64,000 nt of DNA from contig CANNSB010000003.1 of assembly GCA_947510165.1 (NCBI GenBank), forward strand, positions 89,762-153,761. Reading direction: 5' to 3'. Positions within the stretch are counted from its first letter, which is position 1; every line of letters begins with the position of its first letter. The position numbers and the translations under genes were made by a program. Origin of the DNA: an uncultured Clostridia bacterium. GTDB lineage: Bacteria > Bacillota > Clostridia > Oscillospirales > Ruminococcaceae. Below are positions 1 through 64,000 of this stretch, in pieces. Under the pieces are notes generated by a model. The model was not told the DNA's origin, did no database searches, and saw only the letters and a list, made by a program, of their open reading frames with translations.

Positions 1-141
1 CGCAGTTTTATATTCTGATTTATTTAATAAAACTCCAGTTGTGTCAACCAAGTCTATAAGTGTATCAATTGCATCTATTTTATTTTTTACACTTTTGTTA
101 AGAGATATACTAGATTCTTTTAATAAGTCTGTGATACGCAT
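1..141 (-). CDS. fruA: Fructose PTS, IIA domain (N-terminal 47 residues; cut by window edge)
   Basis: The minus strand encodes 47 residues beginning MRITDLLKESSISLN and running off the window start. This resembles the N-terminus of the EIIA domain of fructose-family PTS transporters, which accepts phosphate from HPr and passes it on to the EIIB/EIIC parts that import and phosphorylate the sugar. The ATG at 141 has a perfect AGGAGG at 148-153, six bases upstream. It follows fruK by only 10 bases, so the two are probably one operon, fruK-fruA. The active-site His and all later domains lie outside the window, so a full IIABC protein is inferred. A mannitol-type IIA is the main alternative. Confidence 0.65.
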   Translation of the reverse strand, partial: MRITDLLKESSISLNKSVKNKIDAIDTLIDLVDTTGVLLNKSEYKTA

Positions 142-151
142 GATAAACCTC

Positions 152-1060
152 CTAATTTATAATTTTTTTATACATGTTATATATATCTTTTTTTGTTGCC
201 AGATATTCTGTAAAAGCTGTTGCTGTACCAGCAGAAATTCCAAATTTAAGAGCATCATCTAGATTGTTATATTTTAAATATCCATATATAAAACCAGCAA
301 CCATAGAATCTCCTGCACCCACAGAATTTATTAATTTTCCAGTAGGAGCAGAAGATTTATATATATTTTGATTTTTATCTATAAGTATAGCTCCATCTTT
401 TGCAAGGGAAATTAAAACATTTTGAGCACCCAAGGATTGAAGTTTTTTTGCATTTAAAATAAGTTGTTCTTCAGAGGTTATTTTAATTTTAAATATTTCT
501 TCTAATTCATGATTATTTGGTTTAATTAAAAAAGGTTTATATTTTAGCGTATTTAAAATTAATTCTCCAGTTGCATCAACAACAAATTTTATTTTTTTAT
601 CTTGTAAGTTTGAGATTATAATTTCGTATGTGTTTTTTGGCAATGATGATGGAACGCTTCCAGCTAAAACAAGAATATCATCTTCTTTAAATAATTTTAT
701 TTTGTCTATAAGCTTGGTTATATATTCTTGAGATATTATTGGTCCATTTCCATTTATTTCTGTTTCTGTTTTTGATTTTAGTTTAACATTTATACGAGAA
801 ATACCATCTTTTAATTGAATAAAATCTGTTTTCATACCTTCTTTTAATAAAGTTTTTTCTATGTATTCTCCTGTAAATCCAGATATAAATCCTAGAGCTG
901 TTGTTTCTAAATCTAAATTTGTTAGAATAGAAGATACATTTATTCCTTTCCCACCACAATTTACATATTCTGATGAAGCTCTATTAATAGAATTATCTGA
1001 AAATGATTCTAAATTCATGATATAGTCAATAGATGGATTAAATGTAATAGTGTATATCAT
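152..1060 (-). CDS. fruK: 1-phosphofructokinase
   Basis: This 302-residue PfkB-family sugar kinase phosphorylates fructose-1-phosphate to fructose-1,6-bisphosphate in the cytoplasm. The family motif GGKGIN is at residues 36-41. The C-terminal signature NSVGAGDSMVAG starts at 245 and includes the catalytic Asp251. Length matches the family. The ATG is preceded by GGAGA about ten bases upstream (1071-1075). The PTS gene just downstream supports fructose-1-phosphate rather than tagatose-6-phosphate as substrate. A DeoR-type fruR regulator, usually first in this operon, is not next to it here: the upstream neighbour is a divergent MATE exporter. Confidence 0.92.
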   Translation of the reverse strand: MIYTITFNPSIDYIMNLESFSDNSINRASSEYVNCGGKGINVSSILTNLDLETTALGFISGFTGEYIEKTLLKEGMKTDFIQLKDGISRINVKLKSKTETEINGNGPIISQEYITKLIDKIKLFKEDDILVLAGSVPSSLPKNTYEIIISNLQDKKIKFVVDATGELILNTLKYKPFLIKPNNHELEEIFKIKITSEEQLILNAKKLQSLGAQNVLISLAKDGAILIDKNQNIYKSSAPTGKLINSVGAGDSMVAGFIYGYLKYNNLDDALKFGISAGTATAFTEYLATKKDIYNMYKKIIN

Positions 1061-1103
1061 TATTTATTACTCTCCAATATTTTAGTGTATAAGTAATTAA
1101 TCT

Positions 1104-1132
1104 TTAGAATAATCTAAATATATTATGTCAAA
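1104..1132 (-). promoter_or_regulatory. Candidate fru promoter and operator
   Basis: Read on the minus strand, a perfect TTGACA lies at 1127-1132. A short inverted repeat (TTAGA, four-base spacer, TCTAA) covers 1104-1117, where the -10 box would fall. The -10 itself is poor, so the promoter call is tentative. The repeat is placed where a repressor could occlude polymerase. Confidence 0.3.
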
Positions 1133-1288
1133 TTTTTTAATTTTATAAACATTGCATATCTTATATAATATCATTATGAAAAATGATAGTCAATTAAAAC
1201 AATTATATTATTGTTAATATAATCACAAATTTATAAATATTATATATTTTAAACTTTATAAATAATTTATAATAAGTTTTATTATTTG

Positions 1289-1297
1289 TGATATAAT
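1289..1297 (+). promoter_or_regulatory. Extended -10 promoter for the MATE gene
   Basis: The sequence TGATATAAT is a perfect extended -10 element (TG-n-TATAAT) 35 bases upstream of the MATE start. No convincing -35 box is seen, which is acceptable for extended -10 promoters. The same nine bases recur upstream of 5529, 36233 and 38462. Confidence 0.55.
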
Positions 1298-1332
1298 AAT
1301 TAAAAAAAACAAATTAATCGGGTGATATATTT

Positions 1333-2676
1333 ATGAAAAAAATAGCAGATAAGAGTTTTTGGCCATTATTAATTAGTATAGCTATTCCAATGTCATTACA
1401 AAATCTATTATCTCTTATGATTAGTATGATTGATACTATTATGCTAGGAAGAGTTGGGGAAATAGAGATTGCTTCTGCAAATTTAGCAAATCAAACATTT
1501 TTTATATTTACACTTGCTGTATTTGGTCTTTCTGGAGGAGGGCTCGTTTTATGCTCACAGTATTTAGGGAAGAAAGATTTAAATTCTGTTGTAAGTGTTA
1601 TTTCTATAACTATAAAAATAGCGTTACTAATAGCTATTGTTTTAAATATAGTTGTTTTTTTCTTTCCAGAAAGTGTTATGGCTATATATACAAATGATGA
1701 ATCTATAATACATGTAGGAAGTAAATATTTGAAAATTATAAGTTTTTCTTATGGTTTTTATGGAGTATCAGTAATACTTTTAAATGCATTAGTTAGCATC
1801 TCGGTTATAAAAGTTTCTATTATAACTAATGTCTTATCTTTAATAGTAAATTTTGTTTTAAACTGGATTTTTATATTTGGAAATCTTGGTTTTCCAAAAA
1901 TGGGGATAGAAGGTGCCGCTTTATCAACACTATTTTGTAGAATTATAGAGTTTAGTATTGTTGTTTTTTATATTATTTTTATAGATAAAAAGTTGACAAT
2001 TAAAATATCTCATATATTTAAAATTAATTTTGAAATATTTAAAAAGTTTATTAAATATAGTGTTCCCGTTGTGTTTAATGAACTTGTTTGGGCTATAGGA
2101 ATTTCATATCATTCTATGGTTTTTGGCAGAATGGGTGCAGAAATTGTTTCTGCAAATGCAATTTCTTTAATTATTCAACAATTTTCAACTGTTATTATAT
2201 TTGGTATATCTAGTGCAACTGCTGTTGTTGTTGGAAGAAGCGTTGGAGAAGGGGATGTACAAAAGGTTAAGTATCGTGTTCGAAAAATATTAAAAGTTGC
2301 TTTAAGTTTAGGTATATTATCGACAATTGGTATTATGATTGTTCGAAATGTATTTGTGGATTTTTATAATGTTAGTGAATATACTAAAAATATAGCTAGA
2401 CAACTTATATTAGCGGCAGCTTTTGTAGCTTTTTTACAGTCTTTGACAGATGTTTTTTTAATTGGTGTTTTACGAGGTGGAGGAGATACAAAATTTGCTC
2501 TTGGTCTAGAATTTGTAACTATATGGTGTATAGCACTTCCATTATGCACCATAGGCGCTTTTGTTTTTAAATTTTCGGCGCCTATAGTCTATCTACTTAT
2601 GAAGATTGATGAGCCTATAAAAGTTATTGTTTGTTTAATTAGGACAAGAGGTACTAAGTGGATAAAAAATATTTAG
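1333..2676 (+). CDS. MATE-family multidrug/cation exporter
   Basis: This is a 447-residue polytopic membrane protein with about twelve hydrophobic segments and the MATE fold. An N-terminal half begins near IAIPMSLQNLLSLMISMIDT. The internal repeat in the second half carries LRGGGDTKFAL near residue 378. MATE proteins export cationic drugs or metabolites using a Na+ or H+ gradient; the substrate here cannot be told. The ATG has a modest GGGTGAT ribosome binding site. The gene stands alone, between an extended -10 promoter and a hairpin terminator. Confidence 0.9.
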   Translation: MKKIADKSFWPLLISIAIPMSLQNLLSLMISMIDTIMLGRVGEIEIASANLANQTFFIFTLAVFGLSGGGLVLCSQYLGKKDLNSVVSVISITIKIALLIAIVLNIVVFFFPESVMAIYTNDESIIHVGSKYLKIISFSYGFYGVSVILLNALVSISVIKVSIITNVLSLIVNFVLNWIFIFGNLGFPKMGIEGAALSTLFCRIIEFSIVVFYIIFIDKKLTIKISHIFKINFEIFKKFIKYSVPVVFNELVWAIGISYHSMVFGRMGAEIVSANAISLIIQQFSTVIIFGISSATAVVVGRSVGEGDVQKVKYRVRKILKVALSLGILSTIGIMIVRNVFVDFYNVSEYTKNIARQLILAAAFVAFLQSLTDVFLIGVLRGGGDTKFALGLEFVTIWCIALPLCTIGAFVFKFSAPIVYLLMKIDEPIKVIVCLIRTRGTKWIKNI

Positions 2677-2733
2677 AATATACTTATTGAATTCTATTTT
2701 AATGTGTTATATAATATATATAATTTTTTAAAT

Positions 2734-2765
2734 ATAAACCTTGAATAATTCAAGGTTTATATTTT
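2734..2765 (+). terminator. Rho-independent terminator after the MATE gene
   Basis: A perfect 12-bp stem (2734-2745 with 2749-2760) with a three-base loop is followed by ATTTT. It lies 57 bases after the MATE stop codon. Confidence 0.75.
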
Positions 2766-2818
2766 GCCTATGCATTCGACAAATTTCTACATAAAATGCG
2801 TTTTGTAAGGAGTTGTAA

Positions 2819-4057
2819 ATGAATAAAGATATAATAGATAAACCCAAAATAATAGAATTAGAGGAAGAACCTATTAATAATTTAGATAATAAAGTTAATA
2901 CTTTTAAACAAAATGATTTAAAAGATAATAAAAAAGTTATATTAATTATATTATCAGTTATTATTATTATTTTTATAACAATAATTTTTAGTGTAAATAA
3001 TGATAATTTATCTGTTTTTTATGGAGATTATGATTCTGAATATGGTAGTTCTGATAAGAAAAATGCTAAAGATAATTCGTCTAACTCGAAAACTACTTTA
3101 AAAAATTCTATTAAAAAGTCTTTATCCTCTTCTAAAATCAAAAGCACAACTTCTAAAAATCCATCTAATAATGATTCTACAGTAGATAGTTTAGACGATA
3201 ATAATTCTAGTTATGAAGAGGATATATTTGATGATAATTTTGATAACTCCACATCTAGCCTTCCTGATTTAGAAAAGCCTGATCCTCCTGAATACCCCAA
3301 TATAGAAGATGATGAAGTTGATTTTGGAGATATAGGAAATGCTAATAATCTTTTAATAGAGAAAATATTAAAAGATTATGGAGTTGGGATAAAATTTAAT
3401 AATAAAATAGATAAATATTTTGATAAATATGTATTAATAAAATATCTGGATGATAAAAAAATTAATCAAATGTTGGTAGAGATAGATAGAGAACTTTCTA
3501 AATATCCTGTAAATTTTTTTAGAGAATTTAATATTAGAGGATTGGTAAAACCTTTAAATTTAGTTTTAGTAGATAAAATTGATTATATATCTTTAGAAAA
3601 TAATAGGCTGGCTGTTGGAATTGTTGATGTAGATTATAATGATGAGATATCCATTATATATAGATATGTTGGCGGAAATTTTAATAAAAATATCCACTAT
3701 TATATGATGTATGTAATAGATTATTATATAAATATCAATTATAATTTTCAAAATGTTTATAATTATTTTTTAAATTTAAACCCTATAAATTTTAATTACG
3801 GAAATATAAATTCTTCACTATCCTATAAAAATAATAAAAAAGGCTATTTTTTATCTGATTTTTCTCAGCAGAATAAATTTTTTGATAGAGCTTCTATATT
3901 TTCTGTTATGATGACTGATACTAGACAGAATAATTATTTTAATAGAGGAGAAAATATTAGAAATAAGCTAGATTCTATAATCTTTACAATATCTAATTAT
4001 TTTTTATCTGCTAATGGATTTAAAGATGTGAATAGCTGGAATAATAAATTGAATTAA
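2819..4057 (+). CDS. Single-TM protein with exported, possibly degenerate metallopeptidase-like domain
   Basis: This 412-residue protein has a charged cytoplasmic N-terminus and one membrane segment (about 38-60). A Ser/Asn/Asp-rich linker follows (about 65-170), ending in a Pro-rich stretch, and then a folded domain (about 175-412) that should lie outside the cell. No family is certain. The pattern NIHYYMMYVIDYYI followed by FDRASIFSVMMTDTR recalls clostridial putative zinc peptidases of the kind with an HExxH helix and a later DRA motif. Here the catalytic Glu and second His positions are Tyr. If that alignment is right, it is a non-catalytic relative. AAGGAG precedes the ATG, and it is monocistronic. 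Confidence 0.55.
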   Translation: MNKDIIDKPKIIELEEEPINNLDNKVNTFKQNDLKDNKKVILIILSVIIIIFITIIFSVNNDNLSVFYGDYDSEYGSSDKKNAKDNSSNSKTTLKNSIKKSLSSSKIKSTTSKNPSNNDSTVDSLDDNNSSYEEDIFDDNFDNSTSSLPDLEKPDPPEYPNIEDDEVDFGDIGNANNLLIEKILKDYGVGIKFNNKIDKYFDKYVLIKYLDDKKINQMLVEIDRELSKYPVNFFREFNIRGLVKPLNLVLVDKIDYISLENNRLAVGIVDVDYNDEISIIYRYVGGNFNKNIHYYMMYVIDYYININYNFQNVYNYFLNLNPINFNYGNINSSLSYKNNKKGYFLSDFSQQNKFFDRASIFSVMMTDTRQNNYFNRGENIRNKLDSIIFTISNYFLSANGFKDVNSWNNKLN

Positions 4058-4063
4058 ATTTGT

Positions 4064-4120
4064 TATTATAAAAAAACACCTATAGATTTTATTTAAATCT
4101 ATAGGTGTTTTTTTATAATA
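4064..4120. terminator. Shared bidirectional terminator (26-bp perfect stem)
   Basis: The arms at 4064-4089 and 4095-4120 are perfect reverse complements with a five-base loop, and A- and T-tracts lie on either side. It serves the plus-strand gene ending at 4057 and the minus-strand gene whose stop codon (4113-4115) lies inside the right arm. Confidence 0.85.
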
Positions 4121-4412
4121 TAGTTATAAATGATAATGTAAGAATAATAGTTATAATAATGGTAGTTAAAGATAATAAAAAATATTTATTATCTTTTTTA
4201 TTATTTTTAACTCCTTTTAATAGTTTATTGTAATTTAATTGTTTATCAGGTTTAGATTTTTGAAATATATCTAAATATAGCCTAGTTTGATCAATAATTT
4301 TTTTTTCGTCTACAGATTCAAAATTTGGATTTATAAAAAAAATAGCTCTTTCTATATAATCATTTTGAGTATTTTTAATTTCCACAATATTTTTATTAAC
4401 GCCTTTTATCAT
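4113..4412 (-). CDS. Small C-terminally anchored membrane protein, unknown
   Basis: This encodes 99 residues starting MIKGVNKNIVEIKN. I chose the ATG at 4412 because AAGGAGAT (4418-4425) sits at the right distance; the upstream in-frame ATG at 4466 has no such site. The body is soluble and mixed-charge. The last 22 or so residues form one hydrophobic segment, suggesting a tail-anchored protein facing the cytoplasm. Proteins of this general look occur as uncharacterised conserved genes in clostridia, but I cannot name a function. Its stop codon lies inside the shared terminator. Confidence 0.65.
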   Translation of the reverse strand: MIKGVNKNIVEIKNTQNDYIERAIFFINPNFESVDEKKIIDQTRLYLDIFQKSKPDKQLNYNKLLKGVKNNKKDNKYFLLSLTTIIITIILTLSFITIL

Positions 4413-4527
4413 AAAATATCTCCTTTTCCATAATTTATTTCTAATAATATATTTGGAAAATTTCATTTACAATATACATATAGTAGATACAAATTTAAAA
4501 TAATAATTTTTTTAAATTTTATGGAAT

Positions 4528-4625
4528 TTATACATATGTTGAAAACCATGTGGAAAAGGTTGAAAACTTTATTGAAAACTTTTCTGCATACACTAAGCCA
4601 CTTGTTGTCTAATGTTGAAAATATA
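4528..4625. other. Gene-free stretch with DnaA-box-like repeats and AT-rich flank
   Basis: The gene-free stretch 4413-4749 holds a cluster of short motifs. These are TTATACATA at 4528-4536 (two mismatches from TTATCCACA) and TGTGGAAAA at 4549-4557 (one mismatch from TGTGGATAA). TTGAAAAC occurs at 4539-4546, 4560-4567 and 4572-4579, and TTGAAAAT at 4615-4622. A very AT-rich tract follows (4620-4700). Such a mix is seen at clostridial replication origins, but dnaA, dnaN and rpmH are not nearby. It may be a DnaA-titrating or regulatory site, or a chance cluster. Nothing else is seen in this gap. Confidence 0.4.
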
Positions 4626-4749
4626 AAATATACATTTTATTTATTTATTTTATATAAATTTATTTGACATTTAAAAATTATGTGTTTTTCTACAAAATAT
4701 TACAAATAGTTAAAACATTATGTTTGATAAATAAAATAATTTATAGATA

Positions 4750-5385
<636 letters not shown>

Positions 5386-5477
5386 TTAATCCTCTTTTCA
5401 TAAATTTTTATTATATTTAACTATAGAATTATACATTATTAATACCTTCTTGTTAATTAGATAATTTAAATTTACTA

Positions 5478-5486
5478 TGATATAAT
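5478..5486 (+). promoter_or_regulatory. Extended -10 promoter for the DNA glycosylase
   Basis: TGATATAAT lies 43 bases before the GTG start of the glycosylase gene. It is the same extended -10 sequence seen upstream of the MATE, prmA and hpf genes. No -35 at proper spacing was found. Confidence 0.5.
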
Positions 5487-5528
5487 AAAAAAAAAATTAT
5501 TATATTTAATATAGGGAGATTTAATATT

Positions 5529-6413
5529 GTGGTTATAGATAAAAAAATTGTTGGAGAAAATATAGAGGCTCATATATCTGAATTTGATTTAGAAGAAACC
5601 TTAGATTGTGGACAATGTTTTAGATGGAAAAAATTGTCTGATGATTTAGACACTAACAAAAAAATATTTCAAGGAATAATCTATGATAGGTGCTTAAAAA
5701 TTATTCAAATAGAAAAATTATTTATTTTTGAAAAAACAGATGAACTATTTTTTGATACAAAAATAGTTGAGTATTTTGATTTGAAAACTAATTATAAAAT
5801 TTTTAAGGAAAAATTTAAAAAAGATAAAACGATAAACAAAGCTTTGGATTATGCTAAAGGTATAAGAATTGTTAAGCAAGATCCGTGGGAAGTTATATGC
5901 TCATTTATTATTTCTCAAAATAATAATATAAGTAGAATAAAAGGAATAATAGAAAACTTGTGTAAAAATTATGGAAAAAAGATATCAGAAGAAAATTATA
6001 CTTTTCCATCCCCAGAAGTTTTGGAAAAAGTTTCACTTGAAAAACTTATGGAGATAAAAGCAGGGTTTAGATGTAAATATATATTAGACGCTTGTAAAAG
6101 GATTGTTTCAGGAGATTTATTAATAGATAAAATAGATATGATGAATATTGATGAAGCTAGAAAAAATCTTATGTGTGTAAAAGGAATAGGTCCAAAAGTG
6201 GCGGATTGTATACTTTTGTTTGGTTTTTATAGATTAGAGGCTTTTCCTATTGATGTTTGGATAAAAAGAGCTTTAGATTATTTTTATCCAAATGGATTTC
6301 CTAAGGAATATGTTGAATTTGGGGGAGTTGCTCAACAATATATTTTTCATTATATACGAACATGTCCAGACGCTATACCTATAGAATATAGAAAAATTCG
6401 TCAAAAAAAATAA
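5529..6413 (+). CDS. ogg: 8-oxoguanine DNA glycosylase/AP lyase (OGG1 type)
   Basis: This 294-residue protein has the OGG1-type N-terminal domain (LDCGQCFRWKK near residue 26) and the HhH-GPD fold. The hairpin KGIGPKVADC gives the catalytic Lys223, and FPIDVW gives Asp242. It should excise 8-oxoguanine from oxidised DNA and nick the strand. The GTG start is supported by GGGAG at 5513-5517. It is monocistronic, with the infC promoter starting right after its stop codon. Confidence 0.9.
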   Translation: MVIDKKIVGENIEAHISEFDLEETLDCGQCFRWKKLSDDLDTNKKIFQGIIYDRCLKIIQIEKLFIFEKTDELFFDTKIVEYFDLKTNYKIFKEKFKKDKTINKALDYAKGIRIVKQDPWEVICSFIISQNNNISRIKGIIENLCKNYGKKISEENYTFPSPEVLEKVSLEKLMEIKAGFRCKYILDACKRIVSGDLLIDKIDMMNIDEARKNLMCVKGIGPKVADCILLFGFYRLEAFPIDVWIKRALDYFYPNGFPKEYVEFGGVAQQYIFHYIRTCPDAIPIEYRKIRQKK

Positions 6414-6414
6414 C

Positions 6415-6442
6415 TTGACAAATTTATATTATATGTTAGAAT
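6415..6442 (+). promoter_or_regulatory. Promoter of infC-rpmI-rplT
   Basis: TTGACA (6415-6420), a 16-base spacer and TAGAAT (6437-6442) preceded by TG make a strong vegetative promoter, as expected for ribosomal genes. Confidence 0.75.
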
Positions 6443-6615
6443 TAATTCAAAAGATAAAGAAGAATAGCCGTTCTCACCTATTGGATAATGTTCTTAATAG
6501 GTCTTACTAAATGTTAATATATACAAAAGTTTTCTTTTGTTTTTAATAGTAAGCATAGACGGTTTTGTCTATGCTTTATTTTGTATATTTTAGAATAAAA
6601 AATCTTACGCGGAGG
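6443..6615 (+). ncRNA. infC leader, L20-type autoregulatory attenuator
   Basis: The leader of about 175 bases before infC can fold as an attenuator. A stem CCTATT...AATAGG lies near 6477-6500. CTTACTA (6503-6509) can pair with TAGTAAG (6547-6553), which would break the base of the terminator that follows. In many Firmicutes the infC-rpmI-rplT operon is repressed by L20 binding such a leader. The position and the competing helices fit; L20 binding itself is inferred from the family. Confidence 0.6.
6551..6584 (+). terminator. Intrinsic terminator in the infC leader
   Basis: AAGCATAGAC pairs with GTCTATGCTT around a six-base loop, followed by TATTTTG. It sits upstream of the infC ribosome binding site, so it is a leader terminator controlling read-through into the operon. 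Confidence 0.75.
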
Positions 6616-6624
6616 TGCTTTATT

Positions 6625-7143
6625 ATTAGCAATAAAGAAATGCTTATAAATGAGGAAATACGAGAGAATGAAATTCGTGTTATTGATTCTGACGGAGGTC
6701 AACTCGGAGTTTTATCATTTAAAACTGCCTATCAAATTGCTTTGGAAAAAAATCTTGATTTAGTTAAAATTGCTCCACAGGCAACCCCTCCTGTTTGTAG
6801 AATTATGGATTATGGAAAATTTAAATTTGAACAATCAAAACGAGATAAAGAAGCAAAGAAAAATCAAAAGACAATTGATATTAAAGAAGTTAGGATGTCG
6901 TTAAATATTGATGTAAATGATTTAAAAACTAAAGTTAATAGTGCTGTAAAATTTTTACAGGCTGGAGATAAGGTAAAAGTTTCTGTTCGATTTAGAGGAA
7001 GAGAGATGGCTCATACAAAACTTGGAGATGTCGTTTTAGACAATTTTAAAGAATTATGTTCTGAACATGGGGTTGTGGAAAAAACTTCAAAGCTTGAAGG
7101 TAGAAGCTTATCTATGTTTATTGCACCGAAACAAGCAAAATAA
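6625..7143 (+). CDS. infC: Translation initiation factor IF-3, AUU start
   Basis: This encodes 172 residues from an ATT codon at 6625, giving (M)SNKEMLINEEIREN, which matches the usual IF-3 N-terminus and length. GGAGG at 6611-6615 lies nine bases upstream; the ATT at 6622 is the alternative. IF-3 binds the 30S subunit, rejects non-canonical start codons and so limits its own synthesis from AUU. The motif NLDLVKIAPQATPPVCRIMD and the C-terminal domain are intact. An open frame back to an ATG at 6565 exists but runs through the leader terminator, so it is not the start. Confidence 0.92.
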   Translation: MSNKEMLINEEIRENEIRVIDSDGGQLGVLSFKTAYQIALEKNLDLVKIAPQATPPVCRIMDYGKFKFEQSKRDKEAKKNQKTIDIKEVRMSLNIDVNDLKTKVNSAVKFLQAGDKVKVSVRFRGREMAHTKLGDVVLDNFKELCSEHGVVEKTSKLEGRSLSMFIAPKQAK

Positions 7144-7167
7144 ATATTTACTCGAGGAGGACTGAAG

Positions 7168-7365
7168 ATGCCTAAATTAAAAACACATAGTGGCGCTAAA
7201 AAAAGATTTAAAATGACTAAAAATGGAAAAATAAAAAGAGCACATGCAAATAAAGCTCATATTTTAAATAAAAAAACAAGCAAAAGAAAAAGACATTTAA
7301 GAGGCGGAACATATGTTGATGTTTCAAATGCTGCTGTTATAAAATTGCTTATACCATATAAATAA
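7168..7365 (+). CDS. rpmI: 50S ribosomal protein L35
   Basis: This 65-residue basic protein begins [20 protein letters not shown], a clear L35 signature at the normal length. It is the second gene of the infC operon, 24 bases after infC, with GAGGAGG just upstream of its ATG. It is an assembly component of the large ribosomal subunit. Confidence 0.98.
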
Positions 7366-7394
7366 TAATAGGAAAATTTTGGGAGGTTTAATGT

Positions 7395-7751
7395 ATGGCT
7401 CGTATTAAAGGCGCTATGATGACTCGTAAGAGAAGAAAAAAGATATTAAAATTAGCAAAAGGTTATTGGGGTGGAAAAAGCAAACTTTTCAAAACAGCAA
7501 AACAGGCTGTTATGAAATCAGGACAATATGCTTATATAGGTCGTAAAAAAAAGAAGCGTGATTTTAGAAGACTATGGATTACAAGAATTTCTGCTGCTAG
7601 CAAACTAAATGGATTGAATTATTCTACATTTATGAATGGAATAAAAAAAGCAAGCATTCTTCTTAATAGAAAAATGATTTCAGAAATTGCTATTCATAAT
7701 CCACAAGATTTTTCATCACTTTGTGAAAAAGCAAAAGCTGCTTTAAAATAA
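7395..7751 (+). CDS. rplT: 50S ribosomal protein L20
   Basis: This 118-residue protein begins [19 protein letters not shown] and has the standard L20 length. L20 binds 23S rRNA early in assembly and represses its own operon in Firmicutes by binding the infC leader. GGGAGG lies just upstream, and a hairpin terminator follows. Confidence 0.98.
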
Positions 7752-7761
7752 ATTTATTTAT

Positions 7762-7808
7762 TAAAATCCACAATGGAGACTAATTTGTTTTCTTGTGGAT
7801 TTTAGTTT
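7762..7808 (+). terminator. Terminator of infC-rpmI-rplT
   Basis: TAAAATCCACA (7762-7772) pairs with TGTGGATTTTA (7794-7804) around a 21-base loop that may fold further. It lies directly after rplT. Confidence 0.6.
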
Positions 7809-7832
7809 ATAAATATTTAAGGAATTTATTTT

Positions 7833-8627
7833 ATGGAATATATAACCAGTAAAGAAAATACAAATATTTTAGAATATATGAAGCTGAAAAATTTAAAAAA
7901 AATTAGAGAAAAATTAGGTCTATTTATTATAGAGGGAAAAAAAATATTACTAGAAGCGATAAGTAGTAATATAATTATAGAAAAAATTTTTATATCTGAT
8001 AGAATAGACTTAGAAGATGAGATGTTTAACTATATAGATAATGTTTTATGTGTAAAATATTGTATATCTAGCGGAATAGAAAAAAAAATAGCTGATACAG
8101 TTTCTCCACAAGGGTTTTATGCAGTTTGTAAAAAAAGAAATCATGATTTTTTGGATTTTATACCGGAAGAGGATAGAAAAATATATTTAATTATAGATAA
8201 TCTTCAAAATCCGGGAAATTTAGGAACAATAATTAGATTATCGGAAGCAATGGCAGTTTCAAAAATATATATTTCTAATAATTGTTGTGATATATATTCA
8301 TCAAAAGTTATTCGATCTAGTATGGGTTCAAATTTTAGAGTAGAAATTTGTTTTTTTGATGATATAATTTCTTTAATTAAATTGATGAAAGAGAATAAAA
8401 TCAAAATTTTAGGTAGTTGTATCTCTGATTCTTCAGTTGACATTAGAAATTATAAACCATCTGAATCTGTTTGCATAATTATTGGAAATGAAGGAAATGG
8501 ATTAGATTCTATAGTTTTAGATCAATGTGATATATTAGTAGAAATACCTATGAGTGGGCCTATTGAATCTTTAAATGTAAGCTTGGCAACTTCTATTTTA
8601 CTTTGGGAAATAAAAAATAAAATCTAA
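7833..8627 (+). CDS. TrmH/SpoU-family RNA 2'-O-methyltransferase
   Basis: This 264-residue protein has an N-terminal substrate-binding domain (to about residue 100) and a SPOUT knot domain. The three family motifs are present: NPGNLGTIIR near residue 127, IIGNEGNGL near 215 and IPMSGPIESLNVSLA near 238. These bind S-adenosylmethionine and the ribose 2'-hydroxyl. It probably methylates rRNA or tRNA; the target base cannot be told from sequence. It ends two bases before the region that carries the dprA ribosome binding site, so the two are likely co-transcribed. Confidence 0.9.
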   Translation: MEYITSKENTNILEYMKLKNLKKIREKLGLFIIEGKKILLEAISSNIIIEKIFISDRIDLEDEMFNYIDNVLCVKYCISSGIEKKIADTVSPQGFYAVCKKRNHDFLDFIPEEDRKIYLIIDNLQNPGNLGTIIRLSEAMAVSKIYISNNCCDIYSSKVIRSSMGSNFRVEICFFDDIISLIKLMKENKIKILGSCISDSSVDIRNYKPSESVCIIIGNEGNGLDSIVLDQCDILVEIPMSGPIESLNVSLATSILLWEIKNKI

Positions 8628-8665
8628 GAATGGATAGAGTTATATATTTTTTTGGAGGTGTTATT

Positions 8666-9898
8666 TTGGAGGAGATAAGATATTGGATTTGGCTATCCCA
8701 GTGTTTTAGTTATGGAAGTGAAAAACCTAATCAAATATTATCTATATTTGATACGAATCCTAAATTATTTTATGACTCTTTACCGGATAGCCTTTTAAAT
8801 ATAAGTTTTTTATCTGATAATGATTTAAAAAGATTATCTTTAAAATCTTTAAAAAAAGCTGATTATATTATTCAAGAGTGTGAAAAACTAAAAATTCAAA
8901 TAATATGTAAAAATAGCTATTCATTTCCAAATAGGCTAAAGGTTATATATGGATGTCCTTTAGTTTTATATACACAAGGAGATTTATCAGGTTTAGAAAA
9001 TAAAATATCTATTGCAGTAGTTGGAACAAGAAATGCCAGTGAATATGGAGAATATATAACTGGAAATATTTGTTATGAACTTGCGATAAAAGGAATTGGG
9101 ATTATAAGTGGATGTGCAGTTGGTATAGATAGGATATCACATATTGGATGTCTTAAAGCAAATGGATATACTGTTGGGGTTCTGGGTTGTGGAATTGATA
9201 TTAATTATCCTAGTAAAAATAAGATTTTAAAACAAGAAATTTTAAAGAGTGGAGGATGTTTAATAACAGAGCTTCCGCCTGGAACAGCTGTACAAGGTAA
9301 AATATTTCCTATTCGGAACAGAATAATAGCAGGTATATCATCGGGTGTTCTAGTGACAGAAGCCCCTGTAAGAAGCGGGGCATTAATAACTGTAGAACAT
9401 GGAATTGAACAAGGAAAAGACATATTTTGTATACCTCCCCATAATATATATGATAGTAGATTTATAGGTGTTGTACCTTATCTAAATGATGGAGCAACAG
9501 CTGTATATTCTTCTGAGGATATTATAAGGGAGTATATAGGTCTTTTTAAATATAACACTTTAGATATATCTGAAAAAATAATTTATAATGACTATAATGA
9601 GGAAATGATTGCAGACAATAAACCAAATTATAGTACTGTAAATGGTATGAATAAAATTTCTTTTATCAACAAAGAGTCTTATATAAAAAAAGATATAGAA
9701 TGTAAAACAGATATTTGTTTAACGGAAGAACAAAAAAACATTTATGATTATTTAACATTAAATCCAAAACATTTAGAAGAAATATCTTCTTTTTTAAATA
9801 TTGATTATAAAATTGCTGTCAGCATAATTATGGAATTGGAAATAATGGGAGAAGTTGTTTCATATTCTGGTGGTAGGTATGGAATTTTAAAAAAATAG
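8666..9898 (+). CDS. dprA: DNA-processing protein DprA/Smf
   Basis: This encodes 410 residues from a TTG at 8666, chosen because GGAGGT (8653-8658) precedes it; an upstream ATG at 8630 lacks a site. A Rossmann-like DprA fold carries VVGTRNASEYG near residue 120, then ISGCAVGIDRISH and PIRNRIIAGIS. A C-terminal winged helix (about 350-410) follows. DprA binds incoming single-stranded DNA and loads RecA during natural transformation. The order dprA-topA-trmFO is the usual one in Firmicutes. Confidence 0.94.
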   Translation: MEEIRYWIWLSQCFSYGSEKPNQILSIFDTNPKLFYDSLPDSLLNISFLSDNDLKRLSLKSLKKADYIIQECEKLKIQIICKNSYSFPNRLKVIYGCPLVLYTQGDLSGLENKISIAVVGTRNASEYGEYITGNICYELAIKGIGIISGCAVGIDRISHIGCLKANGYTVGVLGCGIDINYPSKNKILKQEILKSGGCLITELPPGTAVQGKIFPIRNRIIAGISSGVLVTEAPVRSGALITVEHGIEQGKDIFCIPPHNIYDSRFIGVVPYLNDGATAVYSSEDIIREYIGLFKYNTLDISEKIIYNDYNEEMIADNKPNYSTVNGMNKISFINKESYIKKDIECKTDICLTEEQKNIYDYLTLNPKHLEEISSFLNIDYKIAVSIIMELEIMGEVVSYSGGRYGILKK

Positions 9899-9914
9899 AA
9901 GGAGTTGATTATAA

Positions 9915-12008
9915 TTGCCTAAACTCGTAATAGTGGAATCACCAGCCAAAGCAAAGACAATAAAAAAATATCTTGGAAGAGGATATCAAGTAGTAGCTTC
10001 TATGGGACATGTTAGAGATTTACCAAAAACAAAACTTGGTGTAGAGATTGAAGATAATTTTGAGCCAAAATATATAAATATAAAAGGTAAAGGAGATCTT
10101 ATAAAATCTCTTAAAAAAAGTGCAAAAGGGATGGATAAAATATACCTAGCAACCGACCCAGATAGAGAGGGAGAGGCCATTTCATGGCATCTTGCGTATA
10201 TATTAAATTTAGATCTAGAAGATTTAAACAGAGTTACATTTAATGAAATAACTAAAACAGGAATAAAGACAGGAATGTCTAACCCGAGAAAATTGGACAT
10301 GGATTTAATTAATGCTCAGCAAGCTAGAAGAATACTAGATCGAATAGTTGGGTATAAGTTAAGCCCATTTCTTTGGAAAAAAATAAGGGGAGGACTATCA
10401 GCAGGACGTGTTCAATCTGTTGCTTTAAAGATGATAGTAGATAGAGAAATAGAGATAAGAGAATTTATTTCTACAGAATATTATACTATTGATGCATTTT
10501 TAAAGTCTAAAAATTCTGAAGATAACGTTGGGTCATTTTTATCTAAATTTCATGGAATAAAAGGAAAAAAAATAACTATAGACAATAGAGAACAAGCTGA
10601 TAAAATTTTGTCTGATATAAAAGGACAGGAGTTTATTATAGATAGTATAAAAAAGGGAGAAAGAAAGAGACAATCTTCACCACCATTTATAACATCTACT
10701 CTCCAACAAGAAGCTTCTAGAAAACTTAATTTTCAATCAAAGAGAACGATGAAAATTGCTCAAGAATTATACGAAGGAATTGATTTAAAAGGTAAGGGCG
10801 GTGCGACAGGACTTATAACATATATGAGAACTGATTCGTTGAGAATCTCTGATGATGCAAGAAAAGAAGCATATGATCATATATTAAAAACATATGATGA
10901 CAGATATATACCAAAAATTCCTAAAATATATAAGAAAAAAGGAAGTTCACAGGATGGACATGAAGCAATTCGTCCTACAGATCCTAGTTTATTGCCATTT
11001 GATGTTAAGGAATTTTTAACTACTGATCAATATAAAATATATAGTTTAATATGGAAAAGATTTATAGCTAGCCAGATGACGGATTGTATATTAAATACGG
11101 TTAAAGTAGTTATAAATGTAGGTGATTATGTTTTTAATTCCTCTGGATATACTGTTAAGTTTGATGGATTTACAGTTTTATACGAAGAAGGAAAAGATGA
11201 AGAGGATGAAAAAAATTCTATTCTACCTGATTTACAAGAAAATGAAAAATTAAATGTTATAAAAATAGAGGATAAACAACATTTTACACAGCCTCCTCCT
11301 AGATATACTGAAGCAACATTGATAAAAAAATTAGAAGAAAAAGGTATAGGAAGACCCAGTACATATTCACCAACTATAAGCACGGTTATTAATAGAACAT
11401 ATGTAGAAAGAGAAGGAAAACAATTAAAGCCAACTTCCTTAGGAGAGATAACAATATCTTTAATAGCAGAGCATTTTGCAGATATTGTAAATTTAGAATT
11501 CACATTCAATATGGAAGAAAATTTAGATTTAGTTGAATATGGTAAAAAAAAGTGGAAAGAAATTTTATCAGATTTTTATATTGGATTTAAAGAATCTTTT
11601 GATAAAGCAGAAAAAGAATTAGAAGGAACCAAGGTTGATATTCCAGATGAAGAAACAGATGAAATTTGTGATCTTTGTCAAAAAAATATGGTTGTGAAAA
11701 TGGGGAGATATGGAAAATTTTTGGCTTGTCCATCTTATCCAGATTGCAAATTCACAAAAAGAATAACTATATTGACAGGTGGACGTTGTATTATTTGTGA
11801 TAAAAATGTTATAGAAAAAAAATCTAAAAATGGAAAAAAATATTATGGATGTGAAGATAATCCAACCTGTTCTTTTATGAGTTGGGATCAAGCATTGAAA
11901 GATAATTGTCCTACATGTGGGAAGAGTTTATTTAAAAAAGCTGGTAAAAAAGGAAAAATATATTGTCAAGTAGAAAATTGTGGATACGTAAAGGAATTGA
12001 ATGAATAA
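9915..12008 (+). CDS. topA: DNA topoisomerase I
   Basis: This 697-residue type IA topoisomerase relaxes negatively supercoiled DNA. The TOPRIM domain begins MPKLVIVESPAKAKTIKKYL and contains ATDPDREGEAISWHL. The active-site Tyr303 is in TYMRTDS. Three C-terminal four-Cys zinc fingers bind DNA, beginning CDLCQKN, CIICDKN and CPTCGKS. The TTG start has AAGGAGTT just upstream. Its stop codon shares one base with the start of trmFO. Confidence 0.97.
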   Translation: MPKLVIVESPAKAKTIKKYLGRGYQVVASMGHVRDLPKTKLGVEIEDNFEPKYINIKGKGDLIKSLKKSAKGMDKIYLATDPDREGEAISWHLAYILNLDLEDLNRVTFNEITKTGIKTGMSNPRKLDMDLINAQQARRILDRIVGYKLSPFLWKKIRGGLSAGRVQSVALKMIVDREIEIREFISTEYYTIDAFLKSKNSEDNVGSFLSKFHGIKGKKITIDNREQADKILSDIKGQEFIIDSIKKGERKRQSSPPFITSTLQQEASRKLNFQSKRTMKIAQELYEGIDLKGKGGATGLITYMRTDSLRISDDARKEAYDHILKTYDDRYIPKIPKIYKKKGSSQDGHEAIRPTDPSLLPFDVKEFLTTDQYKIYSLIWKRFIASQMTDCILNTVKVVINVGDYVFNSSGYTVKFDGFTVLYEEGKDEEDEKNSILPDLQENEKLNVIKIEDKQHFTQPPPRYTEATLIKKLEEKGIGRPSTYSPTISTVINRTYVEREGKQLKPTSLGEITISLIAEHFADIVNLEFTFNMEENLDLVEYGKKKWKEILSDFYIGFKESFDKAEKELEGTKVDIPDEETDEICDLCQKNMVVKMGRYGKFLACPSYPDCKFTKRITILTGGRCIICDKNVIEKKSKNGKKYYGCEDNPTCSFMSWDQALKDNCPTCGKSLFKKAGKKGKIYCQVENCGYVKELNE

Positions 12009-13309
12009 TGAATATAAAAGTTATTGGAGCAGGGCTTGCTGGATGTGAAGTTGCTTGGCAATTATCTAAAAAAGGAATATCAGTGGATTTATATGATATG
12101 AAACCTTTAAAATATTCTCCAGCACATAGCTATACTGGTTTTGCGGAGCTTGTTTGCTCAAATTCTTTGAAAGCAAAGCGGATAGAATCTGCAGGAGGAC
12201 TTTTAAAAGAAGAGATGAGACAATTTGGTTCTATAATTCTAGAGGCGGCAGATAACTCTACAGTTGAAGCTGGTGGATCTTTAGCGGTAGATAGGTATAA
12301 ATTTTCTGATTATATTACAGAGAAGATAAAAATGAGTCAAAATATAAATGTTATATCAGAGGAAATTTTAGATATTCCTAAAGAAGGAATAAGGATTATT
12401 GCAACAGGTCCATTAACTTCGGATAGATTATCTAGTTCTATATCTAATATGATGGGAAGTAATAATCTTTATTTTTTTGACGCTGCATCTCCAATAATAA
12501 AATTTTCTAGCATAGATATGGATAAAGCCTTTTATGCATCGAGATATGATAGAGGTGATGCAGATTATATAAATTGTCCAATGAATAAACAAGAATATGA
12601 GATATTTTATAATGCATTAATAAATGGAGAAATTGTAGAGCTAAAAGAGTTTGAAAAAAAAGATTTTAGAGTATATGAAGGATGCATGCCAGTAGAAGTT
12701 ATGGCTAAAAGAGGACAGGATACAATTAGATATGGACCATTAAAACCAGTTGGTCTTGTGGATCCTAGGACAGATGCTAGACCTTATGCAGTTGTACAAC
12801 TCAGAAAAGAAGACAAAGATGGAACTATGTATAATATAGTTGGATTTCAAACAAACTTAAAATTTGATGAACAAAAGAAGATATTTGCATTGATACCAGG
12901 GTTAGAAAATGTAGAATTTGTACGATATGGTGTTATGCACAGAAATACATTTATTAATAGTCAAAGTGTTTTAAATGATTATTTTGGTTTTAAACAAGAC
13001 AAGAATTTATTTTTTGCAGGACAGATTACGGGAGTTGAAGGTTATACAGAATCTGCATCTAACGGGATATATGTAGGATACAATATAGGTAGAATTTTAT
13101 CAAAAGAATCTCCTTTAATTTTACCTAGAGAGACAATGATGGGAAGTTTATTTAATTATGTGACATCAGGAAATTCTAAAAATTTCCAACCAATGGGAAG
13201 TAATATGGGCATTTTACCGCCTCTTGAAGAAAAAATTAGAGATAAGAAGGTTAAATATCAAAAGCTTGCTGAAAGATCTATGAAAAAGCTTATTTCTATT
13301 TTAAACTAA
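12008..13309 (+). CDS. trmFO: Folate/FAD-dependent tRNA m5U54 methyltransferase
   Basis: This 433-residue GidA-like flavoprotein makes ribothymidine at tRNA position 54, using methylenetetrahydrofolate instead of SAM. The FAD-binding motif GAGLAG is at residues 7-12. Further family stretches include ELVCSNSLKAK near 50 and GQITGVEGYTESASNG near 340. It overlaps topA by one base, so the two are translationally linked. Confidence 0.96.
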   Translation: MNIKVIGAGLAGCEVAWQLSKKGISVDLYDMKPLKYSPAHSYTGFAELVCSNSLKAKRIESAGGLLKEEMRQFGSIILEAADNSTVEAGGSLAVDRYKFSDYITEKIKMSQNINVISEEILDIPKEGIRIIATGPLTSDRLSSSISNMMGSNNLYFFDAASPIIKFSSIDMDKAFYASRYDRGDADYINCPMNKQEYEIFYNALINGEIVELKEFEKKDFRVYEGCMPVEVMAKRGQDTIRYGPLKPVGLVDPRTDARPYAVVQLRKEDKDGTMYNIVGFQTNLKFDEQKKIFALIPGLENVEFVRYGVMHRNTFINSQSVLNDYFGFKQDKNLFFAGQITGVEGYTESASNGIYVGYNIGRILSKESPLILPRETMMGSLFNYVTSGNSKNFQPMGSNMGILPPLEEKIRDKKVKYQKLAERSMKKLISILN

Positions 13310-13331
13310 ATATTAGGGAGATATATATATC

Positions 13332-14312
13332 ATGATAATTATAGTTGATTGTTTTGGAGGAGACCATGCTCCATTAGAAATATTAAAAGGATGTTCTTAT
13401 GCTATTAAAGAATATGACTTAGATGTATTACTTACAGGAGATAAAGATATTATAAATTCTATATGTAAAGAATATAATATTAGTATGAATAGAATGAATA
13501 TCGTCCATACTACTGAGGTTATATCAATAGAAGATGATCCCTTGAATATAATTAAATCTAAATCTAATAGTTCTATGGCCGTTGGTTTAAAACTTTTATC
13601 AGAAGGAAAAGGAGATGCTTTTTTGAGTGCTGGAAGCACCGGAGCTTTGGTTGTAGGTGGAAATTTTATTATAAAACGAATAAAAGGGATAAAAAGAGCA
13701 TCATTAGCGCCAATTATACCAAATGATAATGGATGTTATATATTATTAGATGCAGGGGCCAATATAGAGTGTAGACCAGAAATGATATTTCAGTTTGCTA
13801 TTATGGGTGATATATATATGAAAAAAATATTACATCTATCTGATCCAAAGGTTGGACTTGTAAATATAGGAGAAGAGCCTAGTAAGGGTGGAGATTTACA
13901 GATCCAAAGTTATAGTCTATTAGAAAATGGCAATTTTAATTTTATAGGTAATATAGAACCAAGAGATATTCCTCTTGGTAGGGCAGAGATTATTGTTTGT
14001 GATGGATTTACAGGAAATGTAATACTTAAATTGACAGAGGGTTTGGGAAAATCTATAGCTTATAATTTAAAAAAGATATTTTATAGTAATTGGATAACTA
14101 AAATAGCTGCTATTTTAGTTAAAAACAAATTAGATTATTTTAAAAGTAAGATGGATTATACAGAATATGGTGGAGCTCCTTTATTAGGTTTGAGAAAACC
14201 TGTTATAAAAGCACATGGAAGTTCAAATGCAAAAGCAATAAAAAATGCGATAAAACAAGCAAAAGAGTTTGTTGATAAAAATGTTATAAAAGAAATAGAA
14301 TCTAGCATATAA
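13332..14312 (+). CDS. plsX: Phosphate acyltransferase PlsX
   Basis: This 326-residue protein begins IIVDCFGGDHAPLEIL. PlsX converts acyl-ACP to acyl-phosphate for phospholipid synthesis. Other conserved segments are SAGSTGALVVGG near residue 100 and CDGFTGNVILKLTEG near 220. The residue before the phosphate-binding segment is Cys where many homologues have Met or Ala, which is not alarming. It is followed directly by rnc. The acpP gene often found between them is absent here. Confidence 0.95.
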   Translation: MIIIVDCFGGDHAPLEILKGCSYAIKEYDLDVLLTGDKDIINSICKEYNISMNRMNIVHTTEVISIEDDPLNIIKSKSNSSMAVGLKLLSEGKGDAFLSAGSTGALVVGGNFIIKRIKGIKRASLAPIIPNDNGCYILLDAGANIECRPEMIFQFAIMGDIYMKKILHLSDPKVGLVNIGEEPSKGGDLQIQSYSLLENGNFNFIGNIEPRDIPLGRAEIIVCDGFTGNVILKLTEGLGKSIAYNLKKIFYSNWITKIAAILVKNKLDYFKSKMDYTEYGGAPLLGLRKPVIKAHGSSNAKAIKNAIKQAKEFVDKNVIKEIESSI

Positions 14313-14339
14313 AATAAATATTTATGGAGAATATATATT

Positions 14340-15023
14340 ATGGATAAGTTTGAAAAAAAAATAGGTTATGAATTTAAAAATAAAAAATTATATAGAGAAG
14401 CGTTAAGTCATTCATCTTATACAAACGAGGGGAAAAGAACACAAAATAATGAAAGATTAGAATTTTTGGGCGATTCTGTTTTATCTTTGGTTGTTTCAGA
14501 AAAAATATTTAAAGATTATAAAGATATGCCTGAGGGAGATTTATCTAAGATAAGAGCGGGTTTAGTATGTGAAAAATCATTGTGTGATTTTGCAAGATCG
14601 GTTAATTTAGGAGAATATATGTTTCTTGGAAAAGGAGAAGAAAGAACAGGGGGAAGAGATAGACCATCTATATTAGCGGATGCATTCGAAGCATTGATTG
14701 CGGGAATATATCTTGACGGTGGTCTTGAAAAAGTAAGAACATTTATTTTACAGTTTATTCCAAATGATATAGATATAAATAGTTTTAATTCTTTAGAAGA
14801 TTATAAAACAGCATTGCAGGAAATTATACAACAAAATAAAGAAGAAAAAATTGAATATATACTTATCTGTGAAACAGGGCCAGATCATGATAAAATTTTT
14901 AATGTTGAAGTTTTATTAAATAGTAATGTAATTGGAAACGGAAAAGGAAAGAGTAAAAAACAAGCTGAGCAAGATGCGGCAAAACAGGCATTAAGTTTGA
15001 TGGGATATGATACTATAAATTAG
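14340..15023 (+). CDS. rnc: Ribonuclease III
   Basis: This 227-residue protein has the RNase III signature NERLEFLGDSVL at residues 37-48, the second acidic cluster ADAFEALIAG near 115, and a C-terminal double-stranded RNA binding domain (about 155-225). It processes rRNA precursors and cleaves double-stranded RNA. TGGAGA precedes the ATG. A very long hairpin terminator follows, so it ends the dprA-to-rnc block. Confidence 0.96.
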   Translation: MDKFEKKIGYEFKNKKLYREALSHSSYTNEGKRTQNNERLEFLGDSVLSLVVSEKIFKDYKDMPEGDLSKIRAGLVCEKSLCDFARSVNLGEYMFLGKGEERTGGRDRPSILADAFEALIAGIYLDGGLEKVRTFILQFIPNDIDINSFNSLEDYKTALQEIIQQNKEEKIEYILICETGPDHDKIFNVEVLLNSNVIGNGKGKSKKQAEQDAAKQALSLMGYDTIN

Positions 15024-15084
15024 AAAATAGAAATATACAAAACATACTTTGAAATAATGTTTTGTATATTTCTATTTTCTTTTA
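15022..15084 (+). terminator. Terminator after rnc (24-bp perfect stem)
   Basis: The arms 15022-15045 and 15057-15080 are perfect reverse complements with an 11-base loop, followed by TTTA. The left arm begins inside the rnc stop codon. It separates rnc from smc. Confidence 0.85.
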
Positions 15085-15100
15085 TGGAAAAAAATATTTT

Positions 15101-15128
15101 AAAATAGTATAATATATTATACTATTTT
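15101..15128. promoter_or_regulatory. 28-bp perfect palindrome upstream of smc, overlapping TATAAT
   Basis: Positions 15101-15128 form a loopless perfect palindrome containing TATAAT on both strands. It ends a few bases before the smc ribosome binding site. It could be an operator over the smc -10 box, or a second weak terminator followed by T residues. Confidence 0.45.
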
Positions 15129-15143
15129 TTAGGAGGATTACAA

Positions 15144-18100
15144 TTGTTATTAAAATCATTAGAAGTTTATGGGTTTAAATCTTTTGCAGATAGGACAAAA
15201 CTTAAATTTAATATGGGTTTGACAGCTGTAATTGGTCCTAATGGAAGTGGGAAAAGCAATATAAGTGATTCTATTAGATGGGTTTTAGGAGAACAGTCAA
15301 GTAAGAGTTTACGCGGTGGAAAGATGGAAGATGTAATATTTTCCGGATCTAAAAATAGGAAAGCGATAGGTTATGCAGAAGTTTCTTTAGAATTTGATAA
15401 TAAAGACAGAACTCTTCCTATAGATAGAGATCAAGTTATTATAACAAGAAAGTATTATAGGTCATCTGAAAGTGAATATAAAATAAATGGAAAAAATGTA
15501 CGTTTAAAAGATATCCATGAGCTTTTAATGGACACAGGAATAGGGCGAGAAGGATATTCTATAATAGGACAGGGTAAAATATCTGAAATTGTTTCTGCGA
15601 AGAGTGATGAAAGAAGAGAAATATTTGAAGAAGCCTCTGGAATCACAAAATTTAGATATAAAAAAAATGAAGCAGAAAAAAAATTGTATCAAGCAGAAGA
15701 AAATATGATTAGATTAATGGATATTTTAAATGAGTTAGAATATAGAGTTCATCCTTTAAAAAAACAATCAGATAAAGCAAAAGAATATCTTGCTTTATCT
15801 GAAAAAAAGAAAAAAATCAATATATCTATATGGATGTATCAATTAAATCAAAATAAAAAAAATATTGATATAGAAGATGATAAAATAATAATTGCAAATG
15901 ACAACTATAGAGATATAGTTATAGATTTAGAAGCTATAGAAGATAAAATAGAAGAGAAGCAATTATCTGTACAAAATATATTTTTAGATTCAGAAAACAA
16001 AAGGATTGAAAAATCAAAATTAGAAGAGAAACTTTCATCTAATAAATCAAATTTAGCAGTATTACAAAATGAAGATAAGCATAGTATTGAAATATTAGAT
16101 AAATTGAAAAATAATTTAGATACTACTAGTAATTTAAATAATAAACTAGATAAAACATATCATAATAAAAATATGGAGATTAAAAGATATAAAGATAAGC
16201 TTTTAAAAATTACAGAATTAGTTGAAAAAGAAAAAAAATATAATCAAGAATTATCTATACAATTAAATAAAAACCAAATATTAACGAATAAACACAATGA
16301 TATATTAAATGATATATCTATAAAAAAATCAAAATATGATATATCAATAGAAAATTCTTTATATATTGTAGATGAAATAGAAGATAAAATTAATAACCTT
16401 AAAAATAGTATAAACTTTTTAGAAAAAGAAAATAATGAATTATATAAAGAAAAAGAGAAGATAGATCAAATAATATCTAGATTAGAAAAAAAGATATCTA
16501 TCTTAGTTGAAGAGAAAACTTTAATAGATAATAATCTTAAAAATATGGATAATAATAGGGATAATATAAGGAATAAGTTTCATAGTTATAATATGCTTAT
16601 TGAATCTAAGCGTCAAAAGTTAGAATTGTTAGAGAATTATGAATCTAACTTTGAAGGATATAATTATAGTGTAAAATATGTTATGGGAGAGCTGAAAAAT
16701 AATAAGAATATAAAAATTTATGGGACAGTTTCTCAGATAATAGATGTAAATAATATATATTCTTTAGCAATAGAAACATCATTGGGAGGGTCTTTACAAA
16801 ATATAGTTGTTGAAAATGAATATTCTGCAAAATTAATTATAGAAGAATTGAAATTAAATAAAATGGGTAGAGTTACTATACTGCCTATATCTACTATAAA
16901 AGCCAGAGGGTTTATTCATGAAAACTTAGAGTTGATGGATGGGTATATTGGAGTAGGATCTAATTTGGTGACAAATGAAAAAAGATATGATAATATTATA
17001 AAAAATTTATTGGGAAATGTAACTATAGTAGAAAATTTAGATGCTGGATATAAAATAGCATCTAAATTTGGATATGCATTTAAAATTGTTACATTAGATG
17101 GACAGGTAATAAATTTTGGGGGATCTTTTACAGGAGGATCTTCAAATATAAAAAGAAGTTTTTTAGGCAGAAAAAATGAAATAGATTTATTGAAAAACTT
17201 TTTAAAAAATAGCAAAAAAAAATATGATTCATATATAAATGAAATATCTTTATTAGAGAAAAGTATTTCTATAGATAAAAATAAAAGGTTAGATAGTCAA
17301 AATATTTTAGAAAATTTATTTGAAGAAATTAATATAAAAAAATTAGATGATAATAAAATACAAAATAAGATACATAATAATACTGAAAATATTCAAAATA
17401 GTATATCAAAATTAAAAAATAGCAAAAAAAGATATAGTGATAATGATCTCCAGATAAAAAAAATAAAGAATGATCTGTCTAATTTAGAAGAAACAAAAAA
17501 TAAAAATATTAGTAGTATAAATCTTTTATCAATTGAATTTACAAATAATACAAATATGTATAATATTAGTGTTAAAAAATTAAATAAATATTCATTTCAA
17601 AAGATGAGTTTAGAGAAGGATATATCTATTTTAGAAGAGTCTATAATTGAAATATCTGAAAATATTAAAAATAATAATGATACTAAACTGTCTATATATA
17701 AAGAAAAAGAAGAAATTGAAAATAGATTTATACATATAAAAAAAAGTATAATAGAAAATATAGATAATATTAATAATTTGGATGAGAAAATTTTAAAAAT
17801 AGATGATAATATAAAAATATTATTACATAAAAAAGAAGTTTTAGAAAAAGAATTACTTGAAGATAGGAATGCTCAAAAGAAAATAAATCAGTCGAAAGAG
17901 GATATTTCAAGAGAGATAATAAGATTAGAGGAAGATAGACAAGATATAAAAAAAGAATCTAATTATATAATTAGATTAATGTGGGATGAATATGAAATTA
18001 CACAGTCTGAAGGATTAGATATAGCGTGTAATATAAAGTGTATAAATACTTTTAAAAAAAATCTTTCTGATATAAACATTAGCATAAAAAAATTAGGTCA

Positions 18101-18704
18101 TGTAAATATGTGTTCTATTGAAGAATATAAAGAAGTTTTTGATAGATATAATTTTTTAAAAGGTCAAATAGATGATATAGAAAAATCCAAAAAAGAACTT
18201 TTTATAATAATAAATGAAGTTATTAGTAATATGAAAGAAATTTTTCTGAAAAATTTTGATAAAATAAACAACCATTTTATGGAAATATTTAGGGATTTAT
18301 TTGGCGGTGGAAGTGGGGAACTTAGGTTAATTGATCCTAATAATATTCTTGAATCTGGAATAGAAATATATGTACAGCCACCCGGAAAGATAATAAAAAA
18401 TTTAGTTTCTCTATCAGGAGGAGAGCAGTCTTTAGTTGCCATATGTATATATTTTGCTATATTAAAAGTTAAACCATCACCTTTTTGTGTTTTAGATGAA
18501 ATAGAAGCTGCTTTAGATGATGCAAATGTTTGTAGATATGCAGAATATTTAAAAAATATGAGTAATAGTACACAATTTATAGCTATTACCCATAGAAGAG
18601 GAACAATGGAAGAAGCAGATATTTTATATGGAGTTACTATGCAAAAAGAAGGAATTTCATATTTATTGGAATTAGATATAAAAAAAATAGAATCAATTTT
18701 ATAA
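15144..18704 (+). CDS. smc: Chromosome segregation ATPase SMC
   Basis: This 1186-residue protein is the core of the bacterial condensin complex and organises and separates chromosomes. It has Walker A GPNGSGKS at residues 31-38, a coiled-coil arm, and a hinge near 520-640 (including SLAIETSLGGSLQNIVV). A second coiled coil leads to the ABC signature LSGGEQ near 1090 and Walker B FCVLDEIEAALDDAN. The TTG start has AGGAGG (15131-15136) at good spacing. The coils are extremely Lys/Asn/Ile rich, reflecting base composition. It is followed by ftsY at 24 bases. Confidence 0.97.
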   Translation: MLLKSLEVYGFKSFADRTKLKFNMGLTAVIGPNGSGKSNISDSIRWVLGEQSSKSLRGGKMEDVIFSGSKNRKAIGYAEVSLEFDNKDRTLPIDRDQVIITRKYYRSSESEYKINGKNVRLKDIHELLMDTGIGREGYSIIGQGKISEIVSAKSDERREIFEEASGITKFRYKKNEAEKKLYQAEENMIRLMDILNELEYRVHPLKKQSDKAKEYLALSEKKKKINISIWMYQLNQNKKNIDIEDDKIIIANDNYRDIVIDLEAIEDKIEEKQLSVQNIFLDSENKRIEKSKLEEKLSSNKSNLAVLQNEDKHSIEILDKLKNNLDTTSNLNNKLDKTYHNKNMEIKRYKDKLLKITELVEKEKKYNQELSIQLNKNQILTNKHNDILNDISIKKSKYDISIENSLYIVDEIEDKINNLKNSINFLEKENNELYKEKEKIDQIISRLEKKISILVEEKTLIDNNLKNMDNNRDNIRNKFHSYNMLIESKRQKLELLENYESNFEGYNYSVKYVMGELKNNKNIKIYGTVSQIIDVNNIYSLAIETSLGGSLQNIVVENEYSAKLIIEELKLNKMGRVTILPISTIKARGFIHENLELMDGYIGVGSNLVTNEKRYDNIIKNLLGNVTIVENLDAGYKIASKFGYAFKIVTLDGQVINFGGSFTGGSSNIKRSFLGRKNEIDLLKNFLKNSKKKYDSYINEISLLEKSISIDKNKRLDSQNILENLFEEINIKKLDDNKIQNKIHNNTENIQNSISKLKNSKKRYSDNDLQIKKIKNDLSNLEETKNKNISSINLLSIEFTNNTNMYNISVKKLNKYSFQKMSLEKDISILEESIIEISENIKNNNDTKLSIYKEKEEIENRFIHIKKSIIENIDNINNLDEKILKIDDNIKILLHKKEVLEKELLEDRNAQKKINQSKEDISREIIRLEEDRQDIKKESNYIIRLMWDEYEITQSEGLDIACNIKCINTFKKNLSDINISIKKLGHVNMCSIEEYKEVFDRYNFLKGQIDDIEKSKKELFIIINEVISNMKEIFLKNFDKINNHFMEIFRDLFGGGSGELRLIDPNNILESGIEIYVQPPGKIIKNLVSLSGGEQSLVAICIYFAILKVKPSPFCVLDEIEAALDDANVCRYAEYLKNMSNSTQFIAITHRRGTMEEADILYGVTMQKEGISYLLELDIKKIESIL

Positions 18705-18728
18705 CAAAAAATATTTGGAGGTTTTATT

Positions 18729-19631
18729 GTGGGTTTATTTTCAAAGATAAAAGAAGGTCTTAAAAAAACAAAAGATAGCATGATGAAAAAGGTAGAGAGT
18801 GTTATAAATTCTTTTGTTAAAATAGATGAAAATTTATTTGAAGAATTAGAAGAAACGTTAATAATGAGTGATATAGGATATAAAACATCTGTTTTTATCT
18901 GTTCTGAGTTAAGAAAAAAGGTTAAAGAAACAGGGACAAAAGATGCTAATAATGTAAAAAAATTATTAAAAGATATAATTTCAAATATTTTAAATAGTTA
19001 TAATGAAGAAATAATAGATGAAAAAAAGATTATAGTTTTAATAGGAGTTAATGGAGTTGGTAAAACTACCACTATAGGAAAACTTTCAAATATATATAAA
19101 ACAGATGGGAAGAAAGTATTAATAGCAGCGGCAGATACGTTTAGAGCAGCCGCTATAGAGCAGCTGGATGTATGGGCAAAAAGATCTGATGTTGATATTA
19201 TAAAGAATAAAAATGGTTCTGATCCTGCTTCTGTGATATATGATAGTATTATTTCTGGAAGATCAAAAAATTATGATATAATATTATGTGATACAGCGGG
19301 AAGATTACATAATAAAAATAATTTAATGAAAGAATTAGAGAAGATAAATAGAATTATAGAGAGAGAAAAAGGAGAGTATAAAAAAGAAATATTATTAGTT
19401 TTGGATGCAACTACAGGACAGAATGCCATAAATCAAGCGATAGAATTCAAGGAAGTTGCAGATATAACGGGAATAGTTTTGACAAAATTAGATGGAACAT
19501 CAAAAGGAGGAATAGTTATACCAATTAGATATGATATTGGAATACCTATTAAATATGTTGGTGTAGGAGAACAGCTAGATGATTTGCAAATTTTTGATCC
19601 AGATGAATTTACAGATGGTCTATTTGATTAG
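18729..19631 (+). CDS. ftsY: Signal recognition particle receptor FtsY
   Basis: This 300-residue SRP GTPase has a short basic N-terminus that contacts the membrane and an N domain. In its G domain, GVNGVGKTT lies near 105, DTAGRL near 190 and TKLDGTSKGG near 255. It receives ribosome-SRP complexes for membrane protein insertion. It lacks the long acidic A domain of enterobacterial FtsY, which is normal in Firmicutes. The GTG start follows TTGGAGG closely, and it is co-transcribed with smc. Confidence 0.97.
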   Translation: MGLFSKIKEGLKKTKDSMMKKVESVINSFVKIDENLFEELEETLIMSDIGYKTSVFICSELRKKVKETGTKDANNVKKLLKDIISNILNSYNEEIIDEKKIIVLIGVNGVGKTTTIGKLSNIYKTDGKKVLIAAADTFRAAAIEQLDVWAKRSDVDIIKNKNGSDPASVIYDSIISGRSKNYDIILCDTAGRLHNKNNLMKELEKINRIIEREKGEYKKEILLVLDATTGQNAINQAIEFKEVADITGIVLTKLDGTSKGGIVIPIRYDIGIPIKYVGVGEQLDDLQIFDPDEFTDGLFD

Positions 19632-19658
19632 CTTTATATATATAGGAGAATTTTAAAT

Positions 19659-20258
19659 ATGGATATTGTTGTAGCGACCAATAATCATCATAAATTAAGA
19701 GAATTTAATAGATTATTAGAATTAGATGATATAAATTTATTATCGCTAAAAGATGAAAATTATAATGATTATATAGATGAATCGGGAATAACATTTAAAG
19801 AAAATTCTAAAATAAAAGTTAAACAGGTATATTTAAAGTTAAAAAAACCAACCATTGCTGATGATAGCGGTTTAGAAATAGACTTTTTAAATAGTGAACC
19901 AGGAGTATATTCTGCTAGATATGGTGGGGAAGATTTGACAGATAAGGAAAGGTGTTTTATAATCCTTGATAGAATGAAAGGTGTTGTTAAAAAAGACAGG
20001 TCGGCAAGATTTAGATGTTGTATAAGCTATATAGATGAAAAAGGTGTTATCTATCAAGTAGAAGAAACGTGTGAGGGATATATATCTGAAAATTATATAG
20101 GTGAAAATGGATTTGGATATGATCCTATTTTTTTAGTGGATGATGTTTGTTTTGGATTAATTAGAGGATCTCAAAAAGATATAATAAGCCATAGGGGAAA
20201 AGCAATTAGAAAGATTAAAAAATATATTTTAGAAAAGGTTGTTGAAAAAAATGAATAG
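19659..20258 (+). CDS. rdgB: XTP/dITP pyrophosphatase
   Basis: This 199-residue Ham1-family enzyme hydrolyses non-canonical purine triphosphates (dITP, XTP) to monophosphates, keeping them out of DNA. The N-terminus DIVVATNNHHKLREF, ADDSGLEIDFLNSEPGVYSA and GENGFGYDPIF are diagnostic. It is followed by yhbY with an eight-base overlap. Confidence 0.95.
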   Translation: MDIVVATNNHHKLREFNRLLELDDINLLSLKDENYNDYIDESGITFKENSKIKVKQVYLKLKKPTIADDSGLEIDFLNSEPGVYSARYGGEDLTDKERCFIILDRMKGVVKKDRSARFRCCISYIDEKGVIYQVEETCEGYISENYIGENGFGYDPIFLVDDVCFGLIRGSQKDIISHRGKAIRKIKKYILEKVVEKNE

Positions 20259-20541
20259 TAAACTTAGAAGCCAATTAAAAGGTATAGGAAGTAAAACACA
20301 GGCGGTTATGCAATTGGGAAAAAACGGGATAGGAGAAGATTTTTTGGCTCAGGTTGAACAGCTGTTGGAAGCTAGAGAAATATTAAAAATTAGCGTTTTA
20401 GATAATAATATGGATGATATAAAAGAATTATCTAGAGAGATATCGTTAAAAACAGAAAGTGAAGTAGTTCAAGTTATAGGTAGAAAGATTGTTTTATTTA
20501 AAAGAAATATAAAGGAACCTGTTTTAAATTTAAAAATTTAG
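20251..20541 (+). CDS. yhbY: YhbY-family CRM-domain RNA-binding protein
   Basis: This 96-residue protein is read from the ATG at 20251, inside the end of rdgB. It is a single CRM domain (LRSQLKGIGSKTQAVMQLGK, ending QVIGRKIVLFKRN) that binds pre-50S ribosomal particles. An in-frame TTG at 20239 gives four more residues but no better binding site. Its place between rdgB and nadD matches other clostridia. Confidence 0.9.
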   Translation: MNSKLRSQLKGIGSKTQAVMQLGKNGIGEDFLAQVEQLLEAREILKISVLDNNMDDIKELSREISLKTESEVVQVIGRKIVLFKRNIKEPVLNLKI

Positions 20542-20559
20542 GATATAAAAGGGATGCTT

Positions 20560-21171
20560 ATGATAAAAAAAATAGGCGTTTATGGAGGAACATTTGATCC
20601 GGTTCATGAGGGACATAGATCATTCATATCTCAGGTAATAGATATATCTAAATTAGATAATATTATTGTTATCCCATCTAATAATCCTCCTCATAAAAAA
20701 TTTATAGGGATAAATTCTTTTTATCATAGATATAAGATGTGTCAACTTGGTTTTAAAGATATCAGAGATGTTATTATTAGTGATATAGAAAAACATATTA
20801 TAGGTTTAAATTATTCTATAAACACATTAAATATAATAAAAAAACAAAACATAGATTCTTCTATATTCTTAATTATAGGATCCGATATGTTTTTAGGATT
20901 TGAAAGCTGGTATATGTATAAAAATATATTAAAAAAATATAATTTAATTGTTTGTTGTAGAAAAGAAGAAGATATAGATAAGGTATATAAACATAAAAAA
21001 AATTTTGGTTCTTTATATAATATAAATATAATTAATATTAATATAGTTGATATTTCTTCGACCGAGATTAGAGAAAATTTTTTTACTAATTTTAACTATA
21101 CAAAAAAATATTTGCATAAAGATGTATTAAATTATATAATTAGAAATGAGTTATATGGAAAAAGATTTTGA
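20560..21171 (+). CDS. nadD: Nicotinate-nucleotide adenylyltransferase
   Basis: This encodes 203 residues from the ATG at 20560; AAAGGG at 20548-20553 is too close to the in-frame ATG at 20554. The nucleotidyltransferase motif GGTFDPVHEGH is at residues 9-19 and an ISSTEIRE motif lies near the end. The enzyme adenylates nicotinate mononucleotide to deamido-NAD. It overlaps yqeK by 26 bases. Confidence 0.95.
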   Translation: MIKKIGVYGGTFDPVHEGHRSFISQVIDISKLDNIIVIPSNNPPHKKFIGINSFYHRYKMCQLGFKDIRDVIISDIEKHIIGLNYSINTLNIIKKQNIDSSIFLIIGSDMFLGFESWYMYKNILKKYNLIVCCRKEEDIDKVYKHKKNFGSLYNINIININIVDISSTEIRENFFTNFNYTKKYLHKDVLNYIIRNELYGKRF

Positions 21172-21718
21172 TTTAGATTATATGAAATATATTTTAAAAA
21201 AATTAGTTAATCATAATAGATATATACATAGTATTAATGTCAGTTCTATGTCAGAAGAGCTTGGATTTATAAATAAATTTAATATTACACATTGTAAAAT
21301 AGCGGGACTATTACATGATATTATGAAGGATATGTCTATTGAGTTTCTTTTAAATATAATAAAAAAAGAAGATAATAGTAGTTTTAATTTATATAAAAAA
21401 GAAATAGGAATTTTACATGGTTTTGCAGGAGCCATTTATGTTAAAAACACTTTTAATATAAATAATAATGATATTTATAATGCTATAAAATATCATACTG
21501 TAGGTAGGCTAAATATGAGTGATATAGAGAAGGTTATATTTGTTTCTGATTCTGTATCATATGATAGGGATTATAAAGACGTTGAAAGGTTACGAAAAAT
21601 GGCTTTTGAAGATATAAATAGTGCGGTTAAAGAGGTTTGTATTAGTAAAATTCTTTTACTAATACAAAGAAATAAAAAAATAAATTTTAATACCATGGAA
21701 TTATATAATTCTTTTTGA
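21146..21718 (+). CDS. yqeK: YqeK-type HD-domain nucleoside tetraphosphate hydrolase
   Basis: This 190-residue HD-domain protein has metal ligands in RYIHSINVSSM, AGLLHDIMKD, LHGFAGA and KYHTVGR. YqeK proteins cleave diadenosine tetraphosphate symmetrically. The start overlaps nadD; an in-frame ATG at 21155 is an alternative. The nadD-yqeK-LCP-rsfS order is typical for Firmicutes. Confidence 0.9.
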   Translation: MSYMEKDFDLDYMKYILKKLVNHNRYIHSINVSSMSEELGFINKFNITHCKIAGLLHDIMKDMSIEFLLNIIKKEDNSSFNLYKKEIGILHGFAGAIYVKNTFNINNNDIYNAIKYHTVGRLNMSDIEKVIFVSDSVSYDRDYKDVERLRKMAFEDINSAVKEVCISKILLLIQRNKKINFNTMELYNSF

Positions 21719-21753
21719 TACAAATACATCATTGGTGAAAGGGTTTATTGTTT

Positions 21754-22779
21754 ATGAAGAAAACAAAACAATCTTATTCTAAAAAAGAAAAAATAGTTTT
21801 AACTATTTCAATTATATTAATTGTTATATCTGTTATAGTTATATCTACTGTTTTAATTAGAAGTTGGAAACCTTTAGATAATAAAAGCTCTGATGAATCT
21901 TTAGACAGTAACATAGCCACGCCAAAAAATCTTAAAAGTAATAGTATAAACATATTATTTCTAGGAATAGATGAGACAAGTGATAGAACGGCAAAACTTA
22001 CAGATGTTATTATGGTTTTAAATTTTGATTTAAGAAATGATTCTATAAATATACTACAAATACCTAGGGATACATATGTAGGAACAAGTGAGGTTTATAC
22101 AGGTAAGATAAATGGTGTATATTCTGCTGGAAAAAATCAGAAAGGAATTCAGGGAATTTCTAATGTAATAAATAAAACTTTTGGGCTACCATTAGATTAT
22201 TATGTATCTATAAATATGGATGGATTTGTCAAAATAGTTGATACATTAGGTGGAGTTGAGATGGATGTCCCAGAGGCGTTTAACTTAGAAGGAATTAAAA
22301 TATCTAAGGGAGTACAGTTGTTAGATGGAATAAAGGCAGAAAAATTTGTTAGAGTTCGATCCATATATAATGAAGGAGATATTGGTCGCGTTAAAGCGCA
22401 GAGAATTTTTATGGCAGCTTTTGCAGACAAGTTATTAAATATGGGAACTAGTAATATTATAAAACTGATACCCGATATTGTAGAATACACTTCTTCAAAT
22501 ATGAATATAGGTAATATAAGCGATTTAGCAAAAGATTTATCTAAGGTTAGTATTGATAAAATAAATATACATATTTTACCAGGTGTTTCTATGATGAATG
22601 GGGATCAATCGGTTTATTCTTTATATAAACAGCAAACAATAGATCTTTTAAATAACTATTTTAGACCACATACAGGATTAGTATTTGAAGATAAGTTAAA
22701 TATTTTTCAATTACAAAAGGATTCCAATAGTAATGTTAAACCGAGTGAAGGAAATTTTGGAGAAATAATTGGAAATTAA
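21754..22779 (+). CDS. LytR-CpsA-Psr family cell-wall glycopolymer transferase
   Basis: This encodes 341 residues from the ATG at 21754, with GAAAGGG at proper distance. One N-terminal TM (about 15-36) anchors an extracellular LCP domain containing NILFLGIDETSDRTAKLTD, IPRDTYV and DTLGGVEMDVP. These enzymes attach polyprenyl-linked polymers such as teichoic acids to peptidoglycan outside the membrane. It sits between yqeK and rsfS, as in many clostridia. Confidence 0.93.
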   Translation: MKKTKQSYSKKEKIVLTISIILIVISVIVISTVLIRSWKPLDNKSSDESLDSNIATPKNLKSNSINILFLGIDETSDRTAKLTDVIMVLNFDLRNDSINILQIPRDTYVGTSEVYTGKINGVYSAGKNQKGIQGISNVINKTFGLPLDYYVSINMDGFVKIVDTLGGVEMDVPEAFNLEGIKISKGVQLLDGIKAEKFVRVRSIYNEGDIGRVKAQRIFMAAFADKLLNMGTSNIIKLIPDIVEYTSSNMNIGNISDLAKDLSKVSIDKINIHILPGVSMMNGDQSVYSLYKQQTIDLLNNYFRPHTGLVFEDKLNIFQLQKDSNSNVKPSEGNFGEIIGN

Positions 22780-22796
22780 TATGATAGGAGAAAATT

Positions 22797-23132
22797 ATGT
22801 ATAATACATTACATAGAATATATACTACACTTGATTTTAAAAAAGCGGAAGATATAGATATAATAGATATAACAGATTTGTCTGTTATATCTGATTTTTT
22901 TATAATTGCAACGGGGGATAACTTTGTACACACATCTTCTCTTTCTAATATACTATATAAAGATTTGATAGAGATAGATTTAAAACCAAAATCAATAGAG
23001 CGAGATAAAAATAATAGCTGGATAGTTATGGATTATGGAAATTTTATTATTCATCTATTTGAAAAAAACACAAGAGAATATTATAATATAGATAAATTAT
23101 GGATGGATGGAAAAGTTGTAGATATAAAATAA
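22797..23132 (+). CDS. rsfS: Ribosome silencing factor RsfS
   Basis: This 111-residue protein has the DUF143 pattern: [20 protein letters not shown] near residue 31 and [23 protein letters not shown] near 73 (shown in part by WIVMDYGN and HLFEK). RsfS binds L14 on the 50S subunit and blocks subunit joining in starvation. It is 17 bases after the LCP gene and 26 before leuS. Confidence 0.94.
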
Positions 23133-23158
23133 ATTTGAATATAATAGGAGTGTTAAGG

Positions 23159-25567
23159 ATGTCTTATAATCATGAAAAAATAGATAAAAAATGGCAAAAT
23201 TTATGGGATGAAAAAAAGAGTTTTAAAGTTGTCATAGATAAAACAAAACCAAAATTTTATGCTTTAGTAGAATTTCCATATCCTTCTGGTCAAGGACTAC
23301 ACGTAGGTCATCCTAGATCATACACTGCACTAGATATTATATCTAGAAAAAGAAGATTAGAAGGGTTTAATGTTTTATATCCTATGGGTTGGGATGCTTT
23401 TGGACTTCCTACAGAAAATTTTGCTATAAAAAATAATATACATCCAAGTATTGTTACAAAAACGAATATATCTAATTTTAAAAAACAACTTAAATCATTG
23501 GGTATTTCATTTGATTGGGATAGAGAGATAGATACAACTGATCCAAAATATTATAGATGGACTCAGTGGATATTTATACAATTATTTAAGCATAATCTAG
23601 CATATAAAAAAGAGATGAATGTAAATTGGTGTCCATCATGTAAAGTTGTTTTGGCAAATGAAGAAGTTATATCTGGAAATTGTGAGAGGTGCTCTGAGGG
23701 TGTTGTTAGAAAAACAAAGTCACAGTGGATGTTGAAGATAACAGATTATGCAGATAGATTAATAGATGATATAGACAGTGTTGATTATATAGATAGGATT
23801 AAAACATCCCAAAAGAATTGGATAGGTCGATCTTCTGGAGCAGAGATAAACTTTATGACTAATGTAAATTTTAATTTACAAATATATACAACCAAACCAG
23901 AAACAATATTTGGAGTTACATATATTGTTATTGCGCCAGAGCATGATTTTATTATGAAATATAAAGATAATATAAAAAATATTGATAAGGTTATAGAATA
24001 TATAGAAAAATCTAAATCCAAATCTGATTTTGATCGGGTAGAAATAATAAAAGAGAAAACAGGTATTATATTAGAAGGTTTATATGCATATCACCCATTA
24101 AGTAATAAGAAATTACCTATATATATATCTGATTATGTTTTAATAACATTTGGTAGTGGTGCAGTTATGGCGGTTCCTGCACATGATCAACGTGATTTTG
24201 AATTTGCAAAAAAATTTAATTTAGATATGATACAGGTTATAGATAGCCCAGTAAATGACAAGAATTCTACTATATTATCTAATGATAATAGTGATTGTCT
24301 AATAAATTCAGAATTTTTAAATGGTTTAAATATATTAGATAGTAGATCAAACATTTTATCGTTTATAGAGGATAAAAAAATAGGTAGAGCAAAGATAAAT
24401 TATAGGCTTAGAGATTGGATATTTTCTAGGCAAAGATATTGGGGAGAACCTATACCGATTATTTTTTGTGAAAAATGTGGATATCAGGCTATAGATGAAA
24501 AAGATTTACCATTAAAATTACCTAATATTGATAATTTCACGCCAACTGATAGCGGTGAAAGTCCTCTATCTAATATAGAAGAGTTTGTTAATACAAGCTG
24601 TCCTAAATGTTCTGGTTTTGCTAAAAGAGAGACAGATACAATGCCACAATGGGCGGGATCATCTTGGTATTTTTTAAGATATTGTGATGTTGATAACCAA
24701 GATGAAATAGCTTCTAAAGAAGCTATAGATTATTTTATGCCAGTAGATTGGTATAACGGTGGTATGGAGCATACAACTTTACATGTTTTATATTCTAGAT
24801 TTTGGCATAAATTTTTATATGATATAGGGGTAGTTAGAACAAAAGAGCCATATTTAAAAAGGACAAGTCATGGAATGATACTTGGAGAAAATGGCGAAAA
24901 AATGAGTAAATCTAGAGGAAATGTTGTAAATCCTGATATTATTATTTCTAAATATGGTTCTGATACTATGAGGTTATATGAAATGTTTATAGGAGATTTT
25001 GAAAAATCTGCTCCTTGGAGTAGTGATAGTATAAAGGGTTGTAGAAGGTTTTTAGAAAGGATTTGGAATTTTCAAGATATTTTAATAGAGGGTGAATCTT
25101 ATAGGGAAAATTTAGAAATTGTTTTTAATAAGATTATAAAAAAAGTTACAGAAGATATAGAAAATTTAAAATTCAATACTGCAATAGCTGGAATGATGAC
25201 ACTTATTAATAATATATATGAAACCAAATCTATTAATAGGTATGAATATAAAAATTTATTAATCTTGTTAAATCCTTTTGCACCTCATATAACAGAAGAA
25301 TTAAATAGTATTTGTTTTGCTAGTGATTTGTATATTTATCAATCGAAATGGCCTACATTTGATATTAATAAGTGTGTAGATTCTATTGTAGAAATAGTAT
25401 TGCAAATTAATGGAAAAATTAAAAATAAAATTAATATCAATATAGATGATAAAGAAGAAAATATTATTAAAATAGCTAAAGAAAAGCTTAGTGAACATTT
25501 AAATAATGGGACTATATTAAAAGAAATATATATAAAAAATAGATTAGTTAATATAGTTATAAGATAA
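23159..25567 (+). CDS. leuS: Leucyl-tRNA synthetase
   Basis: This encodes 802 residues from the ATG at 23159 with AGGAG at 23146-23150; an upstream in-frame ATG overlapping rsfS is not used. The class I HIGH motif is HVGH at residues 48-51 and KMSKS is near 581-585. The CP1 editing domain ([16 protein letters not shown] near 243) and Cys-rich zinc segment are present. It charges tRNA-Leu. Its last eight codons and its stop lie inside a 41-bp perfect inverted-repeat arm shared with the convergent htrA. No T-box leader is seen because it is internal to an operon. Confidence 0.97.
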
Positions 25568-25631
25568 TAATAAAAGAGATTAGTTATTAAAACTAATCTC
25601 TTTTATTATTATCTTATAACTATATTAACTA
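25545..25631. terminator. Shared terminator with 41-bp perfect stem across both stop codons
   Basis: The arms 25545-25585 and 25591-25631 match perfectly as reverse complements, with a five-base loop. The left arm holds the end and stop codon of leuS. The right arm holds the stop codon and last bases of htrA on the other strand. It works as a bidirectional terminator, but it is far longer than termination requires. Confidence 0.9.
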
Positions 25632-27187
25632 CCCTGTAATATATCACCCTTATCTTCTTCTAATGTTATATTTACTGTTATAGTATTATTTTGTCCAATG
25701 GATGAGATTCTAAATAAAACAAGAGAAACTGTATCGTCTGGTTTTTTTTCCTTTAATATGTTTACTAGATCATTAGTAGATTCTATTTTAGTTCCATCAG
25801 CTTCTGTAATTATATCGCCTACTTTAACACCTTTTAAAAATATATCAGAGTTTTTATCAATATTCATAATTCTTAATCCGCTAGGTATATTGTTTAATCT
25901 AGCAAGAACTTTATCAATAACAGAATATGATATACCTAATACAACACGGTCTTTAACATAGCCATAGTTTATAAGGCTGTCTATTATTGGTTTAGCTTCA
26001 CCTATAGGTATAGAAAATCCTATTCCTTCAAAATCTACAGCTGAAATTTTTGAAGAATTGATTCCTATAACTTGACCGTTCATATTTACAAGTGCGCCAC
26101 CTGAATTACCTGGATTTATAGCTGCATCTGTTTGTAAAAAAGTTGTGGAATATCCTTCTTGTATATCACGTCCAACAGCAGATATAATTCCTTTTGTAAC
26201 ACTTCCTGCAAGTTGTATACCACTAGGATTTCCGATTGCTATAACAGGGACACCAACTTTTAGAGATTGGCTATCGCCAAATTCAGCGGGAGTTAGATTG
26301 TTTGCGTTAATTTTTATAACAGCTAAATCTGTTTTTGAATCTGTCCCTATAACTGTTGCTTCATATTCTTCTTGATTGTTAAGTACAACCTTTATACCAT
26401 CAGCAATAGAACCGTTTTCATTCATAATAACATGAGCATTAGTTATTATATATCCATCTTTAGACATAATAACGCCAGAACCTTGACCAGTGGGCTTAAA
26501 CGAAAGAGTTTGGTTGTATACAACTACCCCAACTACAGAAGGGGTTACACGTTCTGCAATGTCCGATATTGATAAATTTTCGTCAGATGTATTCGTCTTA
26601 TCAATATTATCTGGAGATGAATTTATATTTAAATGAGATGATTGATTTTTATTCTCTTGTGATTTTAATAGTTGGTTAGAATTATTTAATGTAGTTATAA
26701 TTGAGATAGAAATAATTGAAATACCTATAATAGATATTATTAAGATTAAGAGAATAAATTTGTATCTATTCTTTTTTTGAATAACATTTGAATTATTATA
26801 TTCTATATTTGAAGTATTAAATGATTTGTTGGTATCATCATCTTTACTATATTGAAAAACATATTCATTATTATGGATATTCTGTTTAGATGAGGTGAAT
26901 TTATCTATATCATCTTGTTGATTTAAAATAAAGTTTTTATTATCTTGTTGTATAATATCATCATCAATTTTTATAGAATTGTTATTTTCTATAATATCAT
27001 CATCAACTTTTATAGTATTATCTTCTATAATATCATCATCAATTTTTATAGAATTGTTATTTTCTATAATTCCATTATCCTTGTTATTATCTATTTTAAT
27101 ACTATTATCAGCATTTGTTTCATCAAGATTATTAATATTTATTTTAGTATATTCTTTATTTTCATCATTTTCTAAAAATTTGTTCAT
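25625..27187 (-). CDS. htrA: HtrA/DegP-like membrane serine protease with PDZ domain
   Basis: This 520-residue protein has a disordered acidic N-terminus (1-140) with short tandem repeats at 40-77, then one TM (143-166). An extracellular trypsin-like domain follows, with His252 (ITNAHV), Asp287 (KTDLAV) and Ser362 (GNSGGAL), and a C-terminal PDZ domain (about 420-505). HtrA proteases degrade misfolded exported proteins. It is the last gene of the operon response regulator-kinase-htrA, the arrangement seen for WalRK-HtrA and CssRS-type loci. AAGGAA precedes its ATG. Confidence 0.94.
   Translation of the reverse strand: MNKFLENDENKEYTKININNLDETNADNSIKIDNNKDNGIIENNNSIKIDDDIIEDNTIKVDDDIIENNNSIKIDDDIIQQDNKNFILNQQDDIDKFTSSKQNIHNNEYVFQYSKDDDTNKSFNTSNIEYNNSNVIQKKNRYKFILLILIISIIGISIISISIITTLNNSNQLLKSQENKNQSSHLNINSSPDNIDKTNTSDENLSISDIAERVTPSVVGVVVYNQTLSFKPTGQGSGVIMSKDGYIITNAHVIMNENGSIADGIKVVLNNQEEYEATVIGTDSKTDLAVIKINANNLTPAEFGDSQSLKVGVPVIAIGNPSGIQLAGSVTKGIISAVGRDIQEGYSTTFLQTDAAINPGNSGGALVNMNGQVIGINSSKISAVDFEGIGFSIPIGEAKPIIDSLINYGYVKDRVVLGISYSVIDKVLARLNNIPSGLRIMNIDKNSDIFLKGVKVGDIITEADGTKIESTNDLVNILKEKKPDDTVSLVLFRISSIGQNNTITVNITLEEDKGDILQGS
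26957..27070 (-). repeat. Tandem repeats encoding the HtrA cytoplasmic tail
   Basis: Three units of 12-13 codons are nearly identical: IIENNNSIKIDDD, IIEDNTIKVDDD, then the first again, with a partial fourth (IIQQD). The matching bases repeat with the same period, suggesting slippage. Confidence 0.8.
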
Positions 27188-27213
27188 ATTGTTAATTCCT
27201 TTTATTATATATT

Positions 27214-28671
27214 TTATTTTTTATTTTTTAAAGAGAATAAAAAATTTGTATATTGATTTTCAACACTTTTGACCATTATTTCCCCATCGTGTTTTTTTAT
27301 AATAGTTTTTACAATATTTAAACCAAGTCCAACTCCATCTTTATCAATTCCTCTAGATTTATCAGTTTTATAAAATCTATCAAATATATTTGGAATTTGT
27401 TCTTTAGAAAGACCTTTTCCAGAATTTTTAATATTTATAATCGTATATTGATTTTCTTCGTTAAAATTTAATTCTATATATCCATTTTGATTGGAAAATT
27501 TTATAGCATTTTCTATTAGGTTATATATAGCTTGGTATATTAAATCTTTGTCAGCATATATAAAATATTTGTTTATAGATAGCCCTTTTATATCCAGATT
27601 TTTTTGTTTAATTTGTTCTTCAAAAGTAAATATAATTCTTGAAGAAAGCTCCATTATATCTAAGTATTCAATATTTAGTGAGAGTTCTCCCGATTCTATT
27701 CTAGAAAGATTTAACATAGATTTAACAAGTCTAGATAGCCGTTTAACTTCTTGTGAAACAATATTTAAATAATAGTGTTGTTTTTCTCGGGGAATAGTAT
27801 TATCTAATATCCCATCTATAAAACCAATAATAGATGTCATAGGTGTACGTAATTCATGAGAAACATTTGCTATAAAGCTTTGTCTCATTTTTTCTATATC
27901 TAACAATGATTTTGACATGTTATTAATTGACATAGATAATTCTTGAATTTCTCTATATTCATATATCTCTAATTTAGAAGTAAATTCTCCATTAGAAATA
28001 CTTCTAGTAATTTGAGAAATTTTTCTTAAAGGATCAATCATTTTTTTAGAAATCATATACACTATAATATATGATATGAATATGATAATTATAGCGGATA
28101 TAATAAAAATAGTAAAAATAGTATTAATATAATTATAATAATCTGTAGAAGGTTTAGATATAAATATATATCCAACATCATTTCCGTTAGAACTTATTTG
28201 TTTTTTTCCTACAGTATAAGTAGAACATTTATATACATTATTTAAATTTCCAAATTCACTAAAAATATTATTGTTGTCCATATAGTTATAGATTTCATCA
28301 GATATACTATATATTTTATGAGGACATGGTTGTTCTTTATGAGTACAAAAAATAGTTCTTTTTTTGTTATTAACAAAAAAAATTTCATAATTATTATAAT
28401 GGGATATATAATTATACATACTAGAAAGTATTAAAGAATTTAAATTATCGTTATTATTTATAAAAATGATATCATCTGACATAGTTTTAATAAAATCAGA
28501 TATATTTTTTAAATTTAATTCTAATAAATCTTTTTCTTGTTTTTTAAAATAGTTTCCAGCAAAAATAGTAAAAATAATAGATATAATAGTTATTGATATC
28601 GTTGTAATGGATGCACATAATAGGAAATATTTGTAAAAAAAACTTTTTGAAATTTTATTCGGAGACTTCAA
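27214..28671 (-). CDS. Membrane sensor histidine kinase
   Basis: This 485-residue kinase has TM1 (about 16-37), an extracellular sensor region (38-181), TM2 (182-207), HAMP (208-260) and HisKA with His272 in FIANVSHELRTP. The ATPase domain has an N box NLIENAIKFSN, G1 NSGKGLS and G2 GVGLGLNI. It phosphorylates the response regulator encoded just upstream, with which it overlaps by 17 bases. Domain order resembles PhoR/ResE-type kinases; there is no PAS domain as in WalK. Co-transcription with htrA suggests it senses envelope stress, which is inferred. Confidence 0.92.
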   Translation of the reverse strand: MKSPNKISKSFFYKYFLLCASITTISITIISIIFTIFAGNYFKKQEKDLLELNLKNISDFIKTMSDDIIFINNNDNLNSLILSSMYNYISHYNNYEIFFVNNKKRTIFCTHKEQPCPHKIYSISDEIYNYMDNNNIFSEFGNLNNVYKCSTYTVGKKQISSNGNDVGYIFISKPSTDYYNYINTIFTIFIISAIIIIFISYIIVYMISKKMIDPLRKISQITRSISNGEFTSKLEIYEYREIQELSMSINNMSKSLLDIEKMRQSFIANVSHELRTPMTSIIGFIDGILDNTIPREKQHYYLNIVSQEVKRLSRLVKSMLNLSRIESGELSLNIEYLDIMELSSRIIFTFEEQIKQKNLDIKGLSINKYFIYADKDLIYQAIYNLIENAIKFSNQNGYIELNFNEENQYTIINIKNSGKGLSKEQIPNIFDRFYKTDKSRGIDKDGVGLGLNIVKTIIKKHDGEIMVKSVENQYTNFLFSLKNKK

Positions 28672-29344
28672 ATTTATATCCTACACCCCATACGGTTTTT
28701 AACGCCCATTTTTTAGAAACTCCTTCTAGTTTTTCTCGTAATCTTTTTATATGCACATCAATTGTTCTAGAATCACCATAATATTCAAAACCCCAAACTT
28801 CATCTAAAAGTTGATCCCTAGTATAAACTCGATTTGGATTTGAGGCTAGATAATAAAGTAATTCTAGCTCTTTGGGAGGCGTTTCTATAATTTTATTATT
28901 TACTTTTAATTCATATTTATTTAAATTTGCAGATAATGATTCATGTAATATTTCTTTGTTTTCTGATTTTGATTCAATAGATGATCTTCTTCTTAAAACA
29001 GCTTTAACACGGGCAGTAACTTCTTTTGTATCAAAAGGTTTTACAATATAATCATCAGCACCTAATTCTAATCCAAGAACTTTGTCAAAAGTTTCTCCCT
29101 TTGCAGTAAGCATAATTATAGGGATATTGGATGTTTTTCTAACTTCTTTGCAAACTTCTAGGCCATCTTTAATAGGCATCATAACATCTAATAATATTAT
29201 ATCAGGATTTATTTCTTTAAATTTTTCTAAAGCTGAATTGCCATCAAAAGCGGTAGTAATATTATATCCTTCATTTTCTAAATATAATTTTAATAGCTCA
29301 CATATATTTTTATCATCGTCAACAATAAGTATTTTGTTTTGCAT
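28655..29344 (-). CDS. OmpR/PhoB-family response regulator
   Basis: This 229-residue protein has a receiver domain with acidic pocket VDDD (residues 8-11), phospho-acceptor Asp53 in LLDVMMP, Thr and Lys in MLTAKGE and IVKPFD, and a winged-helix DNA-binding domain ending VWGVGYKFE. It is first in the operon with the kinase and htrA. TGGAGG lies before the ATG. It probably controls its own operon and envelope genes. Confidence 0.95.
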   Translation of the reverse strand: MQNKILIVDDDKNICELLKLYLENEGYNITTAFDGNSALEKFKEINPDIILLDVMMPIKDGLEVCKEVRKTSNIPIIMLTAKGETFDKVLGLELGADDYIVKPFDTKEVTARVKAVLRRRSSIESKSENKEILHESLSANLNKYELKVNNKIIETPPKELELLYYLASNPNRVYTRDQLLDEVWGFEYYGDSRTIDVHIKRLREKLEGVSKKWALKTVWGVGYKFEVSE

Positions 29345-29445
29345 AATAGACCTCCATATAAATATAATAGTTCTTACATTTACAAAGTATACACTATAGA
29401 TAAATTTATTTGTTGATTTTTTAGTAATAATGTATGAAGGAATTA

Positions 29446-29474
29446 TTGAAATTAAGTATATATTTTTGTATAAT
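29446..29474 (+). promoter_or_regulatory. Promoter of ychF
   Basis: TTGAAA (29446-29451), a 17-base spacer and TATAAT (29469-29474) lie 45 bases before the ychF start. A second TATAAT at 29481-29486 is close by. Confidence 0.6.
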
Positions 29475-29518
29475 TAAATGTATAATAAAATTTTTAAATT
29501 ATATTTAGGAGATATTTT

Positions 29519-30610
29519 ATGAAGCTAGGAATGGTTGGATTACCGAATGTTGGAAAAAGTACATTATTTAATGCACTTACAAATTCAGGTGCAGAAGCTG
29601 CAAATTATCCATTTTGTACTATTGAACCAAATGTAGGAATGGTTAATGTTCCAGATAAAAGAATAGATGCATTAAGTAAAATATATGCACCTGATAAGAT
29701 TACACCGGCTTTTTTAGAATTTGTAGATATTGCTGGATTGGTTAAAGGAGCGTCTAAAGGAGAGGGACTGGGAAATAAATTTTTATCTAATATTAGAGAA
29801 GTGGATGCTATTGTTCATGTTGTTAGGTGTTTTGAAGATATTGATATTATACATGTAGATGGGGATATAGGTGCATCTAGAGATATAGAAGTTATAAATT
29901 TAGAGCTTATATTTTCTGATATAGAGCTAGTTGATAGAAGAATTGAAAAGACAAAAAAACTTACTAAATCAGATAAAAAATATGTAATAGAATTAGAGTT
30001 ATTTGAAAATTTAAAATCGCATCTAGAAGCTGGTTTTCCTGCAAGAAGTTTTGATATAGGCGATAATATAGATATAATGAATAGTATATCTCTTCTATCA
30101 AATAAGCCAATTATATATGCAGCAAATATGTGTGAAGATGATTTTAAAAAAGATATAAAAACAAATAAAGAGTATGAAGCTGTTTGTGTTATTGCAAAAA
30201 AAGAAAATTCATGTGTATTACCGATATGTGCAAAACTAGAGGAAGAGATTTCTTCTATGGACTATGATGATAAGCAGATGTTTTTAGATGAGCTTAAATT
30301 AGAACAATCTGGATTAGATAGAATTATAAGAGAGGGATATTCTGCTCTTGGACTTATATCGTATTTAACTGCAGGAAAACAAGAAGTTAGAGCTTGGACT
30401 ATAGAAAAGGGGACAAAGGCTCCCCAAGCGGCTGGTAAGATACATACAGATTTTGAAAAAGGATTTATAAGGGCAGAGATTGTTTCTTATCTAGATTTTA
30501 TCGAATGTGGTGGTATGGTTGGAGCTAAGGAAAAAGGTCTTGTTCGTTTAGAAGGAAAAGAATATATTGTTAAAGATGGAGATATTATTTTATTTAGATT
30601 TAATGTATAG
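29519..30610 (+). CDS. ychF: Redox-regulated ATPase/GTPase YchF (OLA1)
   Basis: This 363-residue Obg-family P-loop NTPase has GLPNVGKST at residues 7-15, DIAGLVKGASKGEGLGNKF near 66 and a C-terminal TGS domain ending KDGDIILFRFNV. OLA1/YchF prefers ATP and associates with ribosomes; it is nearly universal. It is monocistronic, with its own promoter and a terminator shared with pgi. Confidence 0.96.
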   Translation: MKLGMVGLPNVGKSTLFNALTNSGAEAANYPFCTIEPNVGMVNVPDKRIDALSKIYAPDKITPAFLEFVDIAGLVKGASKGEGLGNKFLSNIREVDAIVHVVRCFEDIDIIHVDGDIGASRDIEVINLELIFSDIELVDRRIEKTKKLTKSDKKYVIELELFENLKSHLEAGFPARSFDIGDNIDIMNSISLLSNKPIIYAANMCEDDFKKDIKTNKEYEAVCVIAKKENSCVLPICAKLEEEISSMDYDDKQMFLDELKLEQSGLDRIIREGYSALGLISYLTAGKQEVRAWTIEKGTKAPQAAGKIHTDFEKGFIRAEIVSYLDFIECGGMVGAKEKGLVRLEGKEYIVKDGDIILFRFNV

Positions 30611-30668
30611 AAATATATATAATAAAAATGCGGTTACTTTTGTAACCGCATTTTTATTATATATATTT
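30611..30668. terminator. Shared bidirectional terminator (27-bp perfect stem)
   Basis: The arms 30611-30637 and 30642-30668 are perfect reverse complements with loop TTTT. The stem begins immediately after the ychF stop codon and includes the pgi stop codon (30657-30659). The GC-rich core is TGCGGTTAC. Confidence 0.9.
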
Positions 30669-31985
30669 TTTTAAATCTTTTAGAAGATTTTCATATCCAG
30701 GTTTTTCTAATAATGCAAACATATTTTTTTTATATTCTTCAACACCAGGCTGATCAAAGGGATTAACTCCTAATATATAGGCTGATATAGCACAAGCTTT
30801 TTCAAAAAAATATATCATATATCCAAATGTTTCTTCATCTATTTTATCTATATCAAAAACAATATTAGGTAGATTACCATTTGTATGAGCAATAGCTGTG
30901 GATATCATAGCTTTTTCATTTATTTCGGAAACTGTTTTACCAGATAAATAATTTAAAGAATCAAAATCATCTTCAATTTTTTTAATAGTTATATCATTAT
31001 TAGGAGATTTTATATTTAATACTGTTTCAAATAATATTTCGTTGCCATCTTGCATAAATTGTCCTAGTGAGTGTAAATCGGTGGAAAAAATAGCACTAGT
31101 TGGATATATACCTTTTTTATCTTTTCCTTCACTCTCTCCAAAAAGCTGTTTAGACCATTCTAAAAACATTGATAATTTTTGTTGATACGAGACAAAAATT
31201 TCTACATTTCTTCCTTTATTATAAAGTATATTTCTTATCGCAGCATATTTATAGCAATCGTTATTTAAATTATCTGTATTAGAATTTTTCAGAGCATCCT
31301 GTGCACCCTTCATAATTTTATGTATATCTATGCCAGCAACAGCGATAGGTAAAAGGCCAACAGCTGTTAGAAATGAAAATCTTCCTCCAATATTATCTGG
31401 AATAATAAATGTTTCATATTTTTCTATATCAGCAAGATTTTTTAGAGTTCCTTTTGATTTATCAGTTGTACAAAAGATTCGTTTGTTAGAATCTTTACCA
31501 TATTTATTATCCATGATTTCTCTAAATATTCTAAAAGCAACAGCAGGTTCTGTTGTTGTTCCTGATTTTGATATAACATTTATGCATAAATCTTTTCCTT
31601 TACACATTTCAATAATATCAGAAATATAATCAGAAGATATATTGTTTCCTACAAAAAAAATATCAGGTGTACTTTTTTTTAATTGGTTATAAAAATTTGA
31701 TTTTAAAGCTTCTATGCAAGCTCTAGGTCCTGTGTATGAGCCTCCAATACCGATAACTATAAGGATATCACACATATTCTTAATTTTTTCTGCAGCTAAA
31801 GAAATTCTTTCAAATTCAGTTTTATTATAATTATTAGGAAGATTTAGCCATCCTGTGAAATCATTTTTGATATCTGGTTTTGTGTGTAATAATTTATCTG
31901 CTTTTTTAATTAAAAGTTCCATACTTTTTAACTCATCAGAAGATATGAATTTTTCTAAATATTTTGTATTTAATTTAAATGACAT
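30657..31985 (-). CDS. pgi: Glucose-6-phosphate isomerase
   Basis: This 442-residue enzyme interconverts glucose-6-phosphate and fructose-6-phosphate. The SIS-fold motifs IGIGGSYTGPRACIEAL and NVISKSGTTTEPAVAFR are clear, and the length fits the shorter Gram-positive form. Its ATG shares one base with the stop codon of the upstream thioesterase gene, so translation is coupled. Confidence 0.96.
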   Translation of the reverse strand: MSFKLNTKYLEKFISSDELKSMELLIKKADKLLHTKPDIKNDFTGWLNLPNNYNKTEFERISLAAEKIKNMCDILIVIGIGGSYTGPRACIEALKSNFYNQLKKSTPDIFFVGNNISSDYISDIIEMCKGKDLCINVISKSGTTTEPAVAFRIFREIMDNKYGKDSNKRIFCTTDKSKGTLKNLADIEKYETFIIPDNIGGRFSFLTAVGLLPIAVAGIDIHKIMKGAQDALKNSNTDNLNNDCYKYAAIRNILYNKGRNVEIFVSYQQKLSMFLEWSKQLFGESEGKDKKGIYPTSAIFSTDLHSLGQFMQDGNEILFETVLNIKSPNNDITIKKIEDDFDSLNYLSGKTVSEINEKAMISTAIAHTNGNLPNIVFDIDKIDEETFGYMIYFFEKACAISAYILGVNPFDQPGVEEYKKNMFALLEKPGYENLLKDLKKYI

Positions 31986-32371
31986 TATTCAACTTCCTTA
32001 TTTTTATATTTATTTTCAAATTTTTTTGCATTTAGTATGCATCTTGTATGTTTAGCATATCCGATTTTTTGATATTCATCAAAAGCTTCTATATCAAAAG
32101 AAATATTATTTTTATCTATGCTGGAAATGGTTGAAATAATTTTTATTTTGCTATTAATTGGAGTTGGAGATATATGATGTGCACTAATATATATTCCTAC
32201 CGAAGTTTTATCTATATTAAGTTGATTTAAAATGCAATTTAATGAAGCATTTTCCATATATGCGATCATTGATGGAGTTGATAATACAGGTTGATTTCCA
32301 CTTTTAATATTTGTAGCAAGATGTTCTTTTTCCACTATACAATACAAAGTGTAAGAATCGCCCAATTTCAT
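31985..32371 (-). CDS. Hotdog-fold thioesterase, FlK-like
   Basis: This encodes 128 residues from the ATG at 32371. A full anti-SD match AGGAGGTGAT (32383-32392) lies upstream; an in-frame GTG at 32386 overlaps it and is unlikely. The pattern HLATNIKSGNQPVLSTPSMI followed by MENASL and a mid-chain HISPTP resembles fluoroacetyl-CoA thioesterase-like hotdog proteins. These hydrolyse small acyl-CoAs; the substrate here is unknown. It lies between a helicase gene and pgi on the same strand. Confidence 0.75.
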   Translation of the reverse strand: MKLGDSYTLYCIVEKEHLATNIKSGNQPVLSTPSMIAYMENASLNCILNQLNIDKTSVGIYISAHHISPTPINSKIKIISTISSIDKNNISFDIEAFDEYQKIGYAKHTRCILNAKKFENKYKNKEVE

Positions 32372-32394
32372 ACTAATATAAATCACCTCCTAAT

Positions 32395-34488
32395 TTATTT
32401 ATCAATATGTATTAAATTGTTTTGAAGGCTATATTGTAATGATAATATTTTTATTCCTACGAATTCAAATTTTATGGTTATATTATCATATTCTTTTAAA
32501 GTTATAAATCCTTCTCCATAAATTTTATGATAAACCTTTTTACCTATTATATCATCATTATATAAATCATTGGAAATATTTTTATTATTTATAATAATAT
32601 TTTCATTTTTTTTATTTAACATTATATCTATAAATCTAGAAGGCTTAATTTTTTGATAGTTTATATAGTTTGAGTGAAAGATAGTTAATTTAAATTTTGC
32701 TCTAGTTATTCCAACATAAAAAAGCCTAACTTCTTCTTCATAATAGTCTATATTTCCGCAAGATTTTTCTTCTAAAGAATTCTGTGAAGGAAATTGTCCA
32801 TCTATCATATCCAAAATAATTACATGATCAAATTCCAAACCTTTACTAGAATGTATAGTCATAAGTTGTATAGTTTTATTTTCTGGATAATTATTTATAT
32901 TTATATGATTTTTGATCTGTTCCATGCGATCTAAAAAATCATAAATAGATTTATAATTAGATGCAATAGTTTTTAATATAGATATTTTAGTCATAATATT
33001 TTCTGCACTATATCCATTTTTAATCTTTTTTTCTAAAAAAAGTTTATAGCTGAGGGTTGATTCTATAAAATTTATTCCATCAAAGGGAGATTTTAATTTT
33101 AATTTTGGAAGATTCATTTTAAAAATTTCAACTTTTTTTAAAATATAAGGTTTAATACCTTTTAACGATAATATTTTATCAAATATAGATAAATCAGATA
33201 GATCTGAAGTTGCTTTTATCATTATATCATTACTTATGTACATTTTATATTGAATTTGTTTAAATGCTTCTATATTATTCAAATCTATAGAAAGTCTAAA
33301 GAAACTTAAAATATCCTTAACTATAAAGCTTTTAAAAAAACTTATATTTATCTGTTTGCTATAATATTCAATATTATTGTGAAAAAATAAATCAATTAAA
33401 GGAATAGCGCTTTCGTTATGTTTGTATAAAATTCCAATAATTTGATTTTTGTTTTGTTGAACAATTTTTAAAATATTTTTATATTGTTCAGAAAAATCTT
33501 TTATATCTATTATATTTATAGAATTTTTTTGTTTATTTGAAGTTGTTATATTTTTTTTAAATCGTTTTTGATTTGTTTTAATGATATTATTTGCAGAAGA
33601 AATAATATCAAGATTTGATCTAAAATTTTCTTCCATCTTCTTGACTATACCATTTGGATAATTTTTTTGAAAGTTTATCATAAATTCAGGAGATGTTCCT
33701 CTAAATGAATAGATAGTTTGATCTTCATCGCCAACCATAAATAAGCTTAATTCATTTTTAATAATTTTAATAATATTATGCTGTGATATAGATGTGTCCT
33801 GTGATTCATCTATATTTATATACCTATACTTATTTTTTATATAATTACAGATATCTTTATATTTATATAATATTGTATATGCGTGATTTATCATATCATC
33901 AAAATCAATATATTTATTATTTTTTTTATATTCCTTATATTTATAAAAAATTTCTTTAAATGATTTTATTTCTGTAGAATATGATTCTAATTGAGTTGTA
34001 GATAACAAAGAATTGTTTACAAATGATATATCTGATATTAATTTATCATATTCATCTTCAGGAATAATTTTATTGTTTACGCTTAAAAATATTTGGCTTA
34101 AAACATTTTTTTTTTCATATCCTATAAGATCTATATTAGAAGGAATTGGGTTTTTAGTTAGTGAACTATATATTTTTAATATGTTATAACAAAAACTATG
34201 AATAGTGGAAAAGTGAGGGATATTAGAATTTATGTCATAAAATAAAGATATGTATCTTTTTTTCATATCATTTGCAGCTTCTTTACTAAAGGTTAGTGTT
34301 AGTATATTTTTATAATTAATATTATGATTTATAATTAAATTAGCTATTCTAGAAACAAGAACAGTAGTTTTTCCAGAACCAGGAACAGCAAGTAACAGCA
34401 TGTCTGCATCTGTAGAATGTATAGCATCTATTTGTTGCTTATTTAAATTGATATTTTTATTAGTTTTTAAGAAGTCTGGTATATTCAT
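32395..34488 (-). CDS. UvrD/PcrA-like superfamily 1 helicase
   Basis: This 697-residue 3'-5' DNA helicase has Walker A VPGSGKTT at residues 35-42, motif Ia TFSKEAANDMK, motif II NIDESQDT, motif III GDEDQTIYSFRG, motif IV ENFRSN, motif V TIHSSKGLEFDHVII and motif VI VGITRAK. It is somewhat shorter than PcrA (about 740) and diverges in the 2B region. A separate PcrA may exist elsewhere, which would make this an accessory helicase. It overlaps the nhaC stop by four bases (ATGA), so it is translationally coupled to an antiporter gene. Confidence 0.88.
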   Translation of the reverse strand: MNIPDFLKTNKNINLNKQQIDAIHSTDADMLLLAVPGSGKTTVLVSRIANLIINHNINYKNILTLTFSKEAANDMKKRYISLFYDINSNIPHFSTIHSFCYNILKIYSSLTKNPIPSNIDLIGYEKKNVLSQIFLSVNNKIIPEDEYDKLISDISFVNNSLLSTTQLESYSTEIKSFKEIFYKYKEYKKNNKYIDFDDMINHAYTILYKYKDICNYIKNKYRYINIDESQDTSISQHNIIKIIKNELSLFMVGDEDQTIYSFRGTSPEFMINFQKNYPNGIVKKMEENFRSNLDIISSANNIIKTNQKRFKKNITTSNKQKNSINIIDIKDFSEQYKNILKIVQQNKNQIIGILYKHNESAIPLIDLFFHNNIEYYSKQINISFFKSFIVKDILSFFRLSIDLNNIEAFKQIQYKMYISNDIMIKATSDLSDLSIFDKILSLKGIKPYILKKVEIFKMNLPKLKLKSPFDGINFIESTLSYKLFLEKKIKNGYSAENIMTKISILKTIASNYKSIYDFLDRMEQIKNHININNYPENKTIQLMTIHSSKGLEFDHVIILDMIDGQFPSQNSLEEKSCGNIDYYEEEVRLFYVGITRAKFKLTIFHSNYINYQKIKPSRFIDIMLNKKNENIIINNKNISNDLYNDDIIGKKVYHKIYGEGFITLKEYDNITIKFEFVGIKILSLQYSLQNNLIHIDK

Positions 34489-36056
34489 ATTTTTTCTTTT
34501 TTATTATTTTTTTGGTATATTTTTATTATAAATATAGATAGTATAAAAATTATAAGTGTAGATAAAAAAGATAAAATCAAGTTATTCGTAATACCTACTA
34601 TTAGATATCCTATAAAACAACATCCTCCAACTAATATTGCATATGGCATCTGTGTAGAAACATGGGAAATATGTTCACATTGTGCTCCAGCAGATGCTAG
34701 TATAGTAGTATCAGAAATAGGAGAACAGTGATCACCTAAAACAGCTCCACCAAGAGTTGCAGCTAAGATTGGTATAAGAAGTTCATGTTGATTAACAGAT
34801 GATATTTCTACAACTATAGGAATTAATATAGCAAATGTACCCCATGATGTTCCCATAGAAAATGATAGTATCCCCGAAATTAAAAAGATTATAGCAGGAA
34901 GAATAGCGACAGAGATATTGCTATTTTGTATTAGACCTCCAACAAATTCTCCTGTTTTTAAAAAATCTCTAGATATCCCACCCATTGTCCATGCAAGTAT
35001 TAGTATTAAAAATGATGGAACCATGGTTTTAACACCAGAGTTTATTGATGCCATAAAATTTTTATAAGATATAAGTTTTCTTGGTACAAAAAGAAAAAAA
35101 GAAATAACCAATGATAAAAATGCGCCTATAACAAGAGATAGATTCACATCTGTATTTCCTAATGCCTGTGTTATAGATATATTACTTGAAAAGAAATCTC
35201 CAAATAATAGCATAAAATATATTGTTATTATTATTAAAGATCCGATAGGAATAAATAGATCTATAACATGTGATTTGACGTTATTATTATCTGTGTTTTT
35301 CATAGAATCTTCTTGAACAATCATATCTGTTACACCATTTTTAATAGTATCTTCTTCTACTTTTTTCATAGGCCCAAAATTGAAATTGGATGAAGAAATA
35401 TATATAACCATTATAATAGTTATTATTGCGTAGAAATTATATGGGATAGTTTTTAAAAATACAAATATTCCATTTTCAATACCGCTATCTGTAATTGTCG
35501 AACCTATTGCAGCCGCCCAGCTAGAAATAGGAACAATAATACAAATGGGACCAGCCATAGAGTCTATAATATATGCAAGTTTAGATCTAGATATATTGTA
35601 TTTGTCAGTTACAGGTCGCATAACAGCACCGACTGCTAGGCAATTAAAATAGTCATCAATAAACATTGTTCCGCCAAGAGCAGTTGTAGCAAGAGCGGCT
35701 CCTTTTCTAGACTTTATTTTTTTAGAAGCCCAATCTCCATAGGCTTTTGATCCACCAGCATTAGTTATAACCATCACTAATGCGCCAAGAAGAGCAAGAA
35801 ATATTAATATATATGCATTACTATTACTAATTTGAGCACCTGAGGTTGATATAGATGCTTGTCCAAATATCTTTTCTGACATTGTCTCAAAAAGAAGAGT
35901 TATAGCAGAAATAAAATCTCCACCTGTGTATATCAATGTTCCAGATAGTATGCCTATAACTAAAGAGGCAATAACTTCTTTGGTTATAAGAGCCATTGCA
36001 ATAGTTAATATTGGTGGGATTATAGAGAGCCATCCGATTGTACTTGTCATATCCAT
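34485..36056 (-). CDS. nhaC: NhaC-family Na+/H+ antiporter
   Basis: This encodes 523 residues from the ATG at 36056, because GGAGG (36064-36068) lies seven bases upstream and overlaps the earlier in-frame ATG. It has about eleven to thirteen hydrophobic segments. Conserved stretches include GGTMFIDDYFNCLAVG near 130 and LGDHCSPISDTTILAS near 440, typical of the NhaC/ArsB-like IT superfamily. It probably exchanges Na+ or a carboxylate for H+. Malate/lactate antiporters of the same family are the alternative. Confidence 0.88.
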   Translation of the reverse strand: MDMTSTIGWLSIIPPILTIAMALITKEVIASLVIGILSGTLIYTGGDFISAITLLFETMSEKIFGQASISTSGAQISNSNAYILIFLALLGALVMVITNAGGSKAYGDWASKKIKSRKGAALATTALGGTMFIDDYFNCLAVGAVMRPVTDKYNISRSKLAYIIDSMAGPICIIVPISSWAAAIGSTITDSGIENGIFVFLKTIPYNFYAIITIIMVIYISSSNFNFGPMKKVEEDTIKNGVTDMIVQEDSMKNTDNNNVKSHVIDLFIPIGSLIIITIYFMLLFGDFFSSNISITQALGNTDVNLSLVIGAFLSLVISFFLFVPRKLISYKNFMASINSGVKTMVPSFLILILAWTMGGISRDFLKTGEFVGGLIQNSNISVAILPAIIFLISGILSFSMGTSWGTFAILIPIVVEISSVNQHELLIPILAATLGGAVLGDHCSPISDTTILASAGAQCEHISHVSTQMPYAILVGGCCFIGYLIVGITNNLILSFLSTLIIFILSIFIIKIYQKNNKKEKI

Positions 36057-36186
36057 ATAGGTTTCCTCCATTTATAATTTTTTTAAATAATTATAACATA
36101 ATAATTATTATTTATCATTATGTTATATAGAAAAACATCGAAAAATTAGAAATAAAGTCATATATTGTTAAAACTATTTAAAATAT

Positions 36187-36217
36187 ATGATATAATTAAT
36201 AAAACTAATTATATCAT
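36187..36217 (+). promoter_or_regulatory. Extended -10 of prmA within an inverted repeat
   Basis: TGATATAAT at 36188-36196 is an extended -10 box. It lies inside an inverted repeat with 12-bp arms (36187-36198 and 36206-36217) and a seven-base spacer, just upstream of the prmA ribosome binding site. The arrangement is that of an operator over the promoter. A leader hairpin is the alternative. Confidence 0.45.
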
Positions 36218-36232
36218 TTTGGAGGAATTTTT

Positions 36233-37159
36233 TTGAACAAATGGTTAGATATATCTATAGAAATTAAAAAAAAAGATTTAGATAAGGCATGTGATATTTC
36301 ACATATGGCTATCCCTTATGGGTTTCAAGTTGAAGATTATTCGGATTTAGAAGAGGTTGTTTTAGAGATGACAAAGATGAATTTAATAGACACAGAGTTG
36401 AAGATGATGGATAAAACAATCTGCTTTATTCATATATATATATTAGAAAGTCAAAATCCTTTAGAAGAAATATCATTTTTAAAAGAAAGATTTTTAAATG
36501 AAGGTATAGAAAATAGTATAAAAATTTCTAATATTTGTGAACAGGATTGGGAAAATGAATGGAAAAAGTTTTATTATCCAATAGAAATTGGAAAAAACAT
36601 TGTAATATGCCCTAGTTGGGAATCATATCAAAATAAAAATAATAAAATTATAGTAACTCTTGATCCAGGTATGGCATTTGGAACAGGAGGGCATGAAACA
36701 ACTAGATTATGTATAGAAGCTTTTGAAGGTTATATACAAAGAGATAAAACTAGATTTTTAGATATAGGAACAGGGAGCGGAATTTTAGCGATAACTTCTA
36801 AAAAATTAGGTGCAAAAGATGTTTTTGGAGTTGATATAGATCAAAATTCTATTAAGGTTTCAAAAGAAAATGCTAATATAAATAATATAGATGATATTAA
36901 ATTTATTAAAGGGAATTTAATAGATAATATCAATAGTTTATTTGATGTTATCTGTGCAAATATAGTTGCGGATATAATTATCGATATTATTCCAAATTTA
37001 TATGAAATTTTATCTGAAAATGGACTATTTATTTGTTCTGGAATAATAGAAAATAGAAAAGATGATGTTGTTCAATTTTTAAAATTGAATGGATTTATCC
37101 CAATATCTTTTTTAGAAGAAAAAGGTTGGGTTTGTATTACATCTCAAAAAAAAATTTAA
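36233..37159 (+). CDS. prmA: Ribosomal protein L11 methyltransferase
   Basis: This 308-residue SAM-dependent methyltransferase trimethylates L11. The middle region has FGTGGHETTRLCIEA, motif I FLDIGTGSGILAI and the NPPF-like segment DVICANIVADII. The TTG start follows GGAGGA closely. The next gene begins 12 bases after its stop, so they form an operon. Confidence 0.94.
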   Translation: MNKWLDISIEIKKKDLDKACDISHMAIPYGFQVEDYSDLEEVVLEMTKMNLIDTELKMMDKTICFIHIYILESQNPLEEISFLKERFLNEGIENSIKISNICEQDWENEWKKFYYPIEIGKNIVICPSWESYQNKNNKIIVTLDPGMAFGTGGHETTRLCIEAFEGYIQRDKTRFLDIGTGSGILAITSKKLGAKDVFGVDIDQNSIKVSKENANINNIDDIKFIKGNLIDNINSLFDVICANIVADIIIDIIPNLYEILSENGLFICSGIIENRKDDVVQFLKLNGFIPISFLEEKGWVCITSQKKI

Positions 37160-37171
37160 AGGAGAATTAAT

Positions 37172-38323
37172 TTGATTATAATAAACGCAAAAATATATAC
37201 TATGATAGATAAAATAATAGATAATGGATATATACATATAAAAGATGGGAAAATATTTGATATTGGAGAGATGGAAAATATTAAAATAATCGATGATGAA
37301 ATTTTGGATATTAATCATAGGTTAATTTTTCCAGGGTTTATAGACCCCCATTGTCATCTTGGGATGTGGGAAGATGCTTTAGGTTTTGAGGGTGCGGATG
37401 GAAATGAAGATACAGATCCTATTACACCAAATATATACGCTATAGATGCTATTAATCCTATGGATAGATGTTTTAAAGAAGCTTTAGAATCGGGTGTTAC
37501 AACTGTTGTTACTGGACCAGGAAGTTGCAATCCAATTGCAGGGAATTGGATTGCAATAAAAACTTATGGTGATAGAATTGATGATATGATTGTTAAAAAT
37601 CCTGTAGGCATGAAATTTGCGTTAGGGGAAAATCCAAAAACAGTTTATAATAATAAAAGTTTAGCTCCAGTTACAAGAATGGGAACAGCTTCGCTTATTA
37701 AAGAACAATTAGAAAAAACATTAAGGTATATGAAGGAAATAGAAGCTTCAGTTAATGATACAGATACTGATCTTCCAGACTATGATGCTAAATGTGAAAG
37801 TTTGATTCCTGTTTTAAAAGGTGATTTAAAAGCATTTATACATGCGCATAGAGCAGATGATATTTTCACGGCTATAAGACTTTGTAAACGTTATAATATA
37901 GATTATGTTATAGTCCACGGAACAGAATCACATCTAATTGCTAAATATCTTAAAAAAGATAATGTTAAGGTTATAACAGGTCCTTTTTTATGTGATAGAT
38001 CTAAGCCAGAGCTTAAAAATTTAACTCCATCTTGTCCTAGTGTTTTGTCATCATTTGGAGTAGAATTTGCTATATGTACAGATCACCCAGTTATACCTAT
38101 TCAATATCTTAATATAGCGGCTGGTATTGCAAAAAGAGAAGGGTTGTCAGAGATAGAAGCGTTAAAATCTATTACTATTAGTGCTGCTAAAATTTGTGGA
38201 ATAGATGACAGGGTTGGATCTATTCAAGTTGGAAAAGATGCCGATTTTGTTATCTTTGATAAGACACCTTTGTCTATAGAAAGTAAGCCATATATGGTTA
38301 TAATTTTAGGTAATATTGTCTAG
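37172..38323 (+). CDS. Metal-dependent amidohydrolase
   Basis: This 383-residue protein has the amidohydrolase barrel: metal motif DPHCHLGMWED near residue 59, a further His in AFIHAHRADD and in VIVHGTESH, the catalytic Asp in CTDHPVIP, and the closing VGKDADFVIFD. Related clostridial enzymes are annotated as imidazolonepropionase-like or dipeptidase-like. The substrate is not evident, and neither neighbour suggests a pathway. The TTG start follows AAAGGAG. Confidence 0.85.
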   Translation: MIIINAKIYTMIDKIIDNGYIHIKDGKIFDIGEMENIKIIDDEILDINHRLIFPGFIDPHCHLGMWEDALGFEGADGNEDTDPITPNIYAIDAINPMDRCFKEALESGVTTVVTGPGSCNPIAGNWIAIKTYGDRIDDMIVKNPVGMKFALGENPKTVYNNKSLAPVTRMGTASLIKEQLEKTLRYMKEIEASVNDTDTDLPDYDAKCESLIPVLKGDLKAFIHAHRADDIFTAIRLCKRYNIDYVIVHGTESHLIAKYLKKDNVKVITGPFLCDRSKPELKNLTPSCPSVLSSFGVEFAICTDHPVIPIQYLNIAAGIAKREGLSEIEALKSITISAAKICGIDDRVGSIQVGKDADFVIFDKTPLSIESKPYMVIILGNIV

Positions 38324-38381
38324 TAATTAATTTAAACCATAATTTTTAATATCATATTAGGTATCCTTATACGATTATTTA

Positions 38382-38410
38382 TTGTATAAATCCTTTCAAT
38401 GTGATATAAT
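38382..38410 (+). promoter_or_regulatory. Promoter of hpf
   Basis: TTGTAT (38382-38387), a 17-base spacer and TATAAT (38405-38410) with an upstream TG form a strong promoter 51 bases before the hpf start. Confidence 0.7.
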
Positions 38411-38461
38411 AGATAAAATTAAGATTCTATTTAATAATATTATTAATGGAGGGTTTAAAAG

Positions 38462-39007
38462 ATGAATATAATTTTCACATCAAAAAAAATAGATTTAAGT
38501 ATAAAATTCAAAGATAAAGTAGATAAAAAACTTTCTAAGCTTCAAAAATTTTTTGGAGATGATGTTGCTTATTACATAACAGTAAATAGTGTTAAAGAGC
38601 TTATTATTTTAGAATTAACTGTAAAAACAAATCAGATTATATTCAGATCAGAAAGAACCTCGACCGATAAATACCAAGCTTTTGATGATGCTTTAGATAT
38701 AATTATTAGACAGATTAGAAAAAATAAATCCAAATTAGAAAAAAAGTTTTATAAAGTAGACAATAGTATAAGGTTTAATACAGAATATATAAAACTTGAT
38801 GAAACTAATATTATAGAAGAAGATACTTATAATGTTGTTAAATATAAAAAATTTTTTGTAAAACCTATGGATTCTGAAGAAGCAATTTTACAAATGGAAC
38901 TTTTAGGACATTCATTTTTTATGTTTAGAAATTCAGTAAATAATGAAATTAATGTTGTTTATAAAAGAAAAGATGGAGATTACGCTATACTTGAATCTGA
39001 AGTTTAA
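38462..39007 (+). CDS. hpf: Long-form ribosome hibernation promoting factor
   Basis: This 181-residue protein has an N-terminal RaiA/YfiA domain (1-100), a linker, and the C-terminal dimerisation domain (about 125-181, VKYKKFFVKPMDSEEAILQM). The two-domain form is typical of Firmicutes and joins 70S ribosomes into inactive 100S dimers in stationary phase. GGAGGG precedes the ATG. It is monocistronic. Confidence 0.95.
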   Translation: MNIIFTSKKIDLSIKFKDKVDKKLSKLQKFFGDDVAYYITVNSVKELIILELTVKTNQIIFRSERTSTDKYQAFDDALDIIIRQIRKNKSKLEKKFYKVDNSIRFNTEYIKLDETNIIEEDTYNVVKYKKFFVKPMDSEEAILQMELLGHSFFMFRNSVNNEINVVYKRKDGDYAILESEV

Positions 39008-39015
39008 TTAGTTCT

Positions 39016-39060
39016 AACAACTATATTCTTTAATAAAAGGGAATATAGTTGTTATTTTAT
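39016..39060 (+). terminator. Terminator after hpf
   Basis: AACAACTATATTC (39016-39028) pairs perfectly with the segment at 39041-39053 around a 12-base loop. ATTTTATT follows. Confidence 0.8.
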
Positions 39061-39094
39061 TAATTCAGTTTTGTGTAGATTATGGAGAAAATAT

Positions 39095-40249
39095 ATGAAG
39101 AAATTTAGTTTGATGTGTCCATGTCATTTTGGTGTAGAAAGTATTTTATCGTCAGAGATAAAAAGAATAGGTGGAGAAGATATACGAGTTTCTGACGGAA
39201 AAGTTGAATTTTTTGGAGACAAAAAAGTTCTATTTAATAGCAATCTTTGGCTAAGAACGGCTGAGAGGGTATTTATTGTTTTAGGTAAATTTAGAGCATA
39301 CACATTTGACCAACTTTTTGAAGGGGTTAAAGAGTTGGGTTTTGAAAATTTTATAGGAATAAAAGATGTTTTTCCCGTAAAAGGTTGGTCTTTAAACTCT
39401 AAACTTTTTAGTGTTTCGTCTTGTCAATCTATTATAAAAAAAGCAATTGTTGATAGACTTAAACAATACTATAAAGTTGATTGGTTTGAAGAAACTGGAA
39501 ATATGTATCAAATACAATTTTCTATAATGAAGGATGAGGTTTGTATACTTTTGGATACAACTGGAGCTGGATTACATAAAAGAGGATATAGAAAAACATC
39601 TGGAATTGCGCCTATAAAAGAAACTTTGGCTGCTGCTATTGTAGATATATCCAGAGTTAATAGAGACAGCATTGTTTATGATCCTTTTTGTGGATCTGGA
39701 ACTATAGCAATAGAAGCTTGTATGAAAGCTTTAAATATTGCTCCAGGAATTGGTAGAAAGTTTTCTTTAGAAAAATGGGATTTATTTGATAACCAAGATA
39801 TAAAAATTTATAGAGAAGAAGCTTTAGATATGGTTCGTCGAGAGGGAGTAGGATTTAAAGCTTATTGTTATGACATAGATAGAAGTTGCTGTGATTTAAC
39901 TGTTGAAAATGCTCGTAAAGCTGGTGTTATAGGAAGGCTTAAAGTTGAACAAGCGGATATAAGGGATTTTCATAAATTAGAATTAGATAATGATAAAAAA
40001 AATATTGTAATATGTAATCCTCCATATGGAGAAAGATTATTAGAAAAAGAACAAGCAGAAGAAATATATAAAATTATAGGACAGCAATTTTATCATGCAG
40101 AAAATAATTCGTATTATATTATTAGCTCGGATGAAAATTTTGAAAAAATTTATGGAAAAGTCGCTGTTAAACGAAGAAAATTATATAACGGAATGATTAA
40201 ATGTCAATTATATATGTATTTTAATAATCCTAAAAAAGAAAGATCCTGA
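39095..40249 (+). CDS. THUMP-domain 23S rRNA/tRNA guanine N2-methyltransferase (RlmL N-type/YpsC)
   Basis: This encodes 384 residues from the ATG at 39095 with TGGAGA upstream; the in-frame start at 39071 lies in the leader. A THUMP domain (about 50-160) is followed by a Rossmann methyltransferase with YDPFCGSGTIAIEA and the catalytic IVICNPPYGERL. The family methylates guanine N2 in rRNA. Length matches the single-domain Gram-positive form rather than the fused E. coli RlmKL. Its stop codon abuts a long inverted repeat shared with the MCP gene. Confidence 0.9.
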   Translation: MKKFSLMCPCHFGVESILSSEIKRIGGEDIRVSDGKVEFFGDKKVLFNSNLWLRTAERVFIVLGKFRAYTFDQLFEGVKELGFENFIGIKDVFPVKGWSLNSKLFSVSSCQSIIKKAIVDRLKQYYKVDWFEETGNMYQIQFSIMKDEVCILLDTTGAGLHKRGYRKTSGIAPIKETLAAAIVDISRVNRDSIVYDPFCGSGTIAIEACMKALNIAPGIGRKFSLEKWDLFDNQDIKIYREEALDMVRREGVGFKAYCYDIDRSCCDLTVENARKAGVIGRLKVEQADIRDFHKLELDNDKKNIVICNPPYGERLLEKEQAEEIYKIIGQQFYHAENNSYYIISSDENFEKIYGKVAVKRRKLYNGMIKCQLYMYFNNPKKERS

Positions 40250-40310
40250 TTTTAAATAGATAAAAAGCATGTAAAACAAAAGTTTTGCATGCTTTTTATC
40301 TATTTAAAAT
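40249..40310. terminator. Shared bidirectional terminator (23-bp perfect outer stem)
   Basis: The outer arms 40249-40271 and 40288-40310 are perfect reverse complements. An inner AAAAC/GTTTT (40273-40277, 40282-40286) with loop AAAA extends the stem to 29 pairs with one G-U. The left arm begins at the last base of the methyltransferase stop codon, and the MCP stop codon (40300-40302) is inside the right arm. Confidence 0.88.
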
Positions 40311-41628
40311 TCTCTTTTATATCTATGATATCATGTTTAATTGTTTTACTAGATGATATATGTTCGTTAAATAATTTTGTTTTTTTAGAGTCATCAGATA
40401 ATATTTTATCAATTTTTAGTTTTATATCTTCCATAGTTATAACTTGTTTATCGGATTCTTCTGATATGTCACCAATAAGATTTGTAATATTGTCTATACC
40501 ATTCATAACAGAGTCTAAAGCTATAGCTGTATGATTTGCAATTTCTGTTCCTTCACGAACGGTAATTATAGATGATTCTATATATTCTGTAGTTTCTTTA
40601 ACAGCTTCAGCACTTCTTGCAGCCAAATTTCTAACTTCATCAGCAACAACAGCAAATCCTTTTCCTGCATGCCCTGCACGTGCTGCTTCTACAGCGGCAT
40701 TTAAAGCAAGTATATTTGTTTGAAATGCAATATCGTTTATAACTTTAATAATTTTGGCAATATTTTCACTTGTTTTATTTATTTGATTCATAGATGATAA
40801 CATTTTATTCATTTGTGATGAGCCTTTTTTTGCACTATTAGTTGTAGATTCTACAATTAGATTAACCTGATTAGATTTATTTGCATTTTTTTCTGTATTT
40901 ATTCTTAAAAGCGAAAGTTGTGATGAAATATTTTTTATATTTAAATAATAATTGTTATTTAATTCGTAAAAATTTTTAATATTTGAATCAAATAAATTTA
41001 ATTTATTTTCAATATTATCTACATCACTTTTTATTTTTGTAGATTTATCATTAAAGAAGTCTACCAAAATTTTCAAATTAATATTTATTTCTTTTAATTC
41101 TATATGATCTTGATATAATATTTTTTCTAAATTTCCTTGTGATAAATTTAGTATATTTTTTGATAAATTTAGTATCATATCTTTTTTATTAGAAAATATT
41201 TTTAAAAGTGATAAATGAATATCATTTATATATGATTTTTCAAAATCATATATTTTGTTAGATAAATTTTCGTTAGATTTTTCTTTTAAAAACATATACA
41301 TATCTTCTAATGGTAATATTAATTTTTTCATATTTTTTAAATATATATATATAATTATTAATATTAGTATTCCAAAAGAGATTATTAAAGAAAATTTTAA
41401 TATTGTAAAAATATTTATTGAGTGTATCTGCATAGAGTTAACATTTTGAAGTATTGATAAAATAGTATTTTCGTCTTCCACCATATTTTTCATATGAGAA
41501 ATATGGCTGATTATTTGATTATTTGTATTTTCTATATTTGATATAATAAATAATGAAGACATAAATATAAATGCAGAAATGAATAAAATAGATATATATT
41601 GAAGGTTAAATTTTGTTTTAATACTAAT
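40300..41628 (-). CDS. Methyl-accepting chemotaxis protein (start codon uncertain)
   Basis: The signalling half is clear: a highly conserved hairpin tip with [39 protein letters not shown] and flanking methylation helices. TM2 lies near [19 protein letters not shown], and the predicted extracellular loop is short, about 50 residues. The first usual start codon is the ATG at 41562, but this falls in the middle of TM1. The open frame continues upstream with [16 protein letters not shown] before the ATG. No ATG, GTG or TTG is in frame there. Either an ATT at 41628 is used (AAAAGG ten bases upstream), or one T is missing from the T5 run at 41629-41633 after a GTG at 41634-41636. It binds CheW and CheA. 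Confidence 0.85.
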
Positions 41629-41642
41629 AAAAACACATCCTT

Positions 41643-42116
41643 TTAAAAAATTTTTGTATATGATTTAAAATTTTCTTCATTTAATATAAAAATAATTTTT
41701 TCATCAATTAAAGCAGATATATTTAAATGAATATTTGATTCTATATTAGATTTGTTTAAATCTTCTTCTTTTATTGATATAATATCATATACTTCATCAA
41801 CTATTAGCGCAATAGTATTATTATCCATATTTAGAATTATACAATATTTATTATTTTTAGATTCATTAAATATATTTTTTTGATTAGAAATTGATATAAT
41901 AGGAATTATTTTATTATTGTTTTTTATATAATATATATTTTTTGAAACAGATTTATTAGGTATTTTTAAAATTTTACTAGGCATAATAATTTTTTGTATA
42001 TATAAAATATTAATGGCAAATATATTATCTTCTATAGAAAAAGATAAATATTTGTCTATTTCTTCTTCTTTGTGGTTTGAATGCTCGTTTAAAATACTAT
42101 AAATATTATTATACAT
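41643..42116 (-). CDS. cheW: CheW-like chemotaxis coupling protein
   Basis: This 157-residue single CheW domain contains [21 protein letters not shown] near residue 23 (seen as [12 protein letters not shown]), IPIISI and [11 protein letters not shown]. It couples receptors to CheA. It is divergent from the second CheW at 44498 and very Asn/Ile rich. TGGAGG precedes the ATG at 42116. It lies directly upstream of the MCP gene on the same strand, so it may serve that receptor. Confidence 0.85.
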
Positions 42117-42266
42117 AATATACCTCCAGATGTAGAAAATATAATTTTGTATTTTCTTTTATTATATCAGTATATAGAGATTATTTCAATGATAGGTTAG
42201 TTGATTTTTTATTTATCATATGTTAATTTATAAAGTATATTTAAATTGAGGTGTTTTATATATTAT

Positions 42267-44486
42267 ATGAAAAATTTTTATAATTCAGAGTCTATGATGG
42301 AGATATTTTTATTAGAAGTTGGGGAACAATTAGAAAGTTTAGATGATTTACTCTTATGTATTGAAAAAAAAGATGATTTAGATAAAAATTCTTCTCAAGG
42401 ATTTAATAAAGATGATATAGAAAATATTTTTAGAATTATGCATACCGTTAAAGGTGCATGCGCTATGATGGGTTTTGATTCTATGGCAACTATTTCTCAT
42501 AAATTAGAAGATCTATTCTCTCTTATACGCTCTAATAAATACAATAATGATAGAAATGTAAATTTGTTTAATATATTGTTTGATAGTTGTGATTTTCTGA
42601 AAGAATCTATTGAGATTATTAAAAAAGGGGATAATCCAAATACTGATATAGATGATATGATTATGTCTATTGATACCTTTTTAGAAGATATAACTGTTTT
42701 TTATCAAGATAATAATCAGAGTATTTTAGAAGAAGATATAGATAAAAAAACTTTATTAAATAAGCATATACACGATCTAAATATTATGGAAAAGCCTAAT
42801 ATTAATAATAAAGAAAATATACCCGAAATAGGAATAAATGATTATTCAGAGTCTTCTACAGAATCTAAAGAAAATATATCAGAAAATAATGATACAGTTT
42901 TAAATAATAAAAAAGGAGCCATAAGAGTTTATTTTGATGAAGATTCTGGAATGGAAAACCTTAGAGCTTTTTTACTTATAGAATCTTTAAAGGATATTTG
43001 CTATAATTTAGAATATTATCCTAAAAATATAGAAAATAATCCTGAAACATGTATAGATATTGTAAAAGATGGATTTTTTTTATCTTTTTCTAATATAGAA
43101 AATATTAAAATTATAGAAAAGACAATTGAAAGTTCTATAAACGTAAAAACCTATGAAGTTGTAGATTCTAGATTATTTGATAAATTTAATGATAGATATA
43201 ATCATGAAAATATTCCAAAAATTCCTTCTGTTTCAAAATCAATCGTTGAAAATTTAATGGATGGGTCTTTATATAATGACTTAGATGGCGATTCTTTTAA
43301 TTCTATAAAAAATTCTAAGCAAAATTTAATAAATGTAAATCTTCTTAAATTGGATAAAATAATGGATATTGTTGGAGAAATAGTTATTGCAGAATCTATA
43401 ATATCATCAAATCCAGAGATAAAATCTTTGAAAATAGATGGTTTTACCAAATCTTTTATGAATTTAAGAAAATTAATATCTGAATTAAAGAATGATATTA
43501 TGTCTATCAGAATGGTTCCTATATCTCTTGTTTTTCATAAAATGCATAGAGTTGTTAGAGATATGAGTAAAAAATTAAATAAGTCTATTGATTTAATTTT
43601 GGTTGGAGAAGATACGGAAGTTGATAAAAGTATTATTGATATTTTATCAGATCCCCTTATACACTTAATTAGAAATTCTATAGATCATGGAATAGAAAAA
43701 TATACTGATAGGATTAAAGCTAAAAAGCAAGAAAAGGGACGTATTGTTTTATTTTCTCAAAATACAGGAGGAGAAATTGTTATAATTGTTTCTGATGATG
43801 GCAAAGGTATAGATGAAAAAGTTATTATAGAAGAGGCCACAAAAAACAGACTACTAACTAAACCCATTTCTGAATATTCAAAAAAAGAAATACTATCTTT
43901 AATATTAATGCCTGGTTTCTCTACCACAAATAGTGTTACAGAATTTTCCGGTAGAGGTGTTGGTTTAGACATTGTAAATAAAAATATCGAAAGTATTGGT
44001 GGAAATATCACTGTTGATAGTGATATCGGTTTTGGGACAACCGTTATTATTAAAATTCCTATAACGTTGGCAATTATATCTGGTTTAGAAATTTGTATTG
44101 GAAGTCAAAGATATATAATTCCTTTAAATTATATAAATAAAAGTTTTAGAGTTTCTAAAGAAGATATTATTATTTCATCTAATGGTGATGAAAAAATTTA
44201 TAAGTCTAATAATATTTATAATATTATTAGACTACATGAAATATATGGAATTGATACTACTATATTAAATTTAGTTGATGGAATAATTTTAGAGGTTGAG
44301 GTTGATGGGTTTCGTTATTGCTTATTTGTAGATAGTGTTTCAGGAGAAGGCCAGTTTGTAGTTAAACCTATACCTAAATATTTAAATAAATTTGATGTAA
44401 AAAAATCTGGAATAGCTGGATGTACTATATTAGGAGATGGTAGTATAAGTTTAATTTTAGATGTGTATAGTTTATTTAATAGATAA
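42267..44486 (+). CDS. cheA: Chemotaxis histidine kinase CheA
   Basis: This encodes 739 residues from the ATG at 42267; GAGGTG lies upstream, and the TTG at 42246 overlaps it. The HPt domain has phospho-acceptor His59 in RIMHTVKGACAMMGF. A short P2-like region (about 225-310) follows, then the P3 dimerisation helices, the ATPase domain (HLIRNSIDHGIE, DDGKGID, GRGVGLDIV) and a C-terminal CheW-like P5. It autophosphorylates in complex with MCP and CheW. No CheY, CheB or CheR lies in this window, so the output partner is elsewhere. Confidence 0.93.
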   Translation: MKNFYNSESMMEIFLLEVGEQLESLDDLLLCIEKKDDLDKNSSQGFNKDDIENIFRIMHTVKGACAMMGFDSMATISHKLEDLFSLIRSNKYNNDRNVNLFNILFDSCDFLKESIEIIKKGDNPNTDIDDMIMSIDTFLEDITVFYQDNNQSILEEDIDKKTLLNKHIHDLNIMEKPNINNKENIPEIGINDYSESSTESKENISENNDTVLNNKKGAIRVYFDEDSGMENLRAFLLIESLKDICYNLEYYPKNIENNPETCIDIVKDGFFLSFSNIENIKIIEKTIESSINVKTYEVVDSRLFDKFNDRYNHENIPKIPSVSKSIVENLMDGSLYNDLDGDSFNSIKNSKQNLINVNLLKLDKIMDIVGEIVIAESIISSNPEIKSLKIDGFTKSFMNLRKLISELKNDIMSIRMVPISLVFHKMHRVVRDMSKKLNKSIDLILVGEDTEVDKSIIDILSDPLIHLIRNSIDHGIEKYTDRIKAKKQEKGRIVLFSQNTGGEIVIIVSDDGKGIDEKVIIEEATKNRLLTKPISEYSKKEILSLILMPGFSTTNSVTEFSGRGVGLDIVNKNIESIGGNITVDSDIGFGTTVIIKIPITLAIISGLEICIGSQRYIIPLNYINKSFRVSKEDIIISSNGDEKIYKSNNIYNIIRLHEIYGIDTTILNLVDGIILEVEVDGFRYCLFVDSVSGEGQFVVKPIPKYLNKFDVKKSGIAGCTILGDGSISLILDVYSLFNR

Positions 44487-44497
44487 TGGGGGGTTTT

Positions 44498-44977
44498 ATG
44501 AATAATAATATTTCAGATGAAGAAGTATCAAAATGTAATGAATCTAATTATAATAATATCGATAAACATATAACATTTTCTATAGATGCAAAAGTTTATT
44601 GTCTTTCTGTAAGCATAGTTCGTTCTATAGTTATGTTTAAAGGGTATACATCTGTTCCTAATCTTCCTTCATATTATAAAGGTTTAATAAATCTTAGAGG
44701 GGATATAGTCCCTATTATAGATTTATTTGAAAAAATGAATGGGAATATTGGTATTCTCAATAATGGTAAAGAGCGATGTTTAATAGTTGTAGATTATTTA
44801 GGCGATATCGTTGGATTAATTGTTGATTATGTACTAGAAGTTATTGATATTGATAAATCTAAAATTGTCCACTATTCTGATTATGATATGGATAATGTTC
44901 ATAATTATATAACGGGGGTCTTTAAAGATTCAGAAGATAAAAAATTTATCTTAGATTATAAAAAAATATTAAAATAA
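44498..44977 (+). CDS. cheW: Chemotaxis coupling protein CheW
   Basis: This encodes 159 residues from the ATG at 44498; GGGGGG at 44488-44493 is its binding site, while the ATG overlapping the cheA stop is too early. The CheW fold shows HITFSIDAKVYCLSVSIVR, YYKGLINLRGDIVPIIDLF and CLIVVDYLGDIVGLIVDYV. It is translated right after cheA, so this is likely the main coupling protein. Its stop codon lies in a shared palindromic terminator. Confidence 0.92.
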   Translation: MNNNISDEEVSKCNESNYNNIDKHITFSIDAKVYCLSVSIVRSIVMFKGYTSVPNLPSYYKGLINLRGDIVPIIDLFEKMNGNIGILNNGKERCLIVVDYLGDIVGLIVDYVLEVIDIDKSKIVHYSDYDMDNVHNYITGVFKDSEDKKFILDYKKILK

Positions 44978-45015
44978 AAAGCAGTTTTAAAACTGCTTTT
45001 TATTTTAATATTTTT
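44962..45015. terminator. Shared bidirectional terminator (54-nt perfect palindrome)
   Basis: Positions 44962-44988 and 44989-45015 are perfect reverse complements with no unpaired loop, giving a 27-bp arm with core GCAGTTTT. The cheW stop codon (44975-44977) lies in the left arm and the stop of the minus-strand gene (45014-45016) at the right edge. Confidence 0.9.
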
Positions 45016-45457
45016 ATTTTTTATTTTTCGGGTTATTATTTTTATTATGATTTTCTGTTTTTTCTGAAAAGTCATTAGATGGGACTTGATAATTATTTTC
45101 TTCAAAAACTTCTTGATTATGCTCTACGTTTTTTTCTGTACCAACTTCCGGTTTTGAAGTTTTATTTAAATCTTTATCAGGAGTATATGAATAGTCTTGA
45201 TACACATATTTAGGAGGGAAATGTTTTTGTATATCTTCTTTTTTTAAATTATAGTATATTTCTGGAGGATGGTTTGCTGTTGATTCATCTTCGTCTTCAT
45301 TCTGGTTTTCGTATTGTTTAAATTTTTTATTTACTCTCATAAAATAAGGTTTGTTATATTCTTTGTTCATCCTTGATATTAGAGATATTAATAGTATTAA
45401 AATAGTTGTAATTGATACTATTAATGCTATCATAGAGAGCCATATAGATTTTTTCAT
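45014..45457 (-). CDS. Single-TM protein with charged, Pro/Asn-rich tail, unknown
   Basis: This encodes 147 residues from the ATG at 45457, with TGGAGG at the right spacing. One N-terminal TM (about 5-29) is followed by a low-complexity Glu/Asn/Pro/Lys tail with no recognisable domain, ending NNPKNKK. Topology is probably type II with the tail outside, or a cytoplasmic tail if the Lys/Arg after the TM dominate. It is monocistronic. No function can be given. Confidence 0.6.
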   Translation of the reverse strand: MKKSIWLSMIALIVSITTILILLISLISRMNKEYNKPYFMRVNKKFKQYENQNEDEDESTANHPPEIYYNLKKEDIQKHFPPKYVYQDYSYTPDKDLNKTSKPEVGTEKNVEHNQEVFEENNYQVPSNDFSEKTENHNKNNNPKNKK

Positions 45458-45672
45458 AAAAACCTCCAAGTTATTTATTTAAGTCTTTATTCCATTATAT
45501 AATATATCATAGTTTAAATACAATATAAAAATAAAAAATAATATTTTATAAATAGTATTATCAATAATTGATTAAATATTATTCCATTTTAAATTTAATT
45601 AATAATATTGATAATATTGTGATACACTTATATCAATAATATTTTATAAAATCTATGAAAAGAGTGATTAAT

Positions 45673-46077
45673 ATGATTTTTGAAAAATCTTGTGGTGGAA
45701 TTATATATAAAAAAGAAAAAAAAATTGTGCAAATTCTTTTAGTTAAACATACTAATGGTGGTCATTGGTCTTTCCCTAAAGGACATGTTGAGGATGGAGA
45801 AACAGAGATTGAAACTGCTTTGAGAGAGATAAAAGAGGAAACAAATTTAGATGTTAAAATAAATGAGAAATATAGATATAGTATTTTTTATAGTCCGAAA
45901 AAAGAAGTTGAAAAAGAAGTTGTATATTTTTTATGTGAGTTTGAATACGGAGAAATTTATAAACAAGAAGAAGAAATTTTAGATATATTATGGGTTGATA
46001 TTAATGATGCTCATAGTTATTTTATATATAAAAATGATATAGAAATTTTAGAAAAGGTTAAAGATATTATATTATGA
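45673..46077 (+). CDS. NUDIX hydrolase
   Basis: This encodes 134 residues from the ATG at 45673 with AAGAGTGA upstream. The NUDIX box reads GHVEDGETEIETALREIKEE followed by TNL, with all catalytic Glu residues. SCGGIIY at the N-terminus and KHTNGGHWSFPKG suggest an Ap4A hydrolase or related (di)nucleotide polyphosphate hydrolase. The tex gene overlaps its stop by four bases. Confidence 0.88.
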   Translation: MIFEKSCGGIIYKKEKKIVQILLVKHTNGGHWSFPKGHVEDGETEIETALREIKEETNLDVKINEKYRYSIFYSPKKEVEKEVVYFLCEFEYGEIYKQEEEILDILWVDINDAHSYFIYKNDIEILEKVKDIIL

Positions 46078-48212
46078 ATTTTATAAATATTTTGCATGAA
46101 GAATTTGGGACTAATAAAAATTATATTGACAATATAATAAATTTAATTAATCAAGGAAATACTATACCTTTTATAGCTAGGTATAGAAAAGAACTTACTG
46201 GCGGAATTGATGATCAAGTTTTAAGAGAGATAGATAAAAGATATGTATACCTGCAAAATTTGGAAAATAGAAAGAAAGAGATAATAATATTTATACAAGA
46301 GCAAGACAAGTTGACAGAAATTATTCATAGTCAAATAAAAAAATCAGAACAATTATCAGAACTAGAAGAAATATATAGACCTTTTAAATCTAAAAGGAAG
46401 ACTAAAGCTAGTATTGCTAAAGAAAAAGGATTAAATGATTTAGCTGTTAAAATATTAAAGCAGCATGATGATTTTGATATTGAGAAAGATTGCTTTAAAT
46501 ATATTTGTAAAGAAAAAGAAGTATGTAATACTGATGATGCAATAAATTATGCTAAAGATATAATTGCTGAAAACATTTCAGCTTTTTTAGATATACGTAA
46601 AGAAGTTAAAGATTTTATATATAATAATGGGCTAGTTATCTGTAAATGTTTGGATAAACAAGATGAGTTTTATAACAAGTATGATAATTTTTCTGAAAAT
46701 ATTAAAAAAATTCCTCCACATAGAATTTTGGCTATAAATAGAGGAGAAAAATTAAAAAAGATAAAAATTTCTATATCTGTAGATAATAGTTTTTGTCATT
46801 CTATTTTTGAAAGATATATTATTTCTAATAATAATATATCTTCTGATATAGTTAAAGATTGTATAAAAGATAGTTATTCTAGACTTATATTTCCATCTAT
46901 AGAAAGAGAAATTCGATCGTATTTAACTAATATGGCTATAGAGAAATCTTTAGTTTTATTTAATACTAATTTAAAGCAACTTTTGATGCAACCACCTTTA
47001 AAAGAGAATGTTATATTAGGATTTGACCCTGGTTTTAGAACTGGATGTAAACTTGCTATAATTGATAAAACTGGAAAAGTTTTATACACTGGGGTTGTAT
47101 ATCCCACACCTCCTTTTAGTCAGATAGAAAAATCTAGTATTGTTATAATAGATTTGATAAAAAAATATAATATTAATATTATTGCTATAGGAAATGGGAC
47201 AGCTTCTAGAGAAAGTGAACTATTTATCTCCAACATATTAAAAGAGAATGATTTGAATTTTTCTTATGTAATCGTTAATGAATCGGGTGCATCTGTTTAT
47301 TCTGCATCAAAAATTGGAGCAGAAGAATTTCCAACTTTTGATGTTTCTTTAAGAAGTGCAGTTTCTATTGCTAGAAGGATACAAGACCCATTGTCTGAGC
47401 TTGTTAAGATTGATAGTAGATCTATAGGTGTTGGACAATATCAACATGATATTGCTTCTTCTAAATTAGATGAAAGTTTAAATAGTGTAGTTGAAGATTG
47501 TGTAAATAGTGTTGGGGTTAATTTAAATACAGCATCATATTGTCTTTTGGCAAAAATCTCAGGTTTAAATTTAACTATAGCTAAAAATATAGTTGATTTT
47601 AGAGATAGTCAGGGAAAATTCACAGATAGAAAAAAATTATTATCTGTAAAAAAATTAGGTAAAAAAACTTTTGAGCAAGCCGCAGGTTTTTTGAAAATTT
47701 TAGATGGAGATAATTTTTTAGATAGAACTGTCATTCATCCAGAATCATATGGAAAAACATCTAAATTGTTATCTATCATTGGATATAATTTAGATGATAT
47801 ACAAAATGAAAAAATTAATAGTATATGGGATAATATTAATGATATAGGGTTAGATTATATAATAGATAAAACTGGTTTGGGTAGAATTACAATCATTGAT
47901 ATAATTGATGCTTTAAAGAAGCCAACTTTAGATCCAAGGGAAGAATATCCACAGCCTTTATTACGAAGTGATATCTTGGAAATTAAAGATTTGGAAATTG
48001 GTATGATTTTACAAGGTGTTGTGAGAAATATTGTGGATTTCGGAGCATTTGTTGATATAGGTGTCCATCATGATGGATTAATTCATATATCGGCAATGTC
48101 AGAAAAATTTATAAAAACTCCTTTAGAGATTGTTTCTATTGGGGATATAATAAAAGTTACGATTATTGAATTAGATAAAGATAAACAAAGAATTTCTTTA
48201 TCTTTATTATAA
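46074..48212 (+). CDS. tex: RNA-binding transcription accessory protein Tex
   Basis: This 712-residue protein has the Tex N-terminal helical region (NTIPFIARYRKELTGGIDD near 24), a YqgF-like RNase H-fold domain (ILGFDPGFRTGCKLA near 315), helix-hairpin-helix motifs (KISGLNLTIAKNIVDFRD) and a C-terminal S1 domain (about 640-710, GMILQGVVRNIVDFGAFVDI). Tex binds nucleic acid and influences transcription and virulence genes in several species. It is coupled to the NUDIX gene. Confidence 0.95.
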   Translation: MNFINILHEEFGTNKNYIDNIINLINQGNTIPFIARYRKELTGGIDDQVLREIDKRYVYLQNLENRKKEIIIFIQEQDKLTEIIHSQIKKSEQLSELEEIYRPFKSKRKTKASIAKEKGLNDLAVKILKQHDDFDIEKDCFKYICKEKEVCNTDDAINYAKDIIAENISAFLDIRKEVKDFIYNNGLVICKCLDKQDEFYNKYDNFSENIKKIPPHRILAINRGEKLKKIKISISVDNSFCHSIFERYIISNNNISSDIVKDCIKDSYSRLIFPSIEREIRSYLTNMAIEKSLVLFNTNLKQLLMQPPLKENVILGFDPGFRTGCKLAIIDKTGKVLYTGVVYPTPPFSQIEKSSIVIIDLIKKYNINIIAIGNGTASRESELFISNILKENDLNFSYVIVNESGASVYSASKIGAEEFPTFDVSLRSAVSIARRIQDPLSELVKIDSRSIGVGQYQHDIASSKLDESLNSVVEDCVNSVGVNLNTASYCLLAKISGLNLTIAKNIVDFRDSQGKFTDRKKLLSVKKLGKKTFEQAAGFLKILDGDNFLDRTVIHPESYGKTSKLLSIIGYNLDDIQNEKINSIWDNINDIGLDYIIDKTGLGRITIIDIIDALKKPTLDPREEYPQPLLRSDILEIKDLEIGMILQGVVRNIVDFGAFVDIGVHHDGLIHISAMSEKFIKTPLEIVSIGDIIKVTIIELDKDKQRISLSLL

Positions 48213-48262
48213 ATATTAATAAACTATTAAAATAAAAGTTATAATAGATACATAATTTAAAT

Positions 48263-48270
48263 GCTATAAT
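48263..48270 (+). promoter_or_regulatory. Extended -10 promoter
   Basis: TGCTATAAT (TG at 48262-48263, TATAAT at 48265-48270) lies 18 bases before the start of the next gene, which leaves a very short leader. No clear -35 is seen. Confidence 0.4.
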
Positions 48271-48288
48271 CATTGTGAGGTGAATATA

Positions 48289-49017
48289 ATGAAAAAAAAT
48301 TTAGTTGATATAAATAAGGTTTTTTTAATATTGGGGGCATTTATTTTATGTGTATTTATTATATCTTATTTATTTCCTATTGTTGGTAGTGGTCTTGATA
48401 CAAATACAAATCAATCCTCTATCTCTAGTTCGTCAAATAATATATTAGAGAATAACAGTAGTTTAAATAATTCAAGTAATATAAATGATAGTAGTGATGT
48501 AGATCATCTTAATTTAAATGATACTAGTAGTGTAGATGATAGCACTCACAGTGGCATCGTTCAGTCAGGTAAAAATAAAAATAATAAGGCTTATATGATT
48601 GATGAAATTATGGAAATACAAAGACTTTCTTATTTATTTGTATATTCTAATTTAGAAGAAAAGCAATTGGCGTTGTCTTTAGATGAATATATTAAAAAAT
48701 CTTTAACTTTAATATATTCAAGTTATAATGTAATAGATACAAATATTATAGATATATCGACAAAATATGTTGATGTTTTGATGAATGAATTAATTATTGA
48801 ACTTAAAGAAGATAAATTGAAAAATTCTTTTAAATTTAACAATATTAGTAGTAATGACTTTTTACGGGAAAAAGCTTTACTAGATAGACAAGAAGACATG
48901 TTAGAGATAAAAGAAAAACAATTAAAATATCAATTAAAATTATTAATAAGGTCATCAGGGTCAGTGTACAATTATAGTGTTTTTAAAAATATATTGGATA
49001 GTATAGAACTTGATTAA
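48289..49017 (+). CDS. Single-TM protein with Ser/Asn linker and helical domain, unknown
   Basis: This encodes 242 residues from the ATG at 48289 with GAGGTGA upstream. The layout is a short basic N-terminus, one TM (about 10-32), a Ser/Asn/Asp-rich linker (35-90) and a helical C-terminal domain (95-242) with a charged coil near the end (LLDRQEDMLEIKEKQLKYQ). The shape resembles the gene at 2819, but I see no sequence similarity. It lies just upstream of the injection-system promoter on the same strand; any link is speculative. Confidence 0.55.
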   Translation: MKKNLVDINKVFLILGAFILCVFIISYLFPIVGSGLDTNTNQSSISSSSNNILENNSSLNNSSNINDSSDVDHLNLNDTSSVDDSTHSGIVQSGKNKNNKAYMIDEIMEIQRLSYLFVYSNLEEKQLALSLDEYIKKSLTLIYSSYNVIDTNIIDISTKYVDVLMNELIIELKEDKLKNSFKFNNISSNDFLREKALLDRQEDMLEIKEKQLKYQLKLLIRSSGSVYNYSVFKNILDSIELD

Positions 49018-49086
49018 ACAAAATGTTATTTGATTATTCTTAAAATAACAAAATGTTACACGATAGTTAAAGTAGTTCGATAATAA

Positions 49087-49115
49087 TTGACATATAAAAT
49101 TATATATGATAATAT
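49087..49115 (+). promoter_or_regulatory. Promoter of the contractile-system cluster
   Basis: TTGACA (49087-49092), a 17-base spacer and TAATAT (49110-49115) with an upstream TG form the strongest promoter-like sequence in this part of the window. It leaves a leader of about 155 bases before the sheath-like gene. The leader contains an imperfect hairpin and a copy of CGATAATAAT, also found just upstream of the -35. Confidence 0.65.
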
Positions 49116-49278
49116 TTATATAGATTAACAATTTTTTTATTTGTAGTATTATTGGCATTAAAGTTTTTAAATATTGTCCGATAATAATATTGATAATGTT
49201 CCCAAAATTTATAAAATGTAAGTTTTATTTTTATAAAATTTACTCTTATGTGATAAACAAATGAAAGGTGAGCTGTTA

Positions 49279-51444
49279 ATGGAAATCATTAAACAAACCA
49301 ATAGAGCTATTTTGTTTGAGGAGATAAATCCTGAAAAACTAGATCTTATGACTTTAGTTGGTGATATAAGAGGAATAGACAGTCTAAATGATGACAAAGT
49401 GAAAGAAATTAATGAAAATCTTCTTGTTTCTAATTTTGAAGAATTCATAAATAAATTCAACCCAAGAGTTTATTCTTTTTTTAATGCCAATACTCAAAAA
49501 GTTATGTATGCACTTAAAAAACCTGATGGTCTACCAGATAGCGCTATAACAGAAATTCCTTTAAATTTATCTAATGATTTTTTAAAAATGCTTATATCTT
49601 TGATAGAAGCAAAAAGATCTCAAGGTACAATTAATGTGGATTTCAAATTTGAGAAAATTCTTGATATGATATCTCCAGCAAAAGTTATGGATGATATTAG
49701 AAGATCAAGAAAAGAACTTCAATATACTTATAATGAGTATACTAATTTAGATGATGAAAATCCACAAAAACTAGACATGGGTGATAAGCTTAATGTTATG
49801 TTTGAAGAAGCTAGTGAAAACTATAATAATATTATGGCGCTTATGCCTCTAGCAATAGAAGATATAAAAACTAGATTATTATTAGGATCAACTGAAGGCG
49901 CTGACGCTAGTGAGCAATTTAAAGCTGGTCTTTTAACAATGGGAGAAGATGGAGAACTTAAAATAATTGAAGCTCCAAAAGAAGAAACAACTTCTTTAGC
50001 TGCTTTGGATGATTCTAATACAGCTGGCTTGGTTCAAGCTCTTTCTGAAGATTATGATGCTATTGCTGAAGATTCTGCTTCACCTTATGTTTCTGATCTA
50101 GTTGTTAGAACATTTTGTCCTTTATCAAATATTACAGCAGAAGAAATAGATTTTGATAAAGAGATAAATAACTATAACACTTATCTACAGTTTTATAAAG
50201 ATTCAAAAGAAGATTTTATTAAAGCTGTTAAACCTTTAATTGAAAAAATTATTGGTGTTAAAATGTTCTTTGATCAATATACAGTTAACAGAGGAATGAA
50301 ACCATCTCTTCTAATATGTAATGTAAAACCTGATGTTATTTCACAGGCTGCTTATATAAAAAGATTAGATACTTTCTTGAAAACTGTTAATGGTAAAAAT
50401 GATTTTAAAAACACTATTTGGTTTGCTATAATGCCTTCTGTTTCTCTTGATGTAGTTTCATCTGGTGGAGTTAAAAGAGAGAGATTTAAAGGAAATAAAG
50501 CTAAAACTGTAGAAAGTAATTCTGTAGAAATAGTTTCTGTTTTATTAGAAACACTTGCTTCTCACAGAGTTCAAATGTTTTTTAATTATGAAAACAGCGA
50601 AGAAGTTACATTTAATGCAATCGCAACTAAAGGTATCAGCCATATAATGAATAAGACTGAATCTTTATCCGGTAAACCTTCTAGTGAGTTTGCTATACCT
50701 TGTATTCCAAACTTTACTATTATACCTAAAGAAAAATCAGGAGTTGTTCTTGACTCTAAAATGCTTATGAATGATTCAGGAACAGCCGAACTATCCAAAG
50801 ATAAAGAAGATATTATGAAACTTTGGTTAGAAGGGGTTTACGTTGGAGCTGCTTATGTTGCTTGTGGACTTGTTGCCGCTTACCAATGTCCAGATTATTT
50901 GAAAGAAAAACTTAAGAAAAATGTTTCTCCGCTTATGCCTGGTGTTCGTTTTGACATTGAGTCTAATGATAATTCTTTACTTATTACTACAAGTATGGCT
51001 AAAGAAATCACTGGATTTACACAAACTGTTAAAGATGAAATTAATAAATTAAGCTTTGGTTTCACATTTTCTTCTGAAAGTTCAAGTATTAATGGACAAT
51101 CAGTTACTAATATAACTGTAAATAAAGCACGTAATTTATCGTTTGATGGATATAATTATGATTCTATCTATAAAACTACTGCAAGTACTTTTATAGAAAG
51201 AATACTAAGATTTACAACTAATGACTTTAAGGAAGATGCAATAGTTAATTTCTTTAGTAATAATCCATCTAGCCAAAAAAGCAAATGGAATGCAGCTAAA
51301 AATTTCCAAAATTCTGTTCTTAAAGATGGAGATGATATTGGATTCAACATTGATCAAGAAGACAATTTGTGTAATGTTGATATATCATTTAATGGAAATA
51401 GTAAAAATCTTGCTGTATCTATCAGTGCAACTACAAGTAAATAA
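49279..51444 (+). CDS. Putative contractile sheath protein (TssC/tail-sheath-like)
   Basis: This encodes 721 residues from the ATG at 49279, with AAAGGTGA upstream. There is no signal peptide or TM. Mid-chain helices (NSVEIVSVLLETLASHRVQM near 416), the Gly/Ala-rich segment GVYVGAAYVACGLVAAYQCP near 528 and the end region (RILRFTTNDFKEDAIVNFF near 640, then an alternating beta strand at the C-terminus) resemble tail-sheath and TssC C-terminal halves. At 721 residues it could match a TssB-TssC fusion. The call is supported by the small tube-like gene that follows. Codon use is somewhat richer in C and G than neighbours, as expected for an abundant structural protein. Confidence 0.55.
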   Translation: MEIIKQTNRAILFEEINPEKLDLMTLVGDIRGIDSLNDDKVKEINENLLVSNFEEFINKFNPRVYSFFNANTQKVMYALKKPDGLPDSAITEIPLNLSNDFLKMLISLIEAKRSQGTINVDFKFEKILDMISPAKVMDDIRRSRKELQYTYNEYTNLDDENPQKLDMGDKLNVMFEEASENYNNIMALMPLAIEDIKTRLLLGSTEGADASEQFKAGLLTMGEDGELKIIEAPKEETTSLAALDDSNTAGLVQALSEDYDAIAEDSASPYVSDLVVRTFCPLSNITAEEIDFDKEINNYNTYLQFYKDSKEDFIKAVKPLIEKIIGVKMFFDQYTVNRGMKPSLLICNVKPDVISQAAYIKRLDTFLKTVNGKNDFKNTIWFAIMPSVSLDVVSSGGVKRERFKGNKAKTVESNSVEIVSVLLETLASHRVQMFFNYENSEEVTFNAIATKGISHIMNKTESLSGKPSSEFAIPCIPNFTIIPKEKSGVVLDSKMLMNDSGTAELSKDKEDIMKLWLEGVYVGAAYVACGLVAAYQCPDYLKEKLKKNVSPLMPGVRFDIESNDNSLLITTSMAKEITGFTQTVKDEINKLSFGFTFSSESSSINGQSVTNITVNKARNLSFDGYNYDSIYKTTASTFIERILRFTTNDFKEDAIVNFFSNNPSSQKSKWNAAKNFQNSVLKDGDDIGFNIDQEDNLCNVDISFNGNSKNLAVSISATTSK

Positions 51445-51471
51445 TAATATTTACTATTTAAAATTGACATC

Positions 51472-51503
51472 AATTATTCTTTAAAAGAATAATTTTTGTG
51501 TAG
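51472..51503 (+). terminator. Hairpin between sheath- and tube-like genes (attenuator?)
   Basis: AATTATTCTTT and AAAGAATAATT are perfect reverse complements at 51472-51494, followed by TTTTTG. It looks like a weak terminator or RNA-stability hairpin in the 124-base gap between the sheath- and tube-like genes. Confidence 0.45.
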
Positions 51504-51568
51504 GAAATATAATTAATATTTTCTACTATATATAAAAAATAATTTAATTAATAAAAGGAGAATTTATT

Positions 51569-52021
51569 ATGGGATTAGTATTAAAAATGGGCGAAGGTAA
51601 AAAAGGAGCTGTATTAAAAGATACGGGTATTGAACTTTTTTCTTGCTCACTAATTAAAGAATTACCAGTTAAATCCGTTGCACCAAGTGCAGACGAAACT
51701 TATAGTATTGCACTTGAGGGCAAAATTTCTAAAAATTCTGAAGGAATAGAGCCAACTTTAAAGACTATTGCTGAATGGGCTAATATGCCTTCTGGTAGTG
51801 TACTTGCTCTTAGAAATATAGAAGTAACTGAAAATACTGGAGATTATACTTATAGAGTTTATACTATGCCTTTAGCATTTGTTTTTTCTTATAAAGAAAC
51901 ATTTGAAGAATCTGAAGGTGAAGGTAGATTTACTCTTGTCATGAGAATGAAAAAAGAACAAAATACATTTTTTAATCTTACTGGTGGATTTGAACAAACT
52001 ACTGAAGATGCAAGAGCTTAA
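51569..52021 (+). CDS. Putative Hcp/tail-tube-like protein
   Basis: This 150-residue all-beta soluble protein begins MGLVLKMGEGKKGAVLKDTG. Strand-rich segments (TYSIALEGKISKN, VLALRNIEVTENTGDYTYRV, MPLAFVFSYKETF, RFTLVMRMKKEQN) fit the closed beta barrel of Hcp and tail tubes, which stack as rings inside a sheath. Size (about 150-170) and position right after the sheath-like gene fit. Sequence identity to known Hcp is low by eye. AAAGGAG precedes the ATG. Codon use resembles the sheath gene. Confidence 0.55.
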   Translation: MGLVLKMGEGKKGAVLKDTGIELFSCSLIKELPVKSVAPSADETYSIALEGKISKNSEGIEPTLKTIAEWANMPSGSVLALRNIEVTENTGDYTYRVYTMPLAFVFSYKETFEESEGEGRFTLVMRMKKEQNTFFNLTGGFEQTTEDARA

Positions 52022-52100
52022 ATCATTTGATTTTAAAATTAAATAACTAGTTTTATTAATGAGCTTTTTATAATAAATCTTATTAACTAAAATTTATAAT

Positions 52101-52131
52101 TATAAAGGGGAGTTTTATTCTCCCCTTTATA
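52101..52131 (+). terminator. Strong hairpin after the tube-like gene
   Basis: A perfect 12-bp stem (52101-52112 with 52120-52131), with core GGGGAG/CTCCCC and a seven-base loop, lies in the 135-base gap before the J-domain gene. The T-tract is poor. It may give partial termination or protect the upstream mRNA, keeping sheath and tube levels above those of downstream genes. Confidence 0.6.
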
Positions 52132-52156
52132 TAATATAAGCGAGGAATTTGTTTGT

Positions 52157-52594
52157 ATGAAAACATATTATGAAATTTTAAATATTTCAGTTAATGCAAA
52201 AGATTCTGAAATAAAAAATTCTTATAGAAAATTGGCAAAAAAACATCACCCTGATTTAAATCCTGGAGATAAGGAAGCGGAAAAAACTTTCAAGTTAATT
52301 AGCGAGGCTTATGAAACTTTAAGTGATTCAAATAAACGAGAAAAATATGATCATTTATTATCAAATCCAAAAGGTAAAAAAGCAGTTTCTTCAAATAAAA
52401 AATCTGATAAATCTCAAAATGTTGAGTTTAATGGATTTGGTTTTGATCCTAGAAACACATCTGGTGGATTTGAAAGTTTTTTTGGTTTTACTCCAAAAGG
52501 CAATAAAGTTGAACAAAAAGAAAAAGAAGAAAAAAAAGGTCCAGTAGATACAAGTGCTGCATTTGAAAGTTTTTTCGGTTTTAAAGGCAAATAA
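52157..52594 (+). CDS. J-domain co-chaperone with repeated FESFFGF motif
   Basis: This 145-residue protein has a complete J domain (1-66) with the HPD motif at 31-33, needed to stimulate an Hsp70 ATPase. It lacks the Gly/Phe, zinc-finger and substrate domains of housekeeping DnaJ. Instead a Lys-rich linker carries FESFFGF twice (105-111 and 136-142), plus a shorter FNGFGF at 91-96. These look like short binding motifs. The Hsp70/actin-like gene in the same cluster (58580) is the natural partner. GAGGAA precedes the ATG. Confidence 0.85.
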
Positions 52595-52610
52595 ATGGAG
52601 TTGATAATTT

Positions 52611-53357
52611 TTGAAAATATTTAGCAAAGAGTTCTTCAAAAAGTTTTATTTAGATATACTTCTCTTTGTATTTGCGTTGATTGTTAGTGTTTTATTCATA
52701 AAAAATATTCCTTTACTTATCATTGTTATATTAATTTTATGGATAATAGGAGTTTTTAAATGTTTTAAAGAAATTAAAAATTATAATTTATATAAAAAAT
52801 TTAAAGATGAAGAAAAAACGCATTACTTATCTTCCGGAGATTTTGATTTAAATTCAGTTGATAATTACTTTGATGATGGAATTAATAACATATTAAATGA
52901 AACCAATGAAAAAGAAAAAATAAATTTAAATAAAGAAAATAATATTGATAATAAATTTAATGAGTTAGAAAATAATTTAGTTAAAAATTATAAAGCTAAT
53001 ATAATAAAAACAGATTATATATCTAAAATTTTAATGTTAAATGAATATGGTGCACCTATAAAAGAGTGGAATATAACTGGAATGGTATCTGTTATTATTG
53101 GGAAAGATAATAATATAGATGATGTTGATATTGATTTATCTAGTTCTGTATATTCTGCTTTAATTAATAGTCAGCATGCAATTTTAAATTATTCTAATAA
53201 AGGTTGGTTTATAGAAGATCACTATTCTGACAATGGAATATTAATAGAAAAAAGTTATAATAAGGGTAAACTAGATAAAATTGATTCTGGAGAACCTTAT
53301 AAAATAGATTTTGGTGATATTATTTATATTGCTAATACAAAATTATTAATTGTTTAA
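52611..53357 (+). CDS. Membrane-anchored FHA-domain protein
   Basis: This 248-residue protein from a TTG start (TGGAG upstream) has two adjacent TMs (about 13-31 and 33-50), an acidic cytoplasmic linker and a C-terminal FHA domain (about 155-248). FHA features include VIIGKDNNIDDVDIDL, the recognition Ser and His in INSQHAIL and the SDNGILI turn. The usual Gly-Arg is Gly-Lys here, so phospho-Thr binding may be weak. It probably recruits a partner to the membrane. FHA proteins regulate type VI secretion in Gram-negatives. Confidence 0.75.
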   Translation: MKIFSKEFFKKFYLDILLFVFALIVSVLFIKNIPLLIIVILILWIIGVFKCFKEIKNYNLYKKFKDEEKTHYLSSGDFDLNSVDNYFDDGINNILNETNEKEKINLNKENNIDNKFNELENNLVKNYKANIIKTDYISKILMLNEYGAPIKEWNITGMVSVIIGKDNNIDDVDIDLSSSVYSALINSQHAILNYSNKGWFIEDHYSDNGILIEKSYNKGKLDKIDSGEPYKIDFGDIIYIANTKLLIV

Positions 53358-53380
53358 ATTATTATAAGGAGTTGTTTAAA

Positions 53381-53869
53381 TTGGGTCTAGTTAGATGTAA
53401 AAATGGACATATGTTTAGTGGAAGACGATATGGATCTATATGTCCATATTGTAATATTGATACTTCTGTAGAAGATAGCACTGATTTAACCGGTGGGGTT
53501 AATATTGATGAAGAACTTATGAAAGATGAAGTTCATCCTGTTTGTGGGTGGATTGTTTGTATAGAGGGAGCAAGAAAAGGTAAAGACTATAAGGTTCATG
53601 ATGGTAAAAATTTTGTAGGTAGATCTGATGATATGGATATTCAAATTTTAGGAGATAATAATATTTCTAGAAAAAATCATGCTATAATTATTTATGATAA
53701 AAAGAAAAGAGAAACAGTTTTACTTCCTGGTGATTCTTCTGGTATAGCTTATTTAAACGATGAAGCCGTATACACACCATCTACTCTTTCATCTTATGAC
53801 ATTATAGAATTAGGTAATAGTAAATTTTTATTTGTACCATTTTGTGGAGATCATTTTGAATGGGAATAA
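53381..53869 (+). CDS. Zinc-ribbon plus FHA-domain protein
   Basis: This encodes 162 residues from the TTG at 53381 (AAGGAG at 53366-53371). An N-terminal zinc ribbon, CKNGHMFSGRRYGSICPYC, precedes a canonical FHA domain (about 65-160) with FVGRSDDMDIQI, ISRKNHAIIIYD and a Gly-rich turn. All phosphothreonine-contact positions (Arg, Ser, Arg, Asn/His) appear present, unlike the membrane FHA protein upstream. It is soluble and likely binds a phosphorylated component of this system. Confidence 0.85.
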   Translation: MGLVRCKNGHMFSGRRYGSICPYCNIDTSVEDSTDLTGGVNIDEELMKDEVHPVCGWIVCIEGARKGKDYKVHDGKNFVGRSDDMDIQILGDNNISRKNHAIIIYDKKKRETVLLPGDSSGIAYLNDEAVYTPSTLSSYDIIELGNSKFLFVPFCGDHFEWE

Positions 53870-53889
53870 TTATATAGGAGAGAATCGAT

Positions 53890-54801
53890 ATGTTGCTTGA
53901 TGGACAGTTATTATATCTTCTGCTAATTATTATAGGAGTTATTGCTGTTATCTATATAATATTATATTTATCTAGTCTTTCGCAAAAAAAAGAGGAAAAA
54001 ATTTCAAATGATTTATTAGATAATGAAGATAATTTTGAAAATGACGAAAAAGATAATAGATTTTTAGATATTGGCGTTTCAAAAAGTATTGGAGATTCTG
54101 AAACTCAGGTAGAAAATGTAGATGTATTAATAAATAATGATTGTTGTATGGCTGTTTTAACAGATGGAATAACAGAAAATTCATATTGTAAAACAGCCAG
54201 TGAAATTGCATCTAAATCTTTTAAAAATATTTTTGAACGTCAAGAAAATTTTGAAAATATAAATTTTTTTCTAAATAAAATGTTTAATATAGCAAATCAT
54301 AATATACTTAGCGTATTGTCTGAAAAAGGAAAGTCCACTGCGGCTTGCGCTATTATTAATAGAGGAAAATTATACTATGGTTTAGTTGGTGAAAGTAAAA
54401 TTAGTGTTTATAGAAATAATTCTTTAATTCAGATAAGCGTTGGGCATACTATAAGTGCCTATGTTAAACAAGAATTTGAAAAAGGAAAACTTTCTAGAAA
54501 AAAAACACTTTCCATGTTAAATGAAAATACTTTATATAATTATTTAGGTGTTGATGGTTTTAAAAATGTGGAATTATTGGAAGTTCCAGTAGAATTAAAA
54601 TCGGGGGATATAGTAGTTATAATGAGTAATGGAGTTTTCAATACTATTAGTTGCATTGAAATAGAAAAATATCTAGGTCAACTATCTAATTGTGCTACAA
54701 AAAGCAGAAGAATAATTGGTGCTATTGATAGTTTTGATTATTTAGAAAAAGGAAATTCTAGTATTATACTAATAAAATATAACGGACGACAAGTTAGTTA
54801 A
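53890..54801 (+). CDS. PP2C-like protein with N-terminal TM (degenerate metal site)
   Basis: This 303-residue protein has a TM at about 7-29, an acidic linker (35-58), then a PP2C-type fold (58-300). Recognisable motifs are AVLTDGITEN (Asp92-Gly93), STAACAIINRGKLYYGLVGE and IVVIMSNGVFN. The second-metal Asp of the usual SDG motif is Asn247, and the late Asp-Asn pair appears as GNSSIIL. This suggests reduced or no phosphatase activity. It is in the same operon as two FHA proteins, as PppA and Fha are in type VI loci, but no Ser/Thr kinase is seen in the window. Confidence 0.75.
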   Translation: MLLDGQLLYLLLIIIGVIAVIYIILYLSSLSQKKEEKISNDLLDNEDNFENDEKDNRFLDIGVSKSIGDSETQVENVDVLINNDCCMAVLTDGITENSYCKTASEIASKSFKNIFERQENFENINFFLNKMFNIANHNILSVLSEKGKSTAACAIINRGKLYYGLVGESKISVYRNNSLIQISVGHTISAYVKQEFEKGKLSRKKTLSMLNENTLYNYLGVDGFKNVELLEVPVELKSGDIVVIMSNGVFNTISCIEIEKYLGQLSNCATKSRRIIGAIDSFDYLEKGNSSIILIKYNGRQVS

Positions 54802-54815
54802 GGATGCTGTGAAAT

Positions 54816-56540
54816 ATGAGAAAAGAAAATTCAAAATTTGTTACAGGTTTTGTTTCTGAAGCAGGTGCTCAACTTAAAAATAGAGACTATTTTGCTTTTG
54901 TAGAGCTGGATAACTTTGCTTGTTATGTAATAGCTGATGGAATAGATGATGATCAAGATTTAGAAAGTGCTAAAATTGCTGTGACTAGCGTAATTAGAAG
55001 CTTTTCTGAATATCCTTCTATGAGAAAAAATATAATAAAAGGATATTTAAATTTAGCAAATAGAGAGTTAATAGGGGAAAGTATGGATGTTAAATTGAAA
55101 TCCTCTATAACATTAGTTGTTACAAATTATGTGAAAATGGTTTATGCTGTTGCCGGAAATACCAGGTTTAATCTTTTTGGTGATGGAATTTTAAAGCAAG
55201 CTTCTCTAGATCAATCTTTAAGTCAAGATATGAATCTTTATGGAAATCTACCACTAGATAAAATTGCACAACATGAAGAGAGACATAATCTGTATTCATA
55301 TCTAGGTCAGACAGAAGGTTTTAGTCCTTTTATATCTAAAAAAATATCACTTTCTGATGGAGATATTTTAGCTTTATTTACAAAAGGCGTATGGGAAAAT
55401 ATCGATACAGGAGAAATGATTACTTCTGTTGGATCTGGTGCAGAACCGCAAGATGTACTGGATTCAGTAGAAGAAACTATATTATCCAGACAAACATTAG
55501 ATTTAACTGATTATACGTTAGCTATTATTTTTATTGATAAAATTTTTTCTGATCCTAATGCAGAAAAAAAGAAAAAAACAATAAGAACTGTGGTTATTGT
55601 TGCTCTTATTTTATCAATAGTTGTAACTATAGTTGTTTTTGTGTTTTTAGCTATAAGAAATAAAAATAAAGAAAAATTAGAAGATTATATTCAAAACTCT
55701 ACTAATTATGTTGATTCTAATAATATTCCTAGAGCTATTGAAGAATATGATAAAGCAATTGAACAAGCTCAAAAGTTAGGTTCTAAGTTACTTAAAGATG
55801 AATTAAATATAAAAAAGACAATACTTGAAAGTATTGTTCAAGCAGATGAAAAAATAAATAGTAAAGATTTTTCTGAGGCAGAATTGCTATTAGTTAAAGC
55901 TAGGGAGATATCTAGAGAAAATGATAATATAGCTTCAAGTTATATAGATAATAAACTTCAAATAGTTAAGGGGTTTATTAAAGTACATGATGCGCTTGCT
56001 TTAGGTGATGAATTATTAGAATTAGGTGAATTATTAAAAGCTGAGGCTAAATTCTTAGAGGCTAGAAAAGAAGCGGCCAATATTTTTTATATTGAAGGAA
56101 GAGAGCAGGCAATGCAAAATCTTGAACAAGTTTATCAACAACAAACTCTTTTAAAAGAAGAAATTGATAGTAAAGTTGAGATGGAAGCTGCTGCTATAGA
56201 ATTTATTAAAAAAGGTGATCAAAGTTTTCTTGATAATGACTATGATAGTGCAGAAATGTTTTATAGAATGGCTAAAGATAAATTTGATAGCGCGGATGTA
56301 AAAGACAAATCTTCTTCTATACAAGAAAAAATTGATTTGTCATTGAAAAAAATTGCAGATGTAAATGCTAAAATTGATCAAGCAACTGCATATATACAAG
56401 AAGGAGATCAATTTGTAATTATGCAAGATGTTCCAAACGCTAGAAATGCATATATTCTTGCTAGAAATATATACACTGAACTTAATCATCAAAAAGGACT
56501 TAAAGAGATTCAGGATAAATTAGATATGTTGGGGTCATAA
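54816..56540 (+). CDS. PP2C-like domain fused through a TM to TPR-like helical repeats
   Basis: This 574-residue protein begins with a cytoplasmic PP2C-like domain (1-245): LKNRDYFAF, VIADGIDD (Asp41-Gly42), and GNTRF where GDSR is usual. The SDG position is TKG (189-191) and the late motif is TDYTLAI. Two metal-binding Asp are therefore replaced. A TM at about 256-277 follows. The remainder (280-574) is helical, with TPR-like units such as IPRAIEEYDKAIEQAQKLGS and YDSAEMFYRMAKDKF, predicted to lie outside the membrane. It may link a cytoplasmic signal to an envelope scaffold. Confidence 0.75.
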   Translation: MRKENSKFVTGFVSEAGAQLKNRDYFAFVELDNFACYVIADGIDDDQDLESAKIAVTSVIRSFSEYPSMRKNIIKGYLNLANRELIGESMDVKLKSSITLVVTNYVKMVYAVAGNTRFNLFGDGILKQASLDQSLSQDMNLYGNLPLDKIAQHEERHNLYSYLGQTEGFSPFISKKISLSDGDILALFTKGVWENIDTGEMITSVGSGAEPQDVLDSVEETILSRQTLDLTDYTLAIIFIDKIFSDPNAEKKKKTIRTVVIVALILSIVVTIVVFVFLAIRNKNKEKLEDYIQNSTNYVDSNNIPRAIEEYDKAIEQAQKLGSKLLKDELNIKKTILESIVQADEKINSKDFSEAELLLVKAREISRENDNIASSYIDNKLQIVKGFIKVHDALALGDELLELGELLKAEAKFLEARKEAANIFYIEGREQAMQNLEQVYQQQTLLKEEIDSKVEMEAAAIEFIKKGDQSFLDNDYDSAEMFYRMAKDKFDSADVKDKSSSIQEKIDLSLKKIADVNAKIDQATAYIQEGDQFVIMQDVPNARNAYILARNIYTELNHQKGLKEIQDKLDMLGS

Positions 56541-56567
56541 GAATATTTTATAAAGGAGGATTTTAAA

Positions 56568-57869
56568 GTGGAAACTCAAAAAAAGCCAGATTTAAATGAT
56601 ATAAATGATACAGAAGAAAAAATTATTTTAAAAGAAGTTTTAAATAATATTTTTTCTAATCTCCAGACTACTACAGGAAAATATATTTCAAATTTACAAA
56701 ATAGAGTTTACGATGAACTTTTATTTGAAGATCTATTTAGTTTATATACAACTATTGCATCCAAAGATGATTATGATTTATCAAATAAATTTTTTTTTCC
56801 TCTGGATAATTCTAAACTTAATGACCCTGTTTTTAATTTAGAAGATATAAAAAATAGTGTTGCTCGTAATAAACCTCATAATATATTTGATGTATATATT
56901 GATTGTAATTATGAAGATTTTTATGATATTATATCTTCGGATAGAGAATTTACAGGCATTATATCTACTGATATTAAGGAATATAAAGCTACATTTATTC
57001 TGAGACAAAATTTTTCATATATTAAAATTGTAGAGGAATTATATAACATATTTATATCAAATTCTGTTGATTGGAAGACTATAAATTTTCCATATATATG
57101 GAGATTTGCTGATGTTGTTATACTTAGATATGATAATATATATGACCATGATGATATAGGAGTAGATTTAAATCAGTCAGAGACTATAAGGTCTATATCA
57201 ATTGATTTTGAAGAATTTTCTTCTATAATTAAATATGGTATGGTGCCACTCTGGAATTTATCATCTAATACCTATACACTTTCTAGTTCTCCCGTCCCTG
57301 TTGGAGAAATAGTTAATTATGAACATAAAATAGATACTTCTCAACTGGAAAATGCTGGAGGTGTTTTATTAGAATTAGGAAACTATGTCATTAGTAATAT
57401 ACGTAGAAATAATTATGATATAGTTGTTTCTATTAAAGAAAGTAAGTTAGACTGGATTTTATATAATGTTGTTTCTAATTCTGTTGGAATTTCTGATTTT
57501 GGATATCCTATATTTTCTAATGCAACAACTGAAAGCTATAGTAATAGTTTTGCAACTATGAAATCAAAAAATATAAAAACAAAAGCAGAATTATTTAAGC
57601 TTGTCAATTCTTATGAACTTGAATCTTTTATTGTATTCGAAGGTTTTGAAATACAACAAAATTATGATTATAGTAGTTTATTTTTAAATTTAAATTATTT
57701 TATTGAAGATAATATTAGAGATATGTCAAGTAAAAATACTATGATTTTAAAATTTATAAAAGTTAAATCTAAGAATAAATTTTATTTTTATGAAGATATT
57801 ATGAATTTTATTGTTTCAGAAATTCAATTATACTTTCCGGAGTTTAAATGTGTAGGTGAAGTAGAGTGA
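56568..57869 (+). CDS. Unrecognised cluster protein, possible baseplate component
   Basis: This 433-residue soluble protein starts at GTG with AAAGGAGG upstream. It has no TM, signal peptide or motif I recognise. The middle contains IWRFADVVILRYDNIYDHDD and a beta-rich stretch around 230-270, and the C-terminus alternates helix and strand. It overlaps the next gene by four bases, so the two are made together, which often means a complex. By position it could be a TssF-like baseplate wedge, but this is inference from context only. Confidence 0.45.
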   Translation: METQKKPDLNDINDTEEKIILKEVLNNIFSNLQTTTGKYISNLQNRVYDELLFEDLFSLYTTIASKDDYDLSNKFFFPLDNSKLNDPVFNLEDIKNSVARNKPHNIFDVYIDCNYEDFYDIISSDREFTGIISTDIKEYKATFILRQNFSYIKIVEELYNIFISNSVDWKTINFPYIWRFADVVILRYDNIYDHDDIGVDLNQSETIRSISIDFEEFSSIIKYGMVPLWNLSSNTYTLSSSPVPVGEIVNYEHKIDTSQLENAGGVLLELGNYVISNIRRNNYDIVVSIKESKLDWILYNVVSNSVGISDFGYPIFSNATTESYSNSFATMKSKNIKTKAELFKLVNSYELESFIVFEGFEIQQNYDYSSLFLNLNYFIEDNIRDMSSKNTMILKFIKVKSKNKFYFYEDIMNFIVSEIQLYFPEFKCVGEVE

Positions 57870-58561
57870 GTTATATTTGGGATATTACTATAAAGTTAAA
57901 AAGAGCAGGAATTGATTTATCAACTATAACTTTTATTCAACCAGAAGTATATAGTCCTTATATGGAAGTTTCTTTAGAAAATTTAAATTATATTGAAGAT
58001 TTAGAAGTTAAAGAAATTGAAGTTAATGCTTTATATAGATTTGAAAATATATTTGAACCTCTTTTACATTTAGACTTTAAAGGATCTAAAGAACTTCAAA
58101 CAGTTGTTTTCAATTTAATATTAAATTTTTTAATTCAATTGGATTTAAAACAAGGACTTTGTATTAGAGAGTTTAGTAAAATTTTTATATCTAAGGAAAT
58201 GGATAGTGGGTTATTTGGTAATGATATAAAAGAAAATATTAAAGTTTTTAATATGGATGAAAAAGATATACTTTTAGATAGTGTATATAATTATTATTCT
58301 ACAAATGTTAATATAAACATTTTTAATGTAATTTTAAAAAATATATTTAAAAATGTTATAACATATTTGGATAAAGAAAAAGAATTTGGAATATTTATTT
58401 ATATTGGAGAAAAACAAACTAATATATATGAAAAAAAACTTGATGTTTTGATTTCTTTATTTTTACCAATATATTTTAAACCATATATATGTTGGGATAA
58501 ACACTTCCCAGTATTAGGTCTTGATAAAACTATGATGATAGAACAAAATGTTTTGTTTTAA
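57866..58561 (+). CDS. Unrecognised cluster protein translationally coupled to the 56568 gene
   Basis: This 231-residue soluble protein starts at a GTG overlapping the previous stop codon. Features are PYMEVSLENLNYIEDLE, a segment EVNALYRFENIFEPLLHLDF and a helical middle (VVFNLILNFLIQLDLKQGLC). No family is recognised. Coupling with the 433-residue protein suggests a stoichiometric partner; a TssG-like baseplate role is only a guess. Confidence 0.45.
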   Translation: MSYIWDITIKLKRAGIDLSTITFIQPEVYSPYMEVSLENLNYIEDLEVKEIEVNALYRFENIFEPLLHLDFKGSKELQTVVFNLILNFLIQLDLKQGLCIREFSKIFISKEMDSGLFGNDIKENIKVFNMDEKDILLDSVYNYYSTNVNINIFNVILKNIFKNVITYLDKEKEFGIFIYIGEKQTNIYEKKLDVLISLFLPIYFKPYICWDKHFPVLGLDKTMMIEQNVLF

Positions 58562-58579
58562 AATTTAGGAGGTGTTGAA

Positions 58580-61216
58580 TTGAATAATAATAGAATAATA
58601 AAAGACTCTTTGACTAGTAATAGAAAATATGAAAAAAAATATTATTTAAAAAAAGATTTAGAACGAATGACAACTTTTCAACTTAGAGAAATTTGCTTTG
58701 AGCAAAAATTAGCTAAAAGTATAATTTCTCCTTTAGATAAAGAAGATTTAATTAGGTTAATAATGCGATATAGAGGATTGAATGAAAATTCTTTAATACG
58801 AGAATTTTCTCAAGAAGGCATAGAAAGAATACAAAATTTTTTAACATCCGTTAGTATGTCCGTTGAATTTAATAAAGATATAAAAGGACCTTCTATTATT
58901 GTTTCATATTATGGATTAAGAATGGATTCTATAGATGATTTTTCCATAACATATAATGAAAAATTTGCTCAAACTAATGCAATATTAGTTAGTTCTGATA
59001 ATAAAATTTGTGGATTATTTAATATTGAAAGATGCAATAATAATAAAGATTATTTATATATAACTAAATCTAATTATTCATTTGTTCAACAATCAGAAAA
59101 TAAAAATTATAATTTATATTTATTTGAAAAATCTACTTCTGAATTTTTATTTAATTTATATTCTGGGTTTGAAGTTTCAGCTCCCAGTCAAATAAAAGTT
59201 TCTTCTATATCTATACTAGATCTGCATGTCAAGCAACCATTTCAAACCAATTCTCCAATTGTAATTGATTTTGGAACTTCTAATACTTCTGCAGGGGCAG
59301 TAATAGATGAAACAATTTTTGCATCTGTAAAACCAGATATAAAATCGGATTTTACAGATGGAGAAATAAATTATGTAACTTTTATTAATGATTCAAATAA
59401 TAAGTATTTAAAAACACCTATAATTCCTAGTGTTATGGGAGTTGTTAAAATACATGATGAGTATAACATTGAATATTCTTATGGATATGAAGCACTTAGA
59501 ATTTCAGATATTAGTTTGATATCTGAAGATTTTTGTATTTTTTATGATATAAAAAGATGGATATCTGATATTAATAAATATGAAGAAATTACTGATAGAT
59601 ATGGAGCAAGGGTGTATGTTTTACGAAAACAACTTATAGCTAGTTATATAAAATATATATTAGAGATATCTGAACAAAGATTTAAATCAAAATTTAGTAG
59701 AATTGTAATGCCTTATCCTATTAAACAAAGAGAACAGTTCGAAGATTTAACATATAATTTATTTGATGAAAATGCTGGAGTATATATTGAGCTTATGATA
59801 GATGAAAGTGTAGCAACTGTTTATAATACTATTGATAATATTATTAAAGATGATAATTATATTGAGGGAGAAGAATATTCTGCATTAGTATTAGATTGTG
59901 GAGGTGGTACTACAAATTTATCTTCTTGTCAATTTTCTATATTGAATGAACGAGTTTCTTATAAAATAGATATTATTTCTTCTTACGAAAATGGAGATTC
60001 TGATTTTGGCGGAAATAATTTAACTTATATTATAATGCAATTTTTAAAAATATCTATTGTAAAATCTTTATATAAAGATACTGATTTATTGGATTTAAAT
60101 GATATTATATCATCTTTTGATGTAGATATTTTTAGATATGTTGATGAAAACAGTACAAAGGATTTATATTTAAAATTAAATGAAGAATATGAAAAAGCAG
60201 ATAAAATAATGCCAACAAAATTTAAAAATTTTGAAAATGAAAGTAAGGATGTATATTTTAGAATAAAAAACAATTTTTATTTTTTATTTCAGCTTGCAGA
60301 AAGAGTTAAGCATGAATTTTTTAATAACCTTAGTACTTTAAAAATAATTTTATGTGATGTAGTTGATAAAAATGAAAATAATACTATTTTTATGGAAATT
60401 GATAGATGGAAATGTTCTTTCATGGAGAATAATATTTTAATTCCTGTAAAAAAATTTAATGATATAATAATAACGTTTTATGAAGTTGGGAATTTAATTA
60501 AGGGTTCAGTATATGGAATTTTCAAAAGATTTTTTGAAAATTTATATGAAGATGACGTTTTAACTGAATTTTCTATTATTAAGCTAACGGGACTTTCGTG
60601 CAAAATAGATTTATTTAAAGATGCTTTAAAAGAATTTGTTCCTGGAAAAATGGTTCAATTTAAGAGGCAAAATAATGATAGATCAAATAGTTTTGAACTT
60701 AAATTAGGTGTTGTAAAAGGTATGTTAAATTATATAAAATCTAAGGAATATGGGTTTTCTAATTTTAGTATAGAAAATAATATTGCTTCGTTACCATATC
60801 TAATATCTGTTGATACTCATACAGGTAATGAAAAAATTCTTATCCATTCATTAGATAAGCATAGAAAAAAAGGGAGTATATCTAGGTCAATGGATAATTT
60901 GACGGTTAAACTATATCTAAAAGATACAGATGAAAATACAAGATGTGAATATGTTTATAGTTGTACCTATGAAGATTTTAATTATATAACTTATGAAGAA
61001 TTAGAAGGTAGTTTAGGAGATATAATAGAGCAACATGATACAGATAGTATTATTGCTGAAGAAGTTAAATTTTTTGTTTGGGCAAATGATGAAAAATGGG
61101 GATTTCACGTTTTACCTATACTTAGATATGAGGGTGAATTAATGTCTGGAAATAATACATTTTTTTCATTTGAAAATGAAACATGGGTTAAAAATTTTTT
61201 TGATGGTCTTAAATAA
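58580..61216 (+). CDS. Hsp70/actin-like ATPase with SAP-like N-terminal domain
   Basis: This 878-residue protein starts at TTG with AGGAGG upstream. Residues 29-66 (MTTFQLREICFEQKLAKSII and LDKEDLIRLIMRYRG) look like a SAP/LEM-type helix-extension-helix. The ATPase fold shows phosphate-1 VIDFGTSNTSAGAV near 228, PSVMGVV, phosphate-2 LDCGGGTTNLSS near 438 and an adenosine-type motif IIKLTGLSCKIDLF near 670. The C-terminal part is beta-rich but not a standard Hsp70 substrate domain. With the J protein at 52157 it forms a plausible dedicated chaperone pair for assembling or recycling the apparatus. GTG or ATG starts elsewhere are not favoured. Confidence 0.8.
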   Translation: MNNNRIIKDSLTSNRKYEKKYYLKKDLERMTTFQLREICFEQKLAKSIISPLDKEDLIRLIMRYRGLNENSLIREFSQEGIERIQNFLTSVSMSVEFNKDIKGPSIIVSYYGLRMDSIDDFSITYNEKFAQTNAILVSSDNKICGLFNIERCNNNKDYLYITKSNYSFVQQSENKNYNLYLFEKSTSEFLFNLYSGFEVSAPSQIKVSSISILDLHVKQPFQTNSPIVIDFGTSNTSAGAVIDETIFASVKPDIKSDFTDGEINYVTFINDSNNKYLKTPIIPSVMGVVKIHDEYNIEYSYGYEALRISDISLISEDFCIFYDIKRWISDINKYEEITDRYGARVYVLRKQLIASYIKYILEISEQRFKSKFSRIVMPYPIKQREQFEDLTYNLFDENAGVYIELMIDESVATVYNTIDNIIKDDNYIEGEEYSALVLDCGGGTTNLSSCQFSILNERVSYKIDIISSYENGDSDFGGNNLTYIIMQFLKISIVKSLYKDTDLLDLNDIISSFDVDIFRYVDENSTKDLYLKLNEEYEKADKIMPTKFKNFENESKDVYFRIKNNFYFLFQLAERVKHEFFNNLSTLKIILCDVVDKNENNTIFMEIDRWKCSFMENNILIPVKKFNDIIITFYEVGNLIKGSVYGIFKRFFENLYEDDVLTEFSIIKLTGLSCKIDLFKDALKEFVPGKMVQFKRQNNDRSNSFELKLGVVKGMLNYIKSKEYGFSNFSIENNIASLPYLISVDTHTGNEKILIHSLDKHRKKGSISRSMDNLTVKLYLKDTDENTRCEYVYSCTYEDFNYITYEELEGSLGDIIEQHDTDSIIAEEVKFFVWANDEKWGFHVLPILRYEGELMSGNNTFFSFENETWVKNFFDGLK

Positions 61217-61233
61217 AAAGAGTAGGTGATTTT

Positions 61234-62016
61234 TTGTTTTCATATAAATATCCTGTTTTTGAGCGTGGAAGAGTATTAAAACTTGAAATGTTAGATTATT
61301 TACGAGATATACCTATAAATTTTATTGATACTTTTTATGGATATTATTCTGATGGGATTATTAATGGATTTAATGTTACAAGTGAAGATAATATAATAAT
61401 AATCTCAAAAGGAATTATTAAATTTAATGGAAAAATGTATGTTTTAAATGAAGATATTAGTGTTTTTTGTGATATTTTAGGAGAAAATTTAGTTTTAAAA
61501 ATACGATTTTATGATACAGATGACACAGAAAAAGATTTTGCTGAATATAAGACAGAAATTCTTTTTGATACAGAATTTGATTTAAGTGAAAATGATATAG
61601 AAATATGTAGATTTGATCTTAGAGAAGGTGCAAAATTAAGATTTGATTATGTTGATTTATACGATATGACTACCCAATATGATACTGTAAATTTGATTAA
61701 TGTATTATATAGTGGATACAATCATCCAACTATATCTCCAAAAATTACTCGTTTTTTTGCTACAGAAGCTTTGAAAGTTGGAATTACAGAATCAATTGAT
61801 ATTTCTTTTTGTATGATGTGTATAAATGGGGATAAACCATTGGATATTGAAGTTATAAAAACTTATATATCCAATAGATTAGGTGTTTCAACTATTCACG
61901 CTGATAACAATCAAATATTTAAATTTATGTGTAAAATATTTGATAATATAAAGAATAATAATAAAGCTTCAGGAAAGCGAAAAGGTTTATCTAATAAGAC
62001 AATTATAGTGGATTAA
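61234..62016 (+). CDS. Putative baseplate/tail-fibre-attachment-like protein
   Basis: This 260-residue protein starts at TTG. The N-terminal 100 residues (YPVFERGRVLKLEMLDYLRD, then YYSDGIINGFNVTSEDNI and IIKFNGKMYVLNEDI) resemble a beta-rich phage baseplate or fibre-attachment module, in which a GF-x-V turn and an NG-K-Y-x-L strand recur. A helical C-terminus ends in a basic tail (KASGKRKGLSNKT). I recall similar proteins in clostridia carrying unhelpful names. The structural role is inferred from shape and neighbours. Confidence 0.45.
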   Translation: MFSYKYPVFERGRVLKLEMLDYLRDIPINFIDTFYGYYSDGIINGFNVTSEDNIIIISKGIIKFNGKMYVLNEDISVFCDILGENLVLKIRFYDTDDTEKDFAEYKTEILFDTEFDLSENDIEICRFDLREGAKLRFDYVDLYDMTTQYDTVNLINVLYSGYNHPTISPKITRFFATEALKVGITESIDISFCMMCINGDKPLDIEVIKTYISNRLGVSTIHADNNQIFKFMCKIFDNIKNNNKASGKRKGLSNKTIIVD

Positions 62017-62046
62017 ATTTAATAAAATTAGGAAGGAGGGTCTTTT

Positions 62047-63156
62047 TTGATTAATTCAGACATTGTTAAGGTTTTTATTGATAAACATTGGAATAAAAAA
62101 GAGAAGCAAGTTTTAGAAAACGTTAAAAATTATATAATAGAAAATAGAATTGAATTGTCTAAAAAATTTTCTGATATCTTAAAAGAACTTTTTTTAAAGA
62201 TAATTGATGGTCAAAATAACCAAACTTTTTCTAGCTTGAAATATATAGATTGTTGTTTTTTATATACTAGCATATATGAGAAAAATCCTATTTTTCGCAT
62301 ATATGCATATGATGTTGACACTGTTGATAAATCTAGTGATTTATATGTAGATTATAATTGTTCATGGTTACTAAATGAGTTTAATGATATTGTTGAACTT
62401 TTTATAAGAGAAAAAAATAAATATAATATTATGTTAACATCTTCTATTATTGAAGTAATTAGAAGACTTTCTATTCCAAAATTTGTTTATTCTTTTTATT
62501 GTTTTATGAAATATTCAATTAGAAATATTTTTTATTTTGAAGAGTTAGAGTTAATAAATAAAGAAGAAAAAGTTGATATATTTTGCGGAGAATATTTAAA
62601 AAACACTTTTAATGTTTATAGAATTTATGAAAAAAGTGATCTTATAAATATTAAAATGAAAAACATTAAAAATATTGAAAATAATAAATCTCTTTTTGGT
62701 GTATTTAATAAAATGTTGATATCTAATATTGATTTTTCTAATATCGATTTAAGGTTTTCAAGATTTAATAAATGTGTTTTTAATAACTGTACATTTTCTA
62801 ACAATGAATTAGATGACGTAGAATTTATTCAATGTCAAATTTCTAGTACAAATTTTTCAGATGTTAAAATGTATGGAATTTCTTTTTCTAAATGTGTTAT
62901 TCAAGATTCAATTTTTTATAATATAAATTATAATGAAAATTATCTTGATAAAAATGTTACAAAATTAACTTTTAAAGATGCTACTTTTGAAATGTGTGCT
63001 TTAAAATCCACTATTTTTGAAAATGTTTCTTTTCCTAATGCTAAATTTGAAAATTCAGCAATGAATGATGTTAAAATTCTTAATTCAGATTTAACTGATT
63101 CTGGAATCGATAATATGGCAACAGTTAATTTAGATCTGCATAATACACAACTTTAA
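62047..63156 (+). CDS. Pentapeptide-repeat protein
   Basis: This 369-residue protein starts at TTG with GGAAGGAGGG upstream. An N-terminal helical domain (1-215) is followed by about 25 pentapeptide repeats (A/N-x-L/F-x-x pattern; FSNIDLRFSRFNKCVFNNCT and later FENVSFPNAKFENSAMND) that should fold into a right-handed beta-helix. One interruption occurs near 296-310. Pentapeptide proteins occur as structural spikes, effectors or DNA mimics. Position between the baseplate-like and Imm11-like genes makes an effector or delivery role possible. Confidence 0.8.
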   Translation: MINSDIVKVFIDKHWNKKEKQVLENVKNYIIENRIELSKKFSDILKELFLKIIDGQNNQTFSSLKYIDCCFLYTSIYEKNPIFRIYAYDVDTVDKSSDLYVDYNCSWLLNEFNDIVELFIREKNKYNIMLTSSIIEVIRRLSIPKFVYSFYCFMKYSIRNIFYFEELELINKEEKVDIFCGEYLKNTFNVYRIYEKSDLINIKMKNIKNIENNKSLFGVFNKMLISNIDFSNIDLRFSRFNKCVFNNCTFSNNELDDVEFIQCQISSTNFSDVKMYGISFSKCVIQDSIFYNINYNENYLDKNVTKLTFKDATFEMCALKSTIFENVSFPNAKFENSAMNDVKILNSDLTDSGIDNMATVNLDLHNTQL

Positions 63157-63175
63157 AAATATTAGGAGGTATTTT

Positions 63176-63694
63176 GTGGATTATTACATATTAAATATAA
63201 GTTCAGATGTAAAAAAGACAATAAAGTCACATGATTGTAGTAATATATTTAAAGGGAAAATTCTTACTTTAGATAATCTAGATGGTTTAGATTATTTAAG
63301 AGCTGCAAAATATACTAAAGATAAAAATACAGAAGAGAGCGATATTATTGTAAATCCTATATATATGATATCAAATAAATTTAAAAATTTAATTAAAGAG
63401 TATTATATAGAATTTGAAACTATCGCTATTCAATTTTTAGATCAAAATAATGAAACTCTTTTATATTGGGTTCCAGCAGTAGAAGATCTTGATTGTATTT
63501 CTGATAGAGCTATTTTTAATCCTGATAAGACGATTAAAGAGTTATATATTGATAGAACAAAAATACAAGATAAAAAGATATTTAAGATAAAAAATGTTTT
63601 AGAACCTTTTCTTATAGTTGATTTATATATTGCAGAAAAGATACTACAATCAGATTTATATGGAGTATTATTAAGAAAGGTAAGGGTAGTTTAA
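63176..63694 (+). CDS. Imm11/DUF1629-like protein, possible immunity or adaptor
   Basis: This 172-residue protein starts at GTG with TAGGAGG upstream. The C-terminal half (SDRAIFNPDKTIKELYIDRT, KIFKIKNVLEPFLIVDLYIA, LQSDLYGVLLRKV) resembles the DUF1629/Imm11 family found next to polymorphic toxins. No signal peptide or TM is present. If correct, it could protect the cell from an effector encoded by the preceding pentapeptide gene or beyond the window. A similar fold may also serve as an effector adaptor. The assignment is from pattern memory only. Confidence 0.5.
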   Translation: MDYYILNISSDVKKTIKSHDCSNIFKGKILTLDNLDGLDYLRAAKYTKDKNTEESDIIVNPIYMISNKFKNLIKEYYIEFETIAIQFLDQNNETLLYWVPAVEDLDCISDRAIFNPDKTIKELYIDRTKIQDKKIFKIKNVLEPFLIVDLYIAEKILQSDLYGVLLRKVRVV

Positions 63695-63695
63695 G

Positions 63696-64000
63696 ATGGA
63701 CGAGTTAAAAAAAGATAAAGATAAAGATTATAACTTAGATGAATCAACTCCGTCTGACTCAGTAGATGGTTCGGAATCTGGGGAAATTCCGCAAGAACCA
63801 ACAGGATTACCTCCAGACACAGAAGAAACAACAGTTTATGGAGAAGATGTAGCTGAAGAAGAGTCTGTTGATGATGGATTAGAGGAAGAAGAAATTCCAG
63901 AAGAACCAACACAACCAGCTCCAGATACAGAAGAAACAACAGTTGATGGAGAAGATGTAGCTGAAGAAGAGTCTGTTGATGATGGATTAGAGGAAGAAGA
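63696..64000 (+). CDS. Glu-rich tandem-repeat protein (cut by window end)
   Basis: An ATG one base after the preceding stop codon opens a frame that runs off the window (at least 101 residues). A Lys/Asp N-terminus is followed by a very acidic, Pro-containing 36-residue repeat, two copies of which are seen (residues 30-65 and 66-101). The segment DTEETTV is conserved in both. It is likely disordered. Similar acidic Pro/Glu spacers occur in linker regions of large secreted or effector proteins, so a bigger domain may follow outside the window. Confidence 0.75.
   Translation, partial: MDELKKDKDKDYNLDESTPSDSVDGSESGEIPQEPTGLPPDTEETTVYGEDVAEEESVDDGLEEEEIPEEPTQPAPDTEETTVDGEDVAEEESVDDGLEEE
63783..63998 (+). 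repeat. Two 108-bp tandem coding repeats
   Basis: Units 63783-63890 and 63891-63998 are nearly identical at the base level; differences cluster in the first 30 bases and one codon (TAT versus GAT). The array may continue past the window. High identity implies recent duplication and probable length variation between strains. Confidence 0.9.

Follow-up and report, generated by a model that had tools for sequence, protein, structure and literature searches.

The gene cluster described here is very probably a chromosomal contractile injection system (CIS) of Firmicutes. It lies at the end of the window, i.e. the whole stretch of 64,000 nucleotides analysed in this work, which comes from an uncultured Clostridia bacterium of the Ruminococcaceae. 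Main components of a CIS were found, in the window or in relatives: a sheath (on a low-confidence model), an inner tube of the Hcp/gp19 fold, and a hub-spike of the VgrG type with a pointed, PAAR-like tip. Spike-fused toxins in relatives and a conserved gene order accompany them. The initial annotation had described a T6SS-like contractile injection cluster. The contractile injection part of that description stands on the sheath and tube folds, the spike and the tip; as a T6SS by definition it does not hold, since searches of the cluster revealed no gp25, no ClpV and no genes for a membrane complex.

Organization and distribution of the cluster

As announced in the initial annotation, the cluster runs in a single direction. 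All genes are on the forward strand, in one tight run that begins at position 49261 and reaches the window's last positions, and every gene named earlier is present (Table 1). The cluster is open at position 64000, where the contig ends and one further ORF runs off.

Table 1. Features of the cluster, with positions in the window.
Feature	Position	Strand	Remarks
Contractile sheath protein (fold on a low-confidence model)	49261..51444	+	ORF of 727 aa; likely start 49279 (721 aa)
Inner tube protein, Hcp/gp19 fold	51569..52021	+	150 aa
J-domain protein, C-terminal motifs	52157..52594	+	Pfam DnaJ 4.8e-27
FHA1, FHA protein with hydrophobic N-terminal segments (read by eye)	52611..53357	+	Pfam FHA 2.2e-8
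FHA2, zinc-ribbon-like + FHA, strongly conserved	53372..53869	+	Pfam FHA 3.3e-6; Yop-YscD_cpl 3.6e-8
PP2C-like phosphatase, hydrophobic N-terminus (by eye)	53890..54801	+	NCBIfam Stp1 1.5e-19, below cut-off
PP2C-like domain, hydrophobic segment, repeat-like helical C-terminus (by eye)	54816..56540	+	NCBIfam Stp1 3.7e-14, below cut-off; weak TPR matches
p433, conserved, proposed baseplate part	56568..57869	+	kept in minimal subtype beside spike gene, E 8e-8 to 4e-5
p231, conserved, proposed baseplate part	57866..58561	+	4-base overlap with p433; kept in minimal subtype
Hsp70/actin-superfamily ATPase	58580..61216	+	878 aa; motifs DFGTSNT and CGGGTTN
p260, conserved, proposed baseplate part or connector	61234..62016	+	kept in minimal subtype
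Pentapeptide-repeat protein, spike module	62047..63156	+	Pfam Pentapeptide_4 3.9e-20
Imm11-like protein, spike module	63176..63694	+	Pfam Imm11 0.0032, below cut-off
Start of acidic Pro/Glu-repeat ORF	63696..63998	+	open at contig end; a same-genus contig ends in a matching ORF

Because 71 of the 79 loci compared from other genomes (locus L026, of 4.7 kb, not counted) have ten genes in identical order, namely sheath, tube, DnaJ, FHA, FHA, PP2C, PP2C, p433, p231 and Hsp70/actin-like ATPase, their arrangement goes beyond chance. A scan of species genomes yielded 389 sheath-coding stretches, and among the matches listed (80 of the 389) all are from Firmicutes. Most members have DnaJ, FHA and PP2C genes. 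These are absent from three clusters that form a minimal subtype, which retains the sheath, tube, hub, p433, p231, ATPase and p260 genes.

Could the cluster be the remnant of a prophage tail retained by chance? Such an origin would account for the tail-derived folds of the sheath and tube, but it is extremely improbable given that the same gene order is found across genera from Paenibacillus to Clostridium, that the reading frames are open and that the toxins are polymorphic. Furthermore, no sheath relative was found in 50,697 phage records, and the 86 stretches of viral contigs that matched the search pattern included none.

Sheath and tube

The sheath ORF has two candidate starts. As 48 of the 80 relatives listed align from residue 7 and six from residue 1, the product of 721 residues (start at 49279) is likelier than that of 727 (start at 49261). 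Its proposed sheath fold is supported by structural alignment of an AlphaFold model built from 58 of the 80 usable sequences, in which rows 1-27 are all contractile-tail entries, the model itself being of low confidence (pLDDT 48.5, pTM 0.52). A Foldseek search with the same model gave no match at an E value of 0.001 or below. We also sought proof of the sheath by sequence only, which had to be abandoned: hmmsearch of the PDB with an 11-sequence profile returned only two NS1 chains (E 0.017-0.018), and hhalign of the sheath profile against 81 phage sheaths gave nothing (0.1%). The latter result says little, because a Pfam sheath of 763 residues used as a single sequence failed as well (5.6%), while three other phage sheaths were recovered at 98-99%. 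As for the 150-residue tube protein, VIA-align comparison of its model, computed from 72 of 102 sequences, gave tail or T6SS entries, judged by title, in 48 of 50 rows. Structural comparison thus agrees with the initial annotation for both proteins, on a low-confidence model in the case of the sheath.

Spike, tip and toxins

In relatives, the cluster goes on with genes for a VgrG-like spike, for a tip of the PAAR-like DUF4280 family and for toxins. The hub profile matches the T6SS VgrG 9rce at 1.5e-22, Pvc8 at 2e-15 and Afp8 at 2.3e-13, and a Streptomyces CIS spike is also among its relatives. In the cluster of genome G020, the Pfam families Phage_GPD and Phage_base_V were identified, and the spike of the window's genus has no Pfam match. 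DUF4280 was found in 20 of 20 cluster genomes tested, versus 0 of 14 control genomes. In the window's own genome, the spike and tip genes are at the ends of other contigs, and the locus is not seen whole there. Toxin domains of relatives, including a WHH nuclease and two deaminase families, are C-terminal to GPD-type N-termini, most GPD matches of these toxin-bearing proteins being below the Pfam cut-off; Ntox30 is found behind Rhs.

It might be argued that the operon is an intracellular chaperone and phospho-signalling module with tail-like folds that injects nothing, as DnaJ, Hsp70-like, FHA and PP2C genes make up much of it. This is very improbable, however: a spike with a PAAR-like tip, and toxins fused to spikes, are parts of a delivery device, and the minimal subtype dispenses with DnaJ, FHA and PP2C but keeps the sheath, tube and spike.

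The pentapeptide-repeat protein passes the Pfam cut-off, as expected from the initial annotation, and several further genomes have relatives of it in their spike modules. The Imm11-like gene announced there is also present, but the window copy scores below the cut-off (17.3 vs 22.1 bits), whereas its relative in G020 is above it. It adjoins DUF4280 in five of the eight main-type clusters read and a DUF4280-type gene in all three minimal clusters. We considered an immunity role for it and do not prefer it, as the toxins alongside differ and the gene is mostly beside that of the tip. Since these spike-module genes accompany different toxins in different genomes, adaptor roles fit both proteins better than immunity, and they are likely spike or cargo adaptors.

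Candidate baseplate proteins

No significant match was found for p433 in Pfam, PHROG or the PDB, or for p260 in Pfam or the PDB, and p231 had no PDB match up to an E value of 10. A PHROGs search with ten cluster proteins gave nothing usable, and by sequence p433, p231 and p260 have no significant match, TssF, TssG and TssK included. To our knowledge, gp25 is present in every known CIS. The corresponding family, PF04965, is absent from eight of ten cluster genomes; the two matches are in G020, on another contig than the cluster, and in G788, on another contig than the DUF4280 match. Extending the locus as the initial annotation had proposed thus brought the spike and tip in relatives, while gp25 and AAA+ genes were not found in the cluster.

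Chaperone and phosphorylation genes

The DnaJ domain and both FHA domains are above Pfam cut-offs, in agreement with the initial annotation. The HPD motif is present in 85 of 85 members of the J-protein family, and FHA2, whose family forms just five clusters at 62% identity, has the signature C-x-N-G-H...C-x-x-C in 81 of 81 members. The two PP2C-like genes also proposed there are below the Pfam and NCBIfam cut-offs, yet their matches to Stp1/PP2C (Table 1) bear out the assignment. The large ATPase has no significant Pfam match, and its PDB matches to Hsp70s are weak (E 0.19-0.35), behind two unrelated chains. Its two nucleotide-binding motifs, read directly, fit the Hsp70/actin superfamily, as anticipated; of the 52 members of its family, 47 have one of them and 51 the other. 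A kinase within the operon was sought and rejected, with no HRD-type motif in the 79 loci; Ser/Thr kinase genes are found outside the cluster in six of six genomes.

A possible mode of action

We propose that p433, p231 and p260 form the baseplate together with the spike. The sheath would polymerise around the tube and, on contraction, drive the tube together with spike and cargo into an adjacent cell. In place of an AAA+ unfoldase, DnaJ and the Hsp70/actin-like ATPase might load, fold or recycle the sheath or the spike. The two FHA and two PP2C proteins may make assembly or firing respond to phosphorylation on Ser/Thr, carried out by a kinase whose gene lies elsewhere.

When read by eye, three of the four FHA/PP2C proteins (FHA1 and the two PP2Cs) seem to contain membrane segments. 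These suggest that the machine is fired from within the cell, in the T6SS mode, which is the least certain step of our proposal. A particle that is released or depends on lysis, such as an eCIS, a tailocin or a cytosolic CIS of the kind known from Streptomyces, appears unlikely by comparison: in addition to the membrane segments, it is at odds with the lack of phage relatives in the collections searched, with the failure to find gp25 in the cluster, and with the lack of a credible Walker-A ATPase in the 79 loci, screened as far as 10 kb beyond the sheath, where the 8 pattern matches all fell in other assigned cluster genes.

The window's genus includes AC_RUM01, an Arctic char gut symbiont that clusters lining the gut epithelium. 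In this genus, the spike gene follows genes for proteins that are rich in Pro and Tyr, look disordered and contain tyrosine motifs as well as proline motifs of the SH3 type. The proximity of such host-signalling-like motifs to the spike is suggestive only. It is tempting to speculate, tentatively, that in this genus the machine is now aimed at the animal and would inject the Pro/Tyr-rich proteins into epithelial cells of the host, where they would recruit its signalling proteins. If true, a contractile weapon of Firmicutes would have become a device for symbiosis in a vertebrate, and a fish-gut symbiont might act on the cells of its host by this route.

Comparison with known systems

Judged by its gene content, the cluster falls under the definition of neither T6SS nor eCIS, as our searches of it brought up no gp25, ClpV or TssJLM: TssJLM had no Pfam match among the scanned proteins of the window and of the G020 cluster, and the Walker-A screen of the cluster region revealed neither the ClpV of T6SS nor the CDC48-like AAA+ protein of eCIS. 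It shares with T6SS the sheath and Hcp-type tube folds, a VgrG-like spike, a PAAR-type tip, and Rhs and spike-fused toxins. Regulation by FHA and PP2C proteins is known from some T6SS. In contrast with the T6SS sheath, made of TssB plus TssC, the cluster has one sheath protein of about 721 residues. It also differs from T6SS by its lack of a detected gp25/TssE and recognisable TssF/G/K, by its genes for DnaJ and an Hsp70-like ATPase instead, and by its Firmicute hosts.

With the eCIS (PVC, Afp) and the Streptomyces CIS, the cluster has the folds of sheath, tube and spike in common; Afp8, Pvc8 and a Streptomyces CIS spike are among the profile relatives of the hub. Unlike them, it has no gp25 or AAA+ gene that we could find, and it has FHA/PP2C proteins with apparent membrane segments. 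Toxins of PVC systems are described as never fused to spike-type N-termini in the part of the report consulted (PMC3482391), whereas those of the cluster's relatives are.

As of 2016, descriptions of T6SS were confined to Gram-negative bacteria, and PAAR-like genes in Gram-positives implied a missing machine (PMC5349215). From orphan DUF4280/GPD genes, an unknown phage-like translocation system of Gram-positives was proposed in 2016 and 2021 (PMC5349215; PMC8651086), and according to the sections consulted of the second report conserved eCIS or T6SS genes are not near DUF4280/Phage_GPD pairs (PMC8651086). The same tip and spike families are found here in Firmicutes. No apparatus is named in the first paper or in the consulted sections of the second, whereas the cluster adds a sheath, a tube and a conserved operon. 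It is a strong candidate for, and may be, the machine proposed in these papers. In the topical literature searched, the system is indeed under-described, as the initial annotation had suggested. The cluster further suggests that proteins of the DnaJ/Hsp70 type, rather than an AAA+ unfoldase, may serve a contractile machine. As it names candidate parts and is carried by culturable species of Paenibacillus and Clostridium, the question of the missing Gram-positive machine becomes testable.

Gene content and spread of the cluster

The cluster genes follow one another almost without gaps and encode, in this order, sheath-like, tube-like and J-domain proteins, two FHA and two PP2C-like proteins, proteins of 433 (p433) and 231 residues (p231), an Hsp70/actin-like ATPase, a 260-residue protein (p260), pentapeptide-repeat and Imm11-like proteins and then a low-complexity ORF, the PP2C assignments and, in this copy, that of Imm11 having scores under the curated cut-offs. 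The window ends where its contig C3 does (genome of 1.32 Mb, 19 contigs). A von Willebrand A-domain protein is encoded in 58 of 81 sources, mostly just upstream of the sheath gene and often on the opposite strand; none was seen in the window.

A contig scan of species genomes gave 495 pattern stretches, of which 389 encode relatives of the sheath. The titles of the best 80 among these 389 name Paenibacillus, Brevibacillus, Clostridium, Aneurinibacillus, Pelosinus, Propionispira, Lachnospiraceae and other Firmicutes. In 71 of 79 loci (L027 to L105) the complete run of ten genes, sheath through ATPase, is present in order, and 76 loci have at least seven of the ten. One locus (L079) keeps only the sheath and a displaced DnaJ gene, and several others without all ten genes appear to end early. 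Counting the window's own genome each time, the sheath occurs, among sampled genomes, in 4/100 relatives, 9/392 genomes of the class and 6/300 of the phylum. Phage records and viral contigs yielded no relatives of the sheath.

Coordinates of features in the window and in other stretches
Feature	Stretch	Coordinates	Remarks
Cluster genes	window	49261 to window end	same strand
Low-complexity ORF at 3' end of cluster	window	63696-63998	open at window end; acidic Pro/Glu repeats; terminal ORF of contigs in two genomes of the genus
Ser/Asn-rich protein	window	48280-49017	immediately upstream of cluster; hydrophobic N-terminus; no significant family match
Three tandem proteins	L114 (G000:C11, window's genome)	11560-15957	each with hydrophobic N-terminal segment, collagen-like repeats and Phage Tail Collar domain
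M23 peptidase	L139	6996-7772	hydrophobic N-terminal segment; after window-genus spike gene
Second DUF4280 gene and gp25 gene	G020:C8	78613-91642	about 13 kb apart; not on cluster contig
Additional Hsp70-like genes	G815, L147 joined with L148	16680-25191	minimal subtype
Additional Hsp70-like genes	G799, L149 joined with L150	16675-24280	minimal subtype

Spike module and toxins in relatives

G020, from another genus of the same family, has the same cluster genes in a different order, the ATPase gene preceding those of p433 and p231 instead of following them as in the window. Further on, it encodes two Phage_GPD/Phage_base_V spike proteins, pentapeptide, Imm11 and DUF4280 proteins and a 2394-residue spike-Rhs-Ntox30 protein. 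The spike profile matches T6SS VgrG at 1.5e-22, and also Pvc8, Afp8 and a Streptomyces CIS spike. In six more genomes of the main type, longer stretches show this module with variations; the arrangement of Imm11 adjoining DUF4280 is absent in two of the six and in genome G853. DUF4280 was found in 20/20 cluster genomes tested versus 0/14 control genomes. Among eight toxin-position proteins, a GPD match, mostly under the cut-off, is present in seven. Three of the eight carry toxin domains that have names: WHH nuclease, BURPS668_1122-type deaminase and YwqJ-type deaminase. The initial annotation had seen an injection-like system whose extended locus might hold VgrG/PAAR, gp25-like and AAA+ genes; in relatives, a VgrG-like spike and DUF4280 bear this out, but gp25 and an AAA+ ATPase were not found in the cluster.

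One cluster, in G424 (L126 and L125), contains two successive sheath-tube pairs whose sheaths are unlike each other.

A minimal subtype

The clusters of G725, G815 and G799 retain genes for a DUF4280-type protein, Imm11, sheath, tube, spike, p433, p231, ATPase and p260, and no DnaJ, FHA or PP2C gene was seen in the stretch read. Two of the three have extra Hsp70-like genes: three additional ones, recognised by eye from their GIDFG or GIDLGTT starts, lie between p231 and the main ATPase. Relatives of the diverged G725 sheath occur in 29/151 genomes of its order, a count that includes G725 itself and mixes close and distant matches. G853, from the same order, belongs to the main type and possesses DnaJ, FHA and PP2C.

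Spike and tip genes in the window's genus

The spike of the window's genome (725 aa; hub profile, E 8.3e-15; no Pfam match) is encoded at the opposite end of C3 from the cluster, and the DUF4280 tip gene at the end of contig C11, after the hydrophobic end of a repeat-rich ORF. The contig ends of the same-genus MAG AC_RUM01 (G002; contig JAGUQX010000011) match these, its spike being on a further contig. Each of the two assemblies is interrupted within the repeat ORF; cluster and tip gene are presumably adjacent in this genus. The DUF4280 gene and a hairpin-like stretch immediately precede the genes of the three tandem Tail Collar proteins. The M23 peptidase encoded after the spike gene might make a passage through the wall for the device.

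Pro/Tyr-rich proteins are encoded upstream of the spike, and may resemble known tyrosine-phosphorylated effectors. One of 662 residues has 30 PxxP (shuffle mean 18.2; reached in 0/500 shuffles) and eight matches to a tyrosine/phenylalanine motif picked post hoc, with the sequence already in view (mean 0.27; 0/500); phenylalanine is the last residue of two matches, and three are instances of a single repeat, hence fewer than eight independent cases. Its AC_RUM01 counterpart has five motifs (0/500) and 23 PxxP (10/500), and adjoining proteins show a weaker excess or none. Motif density is 1.21 versus 0.109 per 100 residues in 83 other ORFs, one ordinary ORF reaching 1.32.

According to PMC11092275, AC_RUM01, as opposed to the window's own genome, is a bacterium of the Arctic char gut with a genome of 1.30 Mb; it dominates empty guts, is densely clustered in the mucus along the epithelium and was present in 29/35 wild fish.

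Comparison with known systems

Topical literature searches, judged mostly by title, gave no description of the cluster; preprints (bioRxiv) and most subscription papers lay outside the search, so priority is not established. A Gram-positive phage-like translocation system of unknown nature was proposed from DUF4280 and Phage_GPD genes (PMC5349215; likewise PMC8651086). Carriers of T6SS-type toxins include firmicutes (PMC3482391), PMC12381145 deals with Paenibacillus Tc toxins, and PMC5014421 gave no match to five host terms. The haloarchaeal Cis11 has its nearest relatives in Bacillota (PMC11566945), a group from which other types of CIS are thus already known.

gp25 was not found in eight of ten cluster genomes, and the two matches lay off the cluster contig (G020) or off the contig of the DUF4280 match (G788). 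The DUF4280 and gp25 genes on G020:C8 perhaps belong to a different contractile system or a prophage. Across 79 loci, the stretch of up to 10 kb that follows the sheath gene yielded neither a kinase motif nor a credible Walker-A ATPase; Ser/Thr kinase genes lie outside the cluster in 6/6 genomes, and in G725 such a gene is about 8 kb beyond it. Defining T6SS and eCIS parts were therefore not found in the cluster; even so, it would work like T6SS and eCIS.
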